Below are positions 1 to 64,000 of a stretch of DNA of 64,000 nt, in pieces. The notes under the pieces are model-generated. The model saw only the letters and a list, made by a program, of their open reading frames with translations. It had not been told where the DNA came from and searched no databases. The DNA comes from an uncultured Roseburia sp. GTDB taxonomy: Bacteria; Bacillota; Clostridia; Lachnospirales; Lachnospiraceae. Numbering within the stretch: position 1 is the first letter of the stretch; each line of letters opens with the position of its first letter. The DNA lies in NCBI GenBank assembly GCA_947642555.1, contig CANRSX010000019.1:1-64000 (forward strand), given 5' to 3'. The position numbers were made by a program, and so were the translations under genes.

Positions 1-48
1 GTCAAGGAACTCCGGGACGACAAGAAAGAAAAGGAAAAGGCTGAATAA
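1..48 (+). CDS. C-terminal end of an upstream gene (partial)
   Basis: The window opens in frame 1 with fifteen charged, lysine- and glutamate-rich codons before a TAA stop. They read like the tail of a longer protein. Nothing identifies the family. Given the attachment site at 1247-1290, it is probably the last part of a prophage or integrative-element gene. Confidence 0.45.
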   Translation, partial: VKELRDDKKEKEKAE

Positions 49-64
49 GCCAAGGAACTAAAAA

Positions 65-88
65 GGGCGGCAGATGTACAAGCCGCCC
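65..88 (+). terminator. GC-rich hairpin after the first gene
   Basis: GGGCGGC (65-71) pairs perfectly with GCCGCCC (82-88) around a 10-nt loop. There is no clear T-tract behind it, so it may be a weak terminator or a transcript-end stabiliser. Confidence 0.4.
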
Positions 89-135
89 GGTTAATAAAGG
101 ATAATTGAAGTTTTACGATAAATGGGAGGAAAAAA

Positions 136-402
136 ATGAAGGAACATGTGAGAGAACGGATAATGGAACAGTATGGGGCAGAGGCACTGGAGAAGATCGA
201 GAACGCCAATCTGAGTGGGAATATGTTTCTGGTATATGCAGATGATTACACATTTGAGATTATCGGCGGGATACTGACGAACCACAGCATGAGTGTTGAC
301 GATGCAATTGATTTCCTGGGCGTGGACATGGATGCCTGGGCAGAAGACCAAGGCTTTGATGGTTGGGATTACGGGGCCTTGTGCCTGGTGGATGTTGAAT
401 AA
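136..402 (+). CDS. Small acidic protein of unknown function
   Basis: The ORF encodes 88 residues. A GGGAGGA ribosome binding site lies just upstream of the ATG, and a hairpin with a T-run follows the stop, so it looks like a complete expressed gene. The protein is acidic, with an N-terminal charged helix (KEHVRERIMEQYG) and several Asp/Trp residues near the C-terminus. No signal peptide or membrane helix is visible. I do not recognise the family. Its position inside the probable integrated element suggests an accessory or prophage gene. Confidence 0.65.
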   Translation: MKEHVRERIMEQYGAEALEKIENANLSGNMFLVYADDYTFEIIGGILTNHSMSVDDAIDFLGVDMDAWAEDQGFDGWDYGALCLVDVE

Positions 403-407
403 ATGAA

Positions 408-436
408 AGGGCAGTAGAAATACTGCTCTTTTTTCT
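408..436 (+). terminator. Intrinsic terminator of the 136-402 gene
   Basis: GCAGTA (411-416) pairs with TACTGC (421-426) around a GAAA loop and is followed by a T-rich run. It sits directly after the stop of the small gene and before the left arm of the inverted repeat at 449. Confidence 0.75.
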
Positions 437-460
437 TATAGATTACAACTAAACACGGAT

Positions 461-742
461 ATGGAGAGCACAAACTCCATCATAAAATCCAAAGTTACAA
501 AATGTGATTACCGGCACGCAGCGACAATCTATAATGTATCCATTGAAAACAATAACATGTACATGATCGTTGGAAGTGAAGGAAACCATGTGCAGGTGAC
601 AATCGGCGTTGTAATGTCAAATACTTTTTATTCATGGGACATTTACAAAAGCGGAGAGTTATTCACAGTCGGGACCGTCGGACTAAACGTTTCCATTACC
701 CCTTCAACGGGGATTTTTTGTACAGTGCTAAAAATTAGCTAA
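461..742 (+). CDS. Possible invertible cassette ORF, plus-strand copy
   Basis: This 93-residue ORF starts inside the inverted repeat. It has no convincing ribosome binding site, and the frame is open upstream to 407. The composition (many Val, Ile, Thr, Gly, Asn and aromatic residues) suggests a beta-rich C-terminal domain like those of phage receptor-binding proteins. That fits a cassette expressed only after fusion to an N-terminal part elsewhere. No family is recognised, and expression from its own ATG is doubtful. Confidence 0.4.
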   Translation: MESTNSIIKSKVTKCDYRHAATIYNVSIENNNMYMIVGSEGNHVQVTIGVVMSNTFYSWDIYKSGELFTVGTVGLNVSITPSTGIFCTVLKIS

Positions 743-746
743 ATAG

Positions 747-1085
747 CTATTTAAGCCCGTAGATATTAACGTATATGCCTGTCCACGAATATACATATAC
801 ATATGATACATAAAGCACACCTGACGCATACCGGCCATTAGCCCTCATACTGTATCCAGTGTCAATTGGTACGGGGCTGTTATGGGAGCTATAAAATGAA
901 AATGGGATCTCTAGACCAAAGAGCATTCCCTTTGGGACATAGATCGCATTACCATTATAAGAATCGCCATAGATCAGTATATACAAGGCGTTATATGTAT
1001 TGTAGTTTAGTATGGCAATATTTGTTGGTGCTGTAATAAACTGGTTTACTAATTCTGTCGCCGTATTTTGCGATACGCCTTTCAT
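747..1085 (-). CDS. Possible invertible cassette ORF, minus-strand copy
   Basis: This 112-residue ORF begins with the same 15 bases as the plus-strand cassette and ends four bases from it. It is rich in Tyr, Asn, Ile and Gly (YNTYNALYILIYG, VLYVSYVYVYSW), again like a beta-structured fibre tip. Upstream on its own strand is an A-rich stretch with no GGAGG site. The two proteins are not obviously homologous beyond the shared start, as expected of alternative cassettes. Confidence 0.45.
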   Translation of the reverse strand: MKGVSQNTATELVNQFITAPTNIAILNYNTYNALYILIYGDSYNGNAIYVPKGMLFGLEIPFSFYSSHNSPVPIDTGYSMRANGRYASGVLYVSYVYVYSWTGIYVNIYGLK

Positions 1086-1185
1086 ATCCGTGTTTAGCTT
1101 TTTTATTTTTTTTTGATATTTATTGTTTATGATTCAGTTTCTTCCTTATTACAATTTATCATACTTATTACACGCGTAACTTTAT

Positions 1186-1208
1186 AATGTACGCAAAATG
1201 TACGCAAA
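1186..1208 (+). repeat. Two 11-bp tandem repeats near the attachment site
   Basis: AATGTACGCAA is repeated in tandem (1186-1196 and 1197-1207), about 40 bp left of the tRNA-Lys fragment. Short direct repeats next to an att core are typical arm-type integrase binding sites. That role is inferred from position only. Confidence 0.4.
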
Positions 1209-1246
1209 TGTCTCTCAAACCCGCATAAATAGCGGATTGACCACAT

Positions 1247-1290
1247 GACTTTTAATCAGGTTGTCCGGGGTTCGAATCCCCGATGTCTCA
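1247..1290 (+). other. 3' part of tRNA-Lys(UUU): probable attachment site of an integrated element
   Basis: The segment carries an anticodon-loop-like CTTTTAA, the T-arm with GGTTCGAATCC, and a 3' acceptor strand ending GATGTCTCA. No matching 5' half lies upstream. Integration into the 3' end of a tRNA gene leaves such a fragment at the far end. With the tRNA sense on the plus strand, the element should lie to the left, so positions 1-1246 would be element DNA and 1291 onward chromosome. The site fits the small uncharacterised genes to its left. Confidence 0.7.
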
Positions 1291-1380
1291 TTACGCTAAA
1301 ACAGCCGGATCCCAGTAAAATGTAAGGGTTTCATAAGGATGTTTTTTAAGGTGAGGATTTGCGGTATGGCATTTTGGGTG

Positions 1381-1644
1381 CTATACCGCTTTTCCTTTCC
1401 ATAAAGTGACCTTTGAATGGTCGAATGTTCCGACGTGGTTGTAGATAATCTCAATCTCCTGTAACCGCCGCCCGCTGCTCTTGTCGGGTGCATGAACGAT
1501 TATCCTATCCACAAACTCATGCAGTATTTCGGGTGTAGCGCCATGGAAATGTGCATAACAGGCCATTCCGCCGATGGTGATGCCCTTGAGTATGATGCGG
1601 CGCTCTTCCAGTGTCAGATGGGAATAGGCATTTGTATTTTCCAT
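1381..1644 (-). pseudogene. Chimeric remnant: transposase-like start fused to large serine recombinase C-terminus
   Basis: The start at 1644 has a GGAGGT ribosome binding site. The first residues (AYSHLTLEERRII) resemble the N-terminus of IS30-family transposases. The remainder (TPEILHEFVDRIIVHAPDKSSG, then an EIEIIYNHVG-like end) matches the C-terminal DUF4368-type tail of TnpX-like large serine recombinases. The resolvase catalytic domain is absent. The ORF is about 87 codons, where the intact enzyme has about 500. A hairpin with arms GCGGTAT and ATACCGC follows the stop. It is most likely a deletion fusion left by mobile elements. Confidence 0.65.
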
Positions 1645-1711
1645 AGTGTTACCTCCAGTCAGGGAGGCGCCTGCCGATAAGGAAAGTGTAAGACTAAATG
1701 CCACTGGACTT

Positions 1712-1799
1712 CAAGTGGAAGTTGGGGAAAGACTAACTTCCACTTGCACCCCCGAGAAGTGGAAGTTAACTTTTCACTTCACCTAACTTTTCACTTCAC
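1712..1799. repeat. Cluster of inverted and direct repeats
   Basis: CAAGTGGAAGTT (1712-1723) is perfectly inverted at 1735-1746, and AAGTGGAAGTT recurs at 1757-1767. Then AACTTTTCACTTCAC occurs twice (1768-1782 and 1785-1799) with a 17-bp period. The cluster lies between the recombinase remnant and the promoter of the SHOCT gene. It could be a recombinase site or an operator. Confidence 0.55.
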
Positions 1800-1826
1800 T
1801 GAAGAAATTTTTCAGATTAAAGATGA

Positions 1827-1855
1827 TTGACTTATGCGCATGACAGGCGTATAAA
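1827..1855 (+). promoter_or_regulatory. Promoter of the SHOCT-domain gene
   Basis: TTGACT (1827-1832) and TATAAA (1850-1855) are 17 bp apart, about 60 bp before the ATG at 1917. This is a good sigma-A-type match. Confidence 0.6.
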
Positions 1856-1916
1856 TATGGCTATGAGAAGAAATAAAAGAAAGAATGCAGATTTAAAATT
1901 GATAAAGAGGTGAAAA

Positions 1917-3101
1917 ATGGCGATGAAATCAGAACTGCTGGCGCATTTTTACGGGGAATACAAAACCGGAGGCGTTTTCGGCAAAAAGAACAGGGTATTT
2001 GTGTACCTCAGAGAAGATTCTGTGGAGGGCGTGGGTGCGGTATTCTTTTCTGATAAATTTAATGAGAGAGAGCTGGAAATAGATTTAAAACAGATTCAGG
2101 ATGTCAGAAAAACGAATGTCGGCGGCGAGGAGTGCCTGCAGATCACGTTTCGGATTTCCAATAATCTTGTGAGAAATAAAGCGGATGAGCAGATTCTTTT
2201 CCCGAATCTGGAAAAGATCGATGAGGCGACCCGGATGATATGGGAGCAGAAAAAGAAGATCGAAGATGCGGAGAGAAGAAAGCGCGACGAGGAGACGCAG
2301 AGGAAAAATCAGCAGCTGATCGAGGAGCAGCAGCGGGAGGAAGAGTGCCGCCTGTTTTATCAGGACTGTTACCAGTTCCATATTGCCCGCCATAACCGGC
2401 CATATTTCGAACTGTATCGGGACGGGCTGCTGTTTCAGGCGATTTATCTCGACGAGGAAAAGCGGCTGAATTTTCTGCAGATTGACGGGTATGCACATGC
2501 GGAAAACAACGGCTGTGTCCCTTATGATAAGATACATTATTATGAGAAGGCGGGAAGCGTACATTATACTACGGATATAAATGGGAGCTTTTCCAGTTTT
2601 GGAGGAAGCTTTACCGGCGCAAGCGTGTCAAAAGCGGCGGGTATTGCCGGAGGGCTGCTGTTTGGCCCGATGGGGATGATGGCCGGGGCGCTGCTGACCT
2701 ATAAGCCCGCGGAGATGAAAATGCCTGAGACGTCCGCACAGATTACCTCTGAGGCACACCGGATCGACGAGCGGAGTGTGATACTGAATTATTATTCGGA
2801 TGTAAAGCAGCAGCTGATTGATATCGAGCTGCCGGCTGACTGTTATAATTTCCTGCAGACCTATCTTCCTGAGAAGCGTCACAGTATTGTGATGGAGCTG
2901 GAAAAGGAGACGATAAAAAATGTGCAGGGGATCGAGACGGAACGCCCGCAGATCCCGGAGCAGAAGGCCGTGCAGATCGGGACAGACGAGTCGATGGAAG
3001 AGTTTGAAAACCGGGTGAAAAAACTGAAAATTATGTATGATAACGGACTTTTGTCGGAAGAAGAGTTTCTCAATGAAAAGAAAAAACTGTTAAATTTCTG
3101 A
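1917..3101 (+). CDS. SHOCT-domain protein with coiled coil
   Basis: The gene encodes 394 residues. Residues 1-110 look like a PH-like beta domain. A highly charged coiled coil follows at about 110-145 (EQKKKIEDAERRKRD), then a second globular part at about 150-330 with a glycine-rich hydrophobic stretch near 240-265 (AAGIAGGLLFGPMGMM). The C-terminal 30 residues are a SHOCT motif (ENRVKKLKIMYDNGLLSEEE). SHOCT motifs are common in small bacterial proteins and are thought to mediate oligomerisation. An AAAGAGG site precedes the ATG. It has its own promoter and no operon partners. The function is unknown. Confidence 0.75.
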   Translation: MAMKSELLAHFYGEYKTGGVFGKKNRVFVYLREDSVEGVGAVFFSDKFNERELEIDLKQIQDVRKTNVGGEECLQITFRISNNLVRNKADEQILFPNLEKIDEATRMIWEQKKKIEDAERRKRDEETQRKNQQLIEEQQREEECRLFYQDCYQFHIARHNRPYFELYRDGLLFQAIYLDEEKRLNFLQIDGYAHAENNGCVPYDKIHYYEKAGSVHYTTDINGSFSSFGGSFTGASVSKAAGIAGGLLFGPMGMMAGALLTYKPAEMKMPETSAQITSEAHRIDERSVILNYYSDVKQQLIDIELPADCYNFLQTYLPEKRHSIVMELEKETIKNVQGIETERPQIPEQKAVQIGTDESMEEFENRVKKLKIMYDNGLLSEEEFLNEKKKLLNF

Positions 3102-3129
3102 TTGCTTTTCCGGAAGAATGTGTTATACT
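3102..3129 (+). promoter_or_regulatory. Promoter upstream of the THF riboswitch
   Basis: TTGCTT (3102-3107) and TATACT (3124-3129) are 16 bp apart, about 28 bp before the riboswitch. They begin immediately after the stop of the SHOCT gene. Confidence 0.55.
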
Positions 3130-3156
3130 GATAAAGTCGCACAATTTCATAGTCAT

Positions 3157-3254
3157 TGCAGAGTAGACACATGCGCGTTAAGTGCTGCCTGAACAGGGAG
3201 TTGTCAGGCGGACGAAAAGATTTTCTTGCGGTGCATGCGTCGCATCCCGCTGCA
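3157..3254 (+). ncRNA. THF (tetrahydrofolate) riboswitch
   Basis: The segment contains the conserved GAGTAGA near its 5' end, then GCGTTAAGTG, a variable stem, and a GCGGTGCATGCG-type 3' part. Closing stem TGCAG (3157-3161) pairs with CTGCA (3250-3254). This order matches the THF-I riboswitch found upstream of folT in Clostridia. It lies 79 bases before the folT-like gene and probably controls its translation or termination in response to reduced folate. Confidence 0.85.
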
Positions 3255-3332
3255 TCAGAAGATAGGAATATTATCTCCCGTTGTAGTAAGAGGTCTGCAA
3301 AGAAACAGGTTTCATAAGGGAGGTAATTTTTT

Positions 3333-3902
3333 ATGAAAAAATTTGTTGCTTTGTTTACCGCATCGTTCCAGGAGCTAAGACAGGTCAGAACCGTCACGGT
3401 GATGGCAATGTTTGCCGCGATTGCGGTCGTCCTTGGCATGTTTTCCGTCGAGATCGGGCCCTATATCCGGATCGGTTTTTCTTCGATTCCGAACGGACTG
3501 GTATCGTATCTGTTCGGTCCGGTTGCGGGAAGTCTTTTTGCCGGCACTTTGGACATTATAAAATATGTCATAAAGCCGAGCGGAGCATTTTTCCCGCCAA
3601 TGACGCTCGTGACCATGCTTGCCGGACTGATTTACGGCTGTATGTATTACAAAAAATCCATCACGCTGCCGCGTGTGCTTGCGGCAAAGTTTCTCGTGAT
3701 GCTGATCTGTAACGTGATATTAAACACGCTGTGTCTCTCGATGCTTTACGGAAAAGGGTTTTTTGTGCTGCTTCCCGCCCGGGCGCTGAAAAATCTGATC
3801 ATGTGGCCGGTGGATTCCATTGTGTTTTACACGGTGGCGAAGGCGCTGGAGCGCATCGGGGTATTCCGCTTTCTGCATTTTTCCCGCGGACAGCAAATTT
3901 AG
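3333..3902 (+). CDS. folT: Folate ECF transporter S component
   Basis: The protein has 189 residues and about five or six hydrophobic segments, the size of an ECF-transporter substrate-binding (S) subunit. It binds the vitamin in the membrane and hands it to a shared EcfA/EcfA'/EcfT module encoded elsewhere. Features include the N-terminal segment before helix 1 (TVTVMAMFAAIAVVLGMF), the RIGFSSIPNGLVSYLFGPV region and FPPMTLVTMLAGLIYG, all typical of the folate group. The THF riboswitch immediately upstream is strong independent support for folate as substrate. The ribosome binding site is GGGAGG. Confidence 0.85.
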   Translation: MKKFVALFTASFQELRQVRTVTVMAMFAAIAVVLGMFSVEIGPYIRIGFSSIPNGLVSYLFGPVAGSLFAGTLDIIKYVIKPSGAFFPPMTLVTMLAGLIYGCMYYKKSITLPRVLAAKFLVMLICNVILNTLCLSMLYGKGFFVLLPARALKNLIMWPVDSIVFYTVAKALERIGVFRFLHFSRGQQI

Positions 3903-4031
3903 TTTTACAATCCCGGATTCTGTGATATAATGAGCGTGAGCGAGATGAAGCGAAGCGGAATCGAGCGGCACTGCGACGCTGCGGCGCAGCGGGCAAAGCG
4001 GGGGCCGGGACAGATATTACGGGGGTAAGAG

Positions 4032-4325
4032 ATGAGATCAAGAAGAGTGCCGTTGGCGGCAGATGTAGTAAAATATGAGGTCGGATGCGGTATGGAGGAC
4101 GGCTTTGAGCTGTGGCCGGACGTTGTGACTAAGGGATGGATCGTCACGGATTTTCTGGTAAAGATAACGAGAGAGGACGGGACGATTGTCTGCCCGTATA
4201 TTTTAAACCGGCGTGGGCGCGAATTTATCGGAGTGGGCGACTATATCGTTCGCGATGAGGATGGGACGACACATGTCTGCGGCGCGGATAAGGTTTGGAA
4301 GCGCTACGAAAAGACGGAGGAATAA
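4032..4325 (+). CDS. Small conserved-looking protein of unknown function
   Basis: The 97-residue protein has a GGGGG-type ribosome binding site and no membrane segments. The end (GVGDYIVRDEDGTTHVCGADKVWKRYE) resembles the GDxIVxG...F...Y end found in many small phage or accessory proteins of Firmicutes; this is similarity by eye. The upstream 130 bases (3903-4031) show no clear promoter. A hairpin and tRNA-Leu follow directly. Confidence 0.6.
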   Translation: MRSRRVPLAADVVKYEVGCGMEDGFELWPDVVTKGWIVTDFLVKITREDGTIVCPYILNRRGREFIGVGDYIVRDEDGTTHVCGADKVWKRYEKTEE

Positions 4326-4342
4326 GGTCAGAACATGATATC

Positions 4343-4364
4343 TCCGGCCGGGAGACCGGCCGGA
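4343..4364 (+). terminator. 9-bp GC hairpin with GAGA tetraloop before tRNA-Leu
   Basis: TCCGGCCGG (4343-4351) pairs perfectly with CCGGCCGGA (4356-4364) around GAGA, a GNRA tetraloop. There is no T-tract. It ends four bases before the tRNA and could be a 3' end for the upstream gene or a processing signal. Confidence 0.5.
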
Positions 4365-4368
4365 TTAT

Positions 4369-4448
4369 GCGGGTATGGCGGAATTGGCAGACGCGTCAGA
4401 TTTAGGTTCTGGTGGGAGACCGTGCAGGTTCGAGTCCTGTTACCCGCA
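4369..4448 (+). tRNA. tRNA-Leu (anticodon UAG)
   Basis: The acceptor arms GCGGGTA (4369-4375) and TACCCGC (4441-4447) pair fully, with discriminator A at 4448. The D-arm, an anticodon loop TTTAGGT giving TAG, a long variable arm (class II) and GGTTCGAGTCC in the T-arm are all present. CCA is not encoded. Confidence 0.95.
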
Positions 4449-4529
4449 CTATAACGTTTGCACATTTATTTTAGCAAAAGTTAAAGTTCAGCCCGCGTCA
4501 TTCGCAAAACTCAGGAAATTCAAATCCTC

Positions 4530-4558
4530 TTGACAGCCTTCCTTCAGACGCGTATACT
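4530..4558 (+). promoter_or_regulatory. Promoter of the riboflavin operon
   Basis: Consensus TTGACA (4530-4535) and TATACT (4553-4558) have a 17-bp spacer, about 20 bp before the FMN riboswitch. Confidence 0.8.
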
Positions 4559-4577
4559 GATCAAAGAAACAGAATAA

Positions 4578-4702
4578 AATCTTCAGGGCAGGGTGCGATT
4601 CCCTACCGGTGGTACAGCCCACGAGCCTGTCGCTGCGATGTCAGCGGGGCATGATTCGGTGAGACTCCGAGGCCGACAGTATAGTCTGGATAGAAGAAGA
4701 TA
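4578..4702 (+). ncRNA. FMN riboswitch (RFN element)
   Basis: The invariant RFN blocks are present: AGGGCAGGGTG near the 5' end, CCGGTGGT, AGCCCACGAGCC, then GACTCCGAGGCCGACAGT and AGTCTGGATAGAAGA at the 3' side. Flanking ATCTTC and GAAGAAGAT close the basal stem. FMN binding represses downstream riboflavin genes. Here two terminators follow before ribD, so control is probably by transcription termination. Confidence 0.97.
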
Positions 4703-4746
4703 AGAAGATGCAGGATCAGTCTGTGGTTTTGCGTGCGAAAAAAGTG

Positions 4747-4779
4747 CTCTGGATTGTGTTTACATTCCAGAGTTTTTTT
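4747..4779 (+). terminator. Riboswitch-associated terminator 1
   Basis: CTCTGGA (4747-4753) pairs with TCCAGAG (4766-4772), followed by seven Ts. It lies 45 bases after the FMN aptamer and is probably its expression platform. Confidence 0.85.
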
Positions 4780-4817
4780 ATGCGCATGGTGACCGTTCTT
4801 TTGATTCTGTTCTGTGC

Positions 4818-4844
4818 CCTGAGCCTTGCGGTTCAGGTTTTTTT
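4818..4844 (+). terminator. Riboswitch-associated terminator 2
   Basis: CCTGAGCC (4818-4825) pairs with GGTTCAGG (4830-4837) with one G-T wobble and a TTGC loop, followed by seven Ts. It is a second strong terminator before ribD. Confidence 0.8.
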
Positions 4845-4880
4845 ATGCCCTGACGGTGTGCAAAAACGGAGGTGAATCAG

Positions 4881-5987
4881 ATGGACGACAATGCTTATAT
4901 GCGGTTGGCGATAGAGCTCGCGGAGCGCGGAACCGGGCGGGTCTCGCCAAACCCGCTGGTGGGTGCCGTGATTGTAAAGGACGGAGAAATCATCGGAGGG
5001 GGCTGGCATGAGCGGTACGGGGAGGCGCATGCGGAGCGAAATGCGCTGGCCGCGTGCACGCAGCCGCCGGAGGGGGCGACGATGTATGTCACGCTGGAGC
5101 CCTGCTGTCACTACGGGAGACAGCCGCCCTGCACGGATGCGGTCATAAAGGCTGGAATCCGGCGGGTGGTGACCGGCTCCGGCGATCCCAATCCGCTTGT
5201 GGCGGGAGGCGGGATCCGGATGCTGCGGGAGCACGGGATCGAGGTGACGGAGCACGTGATGCAGGAGGAGTGCGACCGGTTAAATGAAGTGTTTTTCCAC
5301 TATATCCGGACGGGAAGGCCGTTTGTCGTGATGAAATACGCGATGACCATGGACGGCAAAATCGCGGCGGTCACCGGCGCTTCGAAGTGGATCACCGGGG
5401 AGGCGGCGCGGGAGCACGTGCAGAGGCAGCGAAACCGCTATACCGCGATCATGGCGGGGGTGGGAACCGTGCTGGCGGATGACCCGCTGCTGACCTGCCG
5501 GATGGAGGGCGGCAGGAATCCGTTGCGCATCATCTGCGACAGCAGCCTGCGCACACCGCTCGCGTCAAAAGTAGTTATAACAGCGGAAGAAGTGCCGACG
5601 ATCCTTGCCACCTGCTGCGGCGACCGGGAAAGACAGCTCGCATATGAAAGGCTGGGATGCCGTATCCTCTGCCTGGGGGAGAAGGATGGCCATGTGGATC
5701 TGCGGCAGCTGATGAAGCGGCTGGGAGAGGAGCAGATCGACAGCATCCTGCTGGAAGGCGGAGGCACGCTGAACTGGGCGGCGCTAAAGAGCGGGATTGT
5801 CACGAAGGTGCAGGCATATCTCGCGCCGAAGCTGTTTGGCGGGGAGACGGCGAAGACGCCGGTGGAGGGCGCTGGCGTTCTGGCTCCGTCGGACGCCTTT
5901 CTGCTGAAAAAGGGCACGGTGACCTTCCTTGGGGATGATATTCTGATCGAAAGCGAGGTGGCGGCTGATGTTTACGGGGATTGTTGA
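4881..5987 (+). CDS. ribD: Bifunctional riboflavin biosynthesis deaminase/reductase
   Basis: RibD deaminates and then reduces the pyrimidine intermediate of riboflavin synthesis. The N-terminal deaminase has the zinc motif HAERNAL and the PCCHYGRQPPC block at about residues 47-85. The C-terminal reductase begins at about 145 with RPFVVMKYAMTMDGKIA and contains ILLEGGGTLN. The protein has 368 residues, normal for the fused enzyme. I chose ATG 4881 with GGAGG at 4868; an in-frame GTG at 4872 overlaps that site. The 3' end overlaps ribE by 20 bases. It is first in the FMN-controlled operon. Confidence 0.95.
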   Translation: MDDNAYMRLAIELAERGTGRVSPNPLVGAVIVKDGEIIGGGWHERYGEAHAERNALAACTQPPEGATMYVTLEPCCHYGRQPPCTDAVIKAGIRRVVTGSGDPNPLVAGGGIRMLREHGIEVTEHVMQEECDRLNEVFFHYIRTGRPFVVMKYAMTMDGKIAAVTGASKWITGEAAREHVQRQRNRYTAIMAGVGTVLADDPLLTCRMEGGRNPLRIICDSSLRTPLASKVVITAEEVPTILATCCGDRERQLAYERLGCRILCLGEKDGHVDLRQLMKRLGEEQIDSILLEGGGTLNWAALKSGIVTKVQAYLAPKLFGGETAKTPVEGAGVLAPSDAFLLKKGTVTFLGDDILIESEVAADVYGDC

Positions 5988-6627
5988 AGAAATCGGGACA
6001 GTGGAGCGGATCCGGCGGGGAGCGGCCTCCGCGGTGCTTTCGATCCGCGCCAGAAGGGTGCCTGAGGGGACGAAGATCGGGGACAGCATTGCGGTAAACG
6101 GTGTCTGCCTGACAGTTGTAGAGATTGATGACGGGCATTTTCAGGCGGACGTCATGCATGAGACCCTGGACCGTTCTGCGCTGAAGACGCTTTTGCCGGG
6201 AAGCCGGGTCAACCTGGAGCGCGCCATGCCTGCGGACGGGCGGTTTGGCGGACATATCGTGGCGGGCCATGTGGACGGCGTGGGCCGGATTACCGGCATC
6301 CGGCGCGACGATACGGCTGTCTGGTATACGATCGCGGCAGAGGAGGCGGTGCTGCGCTACATTGTGGAGAAGGGATCTGTCGCGGTGGACGGGGTCAGCC
6401 TGACCGTGGCGAAGGTCACACGGACGGATTTTTCCATTTCAGCGATCCCGCACACGGTGGGACACACGACGCTTGCGGAGAGAAGAGAGGGGGATCCGGT
6501 GAATTTGGAGACGGATATCATCGGGAAATATGTGGAAAAACTGATGTTTTTCGCCGCGGAAAAGAGCGATAACAGGCAGAAAACAGGCGGGATCACGATG
6601 GATTTTTTATCAGAAAACGGATTTTAA
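5968..6627 (+). CDS. ribE: Riboflavin synthase alpha chain
   Basis: The enzyme dismutates two 6,7-dimethyl-8-ribityllumazine molecules to riboflavin. The hallmark MFTGIVEEIGTV opens the protein. Two lumazine-binding repeats follow, each with a VNGVCLTV or VDGVSLTV block (about residues 45 and 140) and a GHVDGVG segment near 100. It has 219 residues, within the family range, and overlaps ribD, implying translational coupling. An extra tail of about 15 residues after the second repeat is not conserved. Confidence 0.95.
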   Translation: MFTGIVEEIGTVERIRRGAASAVLSIRARRVPEGTKIGDSIAVNGVCLTVVEIDDGHFQADVMHETLDRSALKTLLPGSRVNLERAMPADGRFGGHIVAGHVDGVGRITGIRRDDTAVWYTIAAEEAVLRYIVEKGSVAVDGVSLTVAKVTRTDFSISAIPHTVGHTTLAERREGDPVNLETDIIGKYVEKLMFFAAEKSDNRQKTGGITMDFLSENGF

Positions 6628-6639
6628 GGAGGAAGAGAG

Positions 6640-7839
6640 ATGGCGGAATTTGACACGATCGAGCGGGCGCTTGCCGCGTTAAGAGACGGGAAAATCATTC
6701 TGGTGACGGATGATGCGGACCGGGAAAATGAGGGTGATCTGATCTGCGCGGCGGAATATGCCACAACAGAAAACGTCAATTTTATGGCGACCTATGGCAA
6801 AGGGCTGATCTGCATGCCGATGACGGAGGAATATGTGAAAAAATTACAGATCCCTCAGATGGTGCAGCAGAATACGGACAATCATGAGACCGCGTTTACC
6901 GTATCCATCGACCATATGAAGACCACGACGGGGATCTCCGCCGCGGAGCGCTCCGTCACGGCCCTGGGCTGTGTGGCGGAGGATGCGAAACCGGAGGATT
7001 TTCGCAGGCCGGGACACATGTTTCCATTGCTGGCAAAGAAAAACGGCGTGCTGGAGCGGGACGGCCACACGGAGGCGACGGTGGATCTGTGCCGGCTGGC
7101 AGGGTTAAAGGAGTGCGGCCTCTGCTGTGAGGTTATGCGGGAGGACGGGACGATGATGCGCACGCCGGAGCTGAAAAAGCTGGCGGAGCAGTGGGAGCTG
7201 CCTTTCATCACGATCGAGGATCTGAAAAATTACCGCAAGTGCCACGAAAAGCTGACGGATCAGATGGCGGCGGTGAAGCTGCCGACAAAATACGGCGATT
7301 TTATGGCCTACGGGTTTGTGAACCGGCTGAACGGGGAGCATCACGTCGCGCTGGTCAAAGGGGAGATCGGCAGCGGGGAGGATGTGCTCTGCCGTGTCCA
7401 TTCCGAGTGCCTGACCGGTGATACCTTCGGCTCGCTGCGCTGCGACTGCGGACAGCAGCTGGCGGCAGCCATGTCGCAGATTGAAAAAGAGGGACGCGGG
7501 ATCCTGCTCTACATGCGCCAGGAGGGGCGGGGGATCGGGCTGATCAGCAAGCTGCAGGCTTACGCGCTGCAGGAGCAGGGAATGGACACGCTGGAGGCGA
7601 ACCTGGCGCTGGGTTTTGCGGGGGACCAGAGGGAATATTATATCGGCGCGCAGATCCTGCGGGAGCTGGGGGTAAAGAGCATACGGCTTCTGACGAACAA
7701 CCCGGATAAGGTGTATCAGCTCTCGGAATTCGGCCTTACCATCACGGAGCGCGTGCCGATTCAGATGGACGCCACCGCGCACGACCTGTTTTATCTGAAA
7801 ACAAAGCAGGAGCGCATGGGACACATGTTAAATTATTAA
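6640..7839 (+). CDS. ribBA: DHBP synthase / GTP cyclohydrolase II fusion
   Basis: The two entry reactions of riboflavin synthesis are fused. The N-terminal DHBP synthase (residues 1 to about 200) has [16 protein letters not shown] and the GHMFPL block. The C-terminal GTP cyclohydrolase II has [15 protein letters not shown] (zinc cysteines) and [11 protein letters not shown]. The 399-residue length is normal. GGAGG precedes the ATG, 12 bases after ribE. Gene order ribD-ribE-ribBA-ribH is the standard Firmicute operon. Confidence 0.96.
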
Positions 7840-7852
7840 AAGGAGATAAAAG

Positions 7853-8341
7853 ATGAAACGATTTGAGGGAAAACTGGTATCGGAACATATAAAGGTGGGG
7901 ATCGTGGCATCCCGTTTTAACGAGTTTATCACGTCGAAGCTGCTGGAGGGGGCCGTGGACGGCCTGATCCGGCACGACGTCCGGGAGGAGGATATCTCTG
8001 TGGCCTGGGTGCCCGGGGCATTTGAGATTCCGCTGATCGCGTCCAAAATGGCAAAAAGCGGCGCTTATGATGCGGTCATCTGTCTGGGCGCGGTGATCCG
8101 GGGATCGACCAGCCATTACGACTATGTATGTAATGAGGTGTCGAAAGGAATCGCTGCCGTTTCGCTGGAGACCGGCGTCCCGGTCATGTTTGGCGTGCTC
8201 ACCACGGAGAATATCGAACAGGCGGTGGAGCGAGCCGGAACAAAAGCGGGAAATAAAGGGTACGACTGCGCGGTGGGCGCGATTGAGATGGTCAATCTGA
8301 TCCGGGAGCTGGAGGGATCCGGGAGCGGCGCAGAGCGGTAA
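7853..8341 (+). CDS. ribH: 6,7-dimethyl-8-ribityllumazine synthase
   Basis: The enzyme condenses the pyrimidine and butanone-phosphate products of RibD/RibBA. It forms icosahedral or pentameric shells. Seen here are [11 protein letters not shown] near the N-terminus, [22 protein letters not shown] with the catalytic histidine, and [16 protein letters not shown]. It has 162 residues, a GGAG site, and lies 13 bases after ribBA. A long hairpin terminates the operon. Confidence 0.96.
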
Positions 8342-8376
8342 GCATAAAAGCTGCCGCAGAGACAGGATTCTGTGAG

Positions 8377-8424
8377 ATCACGTGGCTGCCGCAGAATGTC
8401 ACCTTCCTGCGGCAGCCACGTGAT
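8377..8424. terminator. Bidirectional terminator after ribH
   Basis: Eighteen bases (8377-8394) pair perfectly with 8407-8424 around a 12-nt loop. The hairpin sits between the convergent ribH and the S24 repressor gene and can serve both. Confidence 0.8.
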
Positions 8425-8442
8425 TGTGAGAAACCGATTTTG

Positions 8443-9357
8443 TTAAGCTTCGATCCTGCCAAGCACGCGCCCGATGACCCGGATCTCCTCGGAGGGAGGA
8501 ATGTCCGGGTAATTTTTATTGTGGGAAATCAGACAGTTCTCGCCGGCTTCCTTGATAAAACAGTCGCCGCCGCGAATGAAAATCCCGATCTCGCCGGTGC
8601 TGATCTCCGGCGTCTTCTCCACGAGCACCATGTCGCCGTCGGAGTAGGTGGGCTCCATGGAGTCGCCGTTAACCCCGATCACGAAATCCGCATGCTCAGA
8701 CAGCGGGGTAGCCCTGATCTGGATGATATCGGTCGGCAGATCGTCAAACAGGAACTCACCGCTCCCCGCAGATGCCATTCGGTGCAGATACGTGATCGTG
8801 CGGAACGGAGTCGGGACGGAATACGGCCGGTCGTTCCTGGCTCTGCTGCCGGTCCAGAGCGATGCGGAGGCGTCCGGTGCGTCTTTGGCTGCGGATGCAT
8901 CTGCCGGGTTTGTGCCGGAGAGGGTAATGCCGGCGCCGTCTGCCGGTACCTGATCCTCTGCCTGCTGCTCTGCGGTCTGCCCGGCTTCCCTGGAAAGCCT
9001 GCGAAGCTGCTCCGTCCAGAGCCGCATGCGCTCCGTCTCCCAGCCCAGTATCGTGTCCACATGGGCGCGCCCGTGGGGATCGAGACTGCGGTAATTCTCG
9101 ACCATCCGGATTTCCGGATAGGTCATGGTATCGTCAGCTCCCGTAAAGACAGACAGAATATTACTGCATCTGTAAATCTGACACAGGTAAATCAGCATAT
9201 CGGCGTTGGGCATGCGGATGCCTTTTTCATAGCCGTAGAGAGTCTTTTCTGACAGCTCGATCCCCATGGCGGATAACCGGGTCGTCACGTCTCTGACCGA
9301 TAATTCGGCAGTCGTCCGAAGTTTTCGTAAAATCATTCCGAATTCTTTGTTATTCAA
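8443..9357 (-). CDS. XRE-type repressor with S24 (LexA-like) autoprotease domain
   Basis: An N-terminal XRE helix-turn-helix (FGMILRKLRTTAELSVRDV...EKTLYGYEKG) is followed by a low-complexity linker and a C-terminal S24 peptidase fold. The latter has GDSMEPTYSDGD with the probable serine nucleophile, and FIKEAG with the probable lysine. Such CI/LexA-like repressors self-cleave upon RecA activation. I chose TTG 9357, nine bases after AAGGAG; the next ATG, 9336, is also possible. About 304 residues. It is divergent from an SOS-box-like promoter at 9472, which it or LexA may control. Confidence 0.8.
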   Translation of the reverse strand: MNNKEFGMILRKLRTTAELSVRDVTTRLSAMGIELSEKTLYGYEKGIRMPNADMLIYLCQIYRCSNILSVFTGADDTMTYPEIRMVENYRSLDPHGRAHVDTILGWETERMRLWTEQLRRLSREAGQTAEQQAEDQVPADGAGITLSGTNPADASAAKDAPDASASLWTGSRARNDRPYSVPTPFRTITYLHRMASAGSGEFLFDDLPTDIIQIRATPLSEHADFVIGVNGDSMEPTYSDGDMVLVEKTPEISTGEIGIFIRGGDCFIKEAGENCLISHNKNYPDIPPSEEIRVIGRVLGRIEA

Positions 9358-9395
9358 AGCATGTGTCTCCTTCCTGGTGCGAACATTCTGCGATA

Positions 9396-9429
9396 TGATA
9401 ATTATATCACAAAAAACAAATGAAATCAA
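9396..9429 (-). promoter_or_regulatory. Promoter and possible operator of the S24 repressor
   Basis: On the minus strand TTGATT (9429-9424) and TATAAT (9406-9401) have a 17-bp spacer. The -10 lies inside an interrupted palindrome with arms TGATA and TATCA (9396-9409), suited to autoregulation. Confidence 0.6.
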
Positions 9430-9471
9430 CGAAAATCTACGTGACGAAGAAATAAAATCGTGGAAAATAGC

Positions 9472-9500
9472 TTGACAAACATTTGTTCGAATGATATTCT
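9472..9500 (+). promoter_or_regulatory. Sigma-A promoter containing an SOS-box-like site
   Basis: TTGACA (9472-9477) and TATTCT (9495-9500) have 17-bp spacing. In the spacer, CAAACATTTGTTCG (9476-9489) differs by one base from the Gram-positive LexA box CGAAC-N4-GTTCG. The transcript runs toward the GNAT gene. Between 9501 and 9732 no convincing gene is seen; a short frame 9516-9692 is interrupted by TGA at 9567. Confidence 0.65.
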
Positions 9501-9732
9501 AAAAGCAACTGCTCTATGGCGAAGAAATATGAAAAAAACGGGAAACAAAAAGGAGAAACGTCAAATTGATGTAATCTACAAGGCGGGGTAATCATTGAGC
9601 CAATCCATGAACTTCCATGGAGTAAAACAGTTTCTGATGCAAAAAATGGCGGAAGAGTGATGAAGAAATGGCCTGAATATGATATAATCTGATAAACGCT
9701 GTCAGAACAGATAAAGGCAGGAGAACGATCGT

Positions 9733-10380
9733 ATGGCACATATGAATACACCGCAGCTGGAAACAGAGCGGCTGATCTTAAGAAAATTTACGGAAAATGA
9801 CACAGAGGCACTGTACCTGATACTGTCAGATGAAGAGGTGAACACCTTTTTACCGTGGTTCCCTTTGAAAAGCATTGAGGAAGCCAGGGCGTTTTTTGAG
9901 ACGAGGTATGCGGCAGAGTATAAAAAGCCCCGGGCCTATGCCTATGCGATCTGTCTGAAAGAGGACAATGCTCCGATCGGATACATAAAAGTCGATATGG
10001 ATGAAAGCCATGACTTTGGCTATGGGCTTCGGAAAGAGTTCTGGCATCGGGGAATTGTCACGGAAGCCGGGAAAGCGGTCATTGCGCAGGTGAAAAAGGA
10101 CGGACTTCCCTATATCACAGCGACACATGACGTTAATAATCCCCGCAGCGGAGGGGTTATGAGACAGGTGGGAATGAAATATCAGTATTCCTATGAAGAA
10201 CAATGGCAGCCAAAAGATTTTCTGGTTACATTCAGAATGTATCAGCTGAATTTTGAGGAAAAAGACTACAGTGTTTTCAAAAAATACTGGGATAATTCTG
10301 CGGTGCATTTTGTGGAAACAGGGATAGACGGCGGGAGAGGATCTGCCCTGTCATCGGAACGAAAAGGAGGGGGAGCATGA
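9733..10380 (+). CDS. GNAT family N-acetyltransferase (RimJ/RimL-like)
   Basis: The N-terminus LETERLILRKFTENDTEAL is the classic opening of the RimJ/L-type acetyltransferase fold. It continues through APIGYIKVDM and an acetyl-CoA-loop-like GLRKEFWHRGIVTEA at about residue 97, then HDVNNPRSGGVMRQVGMKY. The substrate cannot be inferred. The protein has 215 residues, with about 30 unconserved residues at the C-terminus. Its stop overlaps the start of the following lipoprotein (ATGA), so the two are translationally coupled. The SOS-like promoter at 9472 is the nearest one upstream. Confidence 0.85.
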   Translation: MAHMNTPQLETERLILRKFTENDTEALYLILSDEEVNTFLPWFPLKSIEEARAFFETRYAAEYKKPRAYAYAICLKEDNAPIGYIKVDMDESHDFGYGLRKEFWHRGIVTEAGKAVIAQVKKDGLPYITATHDVNNPRSGGVMRQVGMKYQYSYEEQWQPKDFLVTFRMYQLNFEEKDYSVFKKYWDNSAVHFVETGIDGGRGSALSSERKGGGA

Positions 10381-11423
10381 AAAAATATGGTTTACTGCTG
10401 GCGATGTGCGGCATGCTGCTGGTAAATGGCTGCGGTGCGAAAGAGGCGGAGGGGCCAGAGAGGGAGCCTGCGGGGACAGGAAGGGAGACGACAGCGCAGG
10501 GGACGGAGGATCCCGCGGAGAACGGGACAGAGACTGCGGCTCCGGAAGAGCAGGAAGCAAAAGATCTGGCTGCGGCAGAGACGGAAGGGACAGAGGACAG
10601 TGGTGAATACAGCGAAAGGTATGAGATAGACGACGATTCGCTGCTGTTAGTTATGAAACGGACGGAGGACGGGGTCGAAATAACCGCATATGGCGAAGTG
10701 AAGGACGGCGAAAGAGCCACTGCAATGTTTATCACGCTGGACCTGTTGTTTGAGGAGCTGGAAAGCCTGCATCGTTATGGGATTCTGATCTATATGGACG
10801 ATCTGTCGCTGACCTATATTATGGATCCGGATCTGCCGATTGTGATTGGAAAAAACAGAGACGGTTCTACTGTTGAAGATATCCCGGACTGGATGAAGGC
10901 GACTCCGGATGCGGTGGATGAGGAGAGCAGGGCATATATGAGCAGCATCATATCGTCTGTGTATGATTTCATAGAGACCGCAGGCGAAGAGTTCGGAATA
11001 CAGGATGCAGGGGCGGTTTCCGGCGCGGACGAATATTATATGCAGGGGGAATATGAGGTGGACGGAAGGTCGCTGTCGATTGAGATGTCGCTGCCGGAGA
11101 ATAAGACCCGCCTCACGGCGAGCGGCAGTGCGGAAAGCACAGAGAAGGCAGGGCTGATGTTTATCACCCTCTATTCCAAATTTAAGGAGCTGGAGGACCT
11201 GGATGAATATACCATAGAAGTCAGCACGGATGAGGTATATGTGAATCTGACCTGCGACGGGGACGGACTGCATGTCATTGGAGAAAATACGGACGGTTCC
11301 CCGACGATCGAGCTGCCGGACTGGATTACTCCGGATATTGACATGCCAGAGGAGGATGCCACGGCATATATCACGGAGGTTCTGCTGGCCCTGCAGGAGT
11401 TCGCGTCGGATCTCGACGAGTGA
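10377..11423 (+). CDS. Lipoprotein with a duplicated domain, unknown function
   Basis: A lipoprotein signal peptide ends at a lipobox (LVNGC, cysteine about residue 19). An acidic linker rich in Glu, Thr and Gly follows to about residue 75. Two similar domains of about 120 residues come next. Each has an MFITLDLLFEELESL or MFITLYSKFKELEDL helix, a GKNRDGS or GENTDGS loop, a DWM/DWI turn and a final helix, so the gene arose by internal duplication. It has 348 residues and is coupled to the GNAT gene by a four-base overlap. The protein should be anchored outside the cell membrane. The family is not recognised. Confidence 0.75.
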   Translation: MKKYGLLLAMCGMLLVNGCGAKEAEGPEREPAGTGRETTAQGTEDPAENGTETAAPEEQEAKDLAAAETEGTEDSGEYSERYEIDDDSLLLVMKRTEDGVEITAYGEVKDGERATAMFITLDLLFEELESLHRYGILIYMDDLSLTYIMDPDLPIVIGKNRDGSTVEDIPDWMKATPDAVDEESRAYMSSIISSVYDFIETAGEEFGIQDAGAVSGADEYYMQGEYEVDGRSLSIEMSLPENKTRLTASGSAESTEKAGLMFITLYSKFKELEDLDEYTIEVSTDEVYVNLTCDGDGLHVIGENTDGSPTIELPDWITPDIDMPEEDATAYITEVLLALQEFASDLDE

Positions 11424-11503
11424 TGCGGCAAAAGACACGGACCGGGTAAATAATCATTGTAAACGCACCGTTATCGGAAGCTTCGCGGAAGAGGAGGGGA
11501 CGT

Positions 11504-13006
11504 ATGAAGAAAATATGGATCGCTTTTTTGTGTTGTCTGCTTGTATGTTCTATTCAGGGCTGCGGGATCCGCAGGCCTGATCCGGAGGAAGAGGCGAAGC
11601 GCGAGTCGGCGAGACAGGAGATCGAACAATCCGCGGATAATGAGACGGAAGAGTCCGCGAATCTTTACGACACGGAGGAAACGGTCACGAAAACCTTTGG
11701 AGCGCTTCAGATTGAGATCCCAAAGTCCTGGGATGACGGAAAAGATACCTCCGAGGATGGGAAGTTCTACTATTATTATGATGACGGTCTCATGCTGATG
11801 GTACAAAGTAAGAGCGGGAGTGCATTTGAATCCGTTGGATCCATGTCCGAAGAGGATAAGGTGCTCTCAAAGGATCAGGTCTTTGAGGGGATGAAGAGTA
11901 AGTTCACCTCCACCGAGACGATTCTGAGCGACTTTGATGTGGTGAGCGAAGATGTGGAGGCATTTCGCTACAAAGCGGACATTGTACTACAGGGGAAATC
12001 ATATTATCTGGATGCGATTGTATTTTTTGAAGATTATACTTCGTACATAGTTTCCATTCTTGTGGAGCACGGATCGTCGAAGAATTACCGGGAGGAAATG
12101 GAATCGTTAAGGGAGACGATACGGGTCGAGAGGGATGGCACGGACAGAATTTCGGTAAAGACAACAGGAGATGTGCAGTATCAGGTGCCTGCCGGCTGGA
12201 GGGAAACGTCGGAAAATTCGGAAGGAAATACTTATTATTATGCAGACGGATTTATGCTTATGGTGCAGAATCGGGATCCGGGCTTTGATGCGGATTATCT
12301 GCTGTCAAGTGTAGATGAATTTGTCTCCGGAATTACAGAGTCGATGGAGAACTGCAGCAATCTCAGATCCGGAATCAGGAAGATTGCCGGGGTGGACGCC
12401 ATTGAGGTGACGGTGGAATTCACATCAGGCAAAGTGGAGTATGAATGGCACACAAATACGTTTATCATTGGCAGCAGTATGTATTCCTTTGTCGGTATGA
12501 CAGAGATCGGGAAGGATTATTCGGAAGAATATGAAGCCATTATAAACAGCATTGTCATTTTGTCTGACAGTGCGGCAGACGGGGAAATACAGGAAGAAGA
12601 CAGCGAAGTGCCATCCGAAGGGACAGAACCGGAGTCCGAAGAGACAGAGTCAGAATCCGAAGAGACAGAGTCGGAATCCGAAGAAACATCGTCAGAGGAG
12701 ACCTCCGCCCGGACGCCGACCACCGGGGAGCGGAACGCGTTAAGCCGGGCGAAGGATTACCTGAGCGTTATGCCGTTCTCCTGGGAGGGCCTGGTGGGCC
12801 AGCTGGAGTACGAGAAATATTCTCACGAGGAAGCGGTCTATGCCGCGGATCACTGCGGCGCCGACTGGAATGAGCAGGCGGCAAAAAAGGCGGAAGCATA
12901 CCTGGATATCATGTCATTTTCCCGCCAGGGACTGATCGATCAGCTGGAGTATGAGGGCTTTACCCATGATCAGGCGGTCTACGGTGCGGAGCAGAACGGG
13001 TATTAA
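11504..13006 (+). CDS. Lipoprotein with two repeated domains and two Ltp-type C-terminal repeats
   Basis: The signal peptide ends in a lipobox (SIQGC, cysteine about residue 20). Two similar domains follow: each starts with IEIPKSW or YQVPAGW and has a DGLMLMVQ or DGFMLMVQ core. A linker of near-identical SEETESE repeats lies at about 365-400. The C-terminus (about 405-500) has two copies of a helical repeat (LSVMPFSWEGLVGQLEYEKYSHEEAVYA and its sister), matching the Ltp family (PF07553), first known from a superinfection-excluding phage lipoprotein and common in clostridial surface proteins. A GAGGGG site precedes the ATG. Confidence 0.8.
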   Translation: MKKIWIAFLCCLLVCSIQGCGIRRPDPEEEAKRESARQEIEQSADNETEESANLYDTEETVTKTFGALQIEIPKSWDDGKDTSEDGKFYYYYDDGLMLMVQSKSGSAFESVGSMSEEDKVLSKDQVFEGMKSKFTSTETILSDFDVVSEDVEAFRYKADIVLQGKSYYLDAIVFFEDYTSYIVSILVEHGSSKNYREEMESLRETIRVERDGTDRISVKTTGDVQYQVPAGWRETSENSEGNTYYYADGFMLMVQNRDPGFDADYLLSSVDEFVSGITESMENCSNLRSGIRKIAGVDAIEVTVEFTSGKVEYEWHTNTFIIGSSMYSFVGMTEIGKDYSEEYEAIINSIVILSDSAADGEIQEEDSEVPSEGTEPESEETESESEETESESEETSSEETSARTPTTGERNALSRAKDYLSVMPFSWEGLVGQLEYEKYSHEEAVYAADHCGADWNEQAAKKAEAYLDIMSFSRQGLIDQLEYEGFTHDQAVYGAEQNGY

Positions 13007-13092
13007 ATGTCGCGTATTTCTGAAAGGGATGGGTGACGACATTTGCTGATGTGCTGATTGCGGAGATGACTGACAAAAATAAAGACGACGTA

Positions 13093-13121
13093 TTGATTTT
13101 ATCTTTACATTGTGGTAAAAT
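13093..13121 (+). promoter_or_regulatory. Promoter of the toxin-antitoxin pair
   Basis: TTGATT (13093-13098) and TAAAAT (13116-13121) are 17 bp apart, 29 bases before the antitoxin start. Confidence 0.6.
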
Positions 13122-13149
13122 ACAGGAAATAGATCAGGAGGTGCATTTT

Positions 13150-13410
13150 ATGGCACAGACATTAGTAAATATTCGTATGGATGAAGAATTAAAAAAGAGT
13201 ATGGAGCAGATTTGCCAGGAACTCGGAATGAATATGACTACTGCGATTACAATTTTTGCCAGGAAGATGACAAGAGAAAAGAGAATTCCATTTGAAGTAT
13301 CTGTCGATCCGTTTTATTCTGAAAGTAATATGGCGCATTTGCGTCGGGGAGTGGAAGCCCTCAATGCCGGACAAGGTGTGGAACACGACATCATTGAGGT
13401 GGATGAATGA
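13150..13410 (+). CDS. RelB/DinJ-family antitoxin
   Basis: The 86-residue protein starts with the ribbon-helix-helix pattern NIRMDEELKKSMEQICQELGMNMTTAITIFARKM typical of RelB/DinJ antitoxins. The C-terminal half should wrap the toxin. I chose ATG 13150, seven bases after AGGAGG; the frame is open 39 codons upstream without a comparable site. It overlaps the toxin gene by four bases. The pair probably represses its own promoter at 13093. Confidence 0.88.
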   Translation: MAQTLVNIRMDEELKKSMEQICQELGMNMTTAITIFARKMTREKRIPFEVSVDPFYSESNMAHLRRGVEALNAGQGVEHDIIEVDE

Positions 13411-13667
13411 AAAAAATATGGTTTGATGAGGCGTGGGAGGATTATATTTACTGGCAGATGCAGGATAAGAGGACATTAAAGAAAATCAATATACTGCTTA
13501 AAGATATAGAACGGGGGAATTTTGACGGTATTGGTAAGCCTGAACCTTTAAAAGGTGATATGAGCGGGTTTTGGAGCCGCAGAATTGATGATGTGAACAG
13601 GCTGGTGTACCGGATTAGCGGTAATTTGTTAGAGATTGTCTCCTGTAAAGGACATTATGAAAATTAA
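13407..13667 (+). CDS. Txe/YoeB-family mRNA-cleaving toxin
   Basis: The 86-residue RelE-fold protein has the YoeB signature: WFDEAWEDYIYW at the start, a GKPEPLKGDMSGFWSRRI segment with the catalytic Glu and Arg, and a C-terminal CKGHYEN with the catalytic His-Tyr. YoeB toxins cleave mRNA at the ribosome. All key residues are present, so it should be active. It is coupled to the antitoxin by a four-base overlap and ended by a terminator. The pair is more AT-rich than its neighbours, suggesting transfer. Confidence 0.9.
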   Translation: MKKIWFDEAWEDYIYWQMQDKRTLKKINILLKDIERGNFDGIGKPEPLKGDMSGFWSRRIDDVNRLVYRISGNLLEIVSCKGHYEN

Positions 13668-13674
13668 ATGATAA

Positions 13675-13707
13675 AGAGCACTGCACACGCTGCACTGCTC
13701 TTTTTTT
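13675..13707 (+). terminator. Terminator of the toxin-antitoxin operon
   Basis: AGAGCACTGCA (13675 onward) pairs with TGCACTGCTCT with one mismatch, followed by seven Ts. Confidence 0.8.
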
Positions 13708-13814
13708 GTGCACTTTTTACAGAAATCATAAAAATAAGGACATTTTCCAAAATAAAATGCCTATATCCTGCGCCTTTCGGATGGTACGATGGAGTCAGAA
13801 AGGAGGGGAAGTTC

Positions 13815-14702
13815 ATGAACCGCATCATGAGTGATAAAAAAGCCATCGGGGTATTTCTGCTTCCCGGGACGGCTGTCTACCTGTTTGTTGTCATGATCCC
13901 TGTCGTCTGGTCGGTGGTGTACTCCCTGTTTGAGGGGGCGCCGGGGATCCGGTTTCAGTTCCGGGGGCTGGGGGGATACCTGCAGCTGTTTTCGGACCGG
14001 CAGTTTTTAAGCAGCCTTGTCATCACCTTAAAATACTGCGTGACCGTCTCGGCGTTTCAGATGATACTGGGGCTCTCACTGGCGTTTCTGTTCACCTACG
14101 GCATCACGCGGTTCCGGACGCTGGCCCGGACGATCACGTTTCTGCCGGTGGTGCTGCCCATCGTGGCGGTGGGACAGCTGTTTTCCAAAATCTATGACAT
14201 TGCGCCGACCTACGGGCTGGTGAACAGCCTGCTGGAGCTGTTCGGGCTGGAGGAGTACATCTGCGCCTGGATCGGACTGCCGCAGACGGCGCTGCCCGCG
14301 CTCTGCGTCCAGGACGTGTGGATGACCATGGGCTTTTATGCGATCATCCTCTATGCGGGGCTGGTGGATGTGCCGGCAAATCTAGTGGAGGCGGGACGGA
14401 TCGACGGCGCCCACGGGCTTACGCTGGCGCGCTATATCACTCTGCCGCTGATGCGTCCGGTCATCGGGACGGCGCTGATCTACAGCTTAAGCAGCACCTT
14501 AAAGGTGTTTTCTTCCGTGCTGGCGCTGACGGCCGGAGGCCCGGCGAAATCCACGTACACGTTGTCGCTGTACATGTACGACACGGCCTTCAATTTTAAC
14601 AAATACGGCTACGGCAGTGTGATCGGCGTCTTTATCATGGCGGAGTGCGTCGTGATCGTGGCGGTGGTGAACCGGATCGTGAACCGGAAGGAACAGGCAT
14701 AA
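13815..14702 (+). CDS. Carbohydrate ABC transporter permease (MalF/UgpA type)
   Basis: A 295-residue inner-membrane protein with six hydrophobic helices. The coupling (EAA) loop is EAGRIDGAHGLTLARYITLPLM at about residue 195, which contacts the ATPase. I chose ATG 13815 with AGGAGGGG; an earlier in-frame ATG at 13668 would run through the terminator of the toxin gene. It pairs with the next permease and the binding protein at 21357. No ATPase gene is in the locus, so a shared MsmX-type ATPase is likely. Confidence 0.9.
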   Translation: MNRIMSDKKAIGVFLLPGTAVYLFVVMIPVVWSVVYSLFEGAPGIRFQFRGLGGYLQLFSDRQFLSSLVITLKYCVTVSAFQMILGLSLAFLFTYGITRFRTLARTITFLPVVLPIVAVGQLFSKIYDIAPTYGLVNSLLELFGLEEYICAWIGLPQTALPALCVQDVWMTMGFYAIILYAGLVDVPANLVEAGRIDGAHGLTLARYITLPLMRPVIGTALIYSLSSTLKVFSSVLALTAGGPAKSTYTLSLYMYDTAFNFNKYGYGSVIGVFIMAECVVIVAVVNRIVNRKEQA

Positions 14703-14728
14703 AGTTTCGGAAAGGCAGGAAGAATAGG

Positions 14729-15562
14729 ATGAAGGTAAAAACGTTAAAAATGATTCCCTTTAAGATTCTGGTGGCGCTTGTGCTGGTCATTGTCCTGTTT
14801 CCGATTTTCTGGATGGTGGCGGCATCCTTTAAGGCTCCGCTGGAATTTACCACAAAACCGATCTATGCGCTGCCGGACGGATTTTATCTGAAAAATTATG
14901 TGGACGCGTGGACCATCGGAAACATGAGCGTTTTCTACAAAAATAGTATTATAATCACGGCATCCGCCCTGGTCTTTGTCGTGGTCTTTGCGGCGATGAT
15001 TTCCTTCGGTCTCGTCAAGCTGCGCTGGAAGGGCTCGGGGCTCTGTATGCTGATGTTTTCCATGGGAATCGTGATCCCGGTGCAGATGGTGCTGATCCCG
15101 CTGTTTACGATTTACAATAAGACGGGAATCATCAACACAAAATTCTGCCTGGTGCTCACGTATATCGGCTTTCACATGTCGCTGGCGATCTACCTGTTTG
15201 CCGGGTATATCCGCTCGGTGCCGGACGAGATCCTGGAGGCCGCGGTGATGGACGGCTGCAGCGTGTACACCATGTTTTTAAAGGTCATCGTGCCCATGAT
15301 GAAGAGCGCGGCGGCGACGGTGCTGGTGGTGAGTTTTTTTGCCATATGGAACGACCTGATTTTTTCGATGACGTTCGTCAGCTCGACGGCGCACAAGACA
15401 TTGCAGACCGGACTTTTGTATTTTCAGAATGAGTTTGGAAATAAGGAATGGGGGCCGATTTTTGCCGCGATTACCATGGTGATTGTGCCGACGATCGCGG
15501 TCTATATCGTGCTGAACAAAAAGGTGATCAAAGGGATGACCGAGGGAGCGGTCAAGGGATAG
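14729..15562 (+). CDS. Carbohydrate ABC transporter permease (MalG/UgpE type)
   Basis: A 277-residue permease with the typical opening (ILVALVLVIVLFPIFWMVAASFK), six helices, and an EAA loop EAAVMDGCSVYTMFLKVIVPMM at about residue 170. Start ATG 14729 is preceded by AGGAAG, 26 bases after the first permease. It completes the heterodimeric channel. Confidence 0.9.
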   Translation: MKVKTLKMIPFKILVALVLVIVLFPIFWMVAASFKAPLEFTTKPIYALPDGFYLKNYVDAWTIGNMSVFYKNSIIITASALVFVVVFAAMISFGLVKLRWKGSGLCMLMFSMGIVIPVQMVLIPLFTIYNKTGIINTKFCLVLTYIGFHMSLAIYLFAGYIRSVPDEILEAAVMDGCSVYTMFLKVIVPMMKSAAATVLVVSFFAIWNDLIFSMTFVSSTAHKTLQTGLLYFQNEFGNKEWGPIFAAITMVIVPTIAVYIVLNKKVIKGMTEGAVKG

Positions 15563-15619
15563 GAGAGCGCCGCAGAATCCGGCGCGGGAAATGTGAAAAG
15601 ACGGAAAGTGAGGGAAAGA

Positions 15620-16585
15620 ATGGAGTACAGGAGAGTTGGAAATACGGGACTGATGGTGAGCGAGATCTCGCTGGGAAGCTACATGACCTACGGGCAGGCA
15701 AACGGAAAGGAGGCGGCAAAGGCCTGTGTCAGGGCGGCCTTTGAGCTGGGGATCAATTCCTTTGACACAGCGGATGTATACGGAAATAAATTCGGCAGGA
15801 CAGGCTGTGCGGAGGAGCTTCTGGGGGAGCTTTTGTCCGATTACCGGAGAAGCTCCTATGTGCTGGCCACAAAGGCGGGCTATCCGGTGACGGATGACGC
15901 AAACGGCAAAGGGCTGGGAAAAAAGCATCTGCTGGAGGCCTGTGACGCGAGCCTGCGCCGCCTGAAAACGGATTATATCGATCTTTATTACATGCATCTG
16001 TATGATGAGAATACCCCGGTAGAGGAGACGATGGACGCGCTGGAGACACTTGTAAGACAGGGTAAAGTGCTCTACACCGGGATCAGCAACTGGCCGCTGG
16101 AGGAGGTCAGAAGGGCCAATGCTTATGCAAAACAGAAAAACTTCACCTGTTTTTCCGTGGTGCAGCCGCCGTATAATATGTTTGACCGGCGGGCGGAGGA
16201 GGATGCCTTTGGGCTGGCGGCAGACGGACTCGGGTGTGCGGTCTATTTTCCGCTGGCCCAGGGGATTCTGGCCGGGCGCTACCGCTCGGTGACGGATCTG
16301 CCGGCGGACAGCCGGGCGGCGAACCCCACCGCAGGCCAGGTGATTCAGGCGGTGGGATGCCTGACGGAAGAGAATCTGGAAAAAGTGGCGAGGATGAAGG
16401 AGCTGGCAAAGGGGGAAGGGCTTACGATGGCGCAGCTGGCGTTAGCCTGGATCCTGCGAAGGACGGAGGTGTCCACGATCCTGGCGGGGGCCAGCCGGCC
16501 AAAGCAGCTTGCGGACAACGCGGGAGCCAGCGGCGTGAAGCTGCCGGAGGATCTGCTGGCAGCGATCGATGCGATCCTGTCGTGA
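15620..16585 (+). CDS. Aldo/keto reductase
   Basis: A 321-residue NADP(H)-dependent oxidoreductase of the TIM-barrel AKR superfamily, potassium-channel-beta-like branch. Visible are MEYRRVGNTGLMVSEISLGS at the start, the catalytic set FDTADVYG (Asp, Tyr), LATKAGYPV (Lys) and YYMHLYDENTP (His), and a cofactor-binding end WILRRTEVSTILAGAS. I chose ATG 15620 because it matches the family start; an in-frame GTG lies at 15593. It may act on the sugar imported by the adjacent permeases. Confidence 0.88.
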   Translation: MEYRRVGNTGLMVSEISLGSYMTYGQANGKEAAKACVRAAFELGINSFDTADVYGNKFGRTGCAEELLGELLSDYRRSSYVLATKAGYPVTDDANGKGLGKKHLLEACDASLRRLKTDYIDLYYMHLYDENTPVEETMDALETLVRQGKVLYTGISNWPLEEVRRANAYAKQKNFTCFSVVQPPYNMFDRRAEEDAFGLAADGLGCAVYFPLAQGILAGRYRSVTDLPADSRAANPTAGQVIQAVGCLTEENLEKVARMKELAKGEGLTMAQLALAWILRRTEVSTILAGASRPKQLADNAGASGVKLPEDLLAAIDAILS

Positions 16586-16650
16586 GAAAGACGCTGCGTT
16601 TCCCGTATTCACAGCCGGGCAGGCGGATGACGGGATTAATGTGAGAGACA

Positions 16651-16677
16651 GCGGTGCGAAAAAAACCTTCGCACCGC
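16651..16677 (+). terminator. Intercistronic hairpin
   Basis: GCGGTGCGAA (16651-16660) pairs perfectly with TTCGCACCGC (16668-16677) around a 7-nt loop. It lacks a T-tract and sits just before the ribosome binding site of the next gene. It could adjust transcript stability or act as a weak attenuator. Confidence 0.5.
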
Positions 16678-16693
16678 GGAAAAGAGGAGGCGT

Positions 16694-17950
16694 ATGGGGA
16701 AATATCAGTTTCATGAAATCGGAGCCAGCGTGTATGCCTGGGACATGCACGACGAGGGCGTGGAGACGGTACTGGACAATCTGAAAAATATGGCGCATGT
16801 CAATTCGGTCTATCTCGTGGCCTTAATGCACGAGGAGCGGCACCCGTGGCCGGACGGCCTGGCCTTTCCCCACAATCCGGTGCGGAGGGAATACGTGACG
16901 GAGGATTCCGTGGCATACTGGAAGGCGGACCGGGGACACTACGGGAGGATTGCGCCGGCCGGACCCACAAATTTTCTGAAAGGGACCGACTGGCTGGAGC
17001 TGCTGGTAAAAGAAGCGAAAAAGCGGGGCATGAAGGCCGGGGTGGAATTTTCGCACACCCTCATCGATTCCCGGCGTTTAAACCATGAGCTGGCGGATGT
17101 CTGTCAGGTGGATCTCTATGGAAATCCCCTGGTGCGGACCCATATCGGGGAACATCACCGGGTGCCCTGCATGAACCACCCGGACTTCCTGGAATATGCA
17201 AAAAATCTGTACGCGGAGGTGGTCACGGAATACGACGTGGACTACGTGTTAAACTGCATTATGCCCTATCCGGCGCCGGCCTCTTATCTGCTGACGGAGT
17301 ACGACGCAGAGCATCACCCGCTGCGGCGGGCGGCGGAGACGGCGGTGCGCGCGGGCTGTTTCTGCCCGGCCTGCAGGGCAAAGGCGGGGGAGATGGGAGT
17401 CGATCTGGAAGCGATTCGTGACGGACTTCTGGCCCTCGTGGAAGACGCAAAACGGGAACCGGCCCTGGAGGAGACAAATGTCTCGCTTGTGGAATTCCTC
17501 ATGAATCATAAGGCGTTTGAGCAGTGGATTTCCTTTAAATGCGCCAGCGTCGCGGCGTTTCACGGTAAGCTGCACGATGTGATCAAAAGACTGCGCCCAA
17601 AGGTGGAAAACCGCCTGAATCTCTATGTGACTTCCCACCCGGAGTATGCCGGATTCTGGGGAAAGGCCCTTGCGCCCTCCTTTGACGCGGTGCGGGTCTG
17701 CTGCTACACGGAGCACCTTGGGATTGCGGACGCGGCGGAGAAAAAGAGGCGGGTGCTTTCCTCTGCGGCGCGAAGCTTCGGACCGGGGATGAACCGGATC
17801 GGGGCCATCGGCGTGCTCCCGGGGGCGACGGCGGAGAGCGTAAAGGAGGGGATTCTCACCTGCGGGGAGTGCGGGGTTTCTTCCATCATGCTGGGGCATT
17901 ATGACGGCGCGGAGTCTGAGCTGTTAAAGGCGGTTGGCAGATGGGTCTGA
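16694..17950 (+). CDS. Putative TIM-barrel, glycoside-hydrolase-like protein of unknown activity
   Basis: The cytoplasmic 418-residue protein has no signal peptide. The pattern of strands with acids and aromatics (VNSVYLVAL, KKRGMKAGVEFSHTL, VDYVLNCIMPYPAP, FDAVRVCCYTEHLG, SSIMLGHYDGAES) suggests a beta/alpha barrel like the putative glycosidase-like families of gut Firmicutes. A CPACRAK motif near residue 220 is unusual. It sits between an aldo/keto reductase and a sensor kinase in a sugar transport operon, so it probably acts on an imported carbohydrate. Family assignment is by eye. The start has a GAGGAGG site, and the stop overlaps the kinase gene. Confidence 0.6.
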   Translation: MGKYQFHEIGASVYAWDMHDEGVETVLDNLKNMAHVNSVYLVALMHEERHPWPDGLAFPHNPVRREYVTEDSVAYWKADRGHYGRIAPAGPTNFLKGTDWLELLVKEAKKRGMKAGVEFSHTLIDSRRLNHELADVCQVDLYGNPLVRTHIGEHHRVPCMNHPDFLEYAKNLYAEVVTEYDVDYVLNCIMPYPAPASYLLTEYDAEHHPLRRAAETAVRAGCFCPACRAKAGEMGVDLEAIRDGLLALVEDAKREPALEETNVSLVEFLMNHKAFEQWISFKCASVAAFHGKLHDVIKRLRPKVENRLNLYVTSHPEYAGFWGKALAPSFDAVRVCCYTEHLGIADAAEKKRRVLSSAARSFGPGMNRIGAIGVLPGATAESVKEGILTCGECGVSSIMLGHYDGAESELLKAVGRWV

Positions 17951-19692
17951 TCCGGCAGAAAAAATTCCGAAATAAACTGCTTCTCAGCATGGCGGCCATT
18001 GCGTTTTTTCCGATTTTTGTGATCGGCACCATCTCATCGATGCTCTCCGAGTCGGTGATCCGGGAAAACTACATCCGTTCGCAGGAAAACAGCTTAAGCA
18101 CGGCAAACGAATTTATCGACAATGTGCTGCGGGGGATGATCCGGAGCAGCAGAAATGTGCTGGCCAACGAGACGGTGATGGGGATTCTGGAGGGGGAGGA
18201 AGGGTATACTCCCGGCAACCGGAACATCTTAGACGGGGAGATGAGCCTGCTGTTTTTTGACAACCCGGATCTGGAGTCCGTGTTTCTGATGAATATGGAG
18301 GGCGAGATCTATTATTACGGGCGCGGGGGCTATTCATACCGCATGGCGGAGGGCGTGAGCGTAAAGAGCGTATCCGGGGAGGAATGGTACATCCGGGCCA
18401 TGGAGGCCAACGGCAGGGAGGTCTTTGCCGGCTATGACGTCATCGCGGGCGGGGACAGCGGTAAAATCTCCTGCATCAAAAAAATGCGCTCGCTGCGTCA
18501 TATGTCGAAGGACGGCATGGAGGGGCTTCTGATCCTGAATGTGGAGTCGGAGCGGCTGTTTGAGAGTTTTTCGAGCAATACGGATCAGATGAGCAGCTCC
18601 GTGGTCTACGACGACGGCAGCCCGGGCCGGCCCCTGGTATTTGAGCGCGGCGGAGAGAGCGGGGAGGTCCGGGAGCTGCTAAGGCAGTACGATTCCGGGG
18701 ACGGCGGCAGCGGGATACGGGCGGACTACGTGATCAGTGAGGTAAAAAACGAGACCACCGGCTGGCGGCTGATCAATGTCATCGCAAAAGAAGACCTGCT
18801 TCGGGATGCCGGGTGGCTTCAGTGGGCTATCCTGGCGGTCTCCGGGGCCACCGGGCTGATCATGGCGTTCTGCTTTGTGTTGCTCACGAGATCGCTCTAC
18901 CGCCCCCTGCAGCAGCTGGAGGAATCCATCGCGCTGGCGGCCGTATCGCCAAAGGAGGCCCTTGCCCGGGAACAGAACTACGCGGATGACGAGATCGGAA
19001 GGATCGGGATGAAATTCCGCGATATGCTGCAGAAGAACCTGGCCTTAAACGAGCGGATCGTGACGCAGGAGGTTTGGCAGAAAAACGCGCAGATTCAGGA
19101 ACTACAGGCGAAGATCAATCCGCATTTTCTCTATAATATCCTGGACTGCGTCTCCTGGATGATCCGCATGGGGCGCAACGACGATGCGGCGGAGATGGTG
19201 GTGAAGCTGTCTCGGATCATGCGAAACAGCTTAAACCAGGGACGGCAGATGACGACGCTGGAAAAAGAATTCCTGCTGTTGCAGGATTACCTGTTTCTCC
19301 AGAATATGCGCTATGACAATCAGTTTGAAATCCGGGTGACACTGGAGGAGTCGTTAAAGGAGGTGGCGATCCTGGGGCTCCTTTTGCAGCCCTTTGTGGA
19401 AAACGCCATGGTGCACGGGCTGTCGCAGCGGCAGGAGGGCGGCTATGTCCACGTGACAGGGACGAAGGAGGAGGGCTGGATCGTGATTGTCATTGAGGAC
19501 AACGGGTGCGGGATGGATGAAAAGACGCTGAATGCCCCGGGATACGGCATCCGTAATGTGAAAAAGCGGCTGGAGCTGTTTTACGGGGAAAAGCACCGGC
19601 TGGCTATCACAAGTGCTCCCGGTGAGGGGACAAAAGTGACGCTGCGGCTGGCCAGAACATTGGGGAAGGGTGTGAGAGCTTGTACCGGGTAG
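17941..19692 (+). CDS. Sensor histidine kinase, YesM type
   Basis: The 583-residue membrane kinase has helix 1 at about residues 12-33, an extracytoplasmic sensor domain (35-290) and helix 2 near 300-320. A HAMP linker follows, then a His_kinase domain with INPHFLYNILDCVSWM (phospho-acceptor histidine at about 396), then an ATPase domain with VENAMVHGL and DNGCGMD. YesM-type kinases sense carbohydrate, often through the cognate binding protein, and phosphorylate a YesN regulator, here the next gene. It overlaps the genes on both sides. Confidence 0.92.
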   Translation: MGLIRQKKFRNKLLLSMAAIAFFPIFVIGTISSMLSESVIRENYIRSQENSLSTANEFIDNVLRGMIRSSRNVLANETVMGILEGEEGYTPGNRNILDGEMSLLFFDNPDLESVFLMNMEGEIYYYGRGGYSYRMAEGVSVKSVSGEEWYIRAMEANGREVFAGYDVIAGGDSGKISCIKKMRSLRHMSKDGMEGLLILNVESERLFESFSSNTDQMSSSVVYDDGSPGRPLVFERGGESGEVRELLRQYDSGDGGSGIRADYVISEVKNETTGWRLINVIAKEDLLRDAGWLQWAILAVSGATGLIMAFCFVLLTRSLYRPLQQLEESIALAAVSPKEALAREQNYADDEIGRIGMKFRDMLQKNLALNERIVTQEVWQKNAQIQELQAKINPHFLYNILDCVSWMIRMGRNDDAAEMVVKLSRIMRNSLNQGRQMTTLEKEFLLLQDYLFLQNMRYDNQFEIRVTLEESLKEVAILGLLLQPFVENAMVHGLSQRQEGGYVHVTGTKEEGWIVIVIEDNGCGMDEKTLNAPGYGIRNVKKRLELFYGEKHRLAITSAPGEGTKVTLRLARTLGKGVRACTG

Positions 19693-21230
19693 TGTTAATC
19701 GACGATGAGATCATGGCGCTGCGGGGAATGGCGGGCAGCGTGCCCTGGGGGGAGCTTGGGATGGAGATCGCGGGGACGGCCAGGGACGGCGCCGCGGGCA
19801 TTGCGCTGGTAAAAAGCCGTGAGCCTGACATTGTGATCACGGACATCCGCATGCCGGGGATGGACGGGCTGGACATGATCCGGGAGATTCTGAACCTCCG
19901 CCCGCAGACCATCTGCATTATCATGAGCGGCTACAGCGAATTCCAGTATGCGAAGGCGGCCATTGCCTACGGCGTCATGGGATATCTGGAAAAACCGGTG
20001 GACGTGGAGGAACTGAAATCGGTGCTGCAGAAAGCCAGGGAGATTTTAAAACAGAGAAAAAAACAGGAGAATGACAGCCTTGCGTACAGCGGGCAGGAGC
20101 TCTCGAACCTGTTAAAAAAAGCCCTGCGGGGGGAGGCGGCGGAGGAATCCGCTTTTCTGTCCTTCGGGATTGACGCAAAACGGCTGAAGGGCGCTTCCGT
20201 GGCGGTGTGCGGCGCCTCCGGCGATACGGTTCTGACCGAACGTACCCTCTGGCAGGCCAGAGAGACGCTGCGGGAGTGCGGCAGGACCGCCGGGCGCACG
20301 CAGCTGCTCCTGGATCAGGGCAGGCTCATCCTCCTGATGCCGGGATATGAGGGGAAAAAAGAGGAGGAGCGTCTGGTCGAAGCCTTTCGGAGAACCATGT
20401 CCGCGAAGGGCTGCTGTCCGTTAAAAATCGGCGTGTGCAGAAACGAATCCGCCGCCCGGCCGCTTCCGGAGACGTATCAGAATGCCTGCTATGCGCTGCG
20501 ACTTTGCATTTTTTACGGGACCGGACCCTGTCTGTTCTACCGGCAGAATTTACGGGATCAGGCGGTGGATCTCTGGAGCGTCAAGGAGGCGGTCACAGCT
20601 GACATGACGGAGGGGCGCACAGAGGCGGTGCCCGGCCTGATCCGTGACGCCATCGACGCCATGACAGCCGGGCAGACCGGACTGGAACGCTTTGTCCACG
20701 AGTGCATGGAGCTGCTCTACTGCTGTGTGGATGCGCTGGATCCGCTGCTTCGGACCAGGGTAAAACAGACCATCCTGGAGACGGAAAATCCCTTTGGGGT
20801 GATTTCCGGGTTCACCCATGTGGAGGAGGCCCGCACGTATCTGCTCGAAATCTTCGGAAAAATTGCGGATCTGTGCCAGGAGGACGTAAACCACGACTAT
20901 CACTATAAGATTGCAAAGGCTCAGGATTATATTTTAAAACACTATCAGGAGAGCATCACCTTACAGCAGCTGGCGGATCTGGTGGAGATGAGCCCCACGT
21001 ACTTCAGCGCGCTGTTTAAAAAGACGGTGGGCGTGACCTATCTGCAGTACCTGACCGAGGTCCGCATGGAGCAGGCCAGGCGCAGGCTTCTCGCTGGGGA
21101 AAAGGTGACGAAAATCAGCGAGGAGGTCGGATACTACAATTATCGTCATTTCAGCGAAGCCTTTAAACGCCATGTGGGGATGACCCCGAGGGAGTTTCGG
21201 AACAATCGTAAGAATACGGACAATATCTGA
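19680..21230 (+). CDS. Response regulator with AraC-type DNA-binding domain, YesN type
   Basis: The receiver domain is at residues 1-120: IDDE acidic pocket, phospho-acceptor Asp in PDIVITDIRMPGMDG, Lys in YLEKPVDVEEL. A middle region follows, then two AraC helix-turn-helix motifs in the last 100 residues (TLQQLADLVEMSPTYFSALFKKTVGVTYLQYL and ISEEVGYYNYRHFSEAFKRHVGMTPREFR). It has 516 residues. The start is TTG, overlapping the kinase gene by 13 bases. It probably activates the downstream binding protein gene and the whole locus in response to the sugar. Confidence 0.93.
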   Translation: MYRVVLIDDEIMALRGMAGSVPWGELGMEIAGTARDGAAGIALVKSREPDIVITDIRMPGMDGLDMIREILNLRPQTICIIMSGYSEFQYAKAAIAYGVMGYLEKPVDVEELKSVLQKAREILKQRKKQENDSLAYSGQELSNLLKKALRGEAAEESAFLSFGIDAKRLKGASVAVCGASGDTVLTERTLWQARETLRECGRTAGRTQLLLDQGRLILLMPGYEGKKEEERLVEAFRRTMSAKGCCPLKIGVCRNESAARPLPETYQNACYALRLCIFYGTGPCLFYRQNLRDQAVDLWSVKEAVTADMTEGRTEAVPGLIRDAIDAMTAGQTGLERFVHECMELLYCCVDALDPLLRTRVKQTILETENPFGVISGFTHVEEARTYLLEIFGKIADLCQEDVNHDYHYKIAKAQDYILKHYQESITLQQLADLVEMSPTYFSALFKKTVGVTYLQYLTEVRMEQARRRLLAGEKVTKISEEVGYYNYRHFSEAFKRHVGMTPREFRNNRKNTDNI

Positions 21231-21356
21231 AAAAACAGACATGTGACCCGCCCCGGCGCCATGGTAAGCTGAAAGCAGGAAGGGGTAAGACGACAGACAC
21301 TGCGCAGTGGGATGGTTTTACGGGTTTCCAGAGAAAAGAGGAGGAGGAAAATTCGA

Positions 21357-22838
21357 ATGAAAAGAAGAAATATGACGGCAATACTCTGTGCGGCGGCAAT
21401 GCTGGTATCACTAACCGCGGGCTGCGGCAGCAAACCGGCGGGGGATGCGGGCGTTTCAGGAGATGCGGCGTCCGGCGGATCGGGAAGCACAGAAGAGGCG
21501 TCCGGCGGATCGGGAAGCACAGAAGAGGCGTCCGGCGGCCCGGGGAGCGCGGATGATGCGCAGGCGACGGCGGATGGCTCCGGGACTGCGCAGGCAGGCG
21601 GCGGGATCGACACCTCGGAAAAGCGGGTGATTCATTTCCTGTCCACCTGGCCGGAGACGGATCCCAATGTGAAAATCCTGCGGGCGCTGACCGAGGAATA
21701 TCAGAAGGAGGTGGATCCCAACATCGAACTTGAGGTTGAGGTCATCACGGGGGACGCCATCCAGCGCCAGGTAAAGATCTACAATTCCAGCAACGACCTG
21801 CCGGATATCTTTACCTATTTCCCGGGCCGGCCGCTCCAGGTGCTGATCGATATGGACGCGGTGGTGGACATCGAGGAGGAATTCGGGCGCCTCGGCATTT
21901 ACGACAGCATTGACAGCGGGGCGGTAAGCCTGTTAAAGACCTTCGAGGGAAATCAGGGCGGCCTTCACGCGCTGCCCATCGGCATGAACTTAGAGGGCTT
22001 CTGGTACAACAAACAGATTTTCGAGGAATATGATCTTGAAGTGCCGGAAACCTGGGACGACATGCTCGCCGTCTGTGAGACACTGACGGAAAACGGCGTG
22101 ACCGCCATCGGGCTCGGGGGCAAGCAGAAGTGGCCCGTCACGCGTCTGATGAACGCTTACATCATGCGGTCCATGGGACCGGAGGCCATGTATCAGGCCA
22201 GCGTGGGGGAGATCCCCTTTGACGATCCGGGCTTTATTGAGGCCGGGGAGATGGTCAAAAGCATGGTGGATGCCGGATATTTCGGCGACGGGTACATCAC
22301 GATGGAGAACGCGGACGCGGAAAACATGCTGATGAGCGGACAGTGCGCCATGATTTACGACGGCAGCTGGATCGTGGGAAATCTCTTAAACGACCCGGAG
22401 AAAAACCCGCTGGGGGAGGACGTGGGATTTTTCAACATCCCGGCGGTGACAGGGGGCGCGTCGGATCAGGAGGCCTATTCCATGAACTGCGGCTCCGCCC
22501 TGATCCTGGCGAAATCCAAGTACGACGACCGCCTGGCGGGCTGGTGTGAGTACGTCTTCCCGCGGATGGGCAACAAGGCCATGGAGATCTGCGGCGAGTC
22601 CAAGGGCTACACGGTGACCGAGGCCCCGGAGACGGTGTCCTACTATACGCAGATGGTCAACGACGAGCTGGCGAAGGTGAAGAGCACCTCATTGTTCTTC
22701 GAGGCGCTCATGGACGACGAGACCACGGCGCTGGCCAGGGACAACGCCCAGGCGGTGTGCCTTGGGACGATGAGTGCGGAGGAGTACTTTAAGACACTGC
22801 ACGAGGCCAATGCGCGTTACCTGGAGAGCCAAAATTAA
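21357..22838 (+). CDS. Extracellular sugar-binding lipoprotein of the ABC transporter
   Basis: The 493-residue family-1-type solute-binding protein has a lipoprotein signal with lipobox LTAGC. A linker made of 10-residue Ser/Gly/Glu repeats follows, then the binding domain (VIHFLSTWPETDPNVKILRALTEEYQ, DLPDIFTYFPG, GMNLEGFWYNKQIFEEYDLEVPETWDDML). I chose ATG 21357 with GAGGAGGA. The gene lies last, after the two-component pair and 6 kb from its permeases, as in other YesMN-linked loci. The substrate is unknown; the locus suggests an oligosaccharide. Confidence 0.9.
   Translation: MKRRNMTAILCAAAMLVSLTAGCGSKPAGDAGVSGDAASGGSGSTEEASGGSGSTEEASGGPGSADDAQATADGSGTAQAGGGIDTSEKRVIHFLSTWPETDPNVKILRALTEEYQKEVDPNIELEVEVITGDAIQRQVKIYNSSNDLPDIFTYFPGRPLQVLIDMDAVVDIEEEFGRLGIYDSIDSGAVSLLKTFEGNQGGLHALPIGMNLEGFWYNKQIFEEYDLEVPETWDDMLAVCETLTENGVTAIGLGGKQKWPVTRLMNAYIMRSMGPEAMYQASVGEIPFDDPGFIEAGEMVKSMVDAGYFGDGYITMENADAENMLMSGQCAMIYDGSWIVGNLLNDPEKNPLGEDVGFFNIPAVTGGASDQEAYSMNCGSALILAKSKYDDRLAGWCEYVFPRMGNKAMEICGESKGYTVTEAPETVSYYTQMVNDELAKVKSTSLFFEALMDDETTALARDNAQAVCLGTMSAEEYFKTLHEANARYLESQN
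21468..21557 (+). repeat. 30-bp tandem repeats in the linker of the binding protein
   Basis: Two identical 30-bp units (21468-21497, 21498-21527) and one degenerate third unit encode a Gly/Ser/Glu-rich spacer between lipid anchor and binding domain. Copy number could change by slippage without breaking the frame. Confidence 0.85.
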
Positions 22839-22996
22839 AAGCCCCGGGAGAGCTCCGTCCTGCGGACTCCCGCTCTCCCGCCCCGTATTCGCATTCCGCG
22901 CTGATCGCGTTGCGGCTCTGGGGGTTAGCGTCTCTGGTGTCTGTACGTCCTTGCGTGCGGGCACGCGGTCTGGACGGGTATGTGGAGAGCCGGGAG

Positions 22997-23021
22997 TAAA
23001 AGCCCCGAGACTGGGCTTTTA
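22997..23021. terminator. Bidirectional terminator between binding protein and Fic gene
   Basis: TAAAAGCCC (22997-23005) pairs with GGGCTTTTA (23013-23021). It lies at the convergent ends of the sugar operon and the minus-strand Fic gene. The 150 bases before it hold a partial second copy of the sequence around the binding-protein stop (GGAGAGCC...TAAAAGCCCCG), so a small duplication occurred here. Confidence 0.65.
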
Positions 23022-24014
23022 CAATCGGATATATTGCTGGTTCCTGCTCTGCGGCCGGTCGGGCAGGGTCATTGAGACCAGACCGAGCGCGATCGCGGGG
23101 TTAATGTAATTTTTGCGGAAGGTTTCCCTTGATTTTAACTTAAGACGGCTCATCAGTGTATTTGCCGTGTAGGGGACATGATATTCCATGACGGAGAGCA
23201 GCTTTCTGACATATCTGGAAAGCGGCTCTCTGTCTCTGTTCCTGAGGGATTCCGCCGCCTCGCCTAACATCCGGTCAAGCTGCGTCAGGATAAAGGAGAT
23301 GAAGGCGTCAGGGGATCCCGACGCGTGGCAGCGCGCGAGCACGCGGTAGTATCCGGCATCGTCTTTCTGCAGGCAGGATTCAAAGGGCAGGCAGGAAAAG
23401 ACGGGCCGCCAGTGCGAGAGCATCACGGTCTGCCAGAGTCTGGCGGTTCTGCCGTTTCCTTTCATAAAGGGCTGAATCTGAAAAAATTCGCAGTGAAAGA
23501 CAGACGAGAGGATCAGAGGGTGAATGTCATTCTGATTGATTTTCATCCAGTCAAACAATTCGATCAGAAGTCCGGAGACCAGCAGTGCGGGCGGCGCGCG
23601 GAAATAGAAATGATCGCCCTGCATGACGTCGATCTCGTTCTGCCGGAACCAGGACGGCCTGCCGGTAAACGCGGGCGTGATCTGGTCGTGCAGCCGTTTC
23701 AGCGCGGAGAGGCTGAAGGGATCGATCTGCGTGAGGGTCCGGTAGGCGTCATAGGTGCTTATGATTTCTTTCTGATACTGGTTGGGGTAGGAGGGCGGCT
23801 GCCCGCCGATGATGCGGTCCGCCTCGCCCGGGGGGAGGTATACGCCCTCCATCAGGAGGGAGGCCTGGATATTCTGGATCCGGCTGGAATTCTGCAAATG
23901 TGGTTTTGAGGACAGATCGGAAAAAAGGCTGATTGTTCCGAGCTTTTCGGAGATGGACGCAGTCAGCAGCAGCATCTGATTTGTGATATGGAAGGGGGGC
24001 TGTCTGTCATTCAT
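23019..24014 (-). CDS. Fic/DOC-fold protein with altered catalytic motif
   Basis: The 331-residue protein has the Fic layout: an inhibitory helix motif SLLMEG (residues 52-57), an N-terminal helical domain, the core Fic motif, and a C-terminal winged-helix-like part. The canonical motif is HPFxDGNGRxxR. Here it reads QPFMKGNGRTAR, so the catalytic histidine is glutamine (residue 181, codon CAG at 23474-23472) and the aspartate is lysine. AMP transfer should be impaired or lost, although the phosphate-binding GNGR loop is kept. The start overlaps the upstream small gene by eight bases. Confidence 0.85.
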   Translation of the reverse strand: MNDRQPPFHITNQMLLLTASISEKLGTISLFSDLSSKPHLQNSSRIQNIQASLLMEGVYLPPGEADRIIGGQPPSYPNQYQKEIISTYDAYRTLTQIDPFSLSALKRLHDQITPAFTGRPSWFRQNEIDVMQGDHFYFRAPPALLVSGLLIELFDWMKINQNDIHPLILSSVFHCEFFQIQPFMKGNGRTARLWQTVMLSHWRPVFSCLPFESCLQKDDAGYYRVLARCHASGSPDAFISFILTQLDRMLGEAAESLRNRDREPLSRYVRKLLSVMEYHVPYTANTLMSRLKLKSRETFRKNYINPAIALGLVSMTLPDRPQSRNQQYIRL

Positions 24015-24324
24015 AAACGGTGTACCCTCTGTCAGTTTCGGGCCAGTCGTCTTTCCGGGAGGTCCATTCCGCGTTCAGCCAGTCGGCCGCAGCGCGCAGC
24101 CCTTCTTCCGAAAAGGGGAACTGCGCTGTCTTTTTCTGATCGTCCGCAGTGCTCTCATAATTGTAGGGGCCCGGCCACACGGTCGCGTGGAGAAGATCGG
24201 ACGATTCGCCGTCCGCGCTGTCTGCGGCGGCTTTTTTTATGAGATAGCGCATGCCGCGGCAGCTTCCGGTAAAACATTCTTTTTTATAAAAATTAATGTT
24301 CAAAAGGTCTGTTTTCTGTATCAT
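24007..24324 (-). CDS. Small conserved-looking protein upstream of the Fic gene
   Basis: This 105-residue soluble protein has a pattern often seen in small Lachnospiraceae proteins: NFYKKECFTGSCRGMRYLIKK at the start, ATVWPGPYNYESTADDQK in the middle and FPFSEEGLRAAADWLNAEW at the end. The role is unknown. A GGATCC-like weak site precedes its ATG. It overlaps the Fic gene start, so both are probably translated together; it could be a partner or regulator of the Fic protein. A likely -10 (TATAAT) lies near 24380 on the minus strand. Confidence 0.7.
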   Translation of the reverse strand: MIQKTDLLNINFYKKECFTGSCRGMRYLIKKAAADSADGESSDLLHATVWPGPYNYESTADDQKKTAQFPFSEEGLRAAADWLNAEWTSRKDDWPETDRGYTVYE

Positions 24325-24461
24325 AATCAGGGATCCTTTCTAGTGAAAATGTGAACGAAACTGCGGGCGTATGAATGATTATATCATATTTTTCTGGAAT
24401 ATCCGGCATTTTTTTCTAAGAAATTGTATATTATTTCCGACGGCTGTGGGAGCGTTTGATA

Positions 24462-24489
24462 TTGACAAACGCAGAACGGCGTGTATAAT
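24462..24489 (+). promoter_or_regulatory. Promoter of the first oligopeptide ABC operon
   Basis: TTGACA (24462-24467) and TATAAT (24484-24489) are both consensus, with a 16-bp spacer. The leader to the GTG at 24588 is about 90 bases and contains AGTACAGTGATAGTACGGCGGAGCAGTACT-like repeats of AGTAC. Confidence 0.8.
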
Positions 24490-24587
24490 ACTAGTAGATT
24501 ATTTTGGGATTTTAGAACAGTACAGTGATAGTACGGCGGAGCAGTACTAAAGGAACAGAATAAAATAACAAAACAGGAGAAGAGATC

Positions 24588-25499
24588 GTGGGAAGATATC
24601 TGATAAAGCGCGTGTTGCTGGCAGTTGTGTCGATTTTTATCGTGAGTGCAATTACTTTTTTTGTGATGAATGCGATCCCGGGCGGGCCGTTCAATAAGGA
24701 GAAGGCCACGAGCGCGGAGGCGCAGCGGGTTCTCGAGGAGCGCTACAACCTGGATAAGCCGCTCGGCGAGCAGTATGTGCTGTGGCTTAAGAACATGGCG
24801 CACGGGGACTGGGGCGTATCCCTCCACAACGGCCGCGACATCTGGAATGAGATCACATCGCGTTTTGCGGTATCGGCGCGGCTCGGAGGTATGGCCGCTC
24901 TGGTGGCGATTGTGCTGGGACTGATTCTTGGGAGTATCGCCGCGCTGACGAGGAACCGTCTGCCGGACCGGTCGATTGTCTTTTTTACAACGCTGGGCAC
25001 GGCGATGCCGTCGTTTGTCCTCGCGACGCTGCTTCTTCTGATCTTCTGTCTGAAGCTTGGCTGGTTTCCGGTCTGGTCGTCGAGCAGTCCGAACTACGTG
25101 CTGCCGATCATCGCGTTAAGCGTGTACCCGATGGCATATATCACGCGTCTGACGAAGACGAGTATGCTCGATTCGCTCGGACAGGATTATGTGCGGACGG
25201 CGAAGGCGAAGGGCGTTCCGGGCTGGAAGGTGATTTTTAAGCATGCGCTCCGGAATGCGCTGATTCCGGTTGTTACATATGTCGGGCCGATGGTTGCCTA
25301 TATCCTGACCGGCTCGATGGTAGTGGAGAATATTTTTACGATTGGCGGTCTTGGATCGACCTTTGTGACCAGTATTACGAATCGTGATTATACGCTGATT
25401 ATGGCAGTGACGCTGTTCCTTGCGATACTGATGGTAGTCGCGAATCTGCTGACGGATATCGCGTATAAGCTGATTGACCCGCGGATCACGTTTGAGTAG
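24588..25499 (+). CDS. oppB: Oligopeptide ABC transporter permease, OppB type
   Basis: The 303-residue membrane subunit begins with MGRYLIKRVLLAVVSIFIVSAITFFVM and continues to IPGGPF, the OppB hallmark. It has six helices and an EAA-type loop (AKAKGVPGWKVIFKHALRNALIPVV). The start is GTG, with AGGAGA upstream. It leads the B-C-D-F-A operon; the transporter imports peptides delivered by the OppA at 28765. Confidence 0.93.
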   Translation: MGRYLIKRVLLAVVSIFIVSAITFFVMNAIPGGPFNKEKATSAEAQRVLEERYNLDKPLGEQYVLWLKNMAHGDWGVSLHNGRDIWNEITSRFAVSARLGGMAALVAIVLGLILGSIAALTRNRLPDRSIVFFTTLGTAMPSFVLATLLLLIFCLKLGWFPVWSSSSPNYVLPIIALSVYPMAYITRLTKTSMLDSLGQDYVRTAKAKGVPGWKVIFKHALRNALIPVVTYVGPMVAYILTGSMVVENIFTIGGLGSTFVTSITNRDYTLIMAVTLFLAILMVVANLLTDIAYKLIDPRITFE

Positions 25500-25537
25500 G
25501 GCGCGGGGAGTACAGGAACAGAAAGGACGGGGAGACC

Positions 25538-26626
25538 ATGCAGGAAAAGGATGTATTGAAGAAGAGACAGTTTTTGTCCGCGCAGGTGGATCTTAGCAGA
25601 TTCAGTCAGAAGAATTTTGAACAGGCGACGGAAGACGAGAAAAAGCAGCAGGACGTGATGGGCGAGTCCACCACCTTTTTTAAGGACGGTATGCGGCGCC
25701 TGCGCAAAAATCCGCTGGCAATGGGCAGTATTATCGTGCTGGCGCTGATCATAGCGATCATTATCATAGCGCCGTTTTTTGTGCCGTACAGCTATTCGGA
25801 GATTATCTCGGTGAACGGGGTGCGCGACAAGTCGGCGACGAACCTGGCGCCGTTTGAATACTCCAAGCTGGAGATGAAGTATATGGAAGAGACCGGCGAG
25901 AAGCTGTTCCCGCATATTTTCGGGACGGATAATCTGTGCAGGGATTATTTTATCCGCGTGATCTACGGCACCAGAGTCAGCCTTTCCATCGGTGTTGTGG
26001 CGTCTGTGATGGTGTTGATCATCGGACTGCTCTACGGATCGATCGCCGGATATTTCGGTGGGACGGTCGACCTGATCATGATGCGGATTGTGGATATCAT
26101 CTACTCGCTGCCGGATATGCTGATCATCATCCTGCTCTCCGTGGTGTTAAACGAGACGTTAAAGGGATATATCGAGGGGACGGTGCTGCAGTCCCTGGGA
26201 ACAAATATGATCTCGATTTTTATCGTGTTCGGCCTGTTATACTGGGTGAGCATGGCGCGTCTGATCCGGGGGCAGATCTTAACGATTAAAAATAACGAAT
26301 ATGTGCTGGCCGCGCGCTGTATCGGCACGAAGAACGGACGGATTTTAAGAAAGCATATCCTGCCGAACTGTCTGTCTGTGATCATCATCACGACGGCGCT
26401 TCAGGTGCCGAGCGCGATTTTTACGGAGAGCTACTTAAGCTTCCTGGGACTGGGTGTGGCGCGTCCGCTTACCTCGCTCGGGAGCCTTGCGAATGACGCC
26501 AGGGGCGCGATGCAGTCGTACCCGCTGCGATTAGTCATTCCGGCGGTGCTGATCTGTCTGATCGTGCTGGCGCTGAATCTGCTGGGCGACGGCCTCCGCG
26601 ACGCGTTTGACTCGAAGCTGAACTAG
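25538..26626 (+). CDS. oppC: Oligopeptide ABC transporter permease, OppC type
   Basis: The 362-residue protein has an N-terminal cytoplasmic extension of about 60 residues, helix 1 (PLAMGSIIVLALIIAIIIIAPFFVP), an extracytoplasmic loop of ordinary length, the FGTDNLCRDYFIRV block that precedes helix 2, and an EAA-type loop (CIGTKNGRILRKHILPN). It pairs with OppB. This is the normal-size OppC to compare with the enlarged one at 33777. Confidence 0.93.
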   Translation: MQEKDVLKKRQFLSAQVDLSRFSQKNFEQATEDEKKQQDVMGESTTFFKDGMRRLRKNPLAMGSIIVLALIIAIIIIAPFFVPYSYSEIISVNGVRDKSATNLAPFEYSKLEMKYMEETGEKLFPHIFGTDNLCRDYFIRVIYGTRVSLSIGVVASVMVLIIGLLYGSIAGYFGGTVDLIMMRIVDIIYSLPDMLIIILLSVVLNETLKGYIEGTVLQSLGTNMISIFIVFGLLYWVSMARLIRGQILTIKNNEYVLAARCIGTKNGRILRKHILPNCLSVIIITTALQVPSAIFTESYLSFLGLGVARPLTSLGSLANDARGAMQSYPLRLVIPAVLICLIVLALNLLGDGLRDAFDSKLN

Positions 26627-26650
26627 GAAACGGCAGGAAAGAGGAAAGAT

Positions 26651-27664
26651 ATGGACGAGAAGAGCAAATATATACTGGAAGTGAAGGATCTGCACACCAG
26701 TTTTTTTACGGATAACGGTGAGGTACAGGCGGTAAACGGGATCTCGTTTACCTTAGAGCCGGGAAAGACGCTCGGGATCGTGGGCGAATCCGGTTCCGGA
26801 AAATCTGTGACAGCGTATTCCATCATGCAGATTCTTGCGGAGACCGGTAAGATTACCGGGGGTGAAGTACGGTTTCACGATGAGGATATCACAAAGTGGA
26901 ACAGCAGACAGATGCAGAAGTTCCGCGGCGAGCGGTGCTCGATTATCTTCCAGGATCCGATGACGAGCTTAAACCCGGTGTTTACCGTGGGCAGCCAGCT
27001 GACAGAGGCAGTGCTTCTGCACACGGACAAGGATAAAAAACAGGCGTGGGCGCGGGCGGTCGAGATGCTGACCTTGGTCGGCGTGAACGAGCCGGAGAGC
27101 CGTATGCGCCAGTATCCGCATGAGCTCTCGGGCGGTATGCGTCAGCGTGTGATGATCGCGATGGCGCTGGTGTGCGAGCCGGATATCCTGATTGCGGATG
27201 AGCCGACGACGGCGCTCGACGTGACGATCCAGGCACAGATCCTTGAGCTGATGCAGGAGCTTCAGCAGAAGCTGGGAATGGCGATTATCATGGTGACGCA
27301 TGACCTCGGCGTCATCGCAAGTATGTGCGACGAGATTCTGGTCATGTATGGCGGGCGTGTCTGTGAGCGGGGGACCGCGGACGATATTTTCTACCGCCCG
27401 GCGCATGAATATACAAAGGGACTGCTCCGCTCCATCCCGAAGGCGGACAATATGAACGAGAAGCTGGTTCCGATCGGCGGTACGCCGATCAACCTGCTGC
27501 AGATGCCGGACGGGTGCGCGTTCTGTCCCAGGTGCGACGCGGCGATGAAAATCTGTCTGAGTGAAAAACCGGAGGAGCTGCGCGTGAGCGAGACGCATCT
27601 TGCGAGCTGCTGGATGAACATAAAGGATTTGTACGAGGCACAGGAGGAGGGCAGTCATGAGTGA
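26651..27664 (+). CDS. oppD: Oligopeptide ABC transporter ATPase, OppD type
   Basis: The 337-residue ATPase has Walker [10 protein letters not shown], signature LSGGMRQR, Walker [13 protein letters not shown] and switch histidine in MVTHDLG. The C-terminal oligopeptide-transporter extension has [14 protein letters not shown] cysteines, the probable iron-sulfur site of this family. It overlaps oppF by eight bases. Confidence 0.95.
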
Positions 27665-28700
27665 AAAGGAAAAGTACCTGTTAAAGGTAGATCACTTAAA
27701 GCAGTACTTCCCCGTGCGGCAGGGCTTTAAGACAATTCCGCTAAAAGCGGTGGATGATATTTCGTTTCAGGTGAGGCCGGGCGAGACGCTCGGGCTTGTG
27801 GGTGAGTCGGGATGCGGAAAGACGACGGTGGGGAGAACCCTGCTCCGCCTCTACCAGCCGACCGCCGGCCGGATTGAATTTGATGGCGAGGTACTTTTTG
27901 ACAGCGGAGAGCAGTACGACGAGAACGGACGCTTAAAGCTCGGCTCGGACGGAAAGCCCGTGATGGGAAAGAAAGTTGACGTCAATATGCTGCCGTACCG
28001 CAGACAGATGCAGATGGTGTTCCAGGATCCGTATTCTTCGCTGAATCCGAGGATGACGGTCGAGGATATCATCGGGGAGCCTCTGGATGTGCACAAGCTG
28101 TATGAGAACCGCGACGAGCGCCGTGAGAAGATTCTTTCCCTGATGGAGCTGGTCGGGTTAAATGCGGAGCACGCGATGCGCTATGCGCATGAGTTCTCCG
28201 GCGGACAGAGACAGCGGATCGGGATTGCCCGCGCGCTGGCGGTGAATCCGAAATTTATCGTATGTGACGAGCCGGTGTCGGCGCTTGACGTGTCGATCCA
28301 GGCACAGGTTGTCAATATGTTTGAGGAGCTGCAGGATAAACTGGGCGTGGCGTATCTGTTTATCGCCCACGATCTTCTTGTGGTGCATCATATATCGGAC
28401 CGTATCGCGGTCATGTATCTCGGCAAGATGATGGAGCTTGCCGATGCGGATGAATTAAATAACAATCCGATTCACCCGTACACGTTAAGCCTGCTCTCGG
28501 CGGTTCCGATCCCGGATCCCGAGACGGCGAGGAAGAGTAAGCGTATTGTGCTCGAGGGCGATGTGCCGAGTCCGCTTAAGATGCCGACCGGCTGTCCGTT
28601 CCGGACGAGGTGCCGGTACGCGACCGAGCAGTGCGCGGCCGAGATGCCGCAGTTAAAAGACCGGGGGAACGGCCATTTCGTTGCCTGCTGGAACAAATAG
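27657..28700 (+). CDS. oppF: Oligopeptide ABC transporter ATPase, OppF type
   Basis: The 347-residue ATPase starts with [14 protein letters not shown], typical of OppF. Walker [10 protein letters not shown], signature FSGGQRQR, Walker [13 protein letters not shown] and the switch HDLLVV are intact. The C-terminal cysteine cluster is [14 protein letters not shown]. It forms the ATPase pair with OppD. Confidence 0.95.
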
Positions 28701-28764
28701 CGGTCTGAATCAGGTTTTATCCCATAGCGGGTTAAAGCATAAATATTTTAAAGGAGGAACTACT

Positions 28765-30573
28765 ATGAAAAAGAAACTGGTATCTGTATTACTGGTTGCA
28801 AGCATGGCGCTTGGCCTTACCGCCTGCGGAAATAAAGACAATTCCGCAAACAGCGGCGCAGGCGCGGACAATGCGGGCAACGCAGGGGGTAATGCGAACG
28901 TGGAAAGCACAGAGGCTGCCGGCGGCGACGACGCTGCTGACGCAGGCGCGGACAATGCGGACAATGCAGGGGGATCGACCTTAAACACTGACACAGGCAT
29001 TCTCTACATCAACCTGGCTTCCGAGCCGGATTACCTTGACCCGGCGTTAAACAGCTCCGTGGACGGAGGCTGCCTGGCTGTAAACTCTTTCGCAGGCTTA
29101 TATACCTACGACAACACCGGAGCGCTGGTACCGCAGCTTGCGACGGATATGCCGGAGGTGTCCGATGACGGAACCGTTTATACGGTGAAGTTAAAGGAGT
29201 CCCAGTGGAGCAACGGCGATCCGCTGACCGCACAGGATTTTGTGTACAGCTGGAACCGTGTCATCAACCCGGATACCGCGGCTGACTATGCGTATCTGTT
29301 TGACGTGATTGCCCGCAACGGCGATGCTCTCGCAGTTGAGACACCGGATGACTACACGATGGTGATCACCTTAAACAGCCCGTGCCCGTATTTCAACGAC
29401 TTAATGGCATTCCCGACCTTCTTCCCGGTGCATCAGGCAACCGTGGAGGCAGCGGATACGGAAGTTCCCGGCACATGGGCGCAGGAGGCAGGCTTTGTCT
29501 GCAACGGCGCTTATACGCTGCAGTCCTGGAACCACAATGAGAGCATGGTTTATGTAAAGAACCCGAATTACTATGACGCTGCAAATGTGACCATGGATGA
29601 GCTTCACTTCATGTTAAGCGCGGACGACACCGCAATCTATGCCGCTTACAATGCAGGCGACTTAGACTACATCGATTCCGTGCCGACAGATGAGATCTCT
29701 TCGTTAAACGGCGTGAATCCGGAGTTCGGTATCCTTGACAACCTTGGAACCTACTATGTCGGATTTAACGTAAACGATCCGATTTTCGACGGCAAGACCG
29801 TTGAGGAGGCTGCAAAGATGCGCCAGGCGATGAACCTGCTGGTTGACCGTCAGTTCATCGTGGAGAACGTAGGACAGTCCGGACAGGTTGCTGCTGATTC
29901 CTTTGTTCCGCTTGGAATGGCGGATGGTAACGGCGGCGAGTTCAAGCAGGCTGACACCAGCTACTATGATGCGACCGCTACCGGCGCAGGCATGGTGGAA
30001 GAGGCGAAGGCCCTGTTTGAGGAAGCAGGATTTACCTTTACAGACAATGGCGACAATACATACACGATTGATCCGGCGCTCAACCTGACCTATCTGACAA
30101 ACGACGGCAGCGGCCATATCGCAGCGGCTGAGTCCATGCAGCAGGATTTCGCGCTTCTCGGCATCAATATGGAGATCGAGTCTGAGGACTGGAACGTATT
30201 CCTTGAGAACCGTAAGAACGGTAACTTCACGATCGCACGTGAGGGATGGCTTGCGGATTACAATGACCCGATCAATATGTTAGAGCTCTTTACCTCTGAT
30301 TCCGGTAACAACGACATGCAGTTAGGTAAGGGCAGCAGCGATGCGGCTCCGGACTGGGCGGATTACGACGCGCTGATCAAGGAGATCCGCAATACCACAG
30401 ATTTTGCTGCACGTGTGGATCTGCTGCATCAGGCAGAGGATATGCTCATGGAGACAGGAGCAGTGATCCCGCTTTACTACTACAATGATATCTATATGCA
30501 GAAGCCGAACGTAGACGGCATCTACGCGACCGTTTTCGGCATGAAGTACTTTATGTACGCGACCAAGAACTAA
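28765..30573 (+). CDS. oppA: Oligopeptide-binding lipoprotein, OppA type
   Basis: The 602-residue SBP_bac_5-family binding protein has a signal peptide with lipobox GLTAC, then a low-complexity Ala/Asn/Gly/Asp linker to about residue 75, and the binding domain beginning LYINLASEPDYLDPALNSS. Later blocks such as DGTVYTVKLKESQWSNGDPLTAQDFVYSW are diagnostic. I chose ATG 28765, with AAGGAGG upstream. It closes the first operon and is followed by a strong terminator. Confidence 0.95.
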   Translation: MKKKLVSVLLVASMALGLTACGNKDNSANSGAGADNAGNAGGNANVESTEAAGGDDAADAGADNADNAGGSTLNTDTGILYINLASEPDYLDPALNSSVDGGCLAVNSFAGLYTYDNTGALVPQLATDMPEVSDDGTVYTVKLKESQWSNGDPLTAQDFVYSWNRVINPDTAADYAYLFDVIARNGDALAVETPDDYTMVITLNSPCPYFNDLMAFPTFFPVHQATVEAADTEVPGTWAQEAGFVCNGAYTLQSWNHNESMVYVKNPNYYDAANVTMDELHFMLSADDTAIYAAYNAGDLDYIDSVPTDEISSLNGVNPEFGILDNLGTYYVGFNVNDPIFDGKTVEEAAKMRQAMNLLVDRQFIVENVGQSGQVAADSFVPLGMADGNGGEFKQADTSYYDATATGAGMVEEAKALFEEAGFTFTDNGDNTYTIDPALNLTYLTNDGSGHIAAAESMQQDFALLGINMEIESEDWNVFLENRKNGNFTIAREGWLADYNDPINMLELFTSDSGNNDMQLGKGSSDAAPDWADYDALIKEIRNTTDFAARVDLLHQAEDMLMETGAVIPLYYYNDIYMQKPNVDGIYATVFGMKYFMYATKN

Positions 30574-30602
30574 ATGCAGACGTCCCAGAGGACGGATGGA
30601 TC

Positions 30603-30633
30603 AAAAGAGCACGCTATGCGTGCTCTTTTTTTT
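30603..30633 (+). terminator. Terminator of the first oligopeptide operon
   Basis: AAAAGAGCACGC (30603-30614) pairs perfectly with GCGTGCTCTTTT (30618-30629), followed by more Ts. Confidence 0.92.
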
Positions 30634-30640
30634 AATAATA

Positions 30641-30668
30641 TTGACAAAAAGCAGGCACCATGTATAAT
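30641..30668 (+). promoter_or_regulatory. Promoter of the second oligopeptide operon
   Basis: Consensus TTGACA (30641-30646) and TATAAT (30663-30668) have a 16-bp spacer, only eight bases after the preceding terminator. Confidence 0.85.
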
Positions 30669-30741
30669 GAGAATAGATGCGTTCGTGGGTAGAGTGCATC
30701 TGTTTTTCGTGAAAGCGCACAAAAAAGGAGGATCCTGATTT

Positions 30742-32676
30742 ATGGGAGGAAAAAAACTGCTGTCGCTGCTTCTTACGGCGGCGATAACGGTATCGGCGGC
30801 AGCCTGCGGAGGCGGCGGGACCGTGACAAATAATACGGATGATGATGCATCGGGCGCTGTGACGGGCGGGGAGGATCGCGGCACGGAGCAGGCGGAGGAT
30901 ATGGAGGATACCGTGGCGGAAGTACGGCCCGATACCCCGTCGGGGCAGCTGATCATCGGGACCATCACGGATCTCGAGAATGAATTCTATGATGCGACGT
31001 TCAGTAACAGCGCGGCCAATTATGCGCTGTATTCGCTTCTGCACGGGTACACTACGGTGGTAGTCACAAAGGATGGAGAGTGGATTACGGATCCGACTGT
31101 TGTGGCGGGACTTCAGACCAGTGAGAATGAGGACGGTACGAAGACGTTTACAATGACGTTAAACGACGGGCTGGTGTGGTCGGACGGTTCCGCGGTGACG
31201 GCGAAGGACTATGTATTTGCTCTTTTGCTGGAATCCTCTCCCGAGATGATGGGAGTGGATCATTATTCTGCGACCGGGTATACATTCCTGGACGGCTGGG
31301 AAGCCTATAACAACGGGGAGACGAAGCAGTTAAAGGGCGTGCGCCTGGTGGATGATCTGACGTTTTCCGTCACGGTGGCTGCGGAGGAGCTTCCGTTCCA
31401 TTATGATCTGGCATATGCGGCGGTGACGCCGAGACCGCTCGCGGTGATCGCGCCGGGATGCGACATCGCAGACGGGGAGGAAGGCGCCTCAGTCAGCGGG
31501 GATTTTTCCACAGACGTCCTGCTGACCACGATCAACGATCCGGACACCGGGTACCGCTATCATCCGCAGGTGACCTGCGGCGCGTACAGCCTGGAGAGCT
31601 ATGATGCGGCCAGCAGACAGGGCACATTTGTGGTAAATGAGCGGTATGCGGGCGATTATAAGGGCGCGAAGCCTGTCATTGAAAAGCTGATCATCAGGAC
31701 GGTTTCGCCGGACACGCAGATCAATGAGCTTAAGGCCGGGACGGTGGATCTTCTGACCGAGATTTCCGGCGGGGAGACGATCGAGGCGGGGCTTGATCTC
31801 GTGGACGAGGGACTGATCCAGAAGCATACCTATTTCCGCACCGGATACGGCATGTTAAAGTTTGACTGTTCCCAGTTCCCGACGGATTCCGTGAGGGTCC
31901 GCCAGGCGATCGCGCTGTGCCTGGACCGCAATGAATTTGCGCGGATTTACAGCGGCGGTTATGCGACGATTGTACACGGAGAGTACGGCCTTTCCCAGTG
32001 GGAGTATCAGGAGTCAAAGGACTGGCTCGACGCCAATCTGAATACCTACGAAAAGGATATTGATGCGGCAAAGGAAAAGCTCGCGGCGGACGGCTGGACG
32101 TTAAATGCGGACGGCGGTGAGTATCAGGACGGCGACGGCACGCGTTACAAAGAGGTCGACGGGGAGCTGGTGCCGCTGGTGATCCAGTGGTGTAATGTGG
32201 AGGGCAATCCGGTCGCGGAGCTGCTTGCCACGATGCTTCCGGAGGCGATGGAGGAGGCCGGGATGGAGCTTGTGCCGACCACGACGGATTTTCCGACATT
32301 GCGGGCGTCCTTAGACCACAAGGCGGAGAATATGTATAACATGTACAATATGGGGACGAATTTTTCCCTGCAGCATTCTCCGTGGTATTATTTTTCTACG
32401 GATGAGCATTATATGGGAAGCTTAAACAGCAACTGGATCGTGGACGAGGAGCTGTCGGAGGCCGCGCTGGCGTTAAAGACGATCCCGATTGAGGATAAGG
32501 AGCAGTGGCTTGCCGCATGGCAGAATTATCAGAAGGTATGGAATGAGAAGCTTCCGAATATCCCGCTGTATTCCGACGAGTATCACGATTTTTACAGCAA
32601 TAAGCTGAAAGGCTGGGATACCACATCCATCTGGTCGTGGGAGGGCGCGGTTCTGGATGCGTGGGTAACCGAATAG
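30742..32676 (+). CDS. Second oligopeptide-binding lipoprotein, OppA type
   Basis: The 644-residue SBP_bac_5-family protein has a signal peptide, a lipobox SAAAC near residue 22, a short acidic linker, and blocks FTMTLNDGLVWSDGSAVTAKDYVFA and VRQAIALCLDRNEFARIYSGG. It differs clearly from the first OppA, so the two systems probably take different peptides. GGAGG lies 13 bases before the ATG. An intercistronic terminator separates it from its permeases, which should keep the binding protein in excess. Confidence 0.93.
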   Translation: MGGKKLLSLLLTAAITVSAAACGGGGTVTNNTDDDASGAVTGGEDRGTEQAEDMEDTVAEVRPDTPSGQLIIGTITDLENEFYDATFSNSAANYALYSLLHGYTTVVVTKDGEWITDPTVVAGLQTSENEDGTKTFTMTLNDGLVWSDGSAVTAKDYVFALLLESSPEMMGVDHYSATGYTFLDGWEAYNNGETKQLKGVRLVDDLTFSVTVAAEELPFHYDLAYAAVTPRPLAVIAPGCDIADGEEGASVSGDFSTDVLLTTINDPDTGYRYHPQVTCGAYSLESYDAASRQGTFVVNERYAGDYKGAKPVIEKLIIRTVSPDTQINELKAGTVDLLTEISGGETIEAGLDLVDEGLIQKHTYFRTGYGMLKFDCSQFPTDSVRVRQAIALCLDRNEFARIYSGGYATIVHGEYGLSQWEYQESKDWLDANLNTYEKDIDAAKEKLAADGWTLNADGGEYQDGDGTRYKEVDGELVPLVIQWCNVEGNPVAELLATMLPEAMEEAGMELVPTTTDFPTLRASLDHKAENMYNMYNMGTNFSLQHSPWYYFSTDEHYMGSLNSNWIVDEELSEAALALKTIPIEDKEQWLAAWQNYQKVWNEKLPNIPLYSDEYHDFYSNKLKGWDTTSIWSWEGAVLDAWVTE

Positions 32677-32699
32677 CGGAATAAAAAAACCGGCAAAAG

Positions 32700-32747
32700 A
32701 TCCCCAGGATTGCTTCGTGCTTTATCCCGGCAATCCCGGGGATTTTT
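32700..32747 (+). terminator. Intercistronic terminator between binding protein and permeases
   Basis: A stem starts at 32700 (ATCCCCAGGATTGC) and pairs with GCAATCCCGGGGAT (32730-32743) with one mismatch, followed by TTTT. Partial read-through would feed the permease genes. Confidence 0.75.
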
Positions 32748-32774
32748 ATACGGTAAAAGCGGAGGAGCAGATCT

Positions 32775-33758
32775 ATGCGGAAAGGAAGATATCTGGCAAA
32801 ACGACTGATCTATATTCTTTTTGTATTCTTCATCATTTCGATCCTGATGTTTGCCATTTACAAATCGCTGCCCGGGGATCCGGTCAGGATGATGATGGGG
32901 GACAATGTCAGACCGGAATCCTACCAGCAGCAGTACGACACGATCCGGGAACAGCTGGGGCTGGACGATCCCCTGCCGGTGCAGTACGTGAAATGGATGG
33001 GAAATATGCTGACCGGGGACTTCGGATATTCCACCGAGTACAGAAAACCGGTGAAGGAAGTGATCGCGACGCCGATGCAAAATACGGTTCTGCTGAATCT
33101 TTGCTCCATGGTGCTCGTGTTCCTGATCTCCGTGCCGCTTGGGATTATGACGGCGGTGAAAAAGAACGGTTTTTTTGACAAGGCCGTTCAGGTGATTACA
33201 ATCGTAGGATACAGCGTGCCGGGATTTGTGATTGCGCTCCTTGCGATCTATGTGTTTGCAATCCGTTTTCCGGTTTTTCCGATCAGCGGCGTAAAGACGG
33301 CCGGGTTTACGGGAACCGGCATGGAGGCGTTTCTGGATCAGGCGAAACACATGGTGCTGCCGGTGCTTGTCATGTCCGTCGGAGGGATCGGAAGCATCAC
33401 GCGGTATGTGAGGGCGGCGATGATCGATGTGCTTCGCATGGATTATATCCGGACGGCGCGCGCAAAGGGACTGAAGGAAAAGGTGGTCATCTACGTGCAC
33501 GCGTTTCGGAACGCGCTGATCCCGATCGTCACGGTGACGACCTGGTGGCTGATCGGACTGTTCGGCGGTTCGATTGTCATAGAATCGATCTTTTTGTGGG
33601 ACGGTCTCGGAAAGATGATGATTTCCGGCTTAAATCAGAGAGATTTTGCCGTTGTGCTGGCAATGCAGATGTTTTACGTCATTCTGTCGCTGGTCGGAAA
33701 TGTGCTGATGGATATCGCTTATACGCTGGTGGATCCGCGGGTAAGGCTGGAGAATTAA
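32775..33758 (+). CDS. Second oligopeptide permease, OppB type
   Basis: The 327-residue protein begins RKGRYLAKRLIYILFVFFIISILMFAIY and has LPGDPV, the OppB marker. The coupling loop is ARAKGLKEKVVIYVHAFRNALIPIV, and it ends in DPRVRL as usual. A GGAGGAG site precedes the ATG. It partners the RCC1-containing OppC that follows. Confidence 0.93.
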   Translation: MRKGRYLAKRLIYILFVFFIISILMFAIYKSLPGDPVRMMMGDNVRPESYQQQYDTIREQLGLDDPLPVQYVKWMGNMLTGDFGYSTEYRKPVKEVIATPMQNTVLLNLCSMVLVFLISVPLGIMTAVKKNGFFDKAVQVITIVGYSVPGFVIALLAIYVFAIRFPVFPISGVKTAGFTGTGMEAFLDQAKHMVLPVLVMSVGGIGSITRYVRAAMIDVLRMDYIRTARAKGLKEKVVIYVHAFRNALIPIVTVTTWWLIGLFGGSIVIESIFLWDGLGKMMISGLNQRDFAVVLAMQMFYVILSLVGNVLMDIAYTLVDPRVRLEN

Positions 33759-33776
33759 GGCAGAGGGAGAGCGGCT

Positions 33777-35582
33777 ATGCAGGAAAACACAAATAAGAAG
33801 AAAAAAAGGTCGACTGTCAGAAGGGCGGCCTCGCGGATGATGACAGGGGAAATTCTGTCGGAGGAGCAGGAGAGAATTCTGACGCCGGGCCGGATGGTGT
33901 GGGAAAGCTTTGTCAGGGATAAGGTGGCGATGGCGGGGGTTGTCTGTTTCCTGTTTCTTTTTCTCTGCTGTATGGCGCTGCCGTATTTCCTGCCGATCGA
34001 TCTGTATTATCAGGATGTGACGCAGGCAAATGTGGCGCCGGGGTTCGGGATGCTGAAGGTGCCGTCGGGGCTTTCGGGAAATGTCAGGCAGGTTGACCTG
34101 GGAAGCACGTTTTCCGTGGGGCTCGATCAGGCGGGAAACGTGTATGAGTGGGGGAGCTTTCCGAATAAAAAGCTCCGCAATCTCCCGTCCGGGATGGGAA
34201 AGCTGGCGCAGATTTCCGCGGGGCTTGACCATGTGGTCGCGCTGACAGAGGACGGAGAGGTCGTCACCTGGGGAAATGACCGGATGGGGCTTGGCGCCGT
34301 ACCGGCGGAGCTTCGCGCGGGGGAGACAGTGAAGGAGGTTTACGCGGGCTACCAGATTTCACTGGCGCTCACAGAGTCCGGCCGGCTGTATCACTGGGGA
34401 AACAGCTACCTGATCGACCTTAAGTTTCCCGAGGGGGTGCAGGGAAATATCGCCGGCTTTGCGGCAAACACGGATGTTGTGATGGCGCTGACAGAGGACG
34501 GGGAGGTGGCGGTGCTTTCCGGTAAGCCTGGCGCCTATACGGCGGTCCCGGAGGAGATTCAGGGCAGGGTCGTGGAACTGGCGCTTTCGGACGAGAGTGC
34601 GGCGGCGCTGACAGAGGACGGAGTCGTTCATACCTGGGGAAATAATATCAGGGGCAGCCGTGATGTGCCAGATGCGCTTCAGGGGCATGTGAAGGAGGTG
34701 CGCGGCGGGCGGTATCATTTTGTGGCGCTCTTAGACGACGGCACGGCGGCGGCCTGGGGGGACGATACCTTTGGCCAGAGCAGCGTGCCCCGGATCAAAG
34801 AGCCGGTGAAGGAGATCGCGGCGGGCTATTACGGGAGCTATGTGACGGGGGAGAGCGGCCGGGTGTACGGGTTCGGGCTTGACGGGTATCTGATGGGAAC
34901 GGACGCGTTCGGACGCGATATCTTCCGGCGGCTGTTAAAAGGAGGCCGGATGACAATGACAGTCGGCGCGATTGCGGTGATTATCTCTACATTTATAGGC
35001 GTGATCGTCGGCGGCATTTCCGGCTATAAGGGAGGACGGATCGATAATCTTCTGATGCGTTTTACGGAGATCGTCTCCTCGCTGCCGTTTCTGCCGTTTG
35101 CCATTATCCTGTCGGCGATCATCGGCAACAGCATCTCGGAGACGCAGCGGATCATCATGATCATGGTGATCTTAGGGCTGCTTTCCTGGCCGGGCATCGC
35201 GCGGCTGGTGCGGGGCAGCGTGCTCGCGGAGCGGGAGCAGGAGTTTGTCACAGCCGCGAAATCGCTTGGCGTGAAGGAATCCGGGATTATCTTCCGGCAC
35301 ATCCTGCCGAATGTGATCACCGTGATCATCGTCAATGCGACGCTGGATTTTGCGACCTGCATGCTGACGGAATCCTCGCTCTCCTTTATCGGATTCGGGG
35401 TGACGGAGCCGAATGCGACCTGGGGAAACATGTTAAACGGCGCCCGCAGCGCAACCGTGATCGAGAGCTACTGGTGGCGCTGGGTATTTCCGGCGCTGGT
35501 GCTTGCAGTCTGCACGATCAGCATCAACTGTATCGGCGATGGCCTGCGTGACGCCATCGACCCGAAATCCAGGGAAAGGTAG
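33777..35582 (+). CDS. OppC-type permease with a seven-repeat RCC1-like propeller in its first external loop
   Basis: At 601 residues this protein is about twice a normal OppC. Residues 1-75 are the usual cytoplasmic start and helix 1 (VAMAGVVCFLFLFLCC). Residues about 101-372 hold seven repeats of about 40 residues, most ending in forms of VALTEDGEVVTWGN, the RCC1 beta-propeller pattern; seven is the classic blade number. The normal OppC resumes at LMGTDAFGRDIFRRLLKGG (372 onward) with helices 2-6 and coupling loop AKSLGVKESGIIFRHILPN. The insert therefore lies outside the membrane, facing the binding protein. The frame is uninterrupted, and OppB lies 18 bases upstream. The role of the insert is unknown; partner or substrate binding is inference. 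Confidence 0.92.
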   Translation: MQENTNKKKKRSTVRRAASRMMTGEILSEEQERILTPGRMVWESFVRDKVAMAGVVCFLFLFLCCMALPYFLPIDLYYQDVTQANVAPGFGMLKVPSGLSGNVRQVDLGSTFSVGLDQAGNVYEWGSFPNKKLRNLPSGMGKLAQISAGLDHVVALTEDGEVVTWGNDRMGLGAVPAELRAGETVKEVYAGYQISLALTESGRLYHWGNSYLIDLKFPEGVQGNIAGFAANTDVVMALTEDGEVAVLSGKPGAYTAVPEEIQGRVVELALSDESAAALTEDGVVHTWGNNIRGSRDVPDALQGHVKEVRGGRYHFVALLDDGTAAAWGDDTFGQSSVPRIKEPVKEIAAGYYGSYVTGESGRVYGFGLDGYLMGTDAFGRDIFRRLLKGGRMTMTVGAIAVIISTFIGVIVGGISGYKGGRIDNLLMRFTEIVSSLPFLPFAIILSAIIGNSISETQRIIMIMVILGLLSWPGIARLVRGSVLAEREQEFVTAAKSLGVKESGIIFRHILPNVITVIIVNATLDFATCMLTESSLSFIGFGVTEPNATWGNMLNGARSATVIESYWWRWVFPALVLAVCTISINCIGDGLRDAIDPKSRER

Positions 35583-35591
35583 GTGGGACGG

Positions 35592-36557
35592 ATGAGTCTG
35601 CTTGAGGTGGAGCACCTTCACACATATTTTCAGACAAAGCGCGGGCTGATCAAAGCGGTCAATGACGTGACGCTGTCTTTAAATGCCGGCGAGACGCTGG
35701 GGATTGTCGGGGAGAGCGGGAGCGGGAAAAGCGTGACCGCGATGAGCATTCTGCGGCTTCTGGACGGGAACGGGTATGTGGACAGCGGTGCGATCCGGTT
35801 TGACGGGAGGGACCTTCTGCAATGCTCGAAACAGGAGATGTATGAGATTCGCGGAAATGAGATCTCCGTGATTTTTCAGGAACCGATGACCTCCTTAAAT
35901 CCTGTTTTTACGCTGAGACGGCAGCTTGGCGAGGTATTTTGCATCCATCAGGGCATGGGGAAAAAACAGGCGGCAGAAGAGACGGTGCGGATGCTCTCGG
36001 AGGTAAGAATCCCAAACCCGGAGCGCGTGGCGTGGCAGTATCCGTTTCAGCTCTCCGGCGGGATGCGGCAGCGGGCGATGATCGCGATGGCGCTTGCCTG
36101 CAGGCCGAAGCTTCTGATCGCGGACGAGCCGACGACAGCGCTCGACGTCACGATTCAGGCGCAGATCTTAGAGCTGATGAACGATATGAAGCGAAAACTC
36201 GGGACCTCGATTTTATTTATCACGCATGATCTCGGGGTGATCAATGAGATGGCGGATCAGGTTGCGGTGATGTACTGCGGTCAGGTAGTGGAGATGGCGG
36301 ACGCGAAAACCATTTTTGCGGAGGGCAGCCGCGCCCACCCTTATACGACAGGTCTGATGACCTCCATTCCACGCCTGGATACGCCCAAAGGGGAGACATT
36401 AGACCCGATTCCGGGCTCTGTCCCGAACCCGCTGTATCTGCCGGAGGGCTGTAAGTTTGCGGACCGCTGCAAATACTGTAAGGAGCGGTGCAGGCAGGAG
36501 GAGCCCGCGCTGGCCGAGGTGGAACCGGGACATCAGATCCGGTGCTTTTATGCGTGA
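35592..36557 (+). CDS. Second oligopeptide transporter ATPase, OppD type
   Basis: The 321-residue ATPase has LLEVEHLHTYFQTKRG at the start, Walker [10 protein letters not shown], signature LSGGMRQR, Walker [13 protein letters not shown] and a C-terminal CKFADRCKYCKERC cluster. I chose ATG 35592, with AGGTGGG upstream; an in-frame GTG lies nine bases earlier. It follows the RCC1 permease by nine bases. Confidence 0.94.
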   Translation: MSLLEVEHLHTYFQTKRGLIKAVNDVTLSLNAGETLGIVGESGSGKSVTAMSILRLLDGNGYVDSGAIRFDGRDLLQCSKQEMYEIRGNEISVIFQEPMTSLNPVFTLRRQLGEVFCIHQGMGKKQAAEETVRMLSEVRIPNPERVAWQYPFQLSGGMRQRAMIAMALACRPKLLIADEPTTALDVTIQAQILELMNDMKRKLGTSILFITHDLGVINEMADQVAVMYCGQVVEMADAKTIFAEGSRAHPYTTGLMTSIPRLDTPKGETLDPIPGSVPNPLYLPEGCKFADRCKYCKERCRQEEPALAEVEPGHQIRCFYA

Positions 36558-36648
36558 AATGAGTGCGCCCGTAAGGCGCTGCCGGCGGCCCGGACAGGCA
36601 GCGGCGGCCCGGGCGGGCAGGGCCGTGTATCACAGAGAGGAGCAGGTC

Positions 36649-37683
36649 ATGCAGACAGAACAAAAGGTACTGCTTCGCATCCGCGACGAAAAGCAGTATT
36701 TTCCAGTGAAAAAAACAGGATTTCGCGAAGCGCAGAAGTATGTGAGGGCGAACGACGGGATTTCGCTGGACATCTATGAGGGTGAGACGCTCGGGCTGGT
36801 CGGGGAATCCGGCTGCGGGAAATCGACGTTTGGGAGAACGATACTACAGCTGACGCCGCAGACGGAAGGGCAGATCCTGTATGAAAAGGAAGGACAGATG
36901 CTGGATTTAAAGGCGCTGCCAGAGGAGGCGATGCGCGGACTGCGGCGGGAGCTGCAGCTGATTTTCCAGGATCCGTATTCCTCTCTGAATCCGAGGATGA
37001 CCGCGGGACAGATCATCGCGGAGGGGCTGACTTCGCATGGAATTTACAAAAAGGGGGATCCGGCGCTGCGGGAGTATGTGCTTCTGGTGATGAAGCAGTG
37101 CGGGCTGGATTCCTATATGTTCGGCAGATATCCGCACCAGTTTTCCGGCGGACAGCGGCAGCGGATCGGGATTGCGCGCAGCCTGGCCTTAAAGCCCAGA
37201 TTTGTCGTCTGTGATGAGGCGGTGTCCGCGCTGGACGTCTCGATCCAGTCCCAGATCTTAAATCTGCTGATGGAGAGGAAGGAGCAGGAGCATCTGACGT
37301 ATCTGTTTATCACGCATGACTTAAGCGTGGTGAAGTACATCAGCGACCGGATCGGCGTGATGTACCTGGGGAATATCGTGGAGCTGGCGGATGCAGAGGA
37401 GCTGTTTGCGCGGACGCTGCACCCGTACACACAGGCGCTGCTCTCCGCGATTCCGACGACGGACGCCGGGGGAGGAGGAGGGCGGAAACGGATCCTGTTA
37501 AAAGGGGATATCCCAAGTCCGGTGGATCCGCCGCCCGGCTGCAAATTCCACACCAGGTGCGGACGGTGCCGCGAGAAGTGCAGACAGGAGACGCCGGAGC
37601 TGAGAGACTACGGGAACGGCCATCTGGCGGCCTGCCATTTCCCATGTGAGACGACGGATGCAGGAGGATTGCATGTTTCTTAA
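36649..37683 (+). CDS. Second oligopeptide transporter ATPase, OppF type
   Basis: The 344-residue ATPase has RIRDEKQYFPVKKTG at the start, Walker A GESGCGKST, signature FSGGQRQR, Walker B FVVCDEAVSALD (Ala instead of the usual Pro after Glu) and a C-terminal CKFHTRCGRCREKC cluster. Start ATG 36649 has AGAGAGGAG upstream. The frame is open further upstream over the end of OppD, but that stretch is not family-like. Confidence 0.94.
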   Translation: MQTEQKVLLRIRDEKQYFPVKKTGFREAQKYVRANDGISLDIYEGETLGLVGESGCGKSTFGRTILQLTPQTEGQILYEKEGQMLDLKALPEEAMRGLRRELQLIFQDPYSSLNPRMTAGQIIAEGLTSHGIYKKGDPALREYVLLVMKQCGLDSYMFGRYPHQFSGGQRQRIGIARSLALKPRFVVCDEAVSALDVSIQSQILNLLMERKEQEHLTYLFITHDLSVVKYISDRIGVMYLGNIVELADAEELFARTLHPYTQALLSAIPTTDAGGGGGRKRILLKGDIPSPVDPPPGCKFHTRCGRCREKCRQETPELRDYGNGHLAACHFPCETTDAGGLHVS

Positions 37684-37876
37684 AAAAGTAAAACGGGTGA
37701 TCGACGTGGAGCGCGCGGAGGAAGAGTTCGAACAGCGCATGGAGGATGTGACGCTGGAGAAAAACGACCGGCCCGCCATGATCCTTGCGGCGCTTCTCGT
37801 GTTTGTCCCGGCGCTGCTTCTGGTGCTCGGGATTTTCGGGCTGGCGCTGTGGGGGGTCTTTTTCCGGTATTTTTAG
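37673..37876 (+). CDS. Small single-helix membrane protein
   Basis: The 67-residue protein has a charged N-terminal half (FLKKVKRVIDVERAEEEFEQRM) and one C-terminal helix (MILAALLVFVPALLLVLGIFGLALWG). GCAGGAGG lies before ATG 37673, and the gene overlaps the end of the second OppF by 11 bases, so it is the last gene of that operon. It may be an accessory subunit of the transporter; this is inference from position. Confidence 0.7.
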   Translation: MFLKKVKRVIDVERAEEEFEQRMEDVTLEKNDRPAMILAALLVFVPALLLVLGIFGLALWGVFFRYF

Positions 37877-37917
37877 TATATCTGGGAGAGCTGTCAGAGA
37901 GACAGATTGGAGAATTT

Positions 37918-38931
37918 ATGGACGTAAAAAAGCAGGTCAGAAACAGTACGGTAGATTTTCTTGTATTTACAAAGCAGAATGGGGAGGACGGTATTGAAGT
38001 CAGGGTTCATGATGAAGATGTATGGCTGACTCAGAAGAGCATGGCGCAGTTGTTCGATTGTTCGACAGATAATATAGGATTACATCTGAAAAATATTTTT
38101 GCCAGCGGAGAGCTGGATGCAGAAGCAGTTACCGAGAAATCCTCGGCAACTGCTTCTGATGGTAAAAAATATAGGATGAAATTTTATAATCTTGATGCAA
38201 TTATTTCTGTAGGTTATCGAATTAATTCTATTCGTGCAACCCAGTTCAGACAGTGGGCAACGAAGATTTTAAAGACTTTTACGGTTCAGGGGTATGTGCT
38301 GGATAAAAAACGCCTTGAAAATGGACAGATATTTGATGAGGAGTATTTTGAACATTTACTTGATGAAATCAGGGAGATTCGTGCAAGTGAGAGGAAATTT
38401 TATCAAAAGATAACAGATATATATGCGACAGCGGTGGACTATTCTCCGACGGCGGCTGTATCAAGGGATTTTTTTGCCATGGTGCAGAATAAACTGCATT
38501 ATGCGATTCATCGCCATACGGCGGCAGAGGTGATTGTGGAACGTGCTGACCATAGAAAAGAATATATGGGGCTGACCACCTGGAAAAATGCTCCTGCGGG
38601 TAAAATCGTAAAAGCGGATGTCAGTATAGCAAAGAACTATCTGACAAAAGAGGAACTGCAGGATTTAAACCAGTTTGTTACCATGTATCTGGACTATGCG
38701 GAGAGACAGGCAAGGCGGCAGATTCCCATGACAATGGAGGACTGGGCGAAAAGGCTGGATGTATTTCTTGCATTCAATGAGGAAGAGGTCTTGAGAGATA
38801 AGGGAAGGGTTACCGCTGAAATTGCAAAAAGTTTTGCAGAGAGCGAGTTTGAAAAATACAGAATTATTCAGGACGGATTATACCAAAGCGATTTTGATAA
38901 GCTGGTGTCTGGAATTGAAACAGGACAGTGA
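37918..38931 (+). CDS. RhuM-family protein
   Basis: The 337-residue protein matches the RhuM family (virulence RhuM, named in Salmonella): VWLTQKSMAQLFDCSTDNIGLHLKNIFASGEL, then YNLDAIISVGYRINSIRATQFRQWATKIL, and a C-terminal helical domain. The start is a helix-turn-helix-like or KilA-N-like region. Biochemical function is unproven. GGAG precedes ATG 37918. The gene is more AT-rich than its neighbours and sits between peptide genes without clear connection, so it is probably a recent arrival. Confidence 0.88.
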   Translation: MDVKKQVRNSTVDFLVFTKQNGEDGIEVRVHDEDVWLTQKSMAQLFDCSTDNIGLHLKNIFASGELDAEAVTEKSSATASDGKKYRMKFYNLDAIISVGYRINSIRATQFRQWATKILKTFTVQGYVLDKKRLENGQIFDEEYFEHLLDEIREIRASERKFYQKITDIYATAVDYSPTAAVSRDFFAMVQNKLHYAIHRHTAAEVIVERADHRKEYMGLTTWKNAPAGKIVKADVSIAKNYLTKEELQDLNQFVTMYLDYAERQARRQIPMTMEDWAKRLDVFLAFNEEEVLRDKGRVTAEIAKSFAESEFEKYRIIQDGLYQSDFDKLVSGIETGQ

Positions 38932-38950
38932 ACTTTTAAACATAAAAAGG

Positions 38951-38979
38951 TTGTTTCATCGCCCCGCAATCTTTATAAT
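38951..38979 (+). promoter_or_regulatory. Promoter upstream of the coiled-coil gene and pepF
   Basis: TTGTTT (38951-38956) and TATAAT (38974-38979) have a 17-bp spacer, about 55 bases before the ATG at 39034. Confidence 0.6.
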
Positions 38980-39033
38980 AGAAAGTAGCATCACAGTATC
39001 CCGCATCCGCGGGACTTACATACGGAGGCTGCC

Positions 39034-39714
39034 ATGATTTTTTCCGGGAACGGTTCGGACCGCAAGAGGTCGAAGGAACAGAAAAAGGAATTAAAAGCCG
39101 GCTTAAAGGAGCTTCGGCGCCAGCTGACCGCGGCCGGGGTGGAAAAGGGAGCGGCTGCGGAGTACATAAAGGAGCTGCAGGAGACCTTAGAGCGCCGGGA
39201 GAGCCTGCGATCCGGCTATGAGGAGGCGCGGGGCCACTTAAAGCGCGCCAGGGAGTCGATTGCGCGTCTGTCCGACTGTATGGGGGAGAGCCCTGCGAAC
39301 GAGGTTGCGGCGAGCTTACAGGAGCTGGTGGCGGAGCTTAAGGGCGTGTATCATGACTGCCTGATCCGCGAGGACGATACGGATTTCGGGGCGACGGCCG
39401 CCGGGATCGCGCAGATGGCCGCGCAATACGGCGCGGATTCGTCCGGAATGCAGGCGATTATGCTGCGGAGCGAGCTGGAGAATGCGAAGGCTGTGATGGA
39501 CGACGTGGCCGGTTTTGCGGCGCCGGATTTTTTTGCGCTGGCGTACTATCTGGGACATGAGGAGAGAGGGACGCTCTCGGAGATGGAAAACGGGCAGAGA
39601 AATCAGTTTGTGAGCGATTACACGAAGGAGCATTTTCTGAATGCGTTTCTGCGCGAATGCCGCAAGGCGGGCGCGGAGCCGCGTGTATGGGAAATGATAC
39701 ATCACGGGATGTGA
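39034..39714 (+). CDS. Coiled-coil protein of unknown function
   Basis: The 226-residue soluble protein is dominated by charged helices in its first 90 residues (KEQKKELKAGLKELRRQL, ELQETLERRESLRSGYEEARGHLKRARES), predicted as coiled coil. The second half is an alpha-helical globular part. No motif is recognised. GGAGG precedes the ATG. It lies 23 bases before the oligopeptidase gene and is probably co-transcribed with it. Confidence 0.7.
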   Translation: MIFSGNGSDRKRSKEQKKELKAGLKELRRQLTAAGVEKGAAAEYIKELQETLERRESLRSGYEEARGHLKRARESIARLSDCMGESPANEVAASLQELVAELKGVYHDCLIREDDTDFGATAAGIAQMAAQYGADSSGMQAIMLRSELENAKAVMDDVAGFAAPDFFALAYYLGHEERGTLSEMENGQRNQFVSDYTKEHFLNAFLRECRKAGAEPRVWEMIHHGM

Positions 39715-39736
39715 TGCGGGAAGGAGGAGAATACCA

Positions 39737-41485
39737 TTGAATACAGAATGGTCATTAGACGGGATTTATAAGGGACTGGAAGATCCGGCCTATGAGAAAG
39801 ATTTTGCCGCGCTGTGCGACGCGCAGCGGGAATTCGCTGCATGCCTTGCGCGTGCAAAGGAGCAGGACTGGAAGGAACGCGCGGAGGGGCTGCTGTCCTG
39901 TCTGGAGGAGATCAGCCGGCTGGAGATGAAGCTCGGCGGTTATATCGCGCTGCGGCAGTCCGTGAACACGGAGGATGGGAATCTGATGGCGCAGATGAAC
40001 CGCCTGATGAAGCTGGAGGCTGAACGGAAATCTACGGAGGCGGCGATGGAGAAGCTGCTTGCCGGGATCCCGGACGTGGATGCGCTGGCAAAGGAGAGTG
40101 AGATCATCGGGGCGTACCGGGCGTATCTCACACGGCTGAAAGAGAAATCGTCCCATCTGCTTTCCGATGAGGTGGAGGAGATGGTGTCCGCGATGAACAT
40201 GAGCGGCGGCTCCGCGTGGGGACAGCTGCAGTCCTATCTGACCTCCACGGTGAAGGTGGAGTATGACGGCGGGCAGGTGACGCTCTCCCAGATCCGCAAT
40301 CTCGCCTACAGCCCGGATCAGGCCACACGGAAGGCAGCCTATGAGGCGGAGCTGGCGGCTTATGATAAGATCGGTGACTCCGTCGCCTTTGCGCTGAACC
40401 ACATCAAAAACCAGGTGACGATGCTCGCCAGAAAGAGGGGCTATGATTCGCCGATTGCGATGACGTTAGAGCAGGCGCGGATGAAGCGTGAGACCTTGGA
40501 CGCCATGATGGAGGCGATCCGGGAGTATCTGCCGGTCTTTCACAGATACCTGCGCAAAAAGGGCGAGCTTCTGGGCCATGAAAACGGGCTTCCGTGGTAT
40601 GATCTGTTTGCGCCGGTCGGGAAGGCGGGACGCTCGTTTACGATTGAGGAGGCGAAGGAGTATCTGTGCGGGACCTTCCAGAGCTTTTCGCCGGAGATGT
40701 CCGCCATGATGAAGCAGGCGTTTGAGGAGGAGTGGATTGATTTTTACCCGAGGAAGGGAAAAGAGGGCGGCGCGTTCTGCGCGGGCGTCCCATGCTTAAA
40801 GCAGAGCAGGATCCTGACCAATTACGACGGGTATTTCGGCTCGATCGGAACGCTCGCGCATGAGCTCGGCCACGCGTTCCACAACCGTCAGGTCGAGAAT
40901 GAGCGGCCGCTCAATCAGGATTATCCGATGCCGGTGGCGGAGACCGCATCCACGTTCAACGAGGTGCATCTGGGGCATTACGCGCTTCGCACCGCGACGG
41001 GGGAGGAGCGGTTAAATCTGCTCGAGAATGATTTAAAGGAGCAGACGCAGACGATCGTGGACATTTATTCCAGATATCTGTTTGAGACGGCGGTATTTGA
41101 GCAGAGTCAGGAAAAATTTCTGATGGCGGACGATTTAAAGGAGATGATGCTCGCCGCGCAGCGGGAAGCCTACGGCGACGGCCTGGATCCGTCCTGCCTG
41201 CACCCGTATATGTGGGTCTGCAAGAGCCATTACTACAGCGCGGGCTTAAGCTTTTATAATTTCCCGTACGCGTTTGGCAATCTCTTTGCACTCGGTCTGT
41301 ATGCCCTGTTTTTAAAAGAGGGGGAGACGTTTGTCGGAAAATATAAGGAAATGCTGCGGGCGACCCCGTGCGTCACGATGGAGGAAGCGGGCGCGATGAT
41401 GGGGATTGACCTGACGAAGAAGGCATTCTGGGAGGAAAGCCTTGCGCAGATCGCACAGAATGTGGAGGCGTTCTGCGAGATGTGA
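39737..41485 (+). CDS. pepF: M3-family oligoendopeptidase F
   Basis: The 582-residue zinc metallopeptidase cleaves short peptides in the cytoplasm. The active site is TLAHELGHAFH, with the third zinc ligand glutamate in the MPVAETASTFNE block downstream. The N-terminal helical domain and length are standard for PepF/PepB. The start is TTG with AAGGAGG. Its position soon after two peptide transport operons suggests it digests the imported peptides. Confidence 0.93.
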   Translation: MNTEWSLDGIYKGLEDPAYEKDFAALCDAQREFAACLARAKEQDWKERAEGLLSCLEEISRLEMKLGGYIALRQSVNTEDGNLMAQMNRLMKLEAERKSTEAAMEKLLAGIPDVDALAKESEIIGAYRAYLTRLKEKSSHLLSDEVEEMVSAMNMSGGSAWGQLQSYLTSTVKVEYDGGQVTLSQIRNLAYSPDQATRKAAYEAELAAYDKIGDSVAFALNHIKNQVTMLARKRGYDSPIAMTLEQARMKRETLDAMMEAIREYLPVFHRYLRKKGELLGHENGLPWYDLFAPVGKAGRSFTIEEAKEYLCGTFQSFSPEMSAMMKQAFEEEWIDFYPRKGKEGGAFCAGVPCLKQSRILTNYDGYFGSIGTLAHELGHAFHNRQVENERPLNQDYPMPVAETASTFNEVHLGHYALRTATGEERLNLLENDLKEQTQTIVDIYSRYLFETAVFEQSQEKFLMADDLKEMMLAAQREAYGDGLDPSCLHPYMWVCKSHYYSAGLSFYNFPYAFGNLFALGLYALFLKEGETFVGKYKEMLRATPCVTMEEAGAMMGIDLTKKAFWEESLAQIAQNVEAFCEM

Positions 41486-41522
41486 GCAGTGAGATACACT
41501 GGGATAAGAAAGGGGAAGAAAA

Positions 41523-42650
41523 ATGGAAGATTTAAAGAAAATGATGCCGAAGAAGCTTGGATTTGGATGTATGCGCCTGCCGGTGATAAACGGTAAGACG
41601 GAGGACATCGACGACGCGGCCTTCTGCCGGATGGCGGACGCCTATATAGAGCAGGGCTTCAAATATTTTGACACGGCCTATCCGTACCACAATCAGAAGT
41701 CCGAGGAGGCGGTGCGCCGCTGCGTCGTGGAGCGCTACGACAGAGACCGCTTCTTCCTGGCGGACAAGATGCCGGTCTGGCTGATTGAGAAGGAGGAGGA
41801 CTGCCAGAAGCATTTTGACATTCAGCTGGAGCGCTGCGGGGTGGAATATTTTGATTTCTATCTGCTGCACGCGCTCAGTAAGGACCGTGTGGCGGATATT
41901 GAGAAGAAGGGTGTGTTCGAGTTCGCGCAGAGGATGAAGGCGGAGGGGAAGATCCGTCACATCGGATTCTCCTTCCATGACACGGCGGATGTGCTGGACG
42001 ACATTTTAACCCGTCACCCGGAGATGGAGTTTGTGCAGCTGCAGATCAACTATTACGACTGGGATTCCGCGACGGTGCAGTCCGGGAAGTGCTATGAGAC
42101 GGCGGTAAAGCACGGCGTCCCGGTGATCGTGATGGAGCCGGTGCGGGGCGGCACGCTGGCCAGCCTGCACGGGGAGCCCGCGAAGCTGCTTCAGGGGCTG
42201 GATGCCGAAGCGTCCTTTGCCTCCTGGGCGATCCGCTACGCAGCCTCTCTGGAAAACGTGATGGTGGTCTTAAGCGGCATGTCGAACGAGGAGCAGATGC
42301 TCGACAATATTTCCTATATGAAGGATTTCAAACCGCTGACGGATGCCGAGAAGGATACGGTCGCAAAAGTGGTGGAGGAGCTGGCGAAAATGCCGACGAT
42401 CGCCTGTACGAAGTGCCGATACTGCGTGGAGGGCTGCCCGAAGAAGATCGTGATCCCGGATGTCTTTGACGATTACAACCTGACCGTGCAGTTCGGGATG
42501 AGCGATGCGCGAAAGGAGAGCTATAAATTCCACACGGCGGAGAAAGGAAAGGCGGACGACTGCATCCGTTGCGGCAAATGTGAGGAGCAGTGCCCGCAGC
42601 ACTTACCGATCCGCGATCTGCTGGTAAAAGTGGCAGAGACATTCGCGTAA
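41523..42650 (+). CDS. Aldo/keto reductase with C-terminal ferredoxin domain
   Basis: The 375-residue protein has an N-terminal AKR barrel (FGCMRLPV, FDTAYPYHNQKSEEAV, DFYLLHAL) and a C-terminal domain with two cysteine clusters, CTKCRYCVEGCPKK and CIRCGKCEEQCPQH, which bind two 4Fe-4S centres. Such proteins are frequent in Clostridia; substrates are mostly unknown. The start has a GGGGAAG site. A hairpin (42678-42703) follows. Confidence 0.92.
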   Translation: MEDLKKMMPKKLGFGCMRLPVINGKTEDIDDAAFCRMADAYIEQGFKYFDTAYPYHNQKSEEAVRRCVVERYDRDRFFLADKMPVWLIEKEEDCQKHFDIQLERCGVEYFDFYLLHALSKDRVADIEKKGVFEFAQRMKAEGKIRHIGFSFHDTADVLDDILTRHPEMEFVQLQINYYDWDSATVQSGKCYETAVKHGVPVIVMEPVRGGTLASLHGEPAKLLQGLDAEASFASWAIRYAASLENVMVVLSGMSNEEQMLDNISYMKDFKPLTDAEKDTVAKVVEELAKMPTIACTKCRYCVEGCPKKIVIPDVFDDYNLTVQFGMSDARKESYKFHTAEKGKADDCIRCGKCEEQCPQHLPIRDLLVKVAETFA

Positions 42651-42677
42651 AAGGACAGATATCTGCAAAAAAGGAAC

Positions 42678-42703
42678 TCCCCGGTCGGTACGCCGATCGG
42701 GGA
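42678..42703 (+). terminator. Hairpin between aldo/keto reductase and alpha-galactosidase
   Basis: TCCCCGGTCGG (42678-42688) pairs with CCGATCGGGGA (42693-42703) with one wobble and a four-base loop. It has no T-run. Confidence 0.5.
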
Positions 42704-42748
42704 AGTGTACTGCCATGAGGCCGTGGCGTTCTGGCGGGGAGGAAAAAT

Positions 42749-45142
42749 ATGATTACGGAAAAGAACGGGGTCTTTGCGCTGGAGACAGCGCAGACCTCCT
42801 ATGTGTTTGGCGTGACGGAAACGGGGCACTTAGAGCATCTGCATTACGGGAGGAGGATCCATTTCCGAAATGACGCGCCGCTGCGGGAAAAGCACGCGTT
42901 TGCGCCGGGGAATACGATTTATTATGACGATGCGCACAAGGGCTTTAGCCTGGAGGACGCGTGCCTGGAGATGTCCTCTTTCGGAAAAGGGGATATCAGG
43001 GAGACGTTTGTCGAGATCGCGTATGAGGACGGCAGCTTCACGTCGGATTTTCTCTATGATTCGCACGAGATCACGGAGACGAAGCCGGAATATGCCACAC
43101 TGCCGGGCTCTTATGCGGAGGACGGGAGGGTGGAGCATCTTACCGTCCGGTTGAAGGAGAGACGGCACGGGCTGATCCTGGAGCTGCACTATCATGTTTA
43201 CCCGGAATGCGATGTGATCACGCGCAGCGCAAAGCTGATCAATGAGAGCGGGGCGCCGGTGACACTTCGGCGTCTTTTCAGTCTGATGCTGGATTTTCCG
43301 ACGCCGGATTACGTGTTTACCACCTTCACCGGCGGCTGGGCCAGGGAGATGCGGCGCACGGATGTAAGGGTGCGGGCGGGCAGGCATGTGAACGCCTCGT
43401 ATGCGGGGGTGTCTTCCAGCCGGGCGAATCCCTTTGTCATGCTCTCGGAGCCGCATACGACCGAGGATGCGGGGAACTGCTGGGGAATCAACCTGATTTA
43501 CAGCGGGAATCACTATGAGTCCGTGGAGGTCAGCAGCTTCGGTAAGACGAGGCTTGCCGCCGGGATCAATCCGCAGTCCTTTTCCTGGAACTTAAAGCCA
43601 GGGGAGTCGTTTGAGGCGCCGGAGGGCGTGATGACATTTTCACACGAGGGCTTTAACGGGATGAGCCGTCACATGCACCGCTTTGTGCGGGAGCACATCG
43701 TGCGGGGGTCCTGGAAGAAGAAGGAGCGCCCGGTGCTGTTAAACAGCTGGGAGGCGGCCTATTTTGACATCGACGAGAGAAAGCTCCTTAAGCTGGCGAA
43801 GGCCGGGAAGGATGCGGGGATTGAGCTTTTCGTCGTGGACGACGGGTGGTTCGGGACCCGCACGGACGACACGCGCTCGCTCGGCGACTGGTCGGTCAAT
43901 GAAAAGAAGCTCCCGGGCGGTTTAAAACGTCTCTGCGAAAAGGTGTGTGCGCTCGGGCTCTCCTTTGGCGTCTGGGTGGAGCCTGAGATGGTAAATGTGA
44001 ACAGCGACCTCTACCGCGCGCATCCCGATTGGGCGGTGGATATCCCGGGGAGGGATCATTCCGAGGGGCGGAACCAGCGGATCCTCGACCTGACAAACCC
44101 GGCGGTGCAGGATTATATCATAGAGACGATGTCAGAGGTCTTCGGTTCGGCGGAGATTTCCTATGTGAAATGGGACATGAACCGGATCTTTTCGGATGTG
44201 TATTCGAAATATCTGGCGCCAGAGCAGCAGGGGGAGGTCTTCCACCGCTATGTCTGCGGGCTGTACCGCTGCATGAAGGAGCTGACCGCGCGTTTCCCGG
44301 ATATCCTCTTTGAGGGCTGCAGCTCGGGCGGCAACCGCTTTGACCTGGGGATCCTGTGCTGTTTTCCGCAGATCTGGGCCAGCGATAACACGGACGCGCT
44401 CTGCCGTGCCGAGATTCAGAACGGCTACAGCTACGGCTATCCGATGTCTGTGGTCAGCGCCCATGTCTCGGCCTGCCCGAATCATCAGACGCTGCGCAGC
44501 ACGCCGCTCTGGACGCGGTTTTCTGTGGCGGCGTTCGGCGTGTTCGGATATGAGTGCAATTTCTGTGATATGGAAAAAGAGCAGCTTCAGACGATAAGGG
44601 AGCAGATTGCGCTGTATAAAAAGTGGCGCAGGGTGCTGCAGTTTGGAGATTTTTACCGCGGAAGGAGTTTTGCCGAGGCAGATGGTGACGGATATCACTC
44701 GGCCATCGGCATAAACAGTCAGAACACGATGGAGTGGACCTGCGTGTCGCCGGATCAGACAAAAGCGGTGGGGATGCTGTTCCAGAAGCTGGTGGTGCCG
44801 AATGATTCCTTTGCATATTACCGGGCAAAGGGGTTAAAGGAGAATCTGCGCTACCATTTTTACAACTGTAAACAGAACTATAATCTGAAAGATTTTGGGG
44901 GACTGGTCAATATGATCGCGCCGATCCATATAAAACAGGATTCCCTGGTGGAGTCGCTCGCGGCGAAGCTTGTGAAGCTGGAGGGGGAGACGGAGGATAC
45001 CCTCGTCTTCGGCGATACGCTGATGTACCACGGCGTGAAGCTGAAACAGGCGTTCGGGTCCGTCGGCTTCGGAAACGATACGCGTGTGATGCAGGATTTC
45101 GGCTCCCGGATCTATTTTATGGAGGGTACTGAAATACTATGA
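42749..45142 (+). CDS. Alpha-galactosidase, GH36
   Basis: The 797-residue cytoplasmic enzyme removes alpha-1,6-galactose from raffinose-type sugars and melibiose. The family order is present: an N-terminal beta-sandwich, then the barrel with VVDDGWFGTRTDDTRSLGDW, the nucleophile motif YVKWDMNR at about residue 475, and the acid/base region GCSSGGNRFDLG...QIWASDNTDA at about 515-550. A GGGGAGGA site precedes the ATG. It overlaps the symporter gene by four bases, linking uptake and hydrolysis. Confidence 0.94.
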   Translation: MITEKNGVFALETAQTSYVFGVTETGHLEHLHYGRRIHFRNDAPLREKHAFAPGNTIYYDDAHKGFSLEDACLEMSSFGKGDIRETFVEIAYEDGSFTSDFLYDSHEITETKPEYATLPGSYAEDGRVEHLTVRLKERRHGLILELHYHVYPECDVITRSAKLINESGAPVTLRRLFSLMLDFPTPDYVFTTFTGGWAREMRRTDVRVRAGRHVNASYAGVSSSRANPFVMLSEPHTTEDAGNCWGINLIYSGNHYESVEVSSFGKTRLAAGINPQSFSWNLKPGESFEAPEGVMTFSHEGFNGMSRHMHRFVREHIVRGSWKKKERPVLLNSWEAAYFDIDERKLLKLAKAGKDAGIELFVVDDGWFGTRTDDTRSLGDWSVNEKKLPGGLKRLCEKVCALGLSFGVWVEPEMVNVNSDLYRAHPDWAVDIPGRDHSEGRNQRILDLTNPAVQDYIIETMSEVFGSAEISYVKWDMNRIFSDVYSKYLAPEQQGEVFHRYVCGLYRCMKELTARFPDILFEGCSSGGNRFDLGILCCFPQIWASDNTDALCRAEIQNGYSYGYPMSVVSAHVSACPNHQTLRSTPLWTRFSVAAFGVFGYECNFCDMEKEQLQTIREQIALYKKWRRVLQFGDFYRGRSFAEADGDGYHSAIGINSQNTMEWTCVSPDQTKAVGMLFQKLVVPNDSFAYYRAKGLKENLRYHFYNCKQNYNLKDFGGLVNMIAPIHIKQDSLVESLAAKLVKLEGETEDTLVFGDTLMYHGVKLKQAFGSVGFGNDTRVMQDFGSRIYFMEGTEIL

Positions 45143-46668
45143 CAAAACGTAATCTGATCTTTTTCCCGCTGGGAACCGTCGGGCGGGATGCGGTGTACAG
45201 CCTGATCAACAGCTATCTGCTGACGTTTGTGCTCTTTACGCATCCCCTAAACGGGGCGCAGGTGGCGGCGATCACCGGCATCATGGTGGCGGCGAGAGTA
45301 TTTGACGCGTTAAATGATCCGGTGATGGGAAATATCATTGAGCGAACCCATACAAAATACGGAAAATTCAAGCCCTGGATCGTGGCGGGCATGATATCTA
45401 CATCCATAGTGATTTATCTGATGTTCAATGTCCGGCTGTCCGGCTGGAGCTTTGTGTGGTTCTTCGGGGCGATGTATTTTGCGTTCAGCATCGCCTATAC
45501 GATGGGGGATATCTCCTACTGGGGCATGATCCCGGCGCTCGGCTCGGATGCGGATACCAGAAATCAGTTTACCTCCCGCACGACCTTGTTTGCGGGGATC
45601 GGCGGCACTCTGGCGTCGATCCTGATCCCGCTGTTTACGGCAGGCGCGATGGCGATCGGCGGCAGCACAGAGGTGGCCTACGGGCGGATCGCGCTGGTGA
45701 TCGCGATTCTGGCGCCGCTTTTTCTGCTGTTTACGCTGTTCGGGGTGCATGAGAGAAGGGAGACGCCGGCAGCAGGCGCAGATAAGGCGGCAAAATCCGG
45801 CGATGCCATGACCGCGGGCAAAACGGAACGGTTTTCCCTGGCCGGGGTGTTCCGGACGATCGCAAGAAACGACCAGCTGGTGTGGATCGCGGTGATTTTT
45901 CTGATCCAGCAGGTCGGAAACGGGCTGGTGATCGGCGGGCTGGGATCGACCTACATCTATTTTACCTACGGCTATGACGGCGGGCTGTATTCCCTGTTTA
46001 ACACGGTGGGCATGTCGGCCACGGCGTTTCTGATGATCTTTTATCCGGCGATCGGAAGGCGCGTTCACAGAAAAAAGCTGATGGGGATCATGGCGGCGCT
46101 CTCCGCCGCAGGCTATGTGCTGATGCTGGCGTCCCTGATGTTCGGCGCGGGAATGGCAGGGTACTGGATGCTGCTGATCGGATATATGGTATCCAACTTC
46201 GGACAGTACTGCTATTATCTGATCATGATGATCTCGATTATGAATACAGTCGAGTATAACGAATATAAGTTTGGCACGCGGGACGAAGGGATCATCACCT
46301 CACTGCGCCCGTTTATCACCAAGCTCGGATCCGCGCTGATCGTGGCGCTCACCTCGGCGATTTATCTGATCTTTGGCGTCACGGGCTATACGAATGAGAT
46401 CTCCGGGCTCGAGCAGCAGTGCGCGCAGGGCCTGATCACGGAGGAGGAGAAGCTGACCGCGATCTCGGGCGTGATCTTCGGCACGACGGGCGGCGCATAT
46501 GGCGGCGTGTCGGCGGGACAGAGCAGGGGGCTGCTTGTCACGATGACCGTGATCCCGTGCGCGCTGATGCTGATCTCGTATGTTATGTATAAGAAAAAGT
46601 ACCGGCTTGACGAGGAGGAGTATGACCGGATCTGCGGGGAGTTAGAGCGGCGGAGAGGACAGGTGTAA
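45139..46668 (+). CDS. GPH/MelB-type sugar:cation symporter
   Basis: The 509-residue transporter has twelve hydrophobic segments. Hallmarks are FDALNDPVMGNIIERTHTKYGKFKPW, with the cation-site acidic residue, and ISYWGMIPALG at about 125. It is coupled to the alpha-galactosidase by an ATGA overlap, so melibiose or a related galactoside is the probable substrate. Confidence 0.92.
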   Translation: MTKRNLIFFPLGTVGRDAVYSLINSYLLTFVLFTHPLNGAQVAAITGIMVAARVFDALNDPVMGNIIERTHTKYGKFKPWIVAGMISTSIVIYLMFNVRLSGWSFVWFFGAMYFAFSIAYTMGDISYWGMIPALGSDADTRNQFTSRTTLFAGIGGTLASILIPLFTAGAMAIGGSTEVAYGRIALVIAILAPLFLLFTLFGVHERRETPAAGADKAAKSGDAMTAGKTERFSLAGVFRTIARNDQLVWIAVIFLIQQVGNGLVIGGLGSTYIYFTYGYDGGLYSLFNTVGMSATAFLMIFYPAIGRRVHRKKLMGIMAALSAAGYVLMLASLMFGAGMAGYWMLLIGYMVSNFGQYCYYLIMMISIMNTVEYNEYKFGTRDEGIITSLRPFITKLGSALIVALTSAIYLIFGVTGYTNEISGLEQQCAQGLITEEEKLTAISGVIFGTTGGAYGGVSAGQSRGLLVTMTVIPCALMLISYVMYKKKYRLDEEEYDRICGELERRRGQV

Positions 46669-46705
46669 CATAGGGAAAGCTCCCCCGTGAACGGTCCTTA
46701 TGTTG

Positions 46706-46740
46706 AAAAAAAGCAGTTCACACAGGTGAGCTGCTTTTTT
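46706..46740. terminator. Bidirectional terminator between symporter and ktrA-like gene
   Basis: AAAAAAGCAGTTCAC pairs with GTGAGCTGCTTTTTT around an ACAG loop, giving T-runs on both strands between convergent genes. Confidence 0.9.
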
Positions 46741-46744
46741 ACGG

Positions 46745-47395
46745 CTATAACCGCCGCACAATCTGTTCGATATCCCTCTGATGTCCGATCACCATCAGAT
46801 GCTCATCCTTCTGAAAGACATAATCGGGTCCCGGCATGATCTTCATCCCGCCTTCGTCCTTGACGCCGATGATATTTGCGTTGTAGGCTGCGCGGACATT
46901 GGCGTCTTTGATGGAGTGGCCGATCCATTCCGGCAGCGGTGCGATCTCATAGATCGAGTAGCCGTTGTCCAGCTCCACGTAGTCAAAAACCTGGTTTGCG
47001 GAGAAGCGCACGGCCACTTTTTCCGAGATATCACGGTCCGGGTAGATGACCTCATCCGCGCCGTTTTTTAACAGGAACTTCGCGTGAATATCGCGGTTGG
47101 CCTTGCTGACGACGTACTTTGCGCCCAGCTCCTTTAACTGGCTGGTAATCTCAAGGCTGCTCTGAAAATTGCTGCCGATGCAGACGAAGCAGATGTCAAA
47201 ATTGCCGACTCCGAGACTTTTTAACACCTTCTCATTGGTACAGTCGCCGATCTTTGCGCTGACCACATGGGGCAGCAGGTCCTCGAGCTTCGCCTCGTCC
47301 TCGTCGACGATCATAATCTCGTTGTCCAGCCGGGAGAGGTCCATACACAGATGCGTGCCAAAACGTCCGAGTCCGATAATTAAAATTGATTTCAT
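46745..47395 (-). CDS. Potassium uptake regulatory subunit, KtrA/TrkA type
   Basis: The 216-residue cytoplasmic RCK protein has a Rossmann N-terminus, IIGLGRFGTHLCMDLSRLDNEIMIVDED, binding NAD(H) or ATP/ADP, and a C-terminal RCK_C domain from about 135. It gates the membrane subunit KtrB encoded 41 bases upstream on the same strand. Confidence 0.9.
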   Translation of the reverse strand: MKSILIIGLGRFGTHLCMDLSRLDNEIMIVDEDEAKLEDLLPHVVSAKIGDCTNEKVLKSLGVGNFDICFVCIGSNFQSSLEITSQLKELGAKYVVSKANRDIHAKFLLKNGADEVIYPDRDISEKVAVRFSANQVFDYVELDNGYSIYEIAPLPEWIGHSIKDANVRAAYNANIIGVKDEGGMKIMPGPDYVFQKDEHLMVIGHQRDIEQIVRRL

Positions 47396-47436
47396 CGTAT
47401 ATCCTCATTTCCGCAGCCCTATGGCTGCTTTTTATT

Positions 47437-48777
47437 TTATCCGATACTGATCTGTTCCACGGGCTGCATCACATGCGCCGTCTTCTTGTGGTCGGTGAAG
47501 GAGAGCGCAAAGGAAAGGCTTCCAAGCCGTCCGATATACATCAGAAAGGCGATGATGACCTGCGAGGTCAGATTCAGCTCTCCGGTGAGACCGGTCGTCA
47601 TACCGACCGTGCAGACCGCCGAAACCACCTCAAAGAGCACATCCCCGATCGGAAAATTCTGAATGCTGCAGATGACAAGCGTCGCTACAAGGCTGCAGGT
47701 TAAGTAGGTGCACAAAAGGGCGCTGGCTTTCGTCACGGTCGCGTCATCGATGCGTCTGCCGAAAATATTGGTCCCCATTGAGCGGGAGAGCGTGGAGCGC
47801 AGATGCAGCAGCAGGACAAAAACCGTGGCCATCTTAAGGCCGCCTGCCGTGGAGCCGGAGCCTCCGCCGATAAACATCAGGATGATGGTGAGCAGCCTGC
47901 CGCCTTCCGAGAGCGCGCCGGTGTCCGTGGTGTTAAAGCCCGCGGTGCGCGGCGTGACCGCGCAGAAAAACGAACTGCACAGCTTTGCAGGCAGATCCAT
48001 GCCCGCGAACAGGCGGTTCCCCTCGATCAGATAAAACAGCAGCATACCGCCGAATACCAGAAAGGCTGAGGCGGCAAGCACCATTTTCGTCTGCAGGGCA
48101 TATTTGCGGAAGTGAAGCTTATGCCGTGCGAGGTCGCTCCAGACGATAAAGCCGAGCCCGCCGGTCAGGATAAGCATTCCCAGCGTCACCGTGACAACCG
48201 GGTCGTCGTAATATGCGGTAAAGGAAGAAAACTGCTCGTAGCGTCCCATCAGGTCAAAGCCCGCGTTGCAGAAGGCGGAGACGGAATGGAAGATTCCGTA
48301 ATAAATGCTCTGCCAGAACCCCATCTTCGGATAAAACCGGATGGCCAGAATCACCGCGCCCGCTCCCTCAAAAAAGAAGGTGCCGCGGATGACCAGCCGG
48401 ATTAAGCGGACGACACCGCCGATGTCAAGGACATTAAAGCTTTCCCGGATCCAGCCGCGCTGCTTTAAGCCGATGCGGCGGCGCAGCATGAGGGAGACCG
48501 CGGTACCGATCGTGATGAAGCCGAGGCCGCCGACCTGGATCAGACAGAGCAGTACGATCTGTCCGAACATGGACCAGTGCGTCCAGGTATCGACCAGGAT
48601 CAGCCCGGTCACGCAGGAGGCGCTGGTCGAGGTAAAAAGCGCGGTCATAAACGGCGTGACCTCCCCGCTCCTCGAGGAGACCGGCAGCATTAAGAGAAAG
48701 GCGCCGAGCATGATCAGCAGAAAAAAGCCGACTGCGATCAGCTGCATGCCGGATAGTTTTTTAAAAAGAGCCTGCAT
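47437..48777 (-). CDS. Potassium uptake membrane subunit, KtrB/TrkH type
   Basis: The 446-residue membrane protein is built of four repeated M1-P-M2 units with pore loops such as TSTSASCVTGL, SVSAFCNAGFD, VTPRTAGFNTTD and VCTVGMTTGLTG, each with the selectivity glycine. With the RCK subunit downstream it forms a K+ uptake system of the Ktr type. The start has GGAGG. The gene is divergent from the 48912 gene; the promoters are not clear. Confidence 0.93.
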   Translation of the reverse strand: MQALFKKLSGMQLIAVGFFLLIMLGAFLLMLPVSSRSGEVTPFMTALFTSTSASCVTGLILVDTWTHWSMFGQIVLLCLIQVGGLGFITIGTAVSLMLRRRIGLKQRGWIRESFNVLDIGGVVRLIRLVIRGTFFFEGAGAVILAIRFYPKMGFWQSIYYGIFHSVSAFCNAGFDLMGRYEQFSSFTAYYDDPVVTVTLGMLILTGGLGFIVWSDLARHKLHFRKYALQTKMVLAASAFLVFGGMLLFYLIEGNRLFAGMDLPAKLCSSFFCAVTPRTAGFNTTDTGALSEGGRLLTIILMFIGGGSGSTAGGLKMATVFVLLLHLRSTLSRSMGTNIFGRRIDDATVTKASALLCTYLTCSLVATLVICSIQNFPIGDVLFEVVSAVCTVGMTTGLTGELNLTSQVIIAFLMYIGRLGSLSFALSFTDHKKTAHVMQPVEQISIG

Positions 48778-48911
48778 GGGTTTTTCCTCCGAATATGATT
48801 TTTCGGTTGTGAAACATTTTCCAAAATATTATAATATGATCAGGAACGTTTGTACATAGCGGAAAAAAGTTTTTCCGGTTTTTGCAGACGGAAAGGAATG
48901 GTGAAAAAAGG

Positions 48912-49601
48912 ATGCAGTATATCATAATCTGGCTGGCAGTCATTGTGTTCTCCGTCGTTTTTCAGACGGTAAGGCAGAACAAAAATGCGCAGACCGGCGG
49001 CAGACAGAATCCCGGGCAGCAGTGGCAGCGCCCCGGCCAGCCGGGGAGGACGCAGCAGTACGGCGCTCCGGGGCGTTACGGAGCGTCGGGGCAGGGAGGA
49101 AGCCAGCCGCGCTACGGGAATCCGGGCCGGGCGGGAGGCGGCACGGGACAGCAGGCGCAGCAGGAGTTAAAAAACCGCCTGCAGCAGCGCTATGGAAGTC
49201 CGGCAGGGCGACCGGGAGGCGCACCCTCCGGCGGACGGCCAGGCGGAAATCAGCCGCGCGGTGCATATCAGGGCCGACCGGTCGGGAACCAGCCGCGCGG
49301 CGGGCAGCAGAAAGCCGCACCCTCCGGCGGACGGCAGGCACAGGGCGACATCTTAAGCCGCGCGGCTGCGAATGTTCGTGAGAATGAGAAGGATGAGCTG
49401 GAGCTTCTGATGAATGCGTCGGGCGGACTTACCGGGAACCTGTACGACTGTGTGAGCCTGCCCGGTGTGACGGATTTAAGAGAATCCAGCGAGCTGATGC
49501 GGGAGGTTGCCGACCTGATGATCATGGGATATCAGGTACAGCCGGTTTCTACGCGCGATTTTGTCGCGGAGGGCGTGGAGATGCTGGGACAATATGAGTG
49601 A
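48912..49601 (+). CDS. Membrane-anchored Gly/Arg/Gln/Pro-rich protein
   Basis: The 229-residue protein has one N-terminal helix (QYIIIWLAVIVFSVVFQTV). A disordered stretch of about 130 residues follows, very rich in Gly, Arg, Gln and Pro with repeated GGRPGGNQPRG-like blocks. A short conserved-looking helical end (about 150-229) has SLPGVTDLRESSELMREVADLMIMGY. The basic disordered tail may bind nucleic acid or cell wall polymers; no family is recognised. The repetitive DNA could change length by slippage. I chose ATG 48912; a TTG at 48882 is the alternative. Confidence 0.65.
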   Translation: MQYIIIWLAVIVFSVVFQTVRQNKNAQTGGRQNPGQQWQRPGQPGRTQQYGAPGRYGASGQGGSQPRYGNPGRAGGGTGQQAQQELKNRLQQRYGSPAGRPGGAPSGGRPGGNQPRGAYQGRPVGNQPRGGQQKAAPSGGRQAQGDILSRAAANVRENEKDELELLMNASGGLTGNLYDCVSLPGVTDLRESSELMREVADLMIMGYQVQPVSTRDFVAEGVEMLGQYE

Positions 49602-49621
49602 CAGAAAGAGAGGACAGACAG

Positions 49622-50149
49622 ATGCAGAGGGAACCGCAGGGCGGCGAGTTATACCGCCATTTTAAAGACAGACTGTACCGTGTGATCACGGTGGCGACGC
49701 ATTCCGAGACCGGGGAGCGGCTGGTGATCTATCAGGCGCAGTACGGGGACGGCGAAGTGTATGCAAGGCCGCTTGAAATGTTTCTCGGCGAGGTGGACCG
49801 CAGGAAATACCCGGATGCGGCGCAGCGATACCGGTTCGAGCGCGTGGAGGATCCGACAGCCGAAGGCGGTAAGCGCCGGGAGAATGTCACAGGGCAGGAC
49901 CGGCGGCAGGATGAACCGGGGGAGGACAGGGTGAATCCGAAGCTGATGGAGTTTCTGGACGCGGATGACCTCGAGGAACGCTACCAGATCCTTGTGTCCA
50001 TGCGGGATGAGGTAAACGATCATCTGATCAACAGCATGGCGGTTGTGATGGATGTGGTGATCCCGGAGGGAGAGATCGGCGACCGCTATGAACAGTTAAA
50101 GAGCTGTATCCGCACAAAGCAGCGCTACGAATCGGCGCGGCTGCGGTAA
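49622..50149 (+). CDS. DUF1653-domain protein
   Basis: The 175-residue soluble protein opens with the DUF1653 pattern: GELYRHFKDRLYRVITVATHSETGERLVIYQAQYGDGEVYARPLEMF. A linker and a helical C-terminal part follow. DUF1653 is widespread, but its role is not established. I chose ATG 49622 with GAGAGGAC; an upstream in-frame GTG at 49598 overlaps the previous stop and is also possible. It is likely co-transcribed with the preceding gene. Confidence 0.8.
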   Translation: MQREPQGGELYRHFKDRLYRVITVATHSETGERLVIYQAQYGDGEVYARPLEMFLGEVDRRKYPDAAQRYRFERVEDPTAEGGKRRENVTGQDRRQDEPGEDRVNPKLMEFLDADDLEERYQILVSMRDEVNDHLINSMAVVMDVVIPEGEIGDRYEQLKSCIRTKQRYESARLR

Positions 50150-50206
50150 AAAACCAGCCGGCATCCGAAACAGCAGTATGCCGGCTGATATAAGGAAGTA
50201 TACGGT

Positions 50207-51417
50207 ATGACAGGATATGATGCGTCTGCCATGGCAGCGCTGGAAGAAAAAATAAAGCGGATCGCGGCTGCGCAGCCCTATAAGATCACTGCCAGCAAAC
50301 CGTCTGCAAAGGAGATTCCTCATCAGAAAATCGTGATTGAGAAGAAGAAAAACGGTTACCAGGCGGCAGCTTACACGCCAAAGCAGGTGTTTCATCAGAA
50401 TTTTCCGGCGGAGGAGCTGGCGGATTATCTGACAGAATACATTGCCGGCAGATATCTGCAGGTCAATGCCTGGGATGAGGAACAGGAACACATTCTGCTG
50501 TGCTCCAGAAAAGGGGCTGTGACCTACAGGACAAAAACGGCGGCGGGAAACAGGGCAAAGAGCCAGGAAAACCATAACCGGAAAAAGCAGTATCTGCTGG
50601 AGGAGGGAACGGTGATTCCTCCTCTCGCTGATATGGGCATTTTTACCGCGGAGGGGAAGATTGCGGCGTCCATGCACGACAAATATCGTCAGATCAACCG
50701 CTTTCTGGAGCTGATTGACGATGTGGTGCGGAAGGAGGAGCAGGAAGAACTGCGGATCGTTGATTTCGGCTGCGGGAAATCCTATCTGACGTTTATCCTG
50801 TATTATTATTTTACAGAGATCCGGAAGCGGAGGGTTACGATCACCGGACTTGATCTGAAAGAGGACGTCATTGCGGACTGCAACGCGGCGGCGAAAAATA
50901 CGGATATGAGGGGCTTCATTTTGAGGTGGGAGATATCAGCGTGTACCAGTCGGACGCGCCGGTGGATATGGTGGTGACGCTGCACGCCTGCGACACGGCG
51001 ACCGATTATGCGCTGTATCACGCGATCCGCTGGGGCGCGCGGATGATTTTTTCTGTGCCCTGCTGCCAGCACGAGCTGAACCGGCAGATCCAGTCAAAGG
51101 ATTACGCGCTCATGACGCGCTACGGGATCATAAAGGAGCGGTTTTCCGCGCTGGTGACGGACGCGATCCGCGGCAATCTGCTGGAGTGCTGCGGCTATCA
51201 GACACAGCTTCTGGAGTTTGTGGATTTTGCGCACACGCCGAAAAATATCCTGATTCGTGCGGTGAAAAGGGATGCGGCCAGGCAGATCGTGCCTGTCTCC
51301 GTGAAAAAGAAATATCTCGGAGAGGCGGAGCGGATGATGGAGGAATTTCACCTCGCGCCGACGCTGTACGGATTGCTGAAGGAGGACGGGAGAATAGGGG
51401 AGAGCATATATGAATGA
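50207..51417 (+). pseudogene. SAM-dependent methyltransferase-like gene broken by a one-base frameshift
   Basis: Frame 1 (50207-50977) encodes the N-terminal half and the SAM-binding motif RIVDFGCGKSYLTF, but continues into unrelated residues. The rest of the same protein lies in the next frame (GDISVYQSDAPVDMVVTLHACDTATDYALYHAI...CCQHELN), ending at 51417. Adding one A to the five-A run at 50894-50898 would join the parts as AAKKYGYEGLHFEVGDIS. The reunited protein is about 400 residues, like large clostridial methyltransferases of this type. It could be a true mutation, a slippage site or a sequencing error. Confidence 0.88.
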
Positions 51418-51847
51418 AAAGATAAAAAATGAGATTTTGAAAAGGTATGAAATTCTGTTTGAGCAGGGTATGTATGAGCCGATAAAGGAGTCGATAAAGG
51501 ATGAGCAAACCTGGATCAGTATGAATTTCTGGGGTGCGGGCCTGGTAACTTCTCCGGATCAGGTACCGGAATATATTCCTTATATTGACAAGATTGAATC
51601 TGAGAGGAATGTAAACGTTTATATGGGTATGGTAAGCTTTATCGCGTCTGGCACACTGCTTGCGCTTATGTTTGTAGCAGACACAGAATCAGAGTGGGAG
51701 GCGGAGAGAAGTCTTTTGAAAAATGAAAAGACGCATCGTGCCTTTGTTTTTCATATCGAGGAGGAAACATGTGAGGAATGCATGATCCGGTATGAAATGA
51801 AGATCAACGGTCCGGTAATGGTGGATGAAGATCACGACGGTGACTGA
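51410..51847 (+). CDS. Acidic protein of unknown function
   Basis: The 145-residue soluble, acidic protein has many Glu and Asp residues and ends in VMVDEDHDGD. It overlaps the frameshifted methyltransferase gene by eight bases, and a GAGAGC-type site precedes the ATG. No motif is recognised. Its composition is compatible with a small immunity-type protein, but nothing else supports that. Confidence 0.65.
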   Translation: MNEKIKNEILKRYEILFEQGMYEPIKESIKDEQTWISMNFWGAGLVTSPDQVPEYIPYIDKIESERNVNVYMGMVSFIASGTLLALMFVADTESEWEAERSLLKNEKTHRAFVFHIEEETCEECMIRYEMKINGPVMVDEDHDGD

Positions 51848-51887
51848 CTGCCGTCTGTTCGTTCGATGCCAGAATGGAGGAATATTA

Positions 51888-52694
51888 ATGCCGTACAGAA
51901 ATGGAGACAGTATGCAGGAACACATCACACAGGAAAAACTGTTACAGGAAATCATCGCGTTGGTTCACGAGGGCGGAACGATCATGCTCGGCGCTGCGGA
52001 CATTGACCAAAAGACCCGTCAGAAGTCCGGGAAGGGGAATTTTGTGACGGAGTACGACTCCAAAGTGCAGGCGCATTTAAAGAAGGGACTTTTATCACTT
52101 CTGCCGGAGGCGGCGTTCCTCGGGGAGGAGGACGAGATGGACCAGGCGGATATCGGGAAGGGATATGCGTTTATCGTGGATCCGATCGACGGAACGGCCA
52201 ACTTTACCAGGGGATACGATGTCAGCAGCATCAGCGTGGCGCTGACAAAGGACGGACAGCCGGTGCTTGGCGTGGTGTACAATCCGTACCGGAACGAGAC
52301 CTTTTCTGCGACAAAGGGCGGGGGAGCATTTAAAAACGGGGAGCGGATCCATGCTTCGGAGCGGACGCTTGCGGAAAGTCTGGTGATCTTCGGGACAGCG
52401 CCCTACTATGAGGAGCTGAAACGAAAGACCTTTGAGACGGCCTACCGGTATTTTTCGGCGGCGGAGGATCTGCGCAGGAGCGGGTCGGCCGCGATCGATC
52501 TGTGCAATGTCGCCTGCGGCAGGGCGGAGATGTTTTTTGAGATGATACTCTGTCCGTGGGATTATGCGGCGGGCGCGCTGATTGTGGAGGAGGCCGGCGG
52601 ATATGTGAGCGACCTGGACGGGAACCCGCTGACTTATGATAAGAAGCAGACGGTGGCGGCCAGGGGGCCGGGGGTGGAGCTGCTGAAATGTTAG
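51888..52694 (+). CDS. Inositol monophosphatase family protein
   Basis: The 268-residue enzyme is of the Mg-dependent sugar-phosphatase fold. Seen are GNFVTEYDSKVQ, FLGEEDE, the core metal site VDPIDGTANFTRG and the C-terminal CPWDYAAGALIVEEAGG. The substrate may be inositol phosphate, a sugar phosphate or PAP. Start ATG 51888 has GGAGG; a second ATG eight codons on is also possible. Confidence 0.92.
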   Translation: MPYRNGDSMQEHITQEKLLQEIIALVHEGGTIMLGAADIDQKTRQKSGKGNFVTEYDSKVQAHLKKGLLSLLPEAAFLGEEDEMDQADIGKGYAFIVDPIDGTANFTRGYDVSSISVALTKDGQPVLGVVYNPYRNETFSATKGGGAFKNGERIHASERTLAESLVIFGTAPYYEELKRKTFETAYRYFSAAEDLRRSGSAAIDLCNVACGRAEMFFEMILCPWDYAAGALIVEEAGGYVSDLDGNPLTYDKKQTVAARGPGVELLKC

Positions 52695-52748
52695 CCTGGA
52701 AAATGGACTACAGACGCAGTCTCTTACCTGGGAAGCGGGGCAGGCGCA

Positions 52749-53198
52749 TCATGCGCCCGCCCTGCTTAAGGTACTGTTATGATATTTTGTGGAGAAGGTG
52801 ACGTCCTCCCCGAACCAGTCCGGCGGCACGAAGGCATTTGCCTCCTCCTCCGTCTCAAATTCCACCTCTGCCAGCTGCAGGGGGGCGAGATCTCCCTCAA
52901 ACAGATCCAGTTCTATGGTATATTTTTCCGCGTATGGAATCAGATAGCGGCGTTTCTTTATCAGGATACCGTCCACCTTTTCGCGCAGATGCAGATAGGC
53001 CGTCTCATTCAGCGGAAGGTTATATTCTTCCCGTACCATCAGCCCGGAACCCTTATAGGTCAGCGTGAAGCGGTCATCGCTTTTTCGGATGCGCACCACG
53101 GGATCCGTATTTAAGTATCCCTGCTCGATCTGCCGGCAGGGGTAGCAGGACAGATCACGCGGCAGTTCTCTGATCAGATATTTTCGTTCGATTTCCAT
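52749..53198 (-). CDS. CYTH-domain (inorganic triphosphatase-like) protein
   Basis: The 149-residue protein starts with the CYTH signature MEIERKYLI and continues with charged strands lining the tunnel: VVRIRKSDDRFTLTYKG, IKKRRYLIP, YTIELDLFEG and LAEVEFETEEEANAF. CYTH enzymes hydrolyse triphosphates such as PPPi or ThTP. Start 53198 has GGAGG; the frame extends upstream but has no family match. Confidence 0.92.
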   Translation of the reverse strand: MEIERKYLIRELPRDLSCYPCRQIEQGYLNTDPVVRIRKSDDRFTLTYKGSGLMVREEYNLPLNETAYLHLREKVDGILIKKRRYLIPYAEKYTIELDLFEGDLAPLQLAEVEFETEEEANAFVPPDWFGEDVTFSTKYHNSTLSRAGA

Positions 53199-53292
53199 AT
53201 AATCCTCCATTCTGATGTGAATCCGGTGTCTGTGTATAGTATATTTGTTTTTTGGAAAAATGCAAGGCCGGACGGTGTCAGGATGTCCGCCG

Positions 53293-54030
53293 CTAGTCGC
53301 AATATACGGCGATTGCCCGTCTGACAAAGTCAGCGGTTCCGTCGCCGCCTGCTTTATCAATATTGTTTTTGAAACGTTCATCACAGACATACATTTCACC
53401 CAGGCCGCGAAGGATTTCCTTTGTGCACACATAGTAGTGATCAGTTATAAAGTTCTGTAACGCGGCGATTTTCTCCTGTACTTCACCGGTATCTGGAGTG
53501 AACTCTTTTAATTTTCCCAACTCAGAAAACAGCGTCATCAGATCGTCTGCAATCCTGCTGTCGCTGTCTTCCTTTCGGATAGCAGCCTTTTGTCTGTATT
53601 CCTGATATGCGTTCGTATTGCCCCATTTTTCCCTGACTTCGGCCTCATACGTTTCAATTTCACTTTTGTCAAAAACATCAAATTTCATGGTGGTCACTCC
53701 TTTGTCCTGAATTTCGCGGGTAAAAGCAATCAGCTCCCCTATGTGTTTATATTGTAATTCTAACAATGTAATCTGATGGGCAAGCGCTTCTGACGGGTCA
53801 AAATCCGGGTTGTCAAGAATCGCCCTGATTTCTTTTAAGGGAAATTCTAATTCGCGAAACAACAAAATGTTCTGCAGCCGGCTAAGCGCGCTCACGTCGT
53901 ACATTCGATAGCCGGATTCCGTTATCTCCGTGGGTTTCAAAAGCCCGATTTCATCATAATAGTGAAGAGTGCGGGCGGTGATCCCTGTCAGTTTCGCAAC
54001 TTCATGGACAGACATCAGTTTTTTCGTCAT
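53293..54030 (-). CDS. MerR-family activator with TipAS-like effector domain
   Basis: The N-terminal MerR winged helix has VHEVAKLTGITARTLHYYDEIGLLKPTE, followed by a long dimerisation helix and a C-terminal TipAS domain (about 125-245: WGNTNAYQEYRQK..., then NFITDHYYVCTKEILRGLGEMYVCDERFKNNID). TipAL-type proteins sense thiopeptide antibiotics and switch on efflux or defence genes. It has 245 residues and AAAGGAG before the ATG. No obvious target gene sits next to it. Confidence 0.9.
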   Translation of the reverse strand: MTKKLMSVHEVAKLTGITARTLHYYDEIGLLKPTEITESGYRMYDVSALSRLQNILLFRELEFPLKEIRAILDNPDFDPSEALAHQITLLELQYKHIGELIAFTREIQDKGVTTMKFDVFDKSEIETYEAEVREKWGNTNAYQEYRQKAAIRKEDSDSRIADDLMTLFSELGKLKEFTPDTGEVQEKIAALQNFITDHYYVCTKEILRGLGEMYVCDERFKNNIDKAGGDGTADFVRRAIAVYCD

Positions 54031-54136
54031 GTTCTTTGGCTCCTTTCCTGTTTTTTATATCATAAGCTATGACGTAACGTGAAAGTCAAGAGGAAATTAA
54101 CAACGGGAATTGCATTTCGCGGATTGTCTTTATATC

Positions 54137-54182
54137 AAAAAAACAGGGGGAACACCCTGCCATGCAGCGTATTCCCCCTGTC
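54137..54182 (-). terminator. Terminator of the flagellin gene
   Basis: On the minus strand ACAGGGGGAA and TTCCCCCTGT form a stem, with inner pairing, followed by seven Ts (54143-54137). It sits 56 bases after the flagellin stop. Confidence 0.88.
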
Positions 54183-54237
54183 ACTACCAATTGTATGCTG
54201 TTGTCTGTCACACTTTTGCGGTCTGTCCGGCAATCCC

Positions 54238-55821
54238 TTACTGTAACAGGGAAAGCACGCCCTGTGTGGACTGATTCGCCTGCGCGAGCATTGACTGTCC
54301 TGCCTGTGCGAGGATGTTGTTCTTGGAGTACTCGACCATCTCCTCCGCCATGTCGGTATCGCGGATGCGGGACTCGGCTGCGGTGGTGTTCTCTACCACG
54401 TTGTCGAGGTTTGCGATCGTGTGCTCTAAGCGGTTCTGAACCGCGCCGAGAGCGGAACGCTGCTCGGATACCTGTTTGATCGCCTCTGCGATGGTGTCGA
54501 TCGCTGATGTCGCGTCATCCTCCGTCATAAGCCCGGTTTTGCTTAAGACATTGATTCCGATGCCGGCCGCGGACATTGCCTTGATTTCTACGCCGATTTT
54601 ATTTTCTTTGGCGCTTTCGGAACCTACATGCAGGTTGAATTTTAATGCGCCTGCAGTGGCTGTCTCATTGACATTGATGTAATCCGTAATCTGCTCTGCA
54701 CCGATTTCTGTTGAATTACCGGCCGCGTCATCTCTGTAAATACCGCCCTGATATACGCCGTCCACAAAGTAAGCGGAAATGTCTGTGATTCTGGCGCCGT
54801 TTGCATCGACAAGCGGATTTGCCGATGTTTCAAAATAATTGCCAAGGTCGGCTTCCGCGATCATATCCGCTTCCACCTGATCACCGTACTCAGTTCCGGC
54901 GTTTGCGGGACTCTGATAAAGTACTTTTCCTTCTTTGTACTTTAAGCTTCCGTCTTCGCCGATCTCCACGTATTCGCTGAGGGTGCCGTCGGAGGCGGTT
55001 GTTGCCGGATTGCCTTTAATCCATCCATCTGTCTGTAAGTCTGCAAGTGTTTTCACACCGGCAGCTGCAGCGCCGGCAGCTGCCGCAACGCCAAACGTCG
55101 CTGTTCCTGTTTTTAATGATACGGTTCCATCAGCTGCAACCGCAAAATATGTCTCGTAGTTGGCAGCAGTTACTTCTACCGTATCGCCCCAGGTACCTGC
55201 CTCAGAGACAAACAGCTTGTTAGCGCCGCCGCCCTTATCTGTAAATGTGATTGACTCTGCGGTATCCGCTGTAGCTGCCGTCACCGCATTCGTCTCACCC
55301 GGTGCATAGGCATCCTGTCCGGCCACCAGCGTGATCTCGCCTTTGTCCGCCGCTTTTGCAAGATCCGTCAGCTCATACGTATAGCTCTTGGAGCTTGTTG
55401 CCGGATCGCCCTTCAGCAGATAGATCTCATTGAACTTCGTGGTCTCGGAAACGCGGTCGATCTCCGTCACCAGCTGATCGATCTCGTTCTGGACAGCCTG
55501 TCTGTCGTTTGTGGACATCGTTCCGTTGGATGCCTGCACTGCCAGCTCGTTCATACGCTGTAACATGGAATGCACCTCGGTCAGAGCTCCCTCGGCGGTC
55601 TGCACGCAGGAGATACCGTCCTGTGCGTTTGCGGAAGCCTGATCGAGACCCCTGATCTGCTTTCTCATCTTCTCGGAGATCGTTAATCCCGCCGCGTCAT
55701 CCGCCGCGCGGTTGATCTTATAGCCCGAAGAAAGCTTCTCGGAAGACTTCGCCTGCTGTCCTGTCGTGACTCCTAACATTCTGTTCGCGTTCATTGCTGT
55801 CAGATTGTGCTGTACTACCAT
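54238..55821 (-). CDS. hag: Flagellin
   Basis: The 527-residue filament subunit has a conserved N-terminal D0/D1 part ([44 protein letters not shown]) and C-terminal D1/D0 part ([38 protein letters not shown] ... [17 protein letters not shown]). The middle region of about 230 residues is variable and rich in Ala, Thr and Gly. Start 55821 has GGAGG. The leader carries a GGA-loop hairpin suited to CsrA, and csrA lies just upstream. Secretion would use the flagellar export machine, not encoded here. Confidence 0.95.
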
Positions 55822-55828
55822 TGTTATA

Positions 55829-55874
55829 CCTCCATGTGATAAAAATTTGTGTTGCCTGGGAATCCGTTCCCGGG
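55829..55874 (-). promoter_or_regulatory. Flagellin leader with two probable CsrA sites
   Basis: In the mRNA, CCCGGGAA and TTCCCAGG form a hairpin (55874-55855) whose four-base loop is CGGA. A second GGA is the ribosome binding site GGAGG (55833-55829). A GGA hairpin loop plus a GGA at the Shine-Dalgarno, about 30 nt apart, is how CsrA represses hag in Bacillus. FliW, the usual antagonist, is not in this window. Confidence 0.6.
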
Positions 55875-55978
55875 CTGGTTGTGTTTGTTTTGCTTCTGCG
55901 CCGTGGCGCATTTTTTATAATAAGCCAGGCCCCCTGGGTTAGCCCGGCGTTATTATCATGCCGTTTCATTGTCCTCGC

Positions 55979-56284
55979 TTACTTTTGCGCCGCCTGCTGC
56001 TTTGCGCCGGACACACTGCCCGCCATTTTTCCACTCGTCCGGCTTTCGCGCCGCTCTCTGCGGATAATCTGTGTGATCTCCCGCTTTGCCTCATCCGAAA
56101 TACCGGCTTCCTTATAGTAAGGCGTTTTTCCCTGATTCCCGCCCGCCGAACTTCTCGCGATATTGACCTCACGCGGCGCGTCGATCAGCAGATGAATGTT
56201 GTTTGCGGAGCCGCCCGAAAAGATCACGCGGATGTCTTCTCCGATTCCGATATACTCTCCGGGCCGTAATGTAAGCTTCAGCAT
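55979..56284 (-). CDS. csrA: Carbon storage regulator CsrA, with extended C-terminus
   Basis: The RNA-binding regulator of flagellin translation. MLKLTLRPGEYIGIGEDIRVI and NNIHLLIDAPREVNIARSS (with the RNA-contact arginine) are standard. The protein has 101 residues against about 60-80 usually; the extra tail (SGKMAGSVSGAKQQAAQK) is Gly/Ala/Gln-rich and of unknown role. Start 56284 has GGGAGG. The leader can fold in two ways (see 56289-56319). It is on the same strand as flagellin, which starts about 160 bases downstream. Confidence 0.95.
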   Translation of the reverse strand: MLKLTLRPGEYIGIGEDIRVIFSGGSANNIHLLIDAPREVNIARSSAGGNQGKTPYYKEAGISDEAKREITQIIRRERRESRTSGKMAGSVSGAKQQAAQK

Positions 56285-56288
56285 AAAA

Positions 56289-56319
56289 ACCTCCCTGTTT
56301 TTGGGAGGTTTTACCTCCC
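56289..56319 (-). promoter_or_regulatory. csrA leader with three alternating complementary blocks
   Basis: Reading the mRNA: GGGAGGU (56319-56313), AAA, ACCUCCC (56309-56303), a 7-nt spacer, GGGAGGU (56295-56289), five bases, AUG. The middle block can pair with the upstream copy, leaving the ribosome binding site free, or with the downstream copy, hiding it. Both GGGAGGU blocks contain GGA, the CsrA core site, so autoregulation is plausible. Confidence 0.65.
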
Positions 56320-56338
56320 TGTTTCTGGATCCCATCCC

Positions 56339-56371
56339 AAATGCAACAGTTCTTAATGAAATGTTGCATTT
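56339..56371. repeat. 33-bp palindrome, copy 1
   Basis: Fourteen-base arms (AAATGCAACAGTTC and GAAATGTTGCATTT) with one mismatch flank TTAAT. It is the inverted counterpart, with one base changed, of the palindrome at 56539-56571. Confidence 0.85.
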
Positions 56372-56538
56372 GACCGGACGTCATTTTTGGATCGAAGACG
56401 GATTTTAGCGCCGATTGACACAAAGGATGGTTCATTTGGAAATCAGGTAAAATGAAAAGGATGATGATACGTGAAAAGAAATTTAAAAAAGACTCTAAAC
56501 TTTCAAAGACGCCGTCCGATATAATAGGTGTAACGGAA

Positions 56539-56571
56539 AAATGCAACATTTCATTAAGAAATGTTGCATTT
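56539..56571. repeat. 33-bp palindrome, copy 2
   Basis: Perfect 14-base arms (AAATGCAACATTTC and GAAATGTTGCATTT) flank ATTAA. With copy 1 it brackets a 167-bp AT-rich segment (56372-56538) in which no gene is convincing. The pair resembles the ends of a miniature mobile element or two hairpin sites of a REP/IS200-like system. Confidence 0.85.
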
Positions 56572-56821
56572 TATATGCGCTGTTTTGCAGAAAATGCCAT
56601 ATATTTTCAAGAAAACTTTGTGAAATCTGCCCTATTGATTTTTATCAGAATGTTTGCTATATTTGTAGTACATATCAGGGATCATCTATAAAGCATATTT
56701 TGCAACAATCACTTTATTCCCGCGGACAACGAGCCAGACGGACATGCGGGGCATCTCTCAGATGGAAATACCCTGTTATCAATTTCCCAAATAGGAACGC
56801 AGTGGATGCCGCGTCCTGCGG

Positions 56822-57064
56822 ATGATTGACGAAGCGGAAAAGGAGGCGGAAGAACGGGTTTCAGAACGTATTACAGAACGCGTCACGGAGGAAGTCACGG
56901 AACGTGTCACGGAGGAAGTCACGGAATCTATGGTAAAATCTGTGATTGAAGCCTGCATGGATTTGGGCGCTTCCAGGGAAAAGACCATGGAGCGTCTCAC
57001 GAAAAAAATGAATCTTTCTCCTGAAACTGCTGAGACGTATATCCGGCAGTGCTGGATTTTATAA
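56822..57064 (+). pseudogene. C-terminal remnant of a PD-(D/E)XK (Rpn-type) transposase/nuclease
   Basis: The 80 residues consist of a charged helix with repeated ERVTEEVT units (EKEAEERVSERITERVTEEV) followed by VIEACMDLGASREKTMERLTKKMNLSPETAETYI. This pattern is typical of the C-terminus of Rpn/PD-(D/E)XK transposase-like proteins. The nuclease domain is missing; upstream sequence (56700-56820) has broken fragments. It is probably a decayed copy. Confidence 0.6.
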
Positions 57065-57224
57065 GTATTTCGCTGACATGGGCCGCATTTTAAAAATCCG
57101 ATTGAGCCTGCGTCTTTTTTCTGTTACAATAAATGCAGGATGCCGGGGACAGAAGCGTCTGGCCGCGACAGGAATGAGAGTGAAAAAATCCCGCGCATGC
57201 GGAAGAGCAGGAGGAAAATCAGAT

Positions 57225-57776
57225 ATGGCAAAAATCGGAATTTTTATGGCGGACGGTTGTGAGGAAATTGAGGGACTTACGGTTGTAGATATTGCGCGCC
57301 GTGCGAAGCTTGAGATTGTGATGATCTCGATCATGGGAAGGGCGGAGGTGACCGGTTCCCACGGGATTCGCTTTATGGCGGATGCGCTGGCGGACGAGGT
57401 GGATTACGATGCGCTCGACGGGATCGTGCTGCCGGGCGGGATGCCGGGAACCCTGAAGTTAGGGGAGGATGCGAGGGTGAACGAGGTGATTCAGAGCTTT
57501 GCGGCGACGGGGAAGCTTGTGTGCGCGATCTGTGCTGCGCCGAGTGTACTGGGCGCAGCCGGTGTGTTAAACGGAAAGCATGCGACCTGCCATCCGGGCT
57601 TTGAGGAGAAGCTGACCGGGGCTGTGACCAGCGAGGAGGAAGTGGTCACAGACGGCAACCTCATCACCAGCCGCGGTATGGGAACCGCGATCCCGTTTGC
57701 ACTTGCGATCGCGCGTTATTTTACGGATGACGAGACCGTGGAAGGCGTGAGAAAAGGGCTCGTGTACCGGGCGTAA
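57225..57776 (+). CDS. DJ-1/PfpI-family protein (YajL/ThiJ-like)
   Basis: The 183-residue class I glutamine-amidotransferase-like fold. Seen are IFMADGCEEIEGLTVVD with the conserved glutamate, LDGIVLPGGMPGTLKL, the nucleophile elbow VCAICAAPSVLGAAG with the reactive cysteine, and NLITSRGMGTAIPFALAI. Proposed roles for the family include protein repair and stress protection. Start 57225 has GGAGG. A terminator follows. Confidence 0.92.
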   Translation: MAKIGIFMADGCEEIEGLTVVDIARRAKLEIVMISIMGRAEVTGSHGIRFMADALADEVDYDALDGIVLPGGMPGTLKLGEDARVNEVIQSFAATGKLVCAICAAPSVLGAAGVLNGKHATCHPGFEEKLTGAVTSEEEVVTDGNLITSRGMGTAIPFALAIARYFTDDETVEGVRKGLVYRA

Positions 57777-57789
57777 TGGTTTTGTATGT

Positions 57790-57836
57790 AAAACGTGCCG
57801 CAGCAGCAGAGTACCTGCTGACACGGCACGTTTTTT
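57790..57836. terminator. Bidirectional terminator between DJ-1-like and SASP genes
   Basis: AAAACGTGCCG (57790-57800) pairs with CGGCACGTTTT (57824-57834), with an inner CAGCA/TGCTG stem, between convergent genes. Confidence 0.9.
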
Positions 57837-57864
57837 GTGGCAAATGCTGATTTGCGACAAATAT

Positions 57865-58086
57865 TTATTTGCCTGACATCTGCTCTTCCTGTCTCATGAT
57901 CATCTTCTTGACCATCTCACCGCCGATGCTGCCGGCCTGTCTGGAAGTGAGGTCACCGTTGTAACCGTCCTTTAACGGCACACCGATCTCGCTTGCAACT
58001 TCCTGCTTGAAGCGGTTCATCGCTTCCTTTGCCTGCGGTACAGCCATCTGGCTTGTGTTGGAACCTGAATTGTTCGATCCACTCAT
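57865..58086 (-). CDS. Alpha/beta-type small acid-soluble spore protein
   Basis: The 73-residue DNA-binding protein saturates spore DNA and protects it. The family features are QAKEAMNRFKQEVASEIGVPLKDGYNGDLTSRQAGSIGGEMVKKMI, including the GPR protease cleavage region FKQEVASEIGV and the DLTSRQAGSIGG block. GGAGG precedes the start. It should be transcribed in the forespore; no confident sigma-G promoter was identified. It marks the organism as a spore former. Confidence 0.95.
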   Translation of the reverse strand: MSGSNNSGSNTSQMAVPQAKEAMNRFKQEVASEIGVPLKDGYNGDLTSRQAGSIGGEMVKKMIMRQEEQMSGK

Positions 58087-58236
58087 GATAATTACCTCCG
58101 TATCGTTCTGTATTGTGACGCGGACGTGCCCGCGTTTTTTATGAATCTTCGTCGGGCACGTTCGCGCCGTCCGTTGATTCTAATCCTATTATTTACGGGA
58201 ATAAAAATATTATAATGGTAATTATTGAGAAATTTC

Positions 58237-58266
58237 TTGACATTTCAGAACATGTGTGCCTATACT
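58237..58266 (+). promoter_or_regulatory. Promoter of the leader ORF and ABC exporter operon
   Basis: TTGACA (58237-58242) and TATACT (58261-58266) have an 18-bp spacer, 51 bases before the leader ORF. Confidence 0.75.
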
Positions 58267-58316
58267 AAAAAGCGTGAGGCGTTATTGCAGCGCAAATATC
58301 AGAGAAAGGGGTAAGT

Positions 58317-58406
58317 ATGATGAAAAAATCGGCAGAAAATACGATGACAGGACAGCAGAACAAGGATCACAGCATTACCCCGGCAGGAGAGCGTATCAGA
58401 CCCTGA
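58317..58406 (+). CDS. Short leader peptide upstream of the ABC exporter (BmrB-like position)
   Basis: The 29-residue ORF starts with ATGATG, has a strong AAAGGGG ribosome binding site, and ends in ...AGERIRP. It is followed by a terminator hairpin and then a heterodimeric ABC exporter pair. In Bacillus subtilis the bmrB leader peptide controls bmrCD, also a heterodimeric exporter, by ribosome-mediated attenuation. The layout here is the same; the peptide itself shows no clear similarity that I can assert. Confidence 0.65.
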   Translation: MMKKSAENTMTGQQNKDHSITPAGERIRP

Positions 58407-58464
58407 CAGCCCGCATGAACGTGCGCATTGTCTGGAAGAGGAGAGGAAAGCGGAGCGTATCAGA
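58389..58464 (+). repeat. 14-bp direct repeat in the exporter leader
   Basis: GAGCGTATCAGACC occurs at 58389-58402, at the end of the leader ORF, and at 58451-58464, where it runs into the left arm of the terminator. Copy 1 could compete with copy 2 for the same pairing partner, for example GTCTG at 58429. Confidence 0.7.
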
Positions 58465-58496
58465 CCGTGGTGATCGTGTGGATTGCCGCGGTTTTT
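58462..58496 (+). terminator. Attenuator-like terminator 1 in the exporter leader
   Basis: ACCGTGG (58462-58468) pairs with CCGCGGT (58484-58490) with one wobble, followed by a run of six Ts. Confidence 0.7.
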
Positions 58497-58506
58497 TATA
58501 TCTACA

Positions 58507-58532
58507 GGAACCCGGCGGGGGTTTCTTTTTTT
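58507..58532 (+). terminator. Attenuator-like terminator 2 in the exporter leader
   Basis: AACCC (58509-58513) can pair with GGGTT ahead of TTTC and a seven-T run. It is weaker than terminator 1 but has a long T-tract. Separately, CCGGCAGGA (58379 onward) is complementary to TCCTGCCGG (near 58558), giving a long-range pairing across both terminators. Confidence 0.5.
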
Positions 58533-58600
58533 GTGTATGAATGCTGACCGCGGTCTGTCCTGCCGGAATCAAAAGGAGAAAAGGAGGAGTACAAAAAGAT

Positions 58601-60409
58601 ATGAAAAAACTATATACATATATCGGCCGCTACTGGTATGGATATCTGTTTGCGGTGTTCGCCATGATTTCGGCGATTCTTCTGGATATGCTCTATCCGA
58701 GGATTACCCAGCGGATCGTGGACGATGTGATTCTGGGCGGAAGGATGGAGCTTTTAACGCAGCTTTTAGTCGGGATCGTGATCGTTGGCATCGGGCGCTG
58801 CCTGTTTGGGTACGGCAAGGAATTTACCTTTGACTGCCTGGCGTCAAAGATCGGTTCGCAGATGCGCAAGGATCTGTTTGACCATATTCAGACGCTGTCC
58901 ATGAATTATTTTGAGGACACCAACACCGGGGAGCTGATGGCGCGCGTCAAGGATGATGTGGATAAGATCTGGGGCGCGCTCGGCTATGTCGGGATGCTTG
59001 TCATTGAGCTTGTGTTCCATGTCAGCATGGTGCTCTACTGCATGTTTACGCTGCACTGGAAGCTGGCCCTGATCCCGCTTGCCTGCATGATCCTCTGCGG
59101 TACGATCGCGATCGTGATGGAGCGGAAGTTAGACCGCATCTACGAGGAGATCAGCGAGGAAAACGCGGTTCTGACCACGGTTGCAGAGGAGAACCTTGCC
59201 GGCGTGCGCACGGTAAAGGCGTTTGCACGCGAAAAATTCGAGATTGATAAATTTTTGTCCCACAACAGCCGCTATTATGAGCTGAACATCAGCCAGTCGA
59301 AGGCACTGGTCCGCTATTACCCGGTGTTCCAGTTCGTGGGAAAGGTGCTGCCGGTCTGTACGACGATTCTGGGCGGGATTTATGTGATGAAGGGCGAGCT
59401 GACGCTGGGCGCGCTGGTGGCGTTTGTGGAGTACACCAGGAACTGTACGTGGCCGATGGAGATGCTCGGCTGGCTGACGAATGACGTTTCATCCGCCGCG
59501 GCTTCTTATAAGAAGATAAAGAAAATTTATGAGCAGAAACCGGAGATAAAGGATCCGGCCGTTCCCGCTGTACTGGATCATGTGGACGGGAGCATCTCGT
59601 TTGAGCATGTTTCATTTGAGCGGGACGGAAAGGAGATCCTCTCCGATATCAGCTTTGAGCTTCCGGCGGGGAAGACGCTTGGCATCATGGGAGCCACGGG
59701 TTCCGGAAAATCGTCGATCATCAATCTGCTGCAGCGTTTTCACGATGTGTCGGAGGGCGCGGTGAAGATGGACGGCGTGGATGTGCGAAAGCTCGGGCTC
59801 GGGCAGCTCCGGAGCAATATCTCGGTGGTACTGCAGGACGTCTTTCTGTTTTCCGATACGATCGAGGAAAATATCCGGATGGGGCAGCGAAAGCAGCTTC
59901 CGATGGAGGAGGTCTGCCTTGCCGCAAGACGTGCGCAGGCCGGAGATTTTATTGAAAAAATGGATATGCAGTACAAGACGGTTGTAGGAGAACGCGGCGT
60001 GGGCTTATCCGGCGGGCAGAAGCAGCGGATCAGCATTGCCCGTGCGCTGGCAAAGCACAGCCCGGTGCTGGTGCTCGACGACTCCACCTCGGCGCTTGAT
60101 ATGGAGACCGAGCATGAGATCCAGAAGACGTTAAAGGATCTTGAACACACGACAAAGTTAATTATCGCGCACCGGATCTCCGCGGTCCGCCATGCGGATG
60201 AGATTATCTATCTGAAGGACGGCAGGATCGCGGAGCGCGGCACGCATGAACAGCTGCTGGCAAAGCGCGGACTGTATTATGATACCTATATGGCGCAGTA
60301 CGGAACATTTCTGGGAGACCGGACATTCCAGGAAAATGGTACATTCCCAGGAAATGGTACATTCCCGGGAGAGGGTATATCAATGGAATGCGGCGCGACG
60401 ACCGCGTAG
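58601..60409 (+). CDS. ABC exporter half-transporter with degenerate catalytic site (first subunit)
   Basis: The 602-residue type IV exporter has six helices in residues 1-310 and an ATPase domain from about 335. Walker A is GATGSGKSS (about 364), signature LSGGQKQR canonical. After Walker B the catalytic glutamate is replaced by aspartate (LVLDDSTSALD). The C-terminal end has four six-residue repeats of the form GTFxGx. Start 58601 has AAGGAGGAG. It is the BmrC/TM287-like subunit of a heterodimer with the next gene; multidrug or peptide export is likely. Confidence 0.93.
   Translation: MKKLYTYIGRYWYGYLFAVFAMISAILLDMLYPRITQRIVDDVILGGRMELLTQLLVGIVIVGIGRCLFGYGKEFTFDCLASKIGSQMRKDLFDHIQTLSMNYFEDTNTGELMARVKDDVDKIWGALGYVGMLVIELVFHVSMVLYCMFTLHWKLALIPLACMILCGTIAIVMERKLDRIYEEISEENAVLTTVAEENLAGVRTVKAFAREKFEIDKFLSHNSRYYELNISQSKALVRYYPVFQFVGKVLPVCTTILGGIYVMKGELTLGALVAFVEYTRNCTWPMEMLGWLTNDVSSAAASYKKIKKIYEQKPEIKDPAVPAVLDHVDGSISFEHVSFERDGKEILSDISFELPAGKTLGIMGATGSGKSSIINLLQRFHDVSEGAVKMDGVDVRKLGLGQLRSNISVVLQDVFLFSDTIEENIRMGQRKQLPMEEVCLAARRAQAGDFIEKMDMQYKTVVGERGVGLSGGQKQRISIARALAKHSPVLVLDDSTSALDMETEHEIQKTLKDLEHTTKLIIAHRISAVRHADEIIYLKDGRIAERGTHEQLLAKRGLYYDTYMAQYGTFLGDRTFQENGTFPGNGTFPGEGISMECGATTA
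60302..60373 (+). repeat. Four 18-bp repeats at the 3' end of the first exporter gene
   Basis: Four in-frame units of the type GGTACATTCCCAGGAAAT encode GTFLGD, RTFQEN, GTFPGN and GTFPGE. They lie beyond the normal end of the ATPase domain. Confidence 0.8.
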
Positions 60410-60457
60410 CCGACGTTTGTGCGGCGCAAAAGGATTTGGATAGAATGGAGGTTTGAA

Positions 60458-62248
60458 ATGGCAGTAAATTCGTATCGCGAAGATGAATTTATGGAGAACA
60501 CGGACAAAAAGAAGATATTCCGCCGTCTGTTTTCCTATCTGCTGGATTATAAAGGCATTGTGATCGCCGTGCTCTTCTGCATGGGGGTGACGGTAGCGAT
60601 TTCGCTGGTAAACCCGCTGTTAATCGAGGAGGCGATCGACCACTATATCGCAGAGAGCGACTTAAACGGGCTGCTTCGGCTGGGGCTGTTTGCGCTGGTG
60701 ATCAACATTATTTTTATCATCATGGTAAAAATAAGAATGTACGCGATGGCGGTTGTCTCCAATAAGATTCTGCTGAAAATCCGTCAGGATCTCTATGAGC
60801 ACATTCAGACGCTCTCGTTTGCCTTTTTTGACAGCAGACCGACCGGGAAGATCCTTGCGCGTATCATCGGCGACGTCAATTCGCTCAAAGATGTGCTGGT
60901 GAACGTCGTGACGACGCTGATCCCGGAGTTTATCACGATCACGGGCGTGGTTGTGATTATGATGATGAAGGACTGGCGGCTGGCGGCTGCCTCGCTCTCG
61001 ACGATTCCGGTGATGATGGCCGGGATTTTCATGGTGCAGAAGGCGTCGCATAAGCGCTGGCAGATTTTCCGCAAGAAATCCTCAAACTTAAATGCCTATG
61101 TGCACGAGGATATTGCGGGGATGACCGTGGTGCAGAGCTTCCGCGCGGAGGACGAGACGCGGGAGATTTTCGGCGGGCTGACGGACGAGCACCAGGAATC
61201 CTTTGTGGATGCGGTGCGCTTTTCGGATATGTTTGGCCCGGTCATCGATTTCTGCTGGGGAATCGGTGCGATGATGCTTTATCTGATCGGCGTGCGCTTC
61301 CTGGGATTTGAAAAGGTGTCCGTCGGGCTTTTGGTGGCGTTCGGAACCTATATCAACATGTTCTGGAGCCCGATTATGAATCTGAGCAACTTCTATAATA
61401 ATCTGGTGACAAACCTGACGGCAGCGGAGCGTATTTTTGATATCCTGGACACGGAAGCGGATATCGTGGACGCGCCTGACGTCAGGGAGCTGCCTGCGGT
61501 TCTGGGTAAGGTGACGTTTTCCCATGTGAATTTTACCTATGACCGCGGAACGCCGGCGGAGACGAAGGTATTAAAAGATGTGAGCTTTTCCGTTGCGCCC
61601 GGGGAGACGATCGCTCTGGTCGGGCCGACCGGGGCCGGAAAGACGACAATTGTAAATCTGATCAGCCGGTTTTATGATATCGAAGAAGGCGTGATCGCTG
61701 TGGACGGCTATGACCTCACGCAGGTGTCGATCGAGAGCTTACGGCGTCAGATGGGTGTGATGACCCAGGATAATTTTATTTTCCACGGGACGGTGCGCGA
61801 CAATATCCTCTACGGCAGGCTCGACGCGACGGAGGAGGAAATGATCGCCGCGGCAAAGGCTGTCAATGCGCATGAGTTTATCATGAAGCTGGAAAAGGGA
61901 TATGACACGGAGCTAAAGGAGCACGGCGCGGGGCTTTCCATCGGGCAGCGCCAGCTGATCGCATTTGCGCGCACCATGGTGTCCGATCCCCGGATCCTGA
62001 TTCTGGATGAGGCGACCTCAAGCATTGACACCCACACGGAGATTCTGGTGCAGAAGGGCATCGAGGCGCTGCTTTCCGGCAGGACCAGCTTTGTGATCGC
62101 GCACCGGCTTTCCACGATTCAGAATGCAGACCGGATCTTTGTGATCGATCAGGGCGGAATCTTAGAGCAGGGCAGCCCGGCAGAGCTGATGGAACGGCGC
62201 GGGGCTTATTACCAGCTTTATATGGCGCAGTTTGCGGGGGTGCAGTAA
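60458..62248 (+). CDS. ABC exporter half-transporter (second subunit)
   Basis: The 596-residue partner of the previous exporter has six helices, an ATPase with Walker A GPTGAGKTT, a non-canonical signature LSIGQRQ, and an intact Walker B with catalytic glutamate, ILILDEATSSID. Its complete site therefore uses the canonical LSGGQ of the first subunit, while the other site is degenerate. This is the arrangement of BmrCD and TM287/288. Start 60458 has GGAGG, 48 bases after the first subunit. Confidence 0.94.
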   Translation: MAVNSYREDEFMENTDKKKIFRRLFSYLLDYKGIVIAVLFCMGVTVAISLVNPLLIEEAIDHYIAESDLNGLLRLGLFALVINIIFIIMVKIRMYAMAVVSNKILLKIRQDLYEHIQTLSFAFFDSRPTGKILARIIGDVNSLKDVLVNVVTTLIPEFITITGVVVIMMMKDWRLAAASLSTIPVMMAGIFMVQKASHKRWQIFRKKSSNLNAYVHEDIAGMTVVQSFRAEDETREIFGGLTDEHQESFVDAVRFSDMFGPVIDFCWGIGAMMLYLIGVRFLGFEKVSVGLLVAFGTYINMFWSPIMNLSNFYNNLVTNLTAAERIFDILDTEADIVDAPDVRELPAVLGKVTFSHVNFTYDRGTPAETKVLKDVSFSVAPGETIALVGPTGAGKTTIVNLISRFYDIEEGVIAVDGYDLTQVSIESLRRQMGVMTQDNFIFHGTVRDNILYGRLDATEEEMIAAAKAVNAHEFIMKLEKGYDTELKEHGAGLSIGQRQLIAFARTMVSDPRILILDEATSSIDTHTEILVQKGIEALLSGRTSFVIAHRLSTIQNADRIFVIDQGGILEQGSPAELMERRGAYYQLYMAQFAGVQ

Positions 62249-62279
62249 GAGCCAGCCAGAAAGGAAGGGGGAAGGACGG

Positions 62280-63059
62280 ATGAATTATCAGGAGATCAAC
62301 GCGGAAACGATCGACCGGTGGGTCGAAGAGGGCTGGGAATGGGGAAAACCGATTTCCCACGAAGAATACGAGGCCGCGCGGGAAGGACGCTTTGACGTGC
62401 TGCTGACCCCGACGCGGTATGTGCCCCACAGCTGGTTCGGAGAGCTTTCGGGTAAAAAGGTGCTGGGGCTGGCCAGCGGCGGCGGACAGCAGATGCCGGT
62501 ATTTGCCGCGCTCGGGGCGGACTGCACAGTCTTTGACTATTCAAAGCGGCAGCTTTCCAGTGAACGCATGGTGGCGGAGCGGGAGGGGTATGAGATCCGG
62601 ATCATCCGGGGAGATATGACGAAGCCGCTGCCGTTTGCGGATGAGGAATTTGATCTGATTTTCCACCCGGTGTCAAACTGCTACGTGGAGGAGGTCGTTC
62701 CCATTTTTAAGGAGTGCGCGAGGATTCTAAAACCGGGCGGGATTCTGCTCGGCGGATTTGACATCGGGCTGAATTATATTTTTGACGAGGAGGAGAGGGT
62801 GCTTGTCAATTCGCTTCCCTTCAATCCCCTGAAAAATCCGGATCAGATGGCGCAGCTGTCAGAGTCCGATGACGGCGTGCAGTTTTCGCATACGTTAGAA
62901 GAACAGATCGGGGGCCAGCTCGCCGCGGGGCTGATCTTAACGAATCTGATGGAGGACACCAACGGCGAAGGAAATCTGCATGAGCACAATATCCCTTCGT
63001 TTATCGCGACGAGGGCGGTGAAGGGATATCCCGCCGCATCGGGGGATATAATAAAGTAG
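62280..63059 (+). CDS. Class I SAM-dependent methyltransferase
   Basis: The 259-residue enzyme has the SAM-binding motif VLGLASGGGQQMPVFAALGADCTVFDYS at residues 60-87, and motifs IRGDMTKPLPFADEEFDLIFHPVSNCY and ARILKPGGILLGG. The N-terminal NYQEINAETIDRWVEEGWEWG is typical of a family widespread in Firmicutes with unknown substrate. It starts 31 bases after the exporter and may share its transcript. Start 62280 has AAGGGGGAAGG. A terminator follows. Confidence 0.9.
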   Translation: MNYQEINAETIDRWVEEGWEWGKPISHEEYEAAREGRFDVLLTPTRYVPHSWFGELSGKKVLGLASGGGQQMPVFAALGADCTVFDYSKRQLSSERMVAEREGYEIRIIRGDMTKPLPFADEEFDLIFHPVSNCYVEEVVPIFKECARILKPGGILLGGFDIGLNYIFDEEERVLVNSLPFNPLKNPDQMAQLSESDDGVQFSHTLEEQIGGQLAAGLILTNLMEDTNGEGNLHEHNIPSFIATRAVKGYPAASGDIIK

Positions 63060-63066
63060 CGTTTTT

Positions 63067-63101
63067 TGAAAGAGCAGGGTTTTGTCCTGCTCTTTCATTT
63101 T
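63067..63101 (+). terminator. Terminator of the exporter/methyltransferase operon
   Basis: TGAAAGAGCAGG (63067-63078) pairs perfectly with CCTGCTCTTTCA (63086-63097) and is followed by TTTT. Confidence 0.9.
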
Positions 63102-63180
63102 GAATAAACTTTTTATCCTGTTTTCCCGTTATATAGTCAGACAGATACGGCGGCAGGAGAGGGACGAAGCGGAGTCAGCG

Positions 63181-63804
63181 ATGGATGACAGGATCAGAGG
63201 ACAGACAAAAACAGCATATCAGAATACGCCACGGCGGGATCGGGAGCTGATCCGGCGGATTCAGGCCGGAAATAAGGAGCTGCTGGGGGAGCTGATCGGG
63301 TATTATTACGATGAGATCCTGCGCTTCTGCATCTGGCAGATCCGCGATACCGGGGATGCGTATGACCTGACCCAGGAGACCTTTTACCGGTTCATAAGAA
63401 GTGTGGACACGTATGAATACCGGAATCTGCGGGCTTATCTGTACGCGATCGCGCGCAACCTCTGTGTGGATTATCAGAGGGAGGAAAAGCCGGTGCCCGT
63501 GTCCGGGGAGCAGGAGGAGCTGGATCCGGCGCACGGAGGGACGGAGAGCGGATATGCACAGGCGGAGGAGAGCCTGTTTCTTGCAGGACTGCTGGACGCA
63601 CTGCCTGCGGAGCAGCGTGAAATCATTCTCCTGAAATACTACGGATGTCTGAAACTTGCGGAGATCGCGCGGATTCTTGATGTAAATCTGTCCACGGTAA
63701 AATCGCGGCTCCGGCTCGGCCTTAAGCGGATGAGGGCGGTCTGCGGGGAGGAAGAAGACAGGCGTGGACAAAAAGCAGGGCAAAAAAAGGGGGAGACGGC
63801 ATGA
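63181..63804 (+). CDS. ECF-type RNA polymerase sigma factor
   Basis: The 207-residue protein has region 2 (LLGELIGYYYDEILRFCIWQIRDTGDAYDLTQETFYRFIRSVDTYEYRNLRAYLYAIARNLCVDY) and region 4 (LPAEQREIILLKYYGCLKLAEIARILDVNLSTVKSRLRLGLKRM). A Glu/Gly-rich linker separates them. Start 63181 is chosen for the domain boundary; the upstream site is GGAG. It overlaps the next gene by four bases, usual for a sigma factor and its regulator. Confidence 0.92.
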   Translation: MDDRIRGQTKTAYQNTPRRDRELIRRIQAGNKELLGELIGYYYDEILRFCIWQIRDTGDAYDLTQETFYRFIRSVDTYEYRNLRAYLYAIARNLCVDYQREEKPVPVSGEQEELDPAHGGTESGYAQAEESLFLAGLLDALPAEQREIILLKYYGCLKLAEIARILDVNLSTVKSRLRLGLKRMRAVCGEEEDRRGQKAGQKKGETA

Positions 63805-64000
63805 AAAAAACAGAATTTGAAAAAGAGATCAGCCGGATGTTTCAGGACAGCCGGGTGGCGGTTGACGAGGAGAAGAAGCGGCAGACCTTTTGCCTGCTGG
63901 CAGGCGTCATTGCAGAACAGAAGCTGGTGCCGCGGATGTCGTTTCCGGAACGGATCCGGACGCAGCTTTACTTTGTGGAATGGAGGATCCTGCTGGCGCA
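63801..64000 (+). CDS. Partial gene downstream of the sigma factor, possible anti-sigma or membrane protein
   Basis: Sixty-six codons are visible before the window ends. The start is ATGA-coupled to the sigma factor gene. The segment is soluble and charged at first (KKTEFEKEISRMFQDSRVAVDEEKKRQTF), ending in WRILLA, which could begin a membrane helix. By position it may be the cognate anti-sigma factor; the sequence seen does not prove this. Confidence 0.6.
   Translation, partial: MKKTEFEKEISRMFQDSRVAVDEEKKRQTFCLLAGVIAEQKLVPRMSFPERIRTQLYFVEWRILLA

Follow-up and report, generated by a model that had tools for sequence, protein, structure and literature searches.

Peptide ABC importers supply nitrogen to many anaerobes, and it is at the outer face of the importer that substrates are chosen and the substrate-binding protein (SBP) docks. 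An oligopeptide importer operon in the window (the whole 64,000-nucleotide stretch of DNA analyzed here) raises the question of why one of its permease subunits, OppC2, carries a seven-bladed RCC1-like propeller at this face. Our analysis places OppC2 within an old, probably single-origin group of propeller-bearing OppC proteins that belong to a dedicated Opp/App-type oligopeptide importer, an arrangement more general than the initial annotation of this DNA had thought.

Architecture of the propeller-bearing permease

The OppC2 gene (33777..35582, + strand) is an intact ORF encoding 601 aa. A single frame contains OppC_N (residues 36-88; 43 bits, cut-off 23.9), followed by RCC1_2 repeats and then BPD_transp_1 (residues 408-599; 116.5 bits, cut-off 26.4), all above their Pfam cut-offs, and the predicted fold of the core agrees with solved OppC. 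The initial annotation had described an OppC core interrupted after helix 1 by RCC1-type repeats and resuming in frame at LMGTDAFGRD. Both descriptions are borne out by the Pfam domains and the predicted structure: transmembrane helix 1 (TM1) spans residues 49-71 (33921..33989, + strand), a helix in the predicted structure that lies within a hydrophobic segment at 44-78, and the permease core continues in the same ORF from residue 371 (YLMGTDAFGRD; 34887..35579, + strand). The NCBIfam Opp4C equivalog scores 322.6 bits, under its 350-bit cut-off, and OppC2 is therefore not filed as Opp4C; judged by its sequence, it would nonetheless work like an Opp4C from outside the equivalog.

The seven RCC1 blades occupy residues 103-370 (34083..34886, + strand), as located by Pfam repeats and predicted structure. 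Repeats start at residues 103, 143, 185, 225, 265, 305 and 344, with lengths of 40, 42, 40, 40, 40 and 39 residues, and the seventh has 27 residues before running into the permease at GYLMGTD. A profile check against RCC1, proposed with the initial annotation, gave a divided result: RCC1_2 (PF13540) matches with 133.6 bits over six stretches (cut-off 22), whereas PF00415 (RCC1) reaches 8.5 bits, under its Pfam cut-off of 21.7. The profile for a whole RCC1-like domain, PF25390, likewise falls under its cut-off in OppC2 (120.7 bits against 150), and many relatives of OppC2 do have a precomputed PF00415 match. The seven-bladed propeller itself held up, since the predicted structure contains seven blades and matches a solved seven-bladed member of the RCC1/BLIP-II lineage. 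When single blades were matched to those of six distant relatives, the right blade was found for 3 to 6 of 7.

Closure of the ring probably involves the segment before the first blade. The stretch NVAPGFGMLKVPSGLSGN (residues 85-102; 34029..34082, + strand) follows the VPxxLxG consensus seen in linkers between blades: P96, L99 and G101 are in register, and P96 has a weighted frequency of 0.96. On these grounds residues 85-102 probably close the ring, most likely by supplying the piece that is missing from blade 7. Both membrane connections would then exit the ring at an opened C-D loop of blade 7, from which strand topology suggests that the A-B-loop face is tethered towards the transporter.

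The propeller is placed outside the membrane by three observations: the distribution of charges, the lack of a hydrophobic segment in residues 85-370 and the known topology of OppC. Residues 1-48 hold 11 K+R and 7 D+E, and the loop at 72-381 holds 23 K+R and 40 D+E; within 85-370, hydropathy averaged over 19 residues reaches at most 0.89, and no hydrophobic segment was found there by this measure. An external insert had been claimed from the outset, and these values agree with it. The TM1-TM2 loop of OppC seems to accept domains. Another OppC (locus L106, G069:C2:57115-60816) has its own insert of ~200 residues at the same TM1-TM2 site, which by eye is beta-rich and is without a propeller match.

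Distribution and origin

A query with the propeller region recovered at least 761 proteins at E <= 0.001 (7998 candidates scored), and a family profile recovered at least 1967 relatives (7994 candidates scored). Among 120 matches listed, nearly all are ~600 aa with precomputed OppC and RCC1 domains. On genome contigs, 253 stretches matched a pattern and 235 of them encode a relative; the best 80 of these 235 form the locus set used below, and come mainly from Lachnospiraceae and Oscillospiraceae according to record titles and tree labels. Other carriers are a Tissierellia bacterium, Fenollaria, Acetivibrio and Spirochaetota (Treponema, Sphaerochaeta and others). The window's genome itself encodes a second propeller OppC, 48% identical, on contig C4; beyond these two copies it yielded no further RCC1_2 match at E <= 1e-5. 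Given this second copy and the 235 relatives in 253 stretches, the view that the insert is specific to the second operon does not stand.

In an even phylum sample the full-length form is present in 14/398 genomes, counted there as matches starting before query position 60; within the family it is present in 11/299 genomes. Both figures include the window's own genome and are probably lower bounds, since scoring was restricted to three or four top candidates in each genome. No propeller OppC was found in G685, the one other genome of the window's genus in the family sample. The propeller is thus patchily kept, and plain OppCs do without it.

This recurrence also bears on whether the insert could be a misassembly, a frameshift chimera or a neutral, decayed insertion, which we consider vanishingly improbable. 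In favour of such an origin stands a single fact, the overall GC content, which reaches 0.626 in the insert against 0.574 in the OppC2 core and 0.539 in the window. GC3 of the insert (0.748) lies close beside that of the core (0.762). Misassembly or decay is ruled out by matched genes free of stops and frameshifts in all 80 relatives, by the recurrence of the full-length form across both genome samples and by its constant size in 95 sequences.

In a tree of permease cores, a branch with support 100/96 separates all 95 propeller forms from 22 plain OppCs; 6 of these 22 rows are from the window's own genome, and some have long branches, for which the tool gave a warning. A single origin of the propeller OppC is probable; the tree allows it and does not prove it. 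The distance from TM1 to G370 is 293-317 residues in 95/95 fused sequences, which gives no sign of blade gain or loss. Spirochaete rows are nested within Clostridia rows, suggesting horizontal transfer. Free-standing RCC1 proteins are mostly 23-37% identical to the propeller, and no clear donor was found among these matches.

The combination is accordingly unstudied as far as searched, rather than unseen. The initial annotation had called it an architecture not described; in the literature searched this is still so, and in sequence databases, with at least 761 proteins, it is abundant. Full-text searches yielded no paper whose title or abstract opening deals with a propeller-bearing permease, and among the papers listed by a broader search on bacterial extracellular RCC1 propellers there was none either; the words "permease" and "transporter" are absent from PMC9218822. 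Source names for the few relatives seen are "ABC transporter permease subunit" and "peptide/nickel transport system permease protein", and PHROGs returned a permease-like family of unknown function together with weak RCC1 matches.

Operon partners and likely cargo

In the window the operon has the gene order A-B-C-D-F, with gaps of 98 (A-B), 18 (B-C) and 0 (C-D) bases, all on the + strand. OppA2 (30742..32676) is an SBP_bac_5 substrate-binding protein (PF00496, 153.9 bits) and probably a lipoprotein, with a lipobox SAAAC recognized by eye. The permease subunit OppB2 (32775..33758; PF00528, PF19300) precedes OppC2, which is followed by the ATPases OppD2 (35583..36557; PF00005, PF08352) and OppF2 (36649..37683; PF00005 and PF08352 on 36637-37683). 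The listed OppF2 ORF opens at 36457, and we place its start at ATG 36649, where the start codon was checked. Across the 80 loci OppB was recognized in 80, OppA in 77, OppD in 79 and OppF in 73, the gaps all falling at contig ends except in L039 (1-7848), which has OppB, C, D and F and no recognizable OppA in 7.8 kb upstream. In a tree of SBPs, 47 OppAs of propeller operons (a thinned set) are split at a branch with support 100/100 from 20 further SBPs, among them the window's OppA1. Within this sample, propeller OppCs are thus associated with a single group of SBPs.

An M3-family, oligopeptidase F-type gene (39737..41485, + strand; PF01432 119.9 bits, PF08439 37.1 bits) lies downstream of the operon. 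M3-family peptidases were found in the flanks of 27/77 propeller loci versus 1/20 plain OppC loci, with a Fisher p of 0.011 that is too small because related loci were taken as independent; the fetched flanks averaged 16 kb for propeller loci and 20 kb for plain loci, the latter being the best plain OppC matches, from other genomes or other operons. A count of 33/80 M3 loci was set aside, as it includes short, weak matches. All four M3 members scanned have PF01432 and the oligopeptidase F N-domain. Among 450 flanking ORFs from 63 loci, two groups occur at 10 or more loci, namely M3-type peptidases (19; Pfam-checked on one member) and ABC-type proteins (13; judged by eye). Two kinds of M3 gene can be distinguished: a downstream kind, 66-70% identical to that of the window (L009, L061, L065, L067, L072), and one that is mostly upstream and about 25-30% identical to it. 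From sequence and context, the M3 gene of the window is a probable functional partner of the importer, whose cargo, to judge indirectly from the peptidase neighbours, is likely to be oligopeptides.

OppF proteins of many propeller operons differ from that of the window by an insert. The span from Walker A to the Q-loop measures 144-249 residues outside the window's clade versus 46-47 within it. Of 94 propeller loci, 52 have the insert, 32 are without it and 10 are unreadable, the window's OppF2 belonging to the insert-free group; none was found in 20 plain loci, where 14 alignments are uninterrupted, one is a short hit at a locus end and five loci have no OppF hit. On the core tree, all 32 insert-free OppFs belong to a clade of 33 rows (support 100/99), which is most simply explained by one gain close to the root followed by one loss. 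In Coprococcus comes the insert is predicted by AlphaFold2 to form helices at 101-123, 129-161, 166-192 and 197-219 (pLDDT 84-98 per block).

Conservation and co-divergence

Conservation was calculated from 95 sequences weighted at 70% identity (effective number 29.8). The most conserved positions are, as expected, the W, G, P and H residues that build the repeats. Beyond them, high weighted frequencies were obtained for R169 (0.88), Q193 (0.88), R312 (0.82, with K 0.12), D151 (0.75) and Y352 (0.66, with F 0.24), and for the family motif Q353-N354 (0.95 and 0.85). At residues 353-354 of OppC2 (34833-34838), in blade 7, the window protein instead reads G-S, and its close relatives vary; to judge from these substitutions, this spot may have changed function in the window's clade. 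Mean conservation falls from 0.482 in A-B loops to 0.439 in B-C turns, 0.418 in C-D loops and 0.337 in linkers, and the excess of the A-B loops over turns and linkers is modest, 578 of 20000 permutations being as high. The A-B loops of blades 6, 7, 1, 2 and 3 average 0.55 and those of blades 4 and 5 average 0.32. This most conserved crescent lies around the point of attachment to the membrane and so may be an interface within the protein itself. The two membrane linkers score 0.55 and 0.66, versus 0.48 for the propeller and 0.63 for the core.

Co-divergence with operon partners was assessed in 57 loci. The set was reduced from 80 loci to 75 with all partners plus the window, to 67 that were complete and to 57 that were non-redundant, leaving out incomplete proteins at contig ends (down to 76 residues) and near copies. 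With the other partners held constant, divergence of the propeller correlates with that of its own transmembrane domain (partial correlation 0.45; 0/400 permutations as high), OppB (0.23; 1/400) and OppA (0.19; 3/400), and not with OppD (0.03; 268/400) or OppF (-0.01; 364/400). By single blade, the OppA signal lies in blades 4, 5 and 6 (5, 8 and 9 of 400), and OppD, the cytoplasmic control, gives scattered signals in blade 1 (0.19; 8/400) and blade 2 (-0.14; 27/400). Partial Mantel tests give too many positives, and this one may be biased towards OppA and OppB, whose evolution is faster than that of OppD and OppF. The pattern is weak evidence from sequence divergence, and fits a module positioned beside OppA and OppB.

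Possible roles of the propeller

The data show the architecture, the fold prediction, the grouping on a single branch, an OppA group exclusive within the sample and the operon order, and against this background the function of the propeller can be considered. Three functions had been suggested, of which docking of OppA is mildly favoured and direct capture of a ligand comes second. We tentatively propose, at somewhat short of even confidence, that the propeller is an SBP-side module for OppA docking and peptide hand-over. OppC would have gained a closed seven-bladed RCC1/BLIP-II-like propeller in its TM1-TM2 loop, in what was probably a single and ancient event. The propeller would sit at the pore's external mouth, in the OppC position equivalent to that of the OppB scoop motif. 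There it may act as a protein-binding module that keeps OppA near the entrance and helps peptide hand-over, after which intracellular peptidases would cut the peptides. BLIP-II reportedly grips its partner with the A-B-loop face. The docking reading draws on the exclusive OppA group, co-divergence with OppA and OppB, the conserved linkers, the M3 association and the DppB scoop; the patchy retention of the propeller, the plain OppCs that lack one and the L039 operon without a recognizable OppA count against it. According to PMC12136057, E. coli DppB has in its TM1-TM2 region a scoop motif that enters the SBP cleft, and DppC differs there; SBP binding to the translocator is described in the same source as stable in M. 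tuberculosis and weak in E. coli. A possible, if doubtful, alternative is that the propeller is itself a ligand receptor, a second recognition element bound to the permease: peptides, or polymers bearing them, would be captured outside the cell by its conserved face and handed to OppA or the pore. R169, Q193, R312, D151 and Y352, non-structural residues that lie on the A-B-loop face apart from one in a C-D loop, stay strongly conserved across the family while OppA falls to 31% identity, and fixed residues beside a fast-changing partner would suit a constant ligand. Equivalent positions in BLIP-II are said to bind its target. Such a receptor fits poorly with the change of the family Q353 N354 in the window protein and with propeller divergence that weakly tracks OppA and OppB, and importers of this class already possess a ligand receptor.

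It is unlikely that the propeller instead anchors or positions the importer, through peptidoglycan, another surface protein or a secreted protease, where peptides arise. Surface RCC1 domains of about seven repeats do occur with the wall-linking LPxTG in bee-gut Bifidobacterium (PMC4449606), and many record titles name gut or digester bacteria; propeller OppCs are also found, however, in spirochaetes, whose envelope differs, and their constant size and conserved short linkers suggest a fixed place by the pore, not a free grappling arm. Highly unlikely, in our estimate, is a regulatory axis in which the propeller senses and the OppF insert passes on or receives a signal. In E. coli DppB contacts DppD and DppC contacts DppF (PMC12136057), so that the propeller and the OppF insert would share the same half of the transporter; the insert is found at propeller loci and at none of the plain loci, and is predicted as a well-folded helical domain. 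Against such an axis, the insert is absent from all 32 OppFs that could be read in the window's clade while the propeller is kept there, and propeller divergence does not track OppF. A broader scenario, still rather unlikely, is that two modules were gained on this half, apparently near the same ancestral branch: a propeller serving as second receptor or SBP clamp, and an OppF helical domain that was later lost in the window's clade. If true, this would define a Type I importer class that shares substrate recognition between SBP and permease.

Comparison with known systems sets the propeller apart in several ways. Relative to known OppC and DppC permeases (E. coli OppC 8z21 and DppC 8z1v; M. 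tuberculosis OppABCD and DppABCD), OppC2 has ~280 extra residues, forming the TM1-TM2 propeller. BLIP-II, a Streptomyces beta-lactamase inhibitor (1jtd, 3qi0), is of the same RCC1/BLIP-II lineage but free and secreted, whereas the ring of OppC2 is opened in the blade 7 C-D loop and tethered there to two transmembrane helices; beta-lactamase inhibition is not proposed for OppC2, nothing giving reason to expect it. The Bifidobacterium bee surface RCC1 proteins are likewise extracytoplasmic, with seven repeats on average, but are LPxTG-anchored with 2-4 domains per protein and 7-24 genes per genome (PMC4449606), in contrast to one domain per permease for the propeller OppC, with two such genes in the window's genome. 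The DppB scoop is, like the propeller, a periplasmic TM1-TM2 element of a permease, and meets the SBP (PMC12136057); it comprises ~30 residues of the B subunit, while the propeller, at ~280 residues, belongs to the C subunit, and a contact between it and the SBP is a proposed one. The propeller offers a natural deletable module for asking which of two steps, SBP docking or direct capture, is limiting for peptide uptake, and an importer class with its own SBP group could sharpen substrate predictions where names say only generic permease.

Neighbouring genes

A plain Opp operon (24588-30573) lies directly upstream of the propeller operon (30742-37683), and the same tandem of plain and propeller operons was found again in five relatives (L010, L012, L020, L033, L072). 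Between the propeller operon and the M3 peptidase gene of the window are a RhuM-family gene (37849-38931; PF13310, 357.5 bits) and an ORF of 226 aa (39034-39714) with no Pfam match at E <= 0.001. In the second propeller operon of this genome (L124), the OppF gene (6553-8085) carries the insert, and M29 and M20 peptidase genes (14196-16820), in place of an M3 gene, lie just upstream of the OppA gene of this contig C4 copy.
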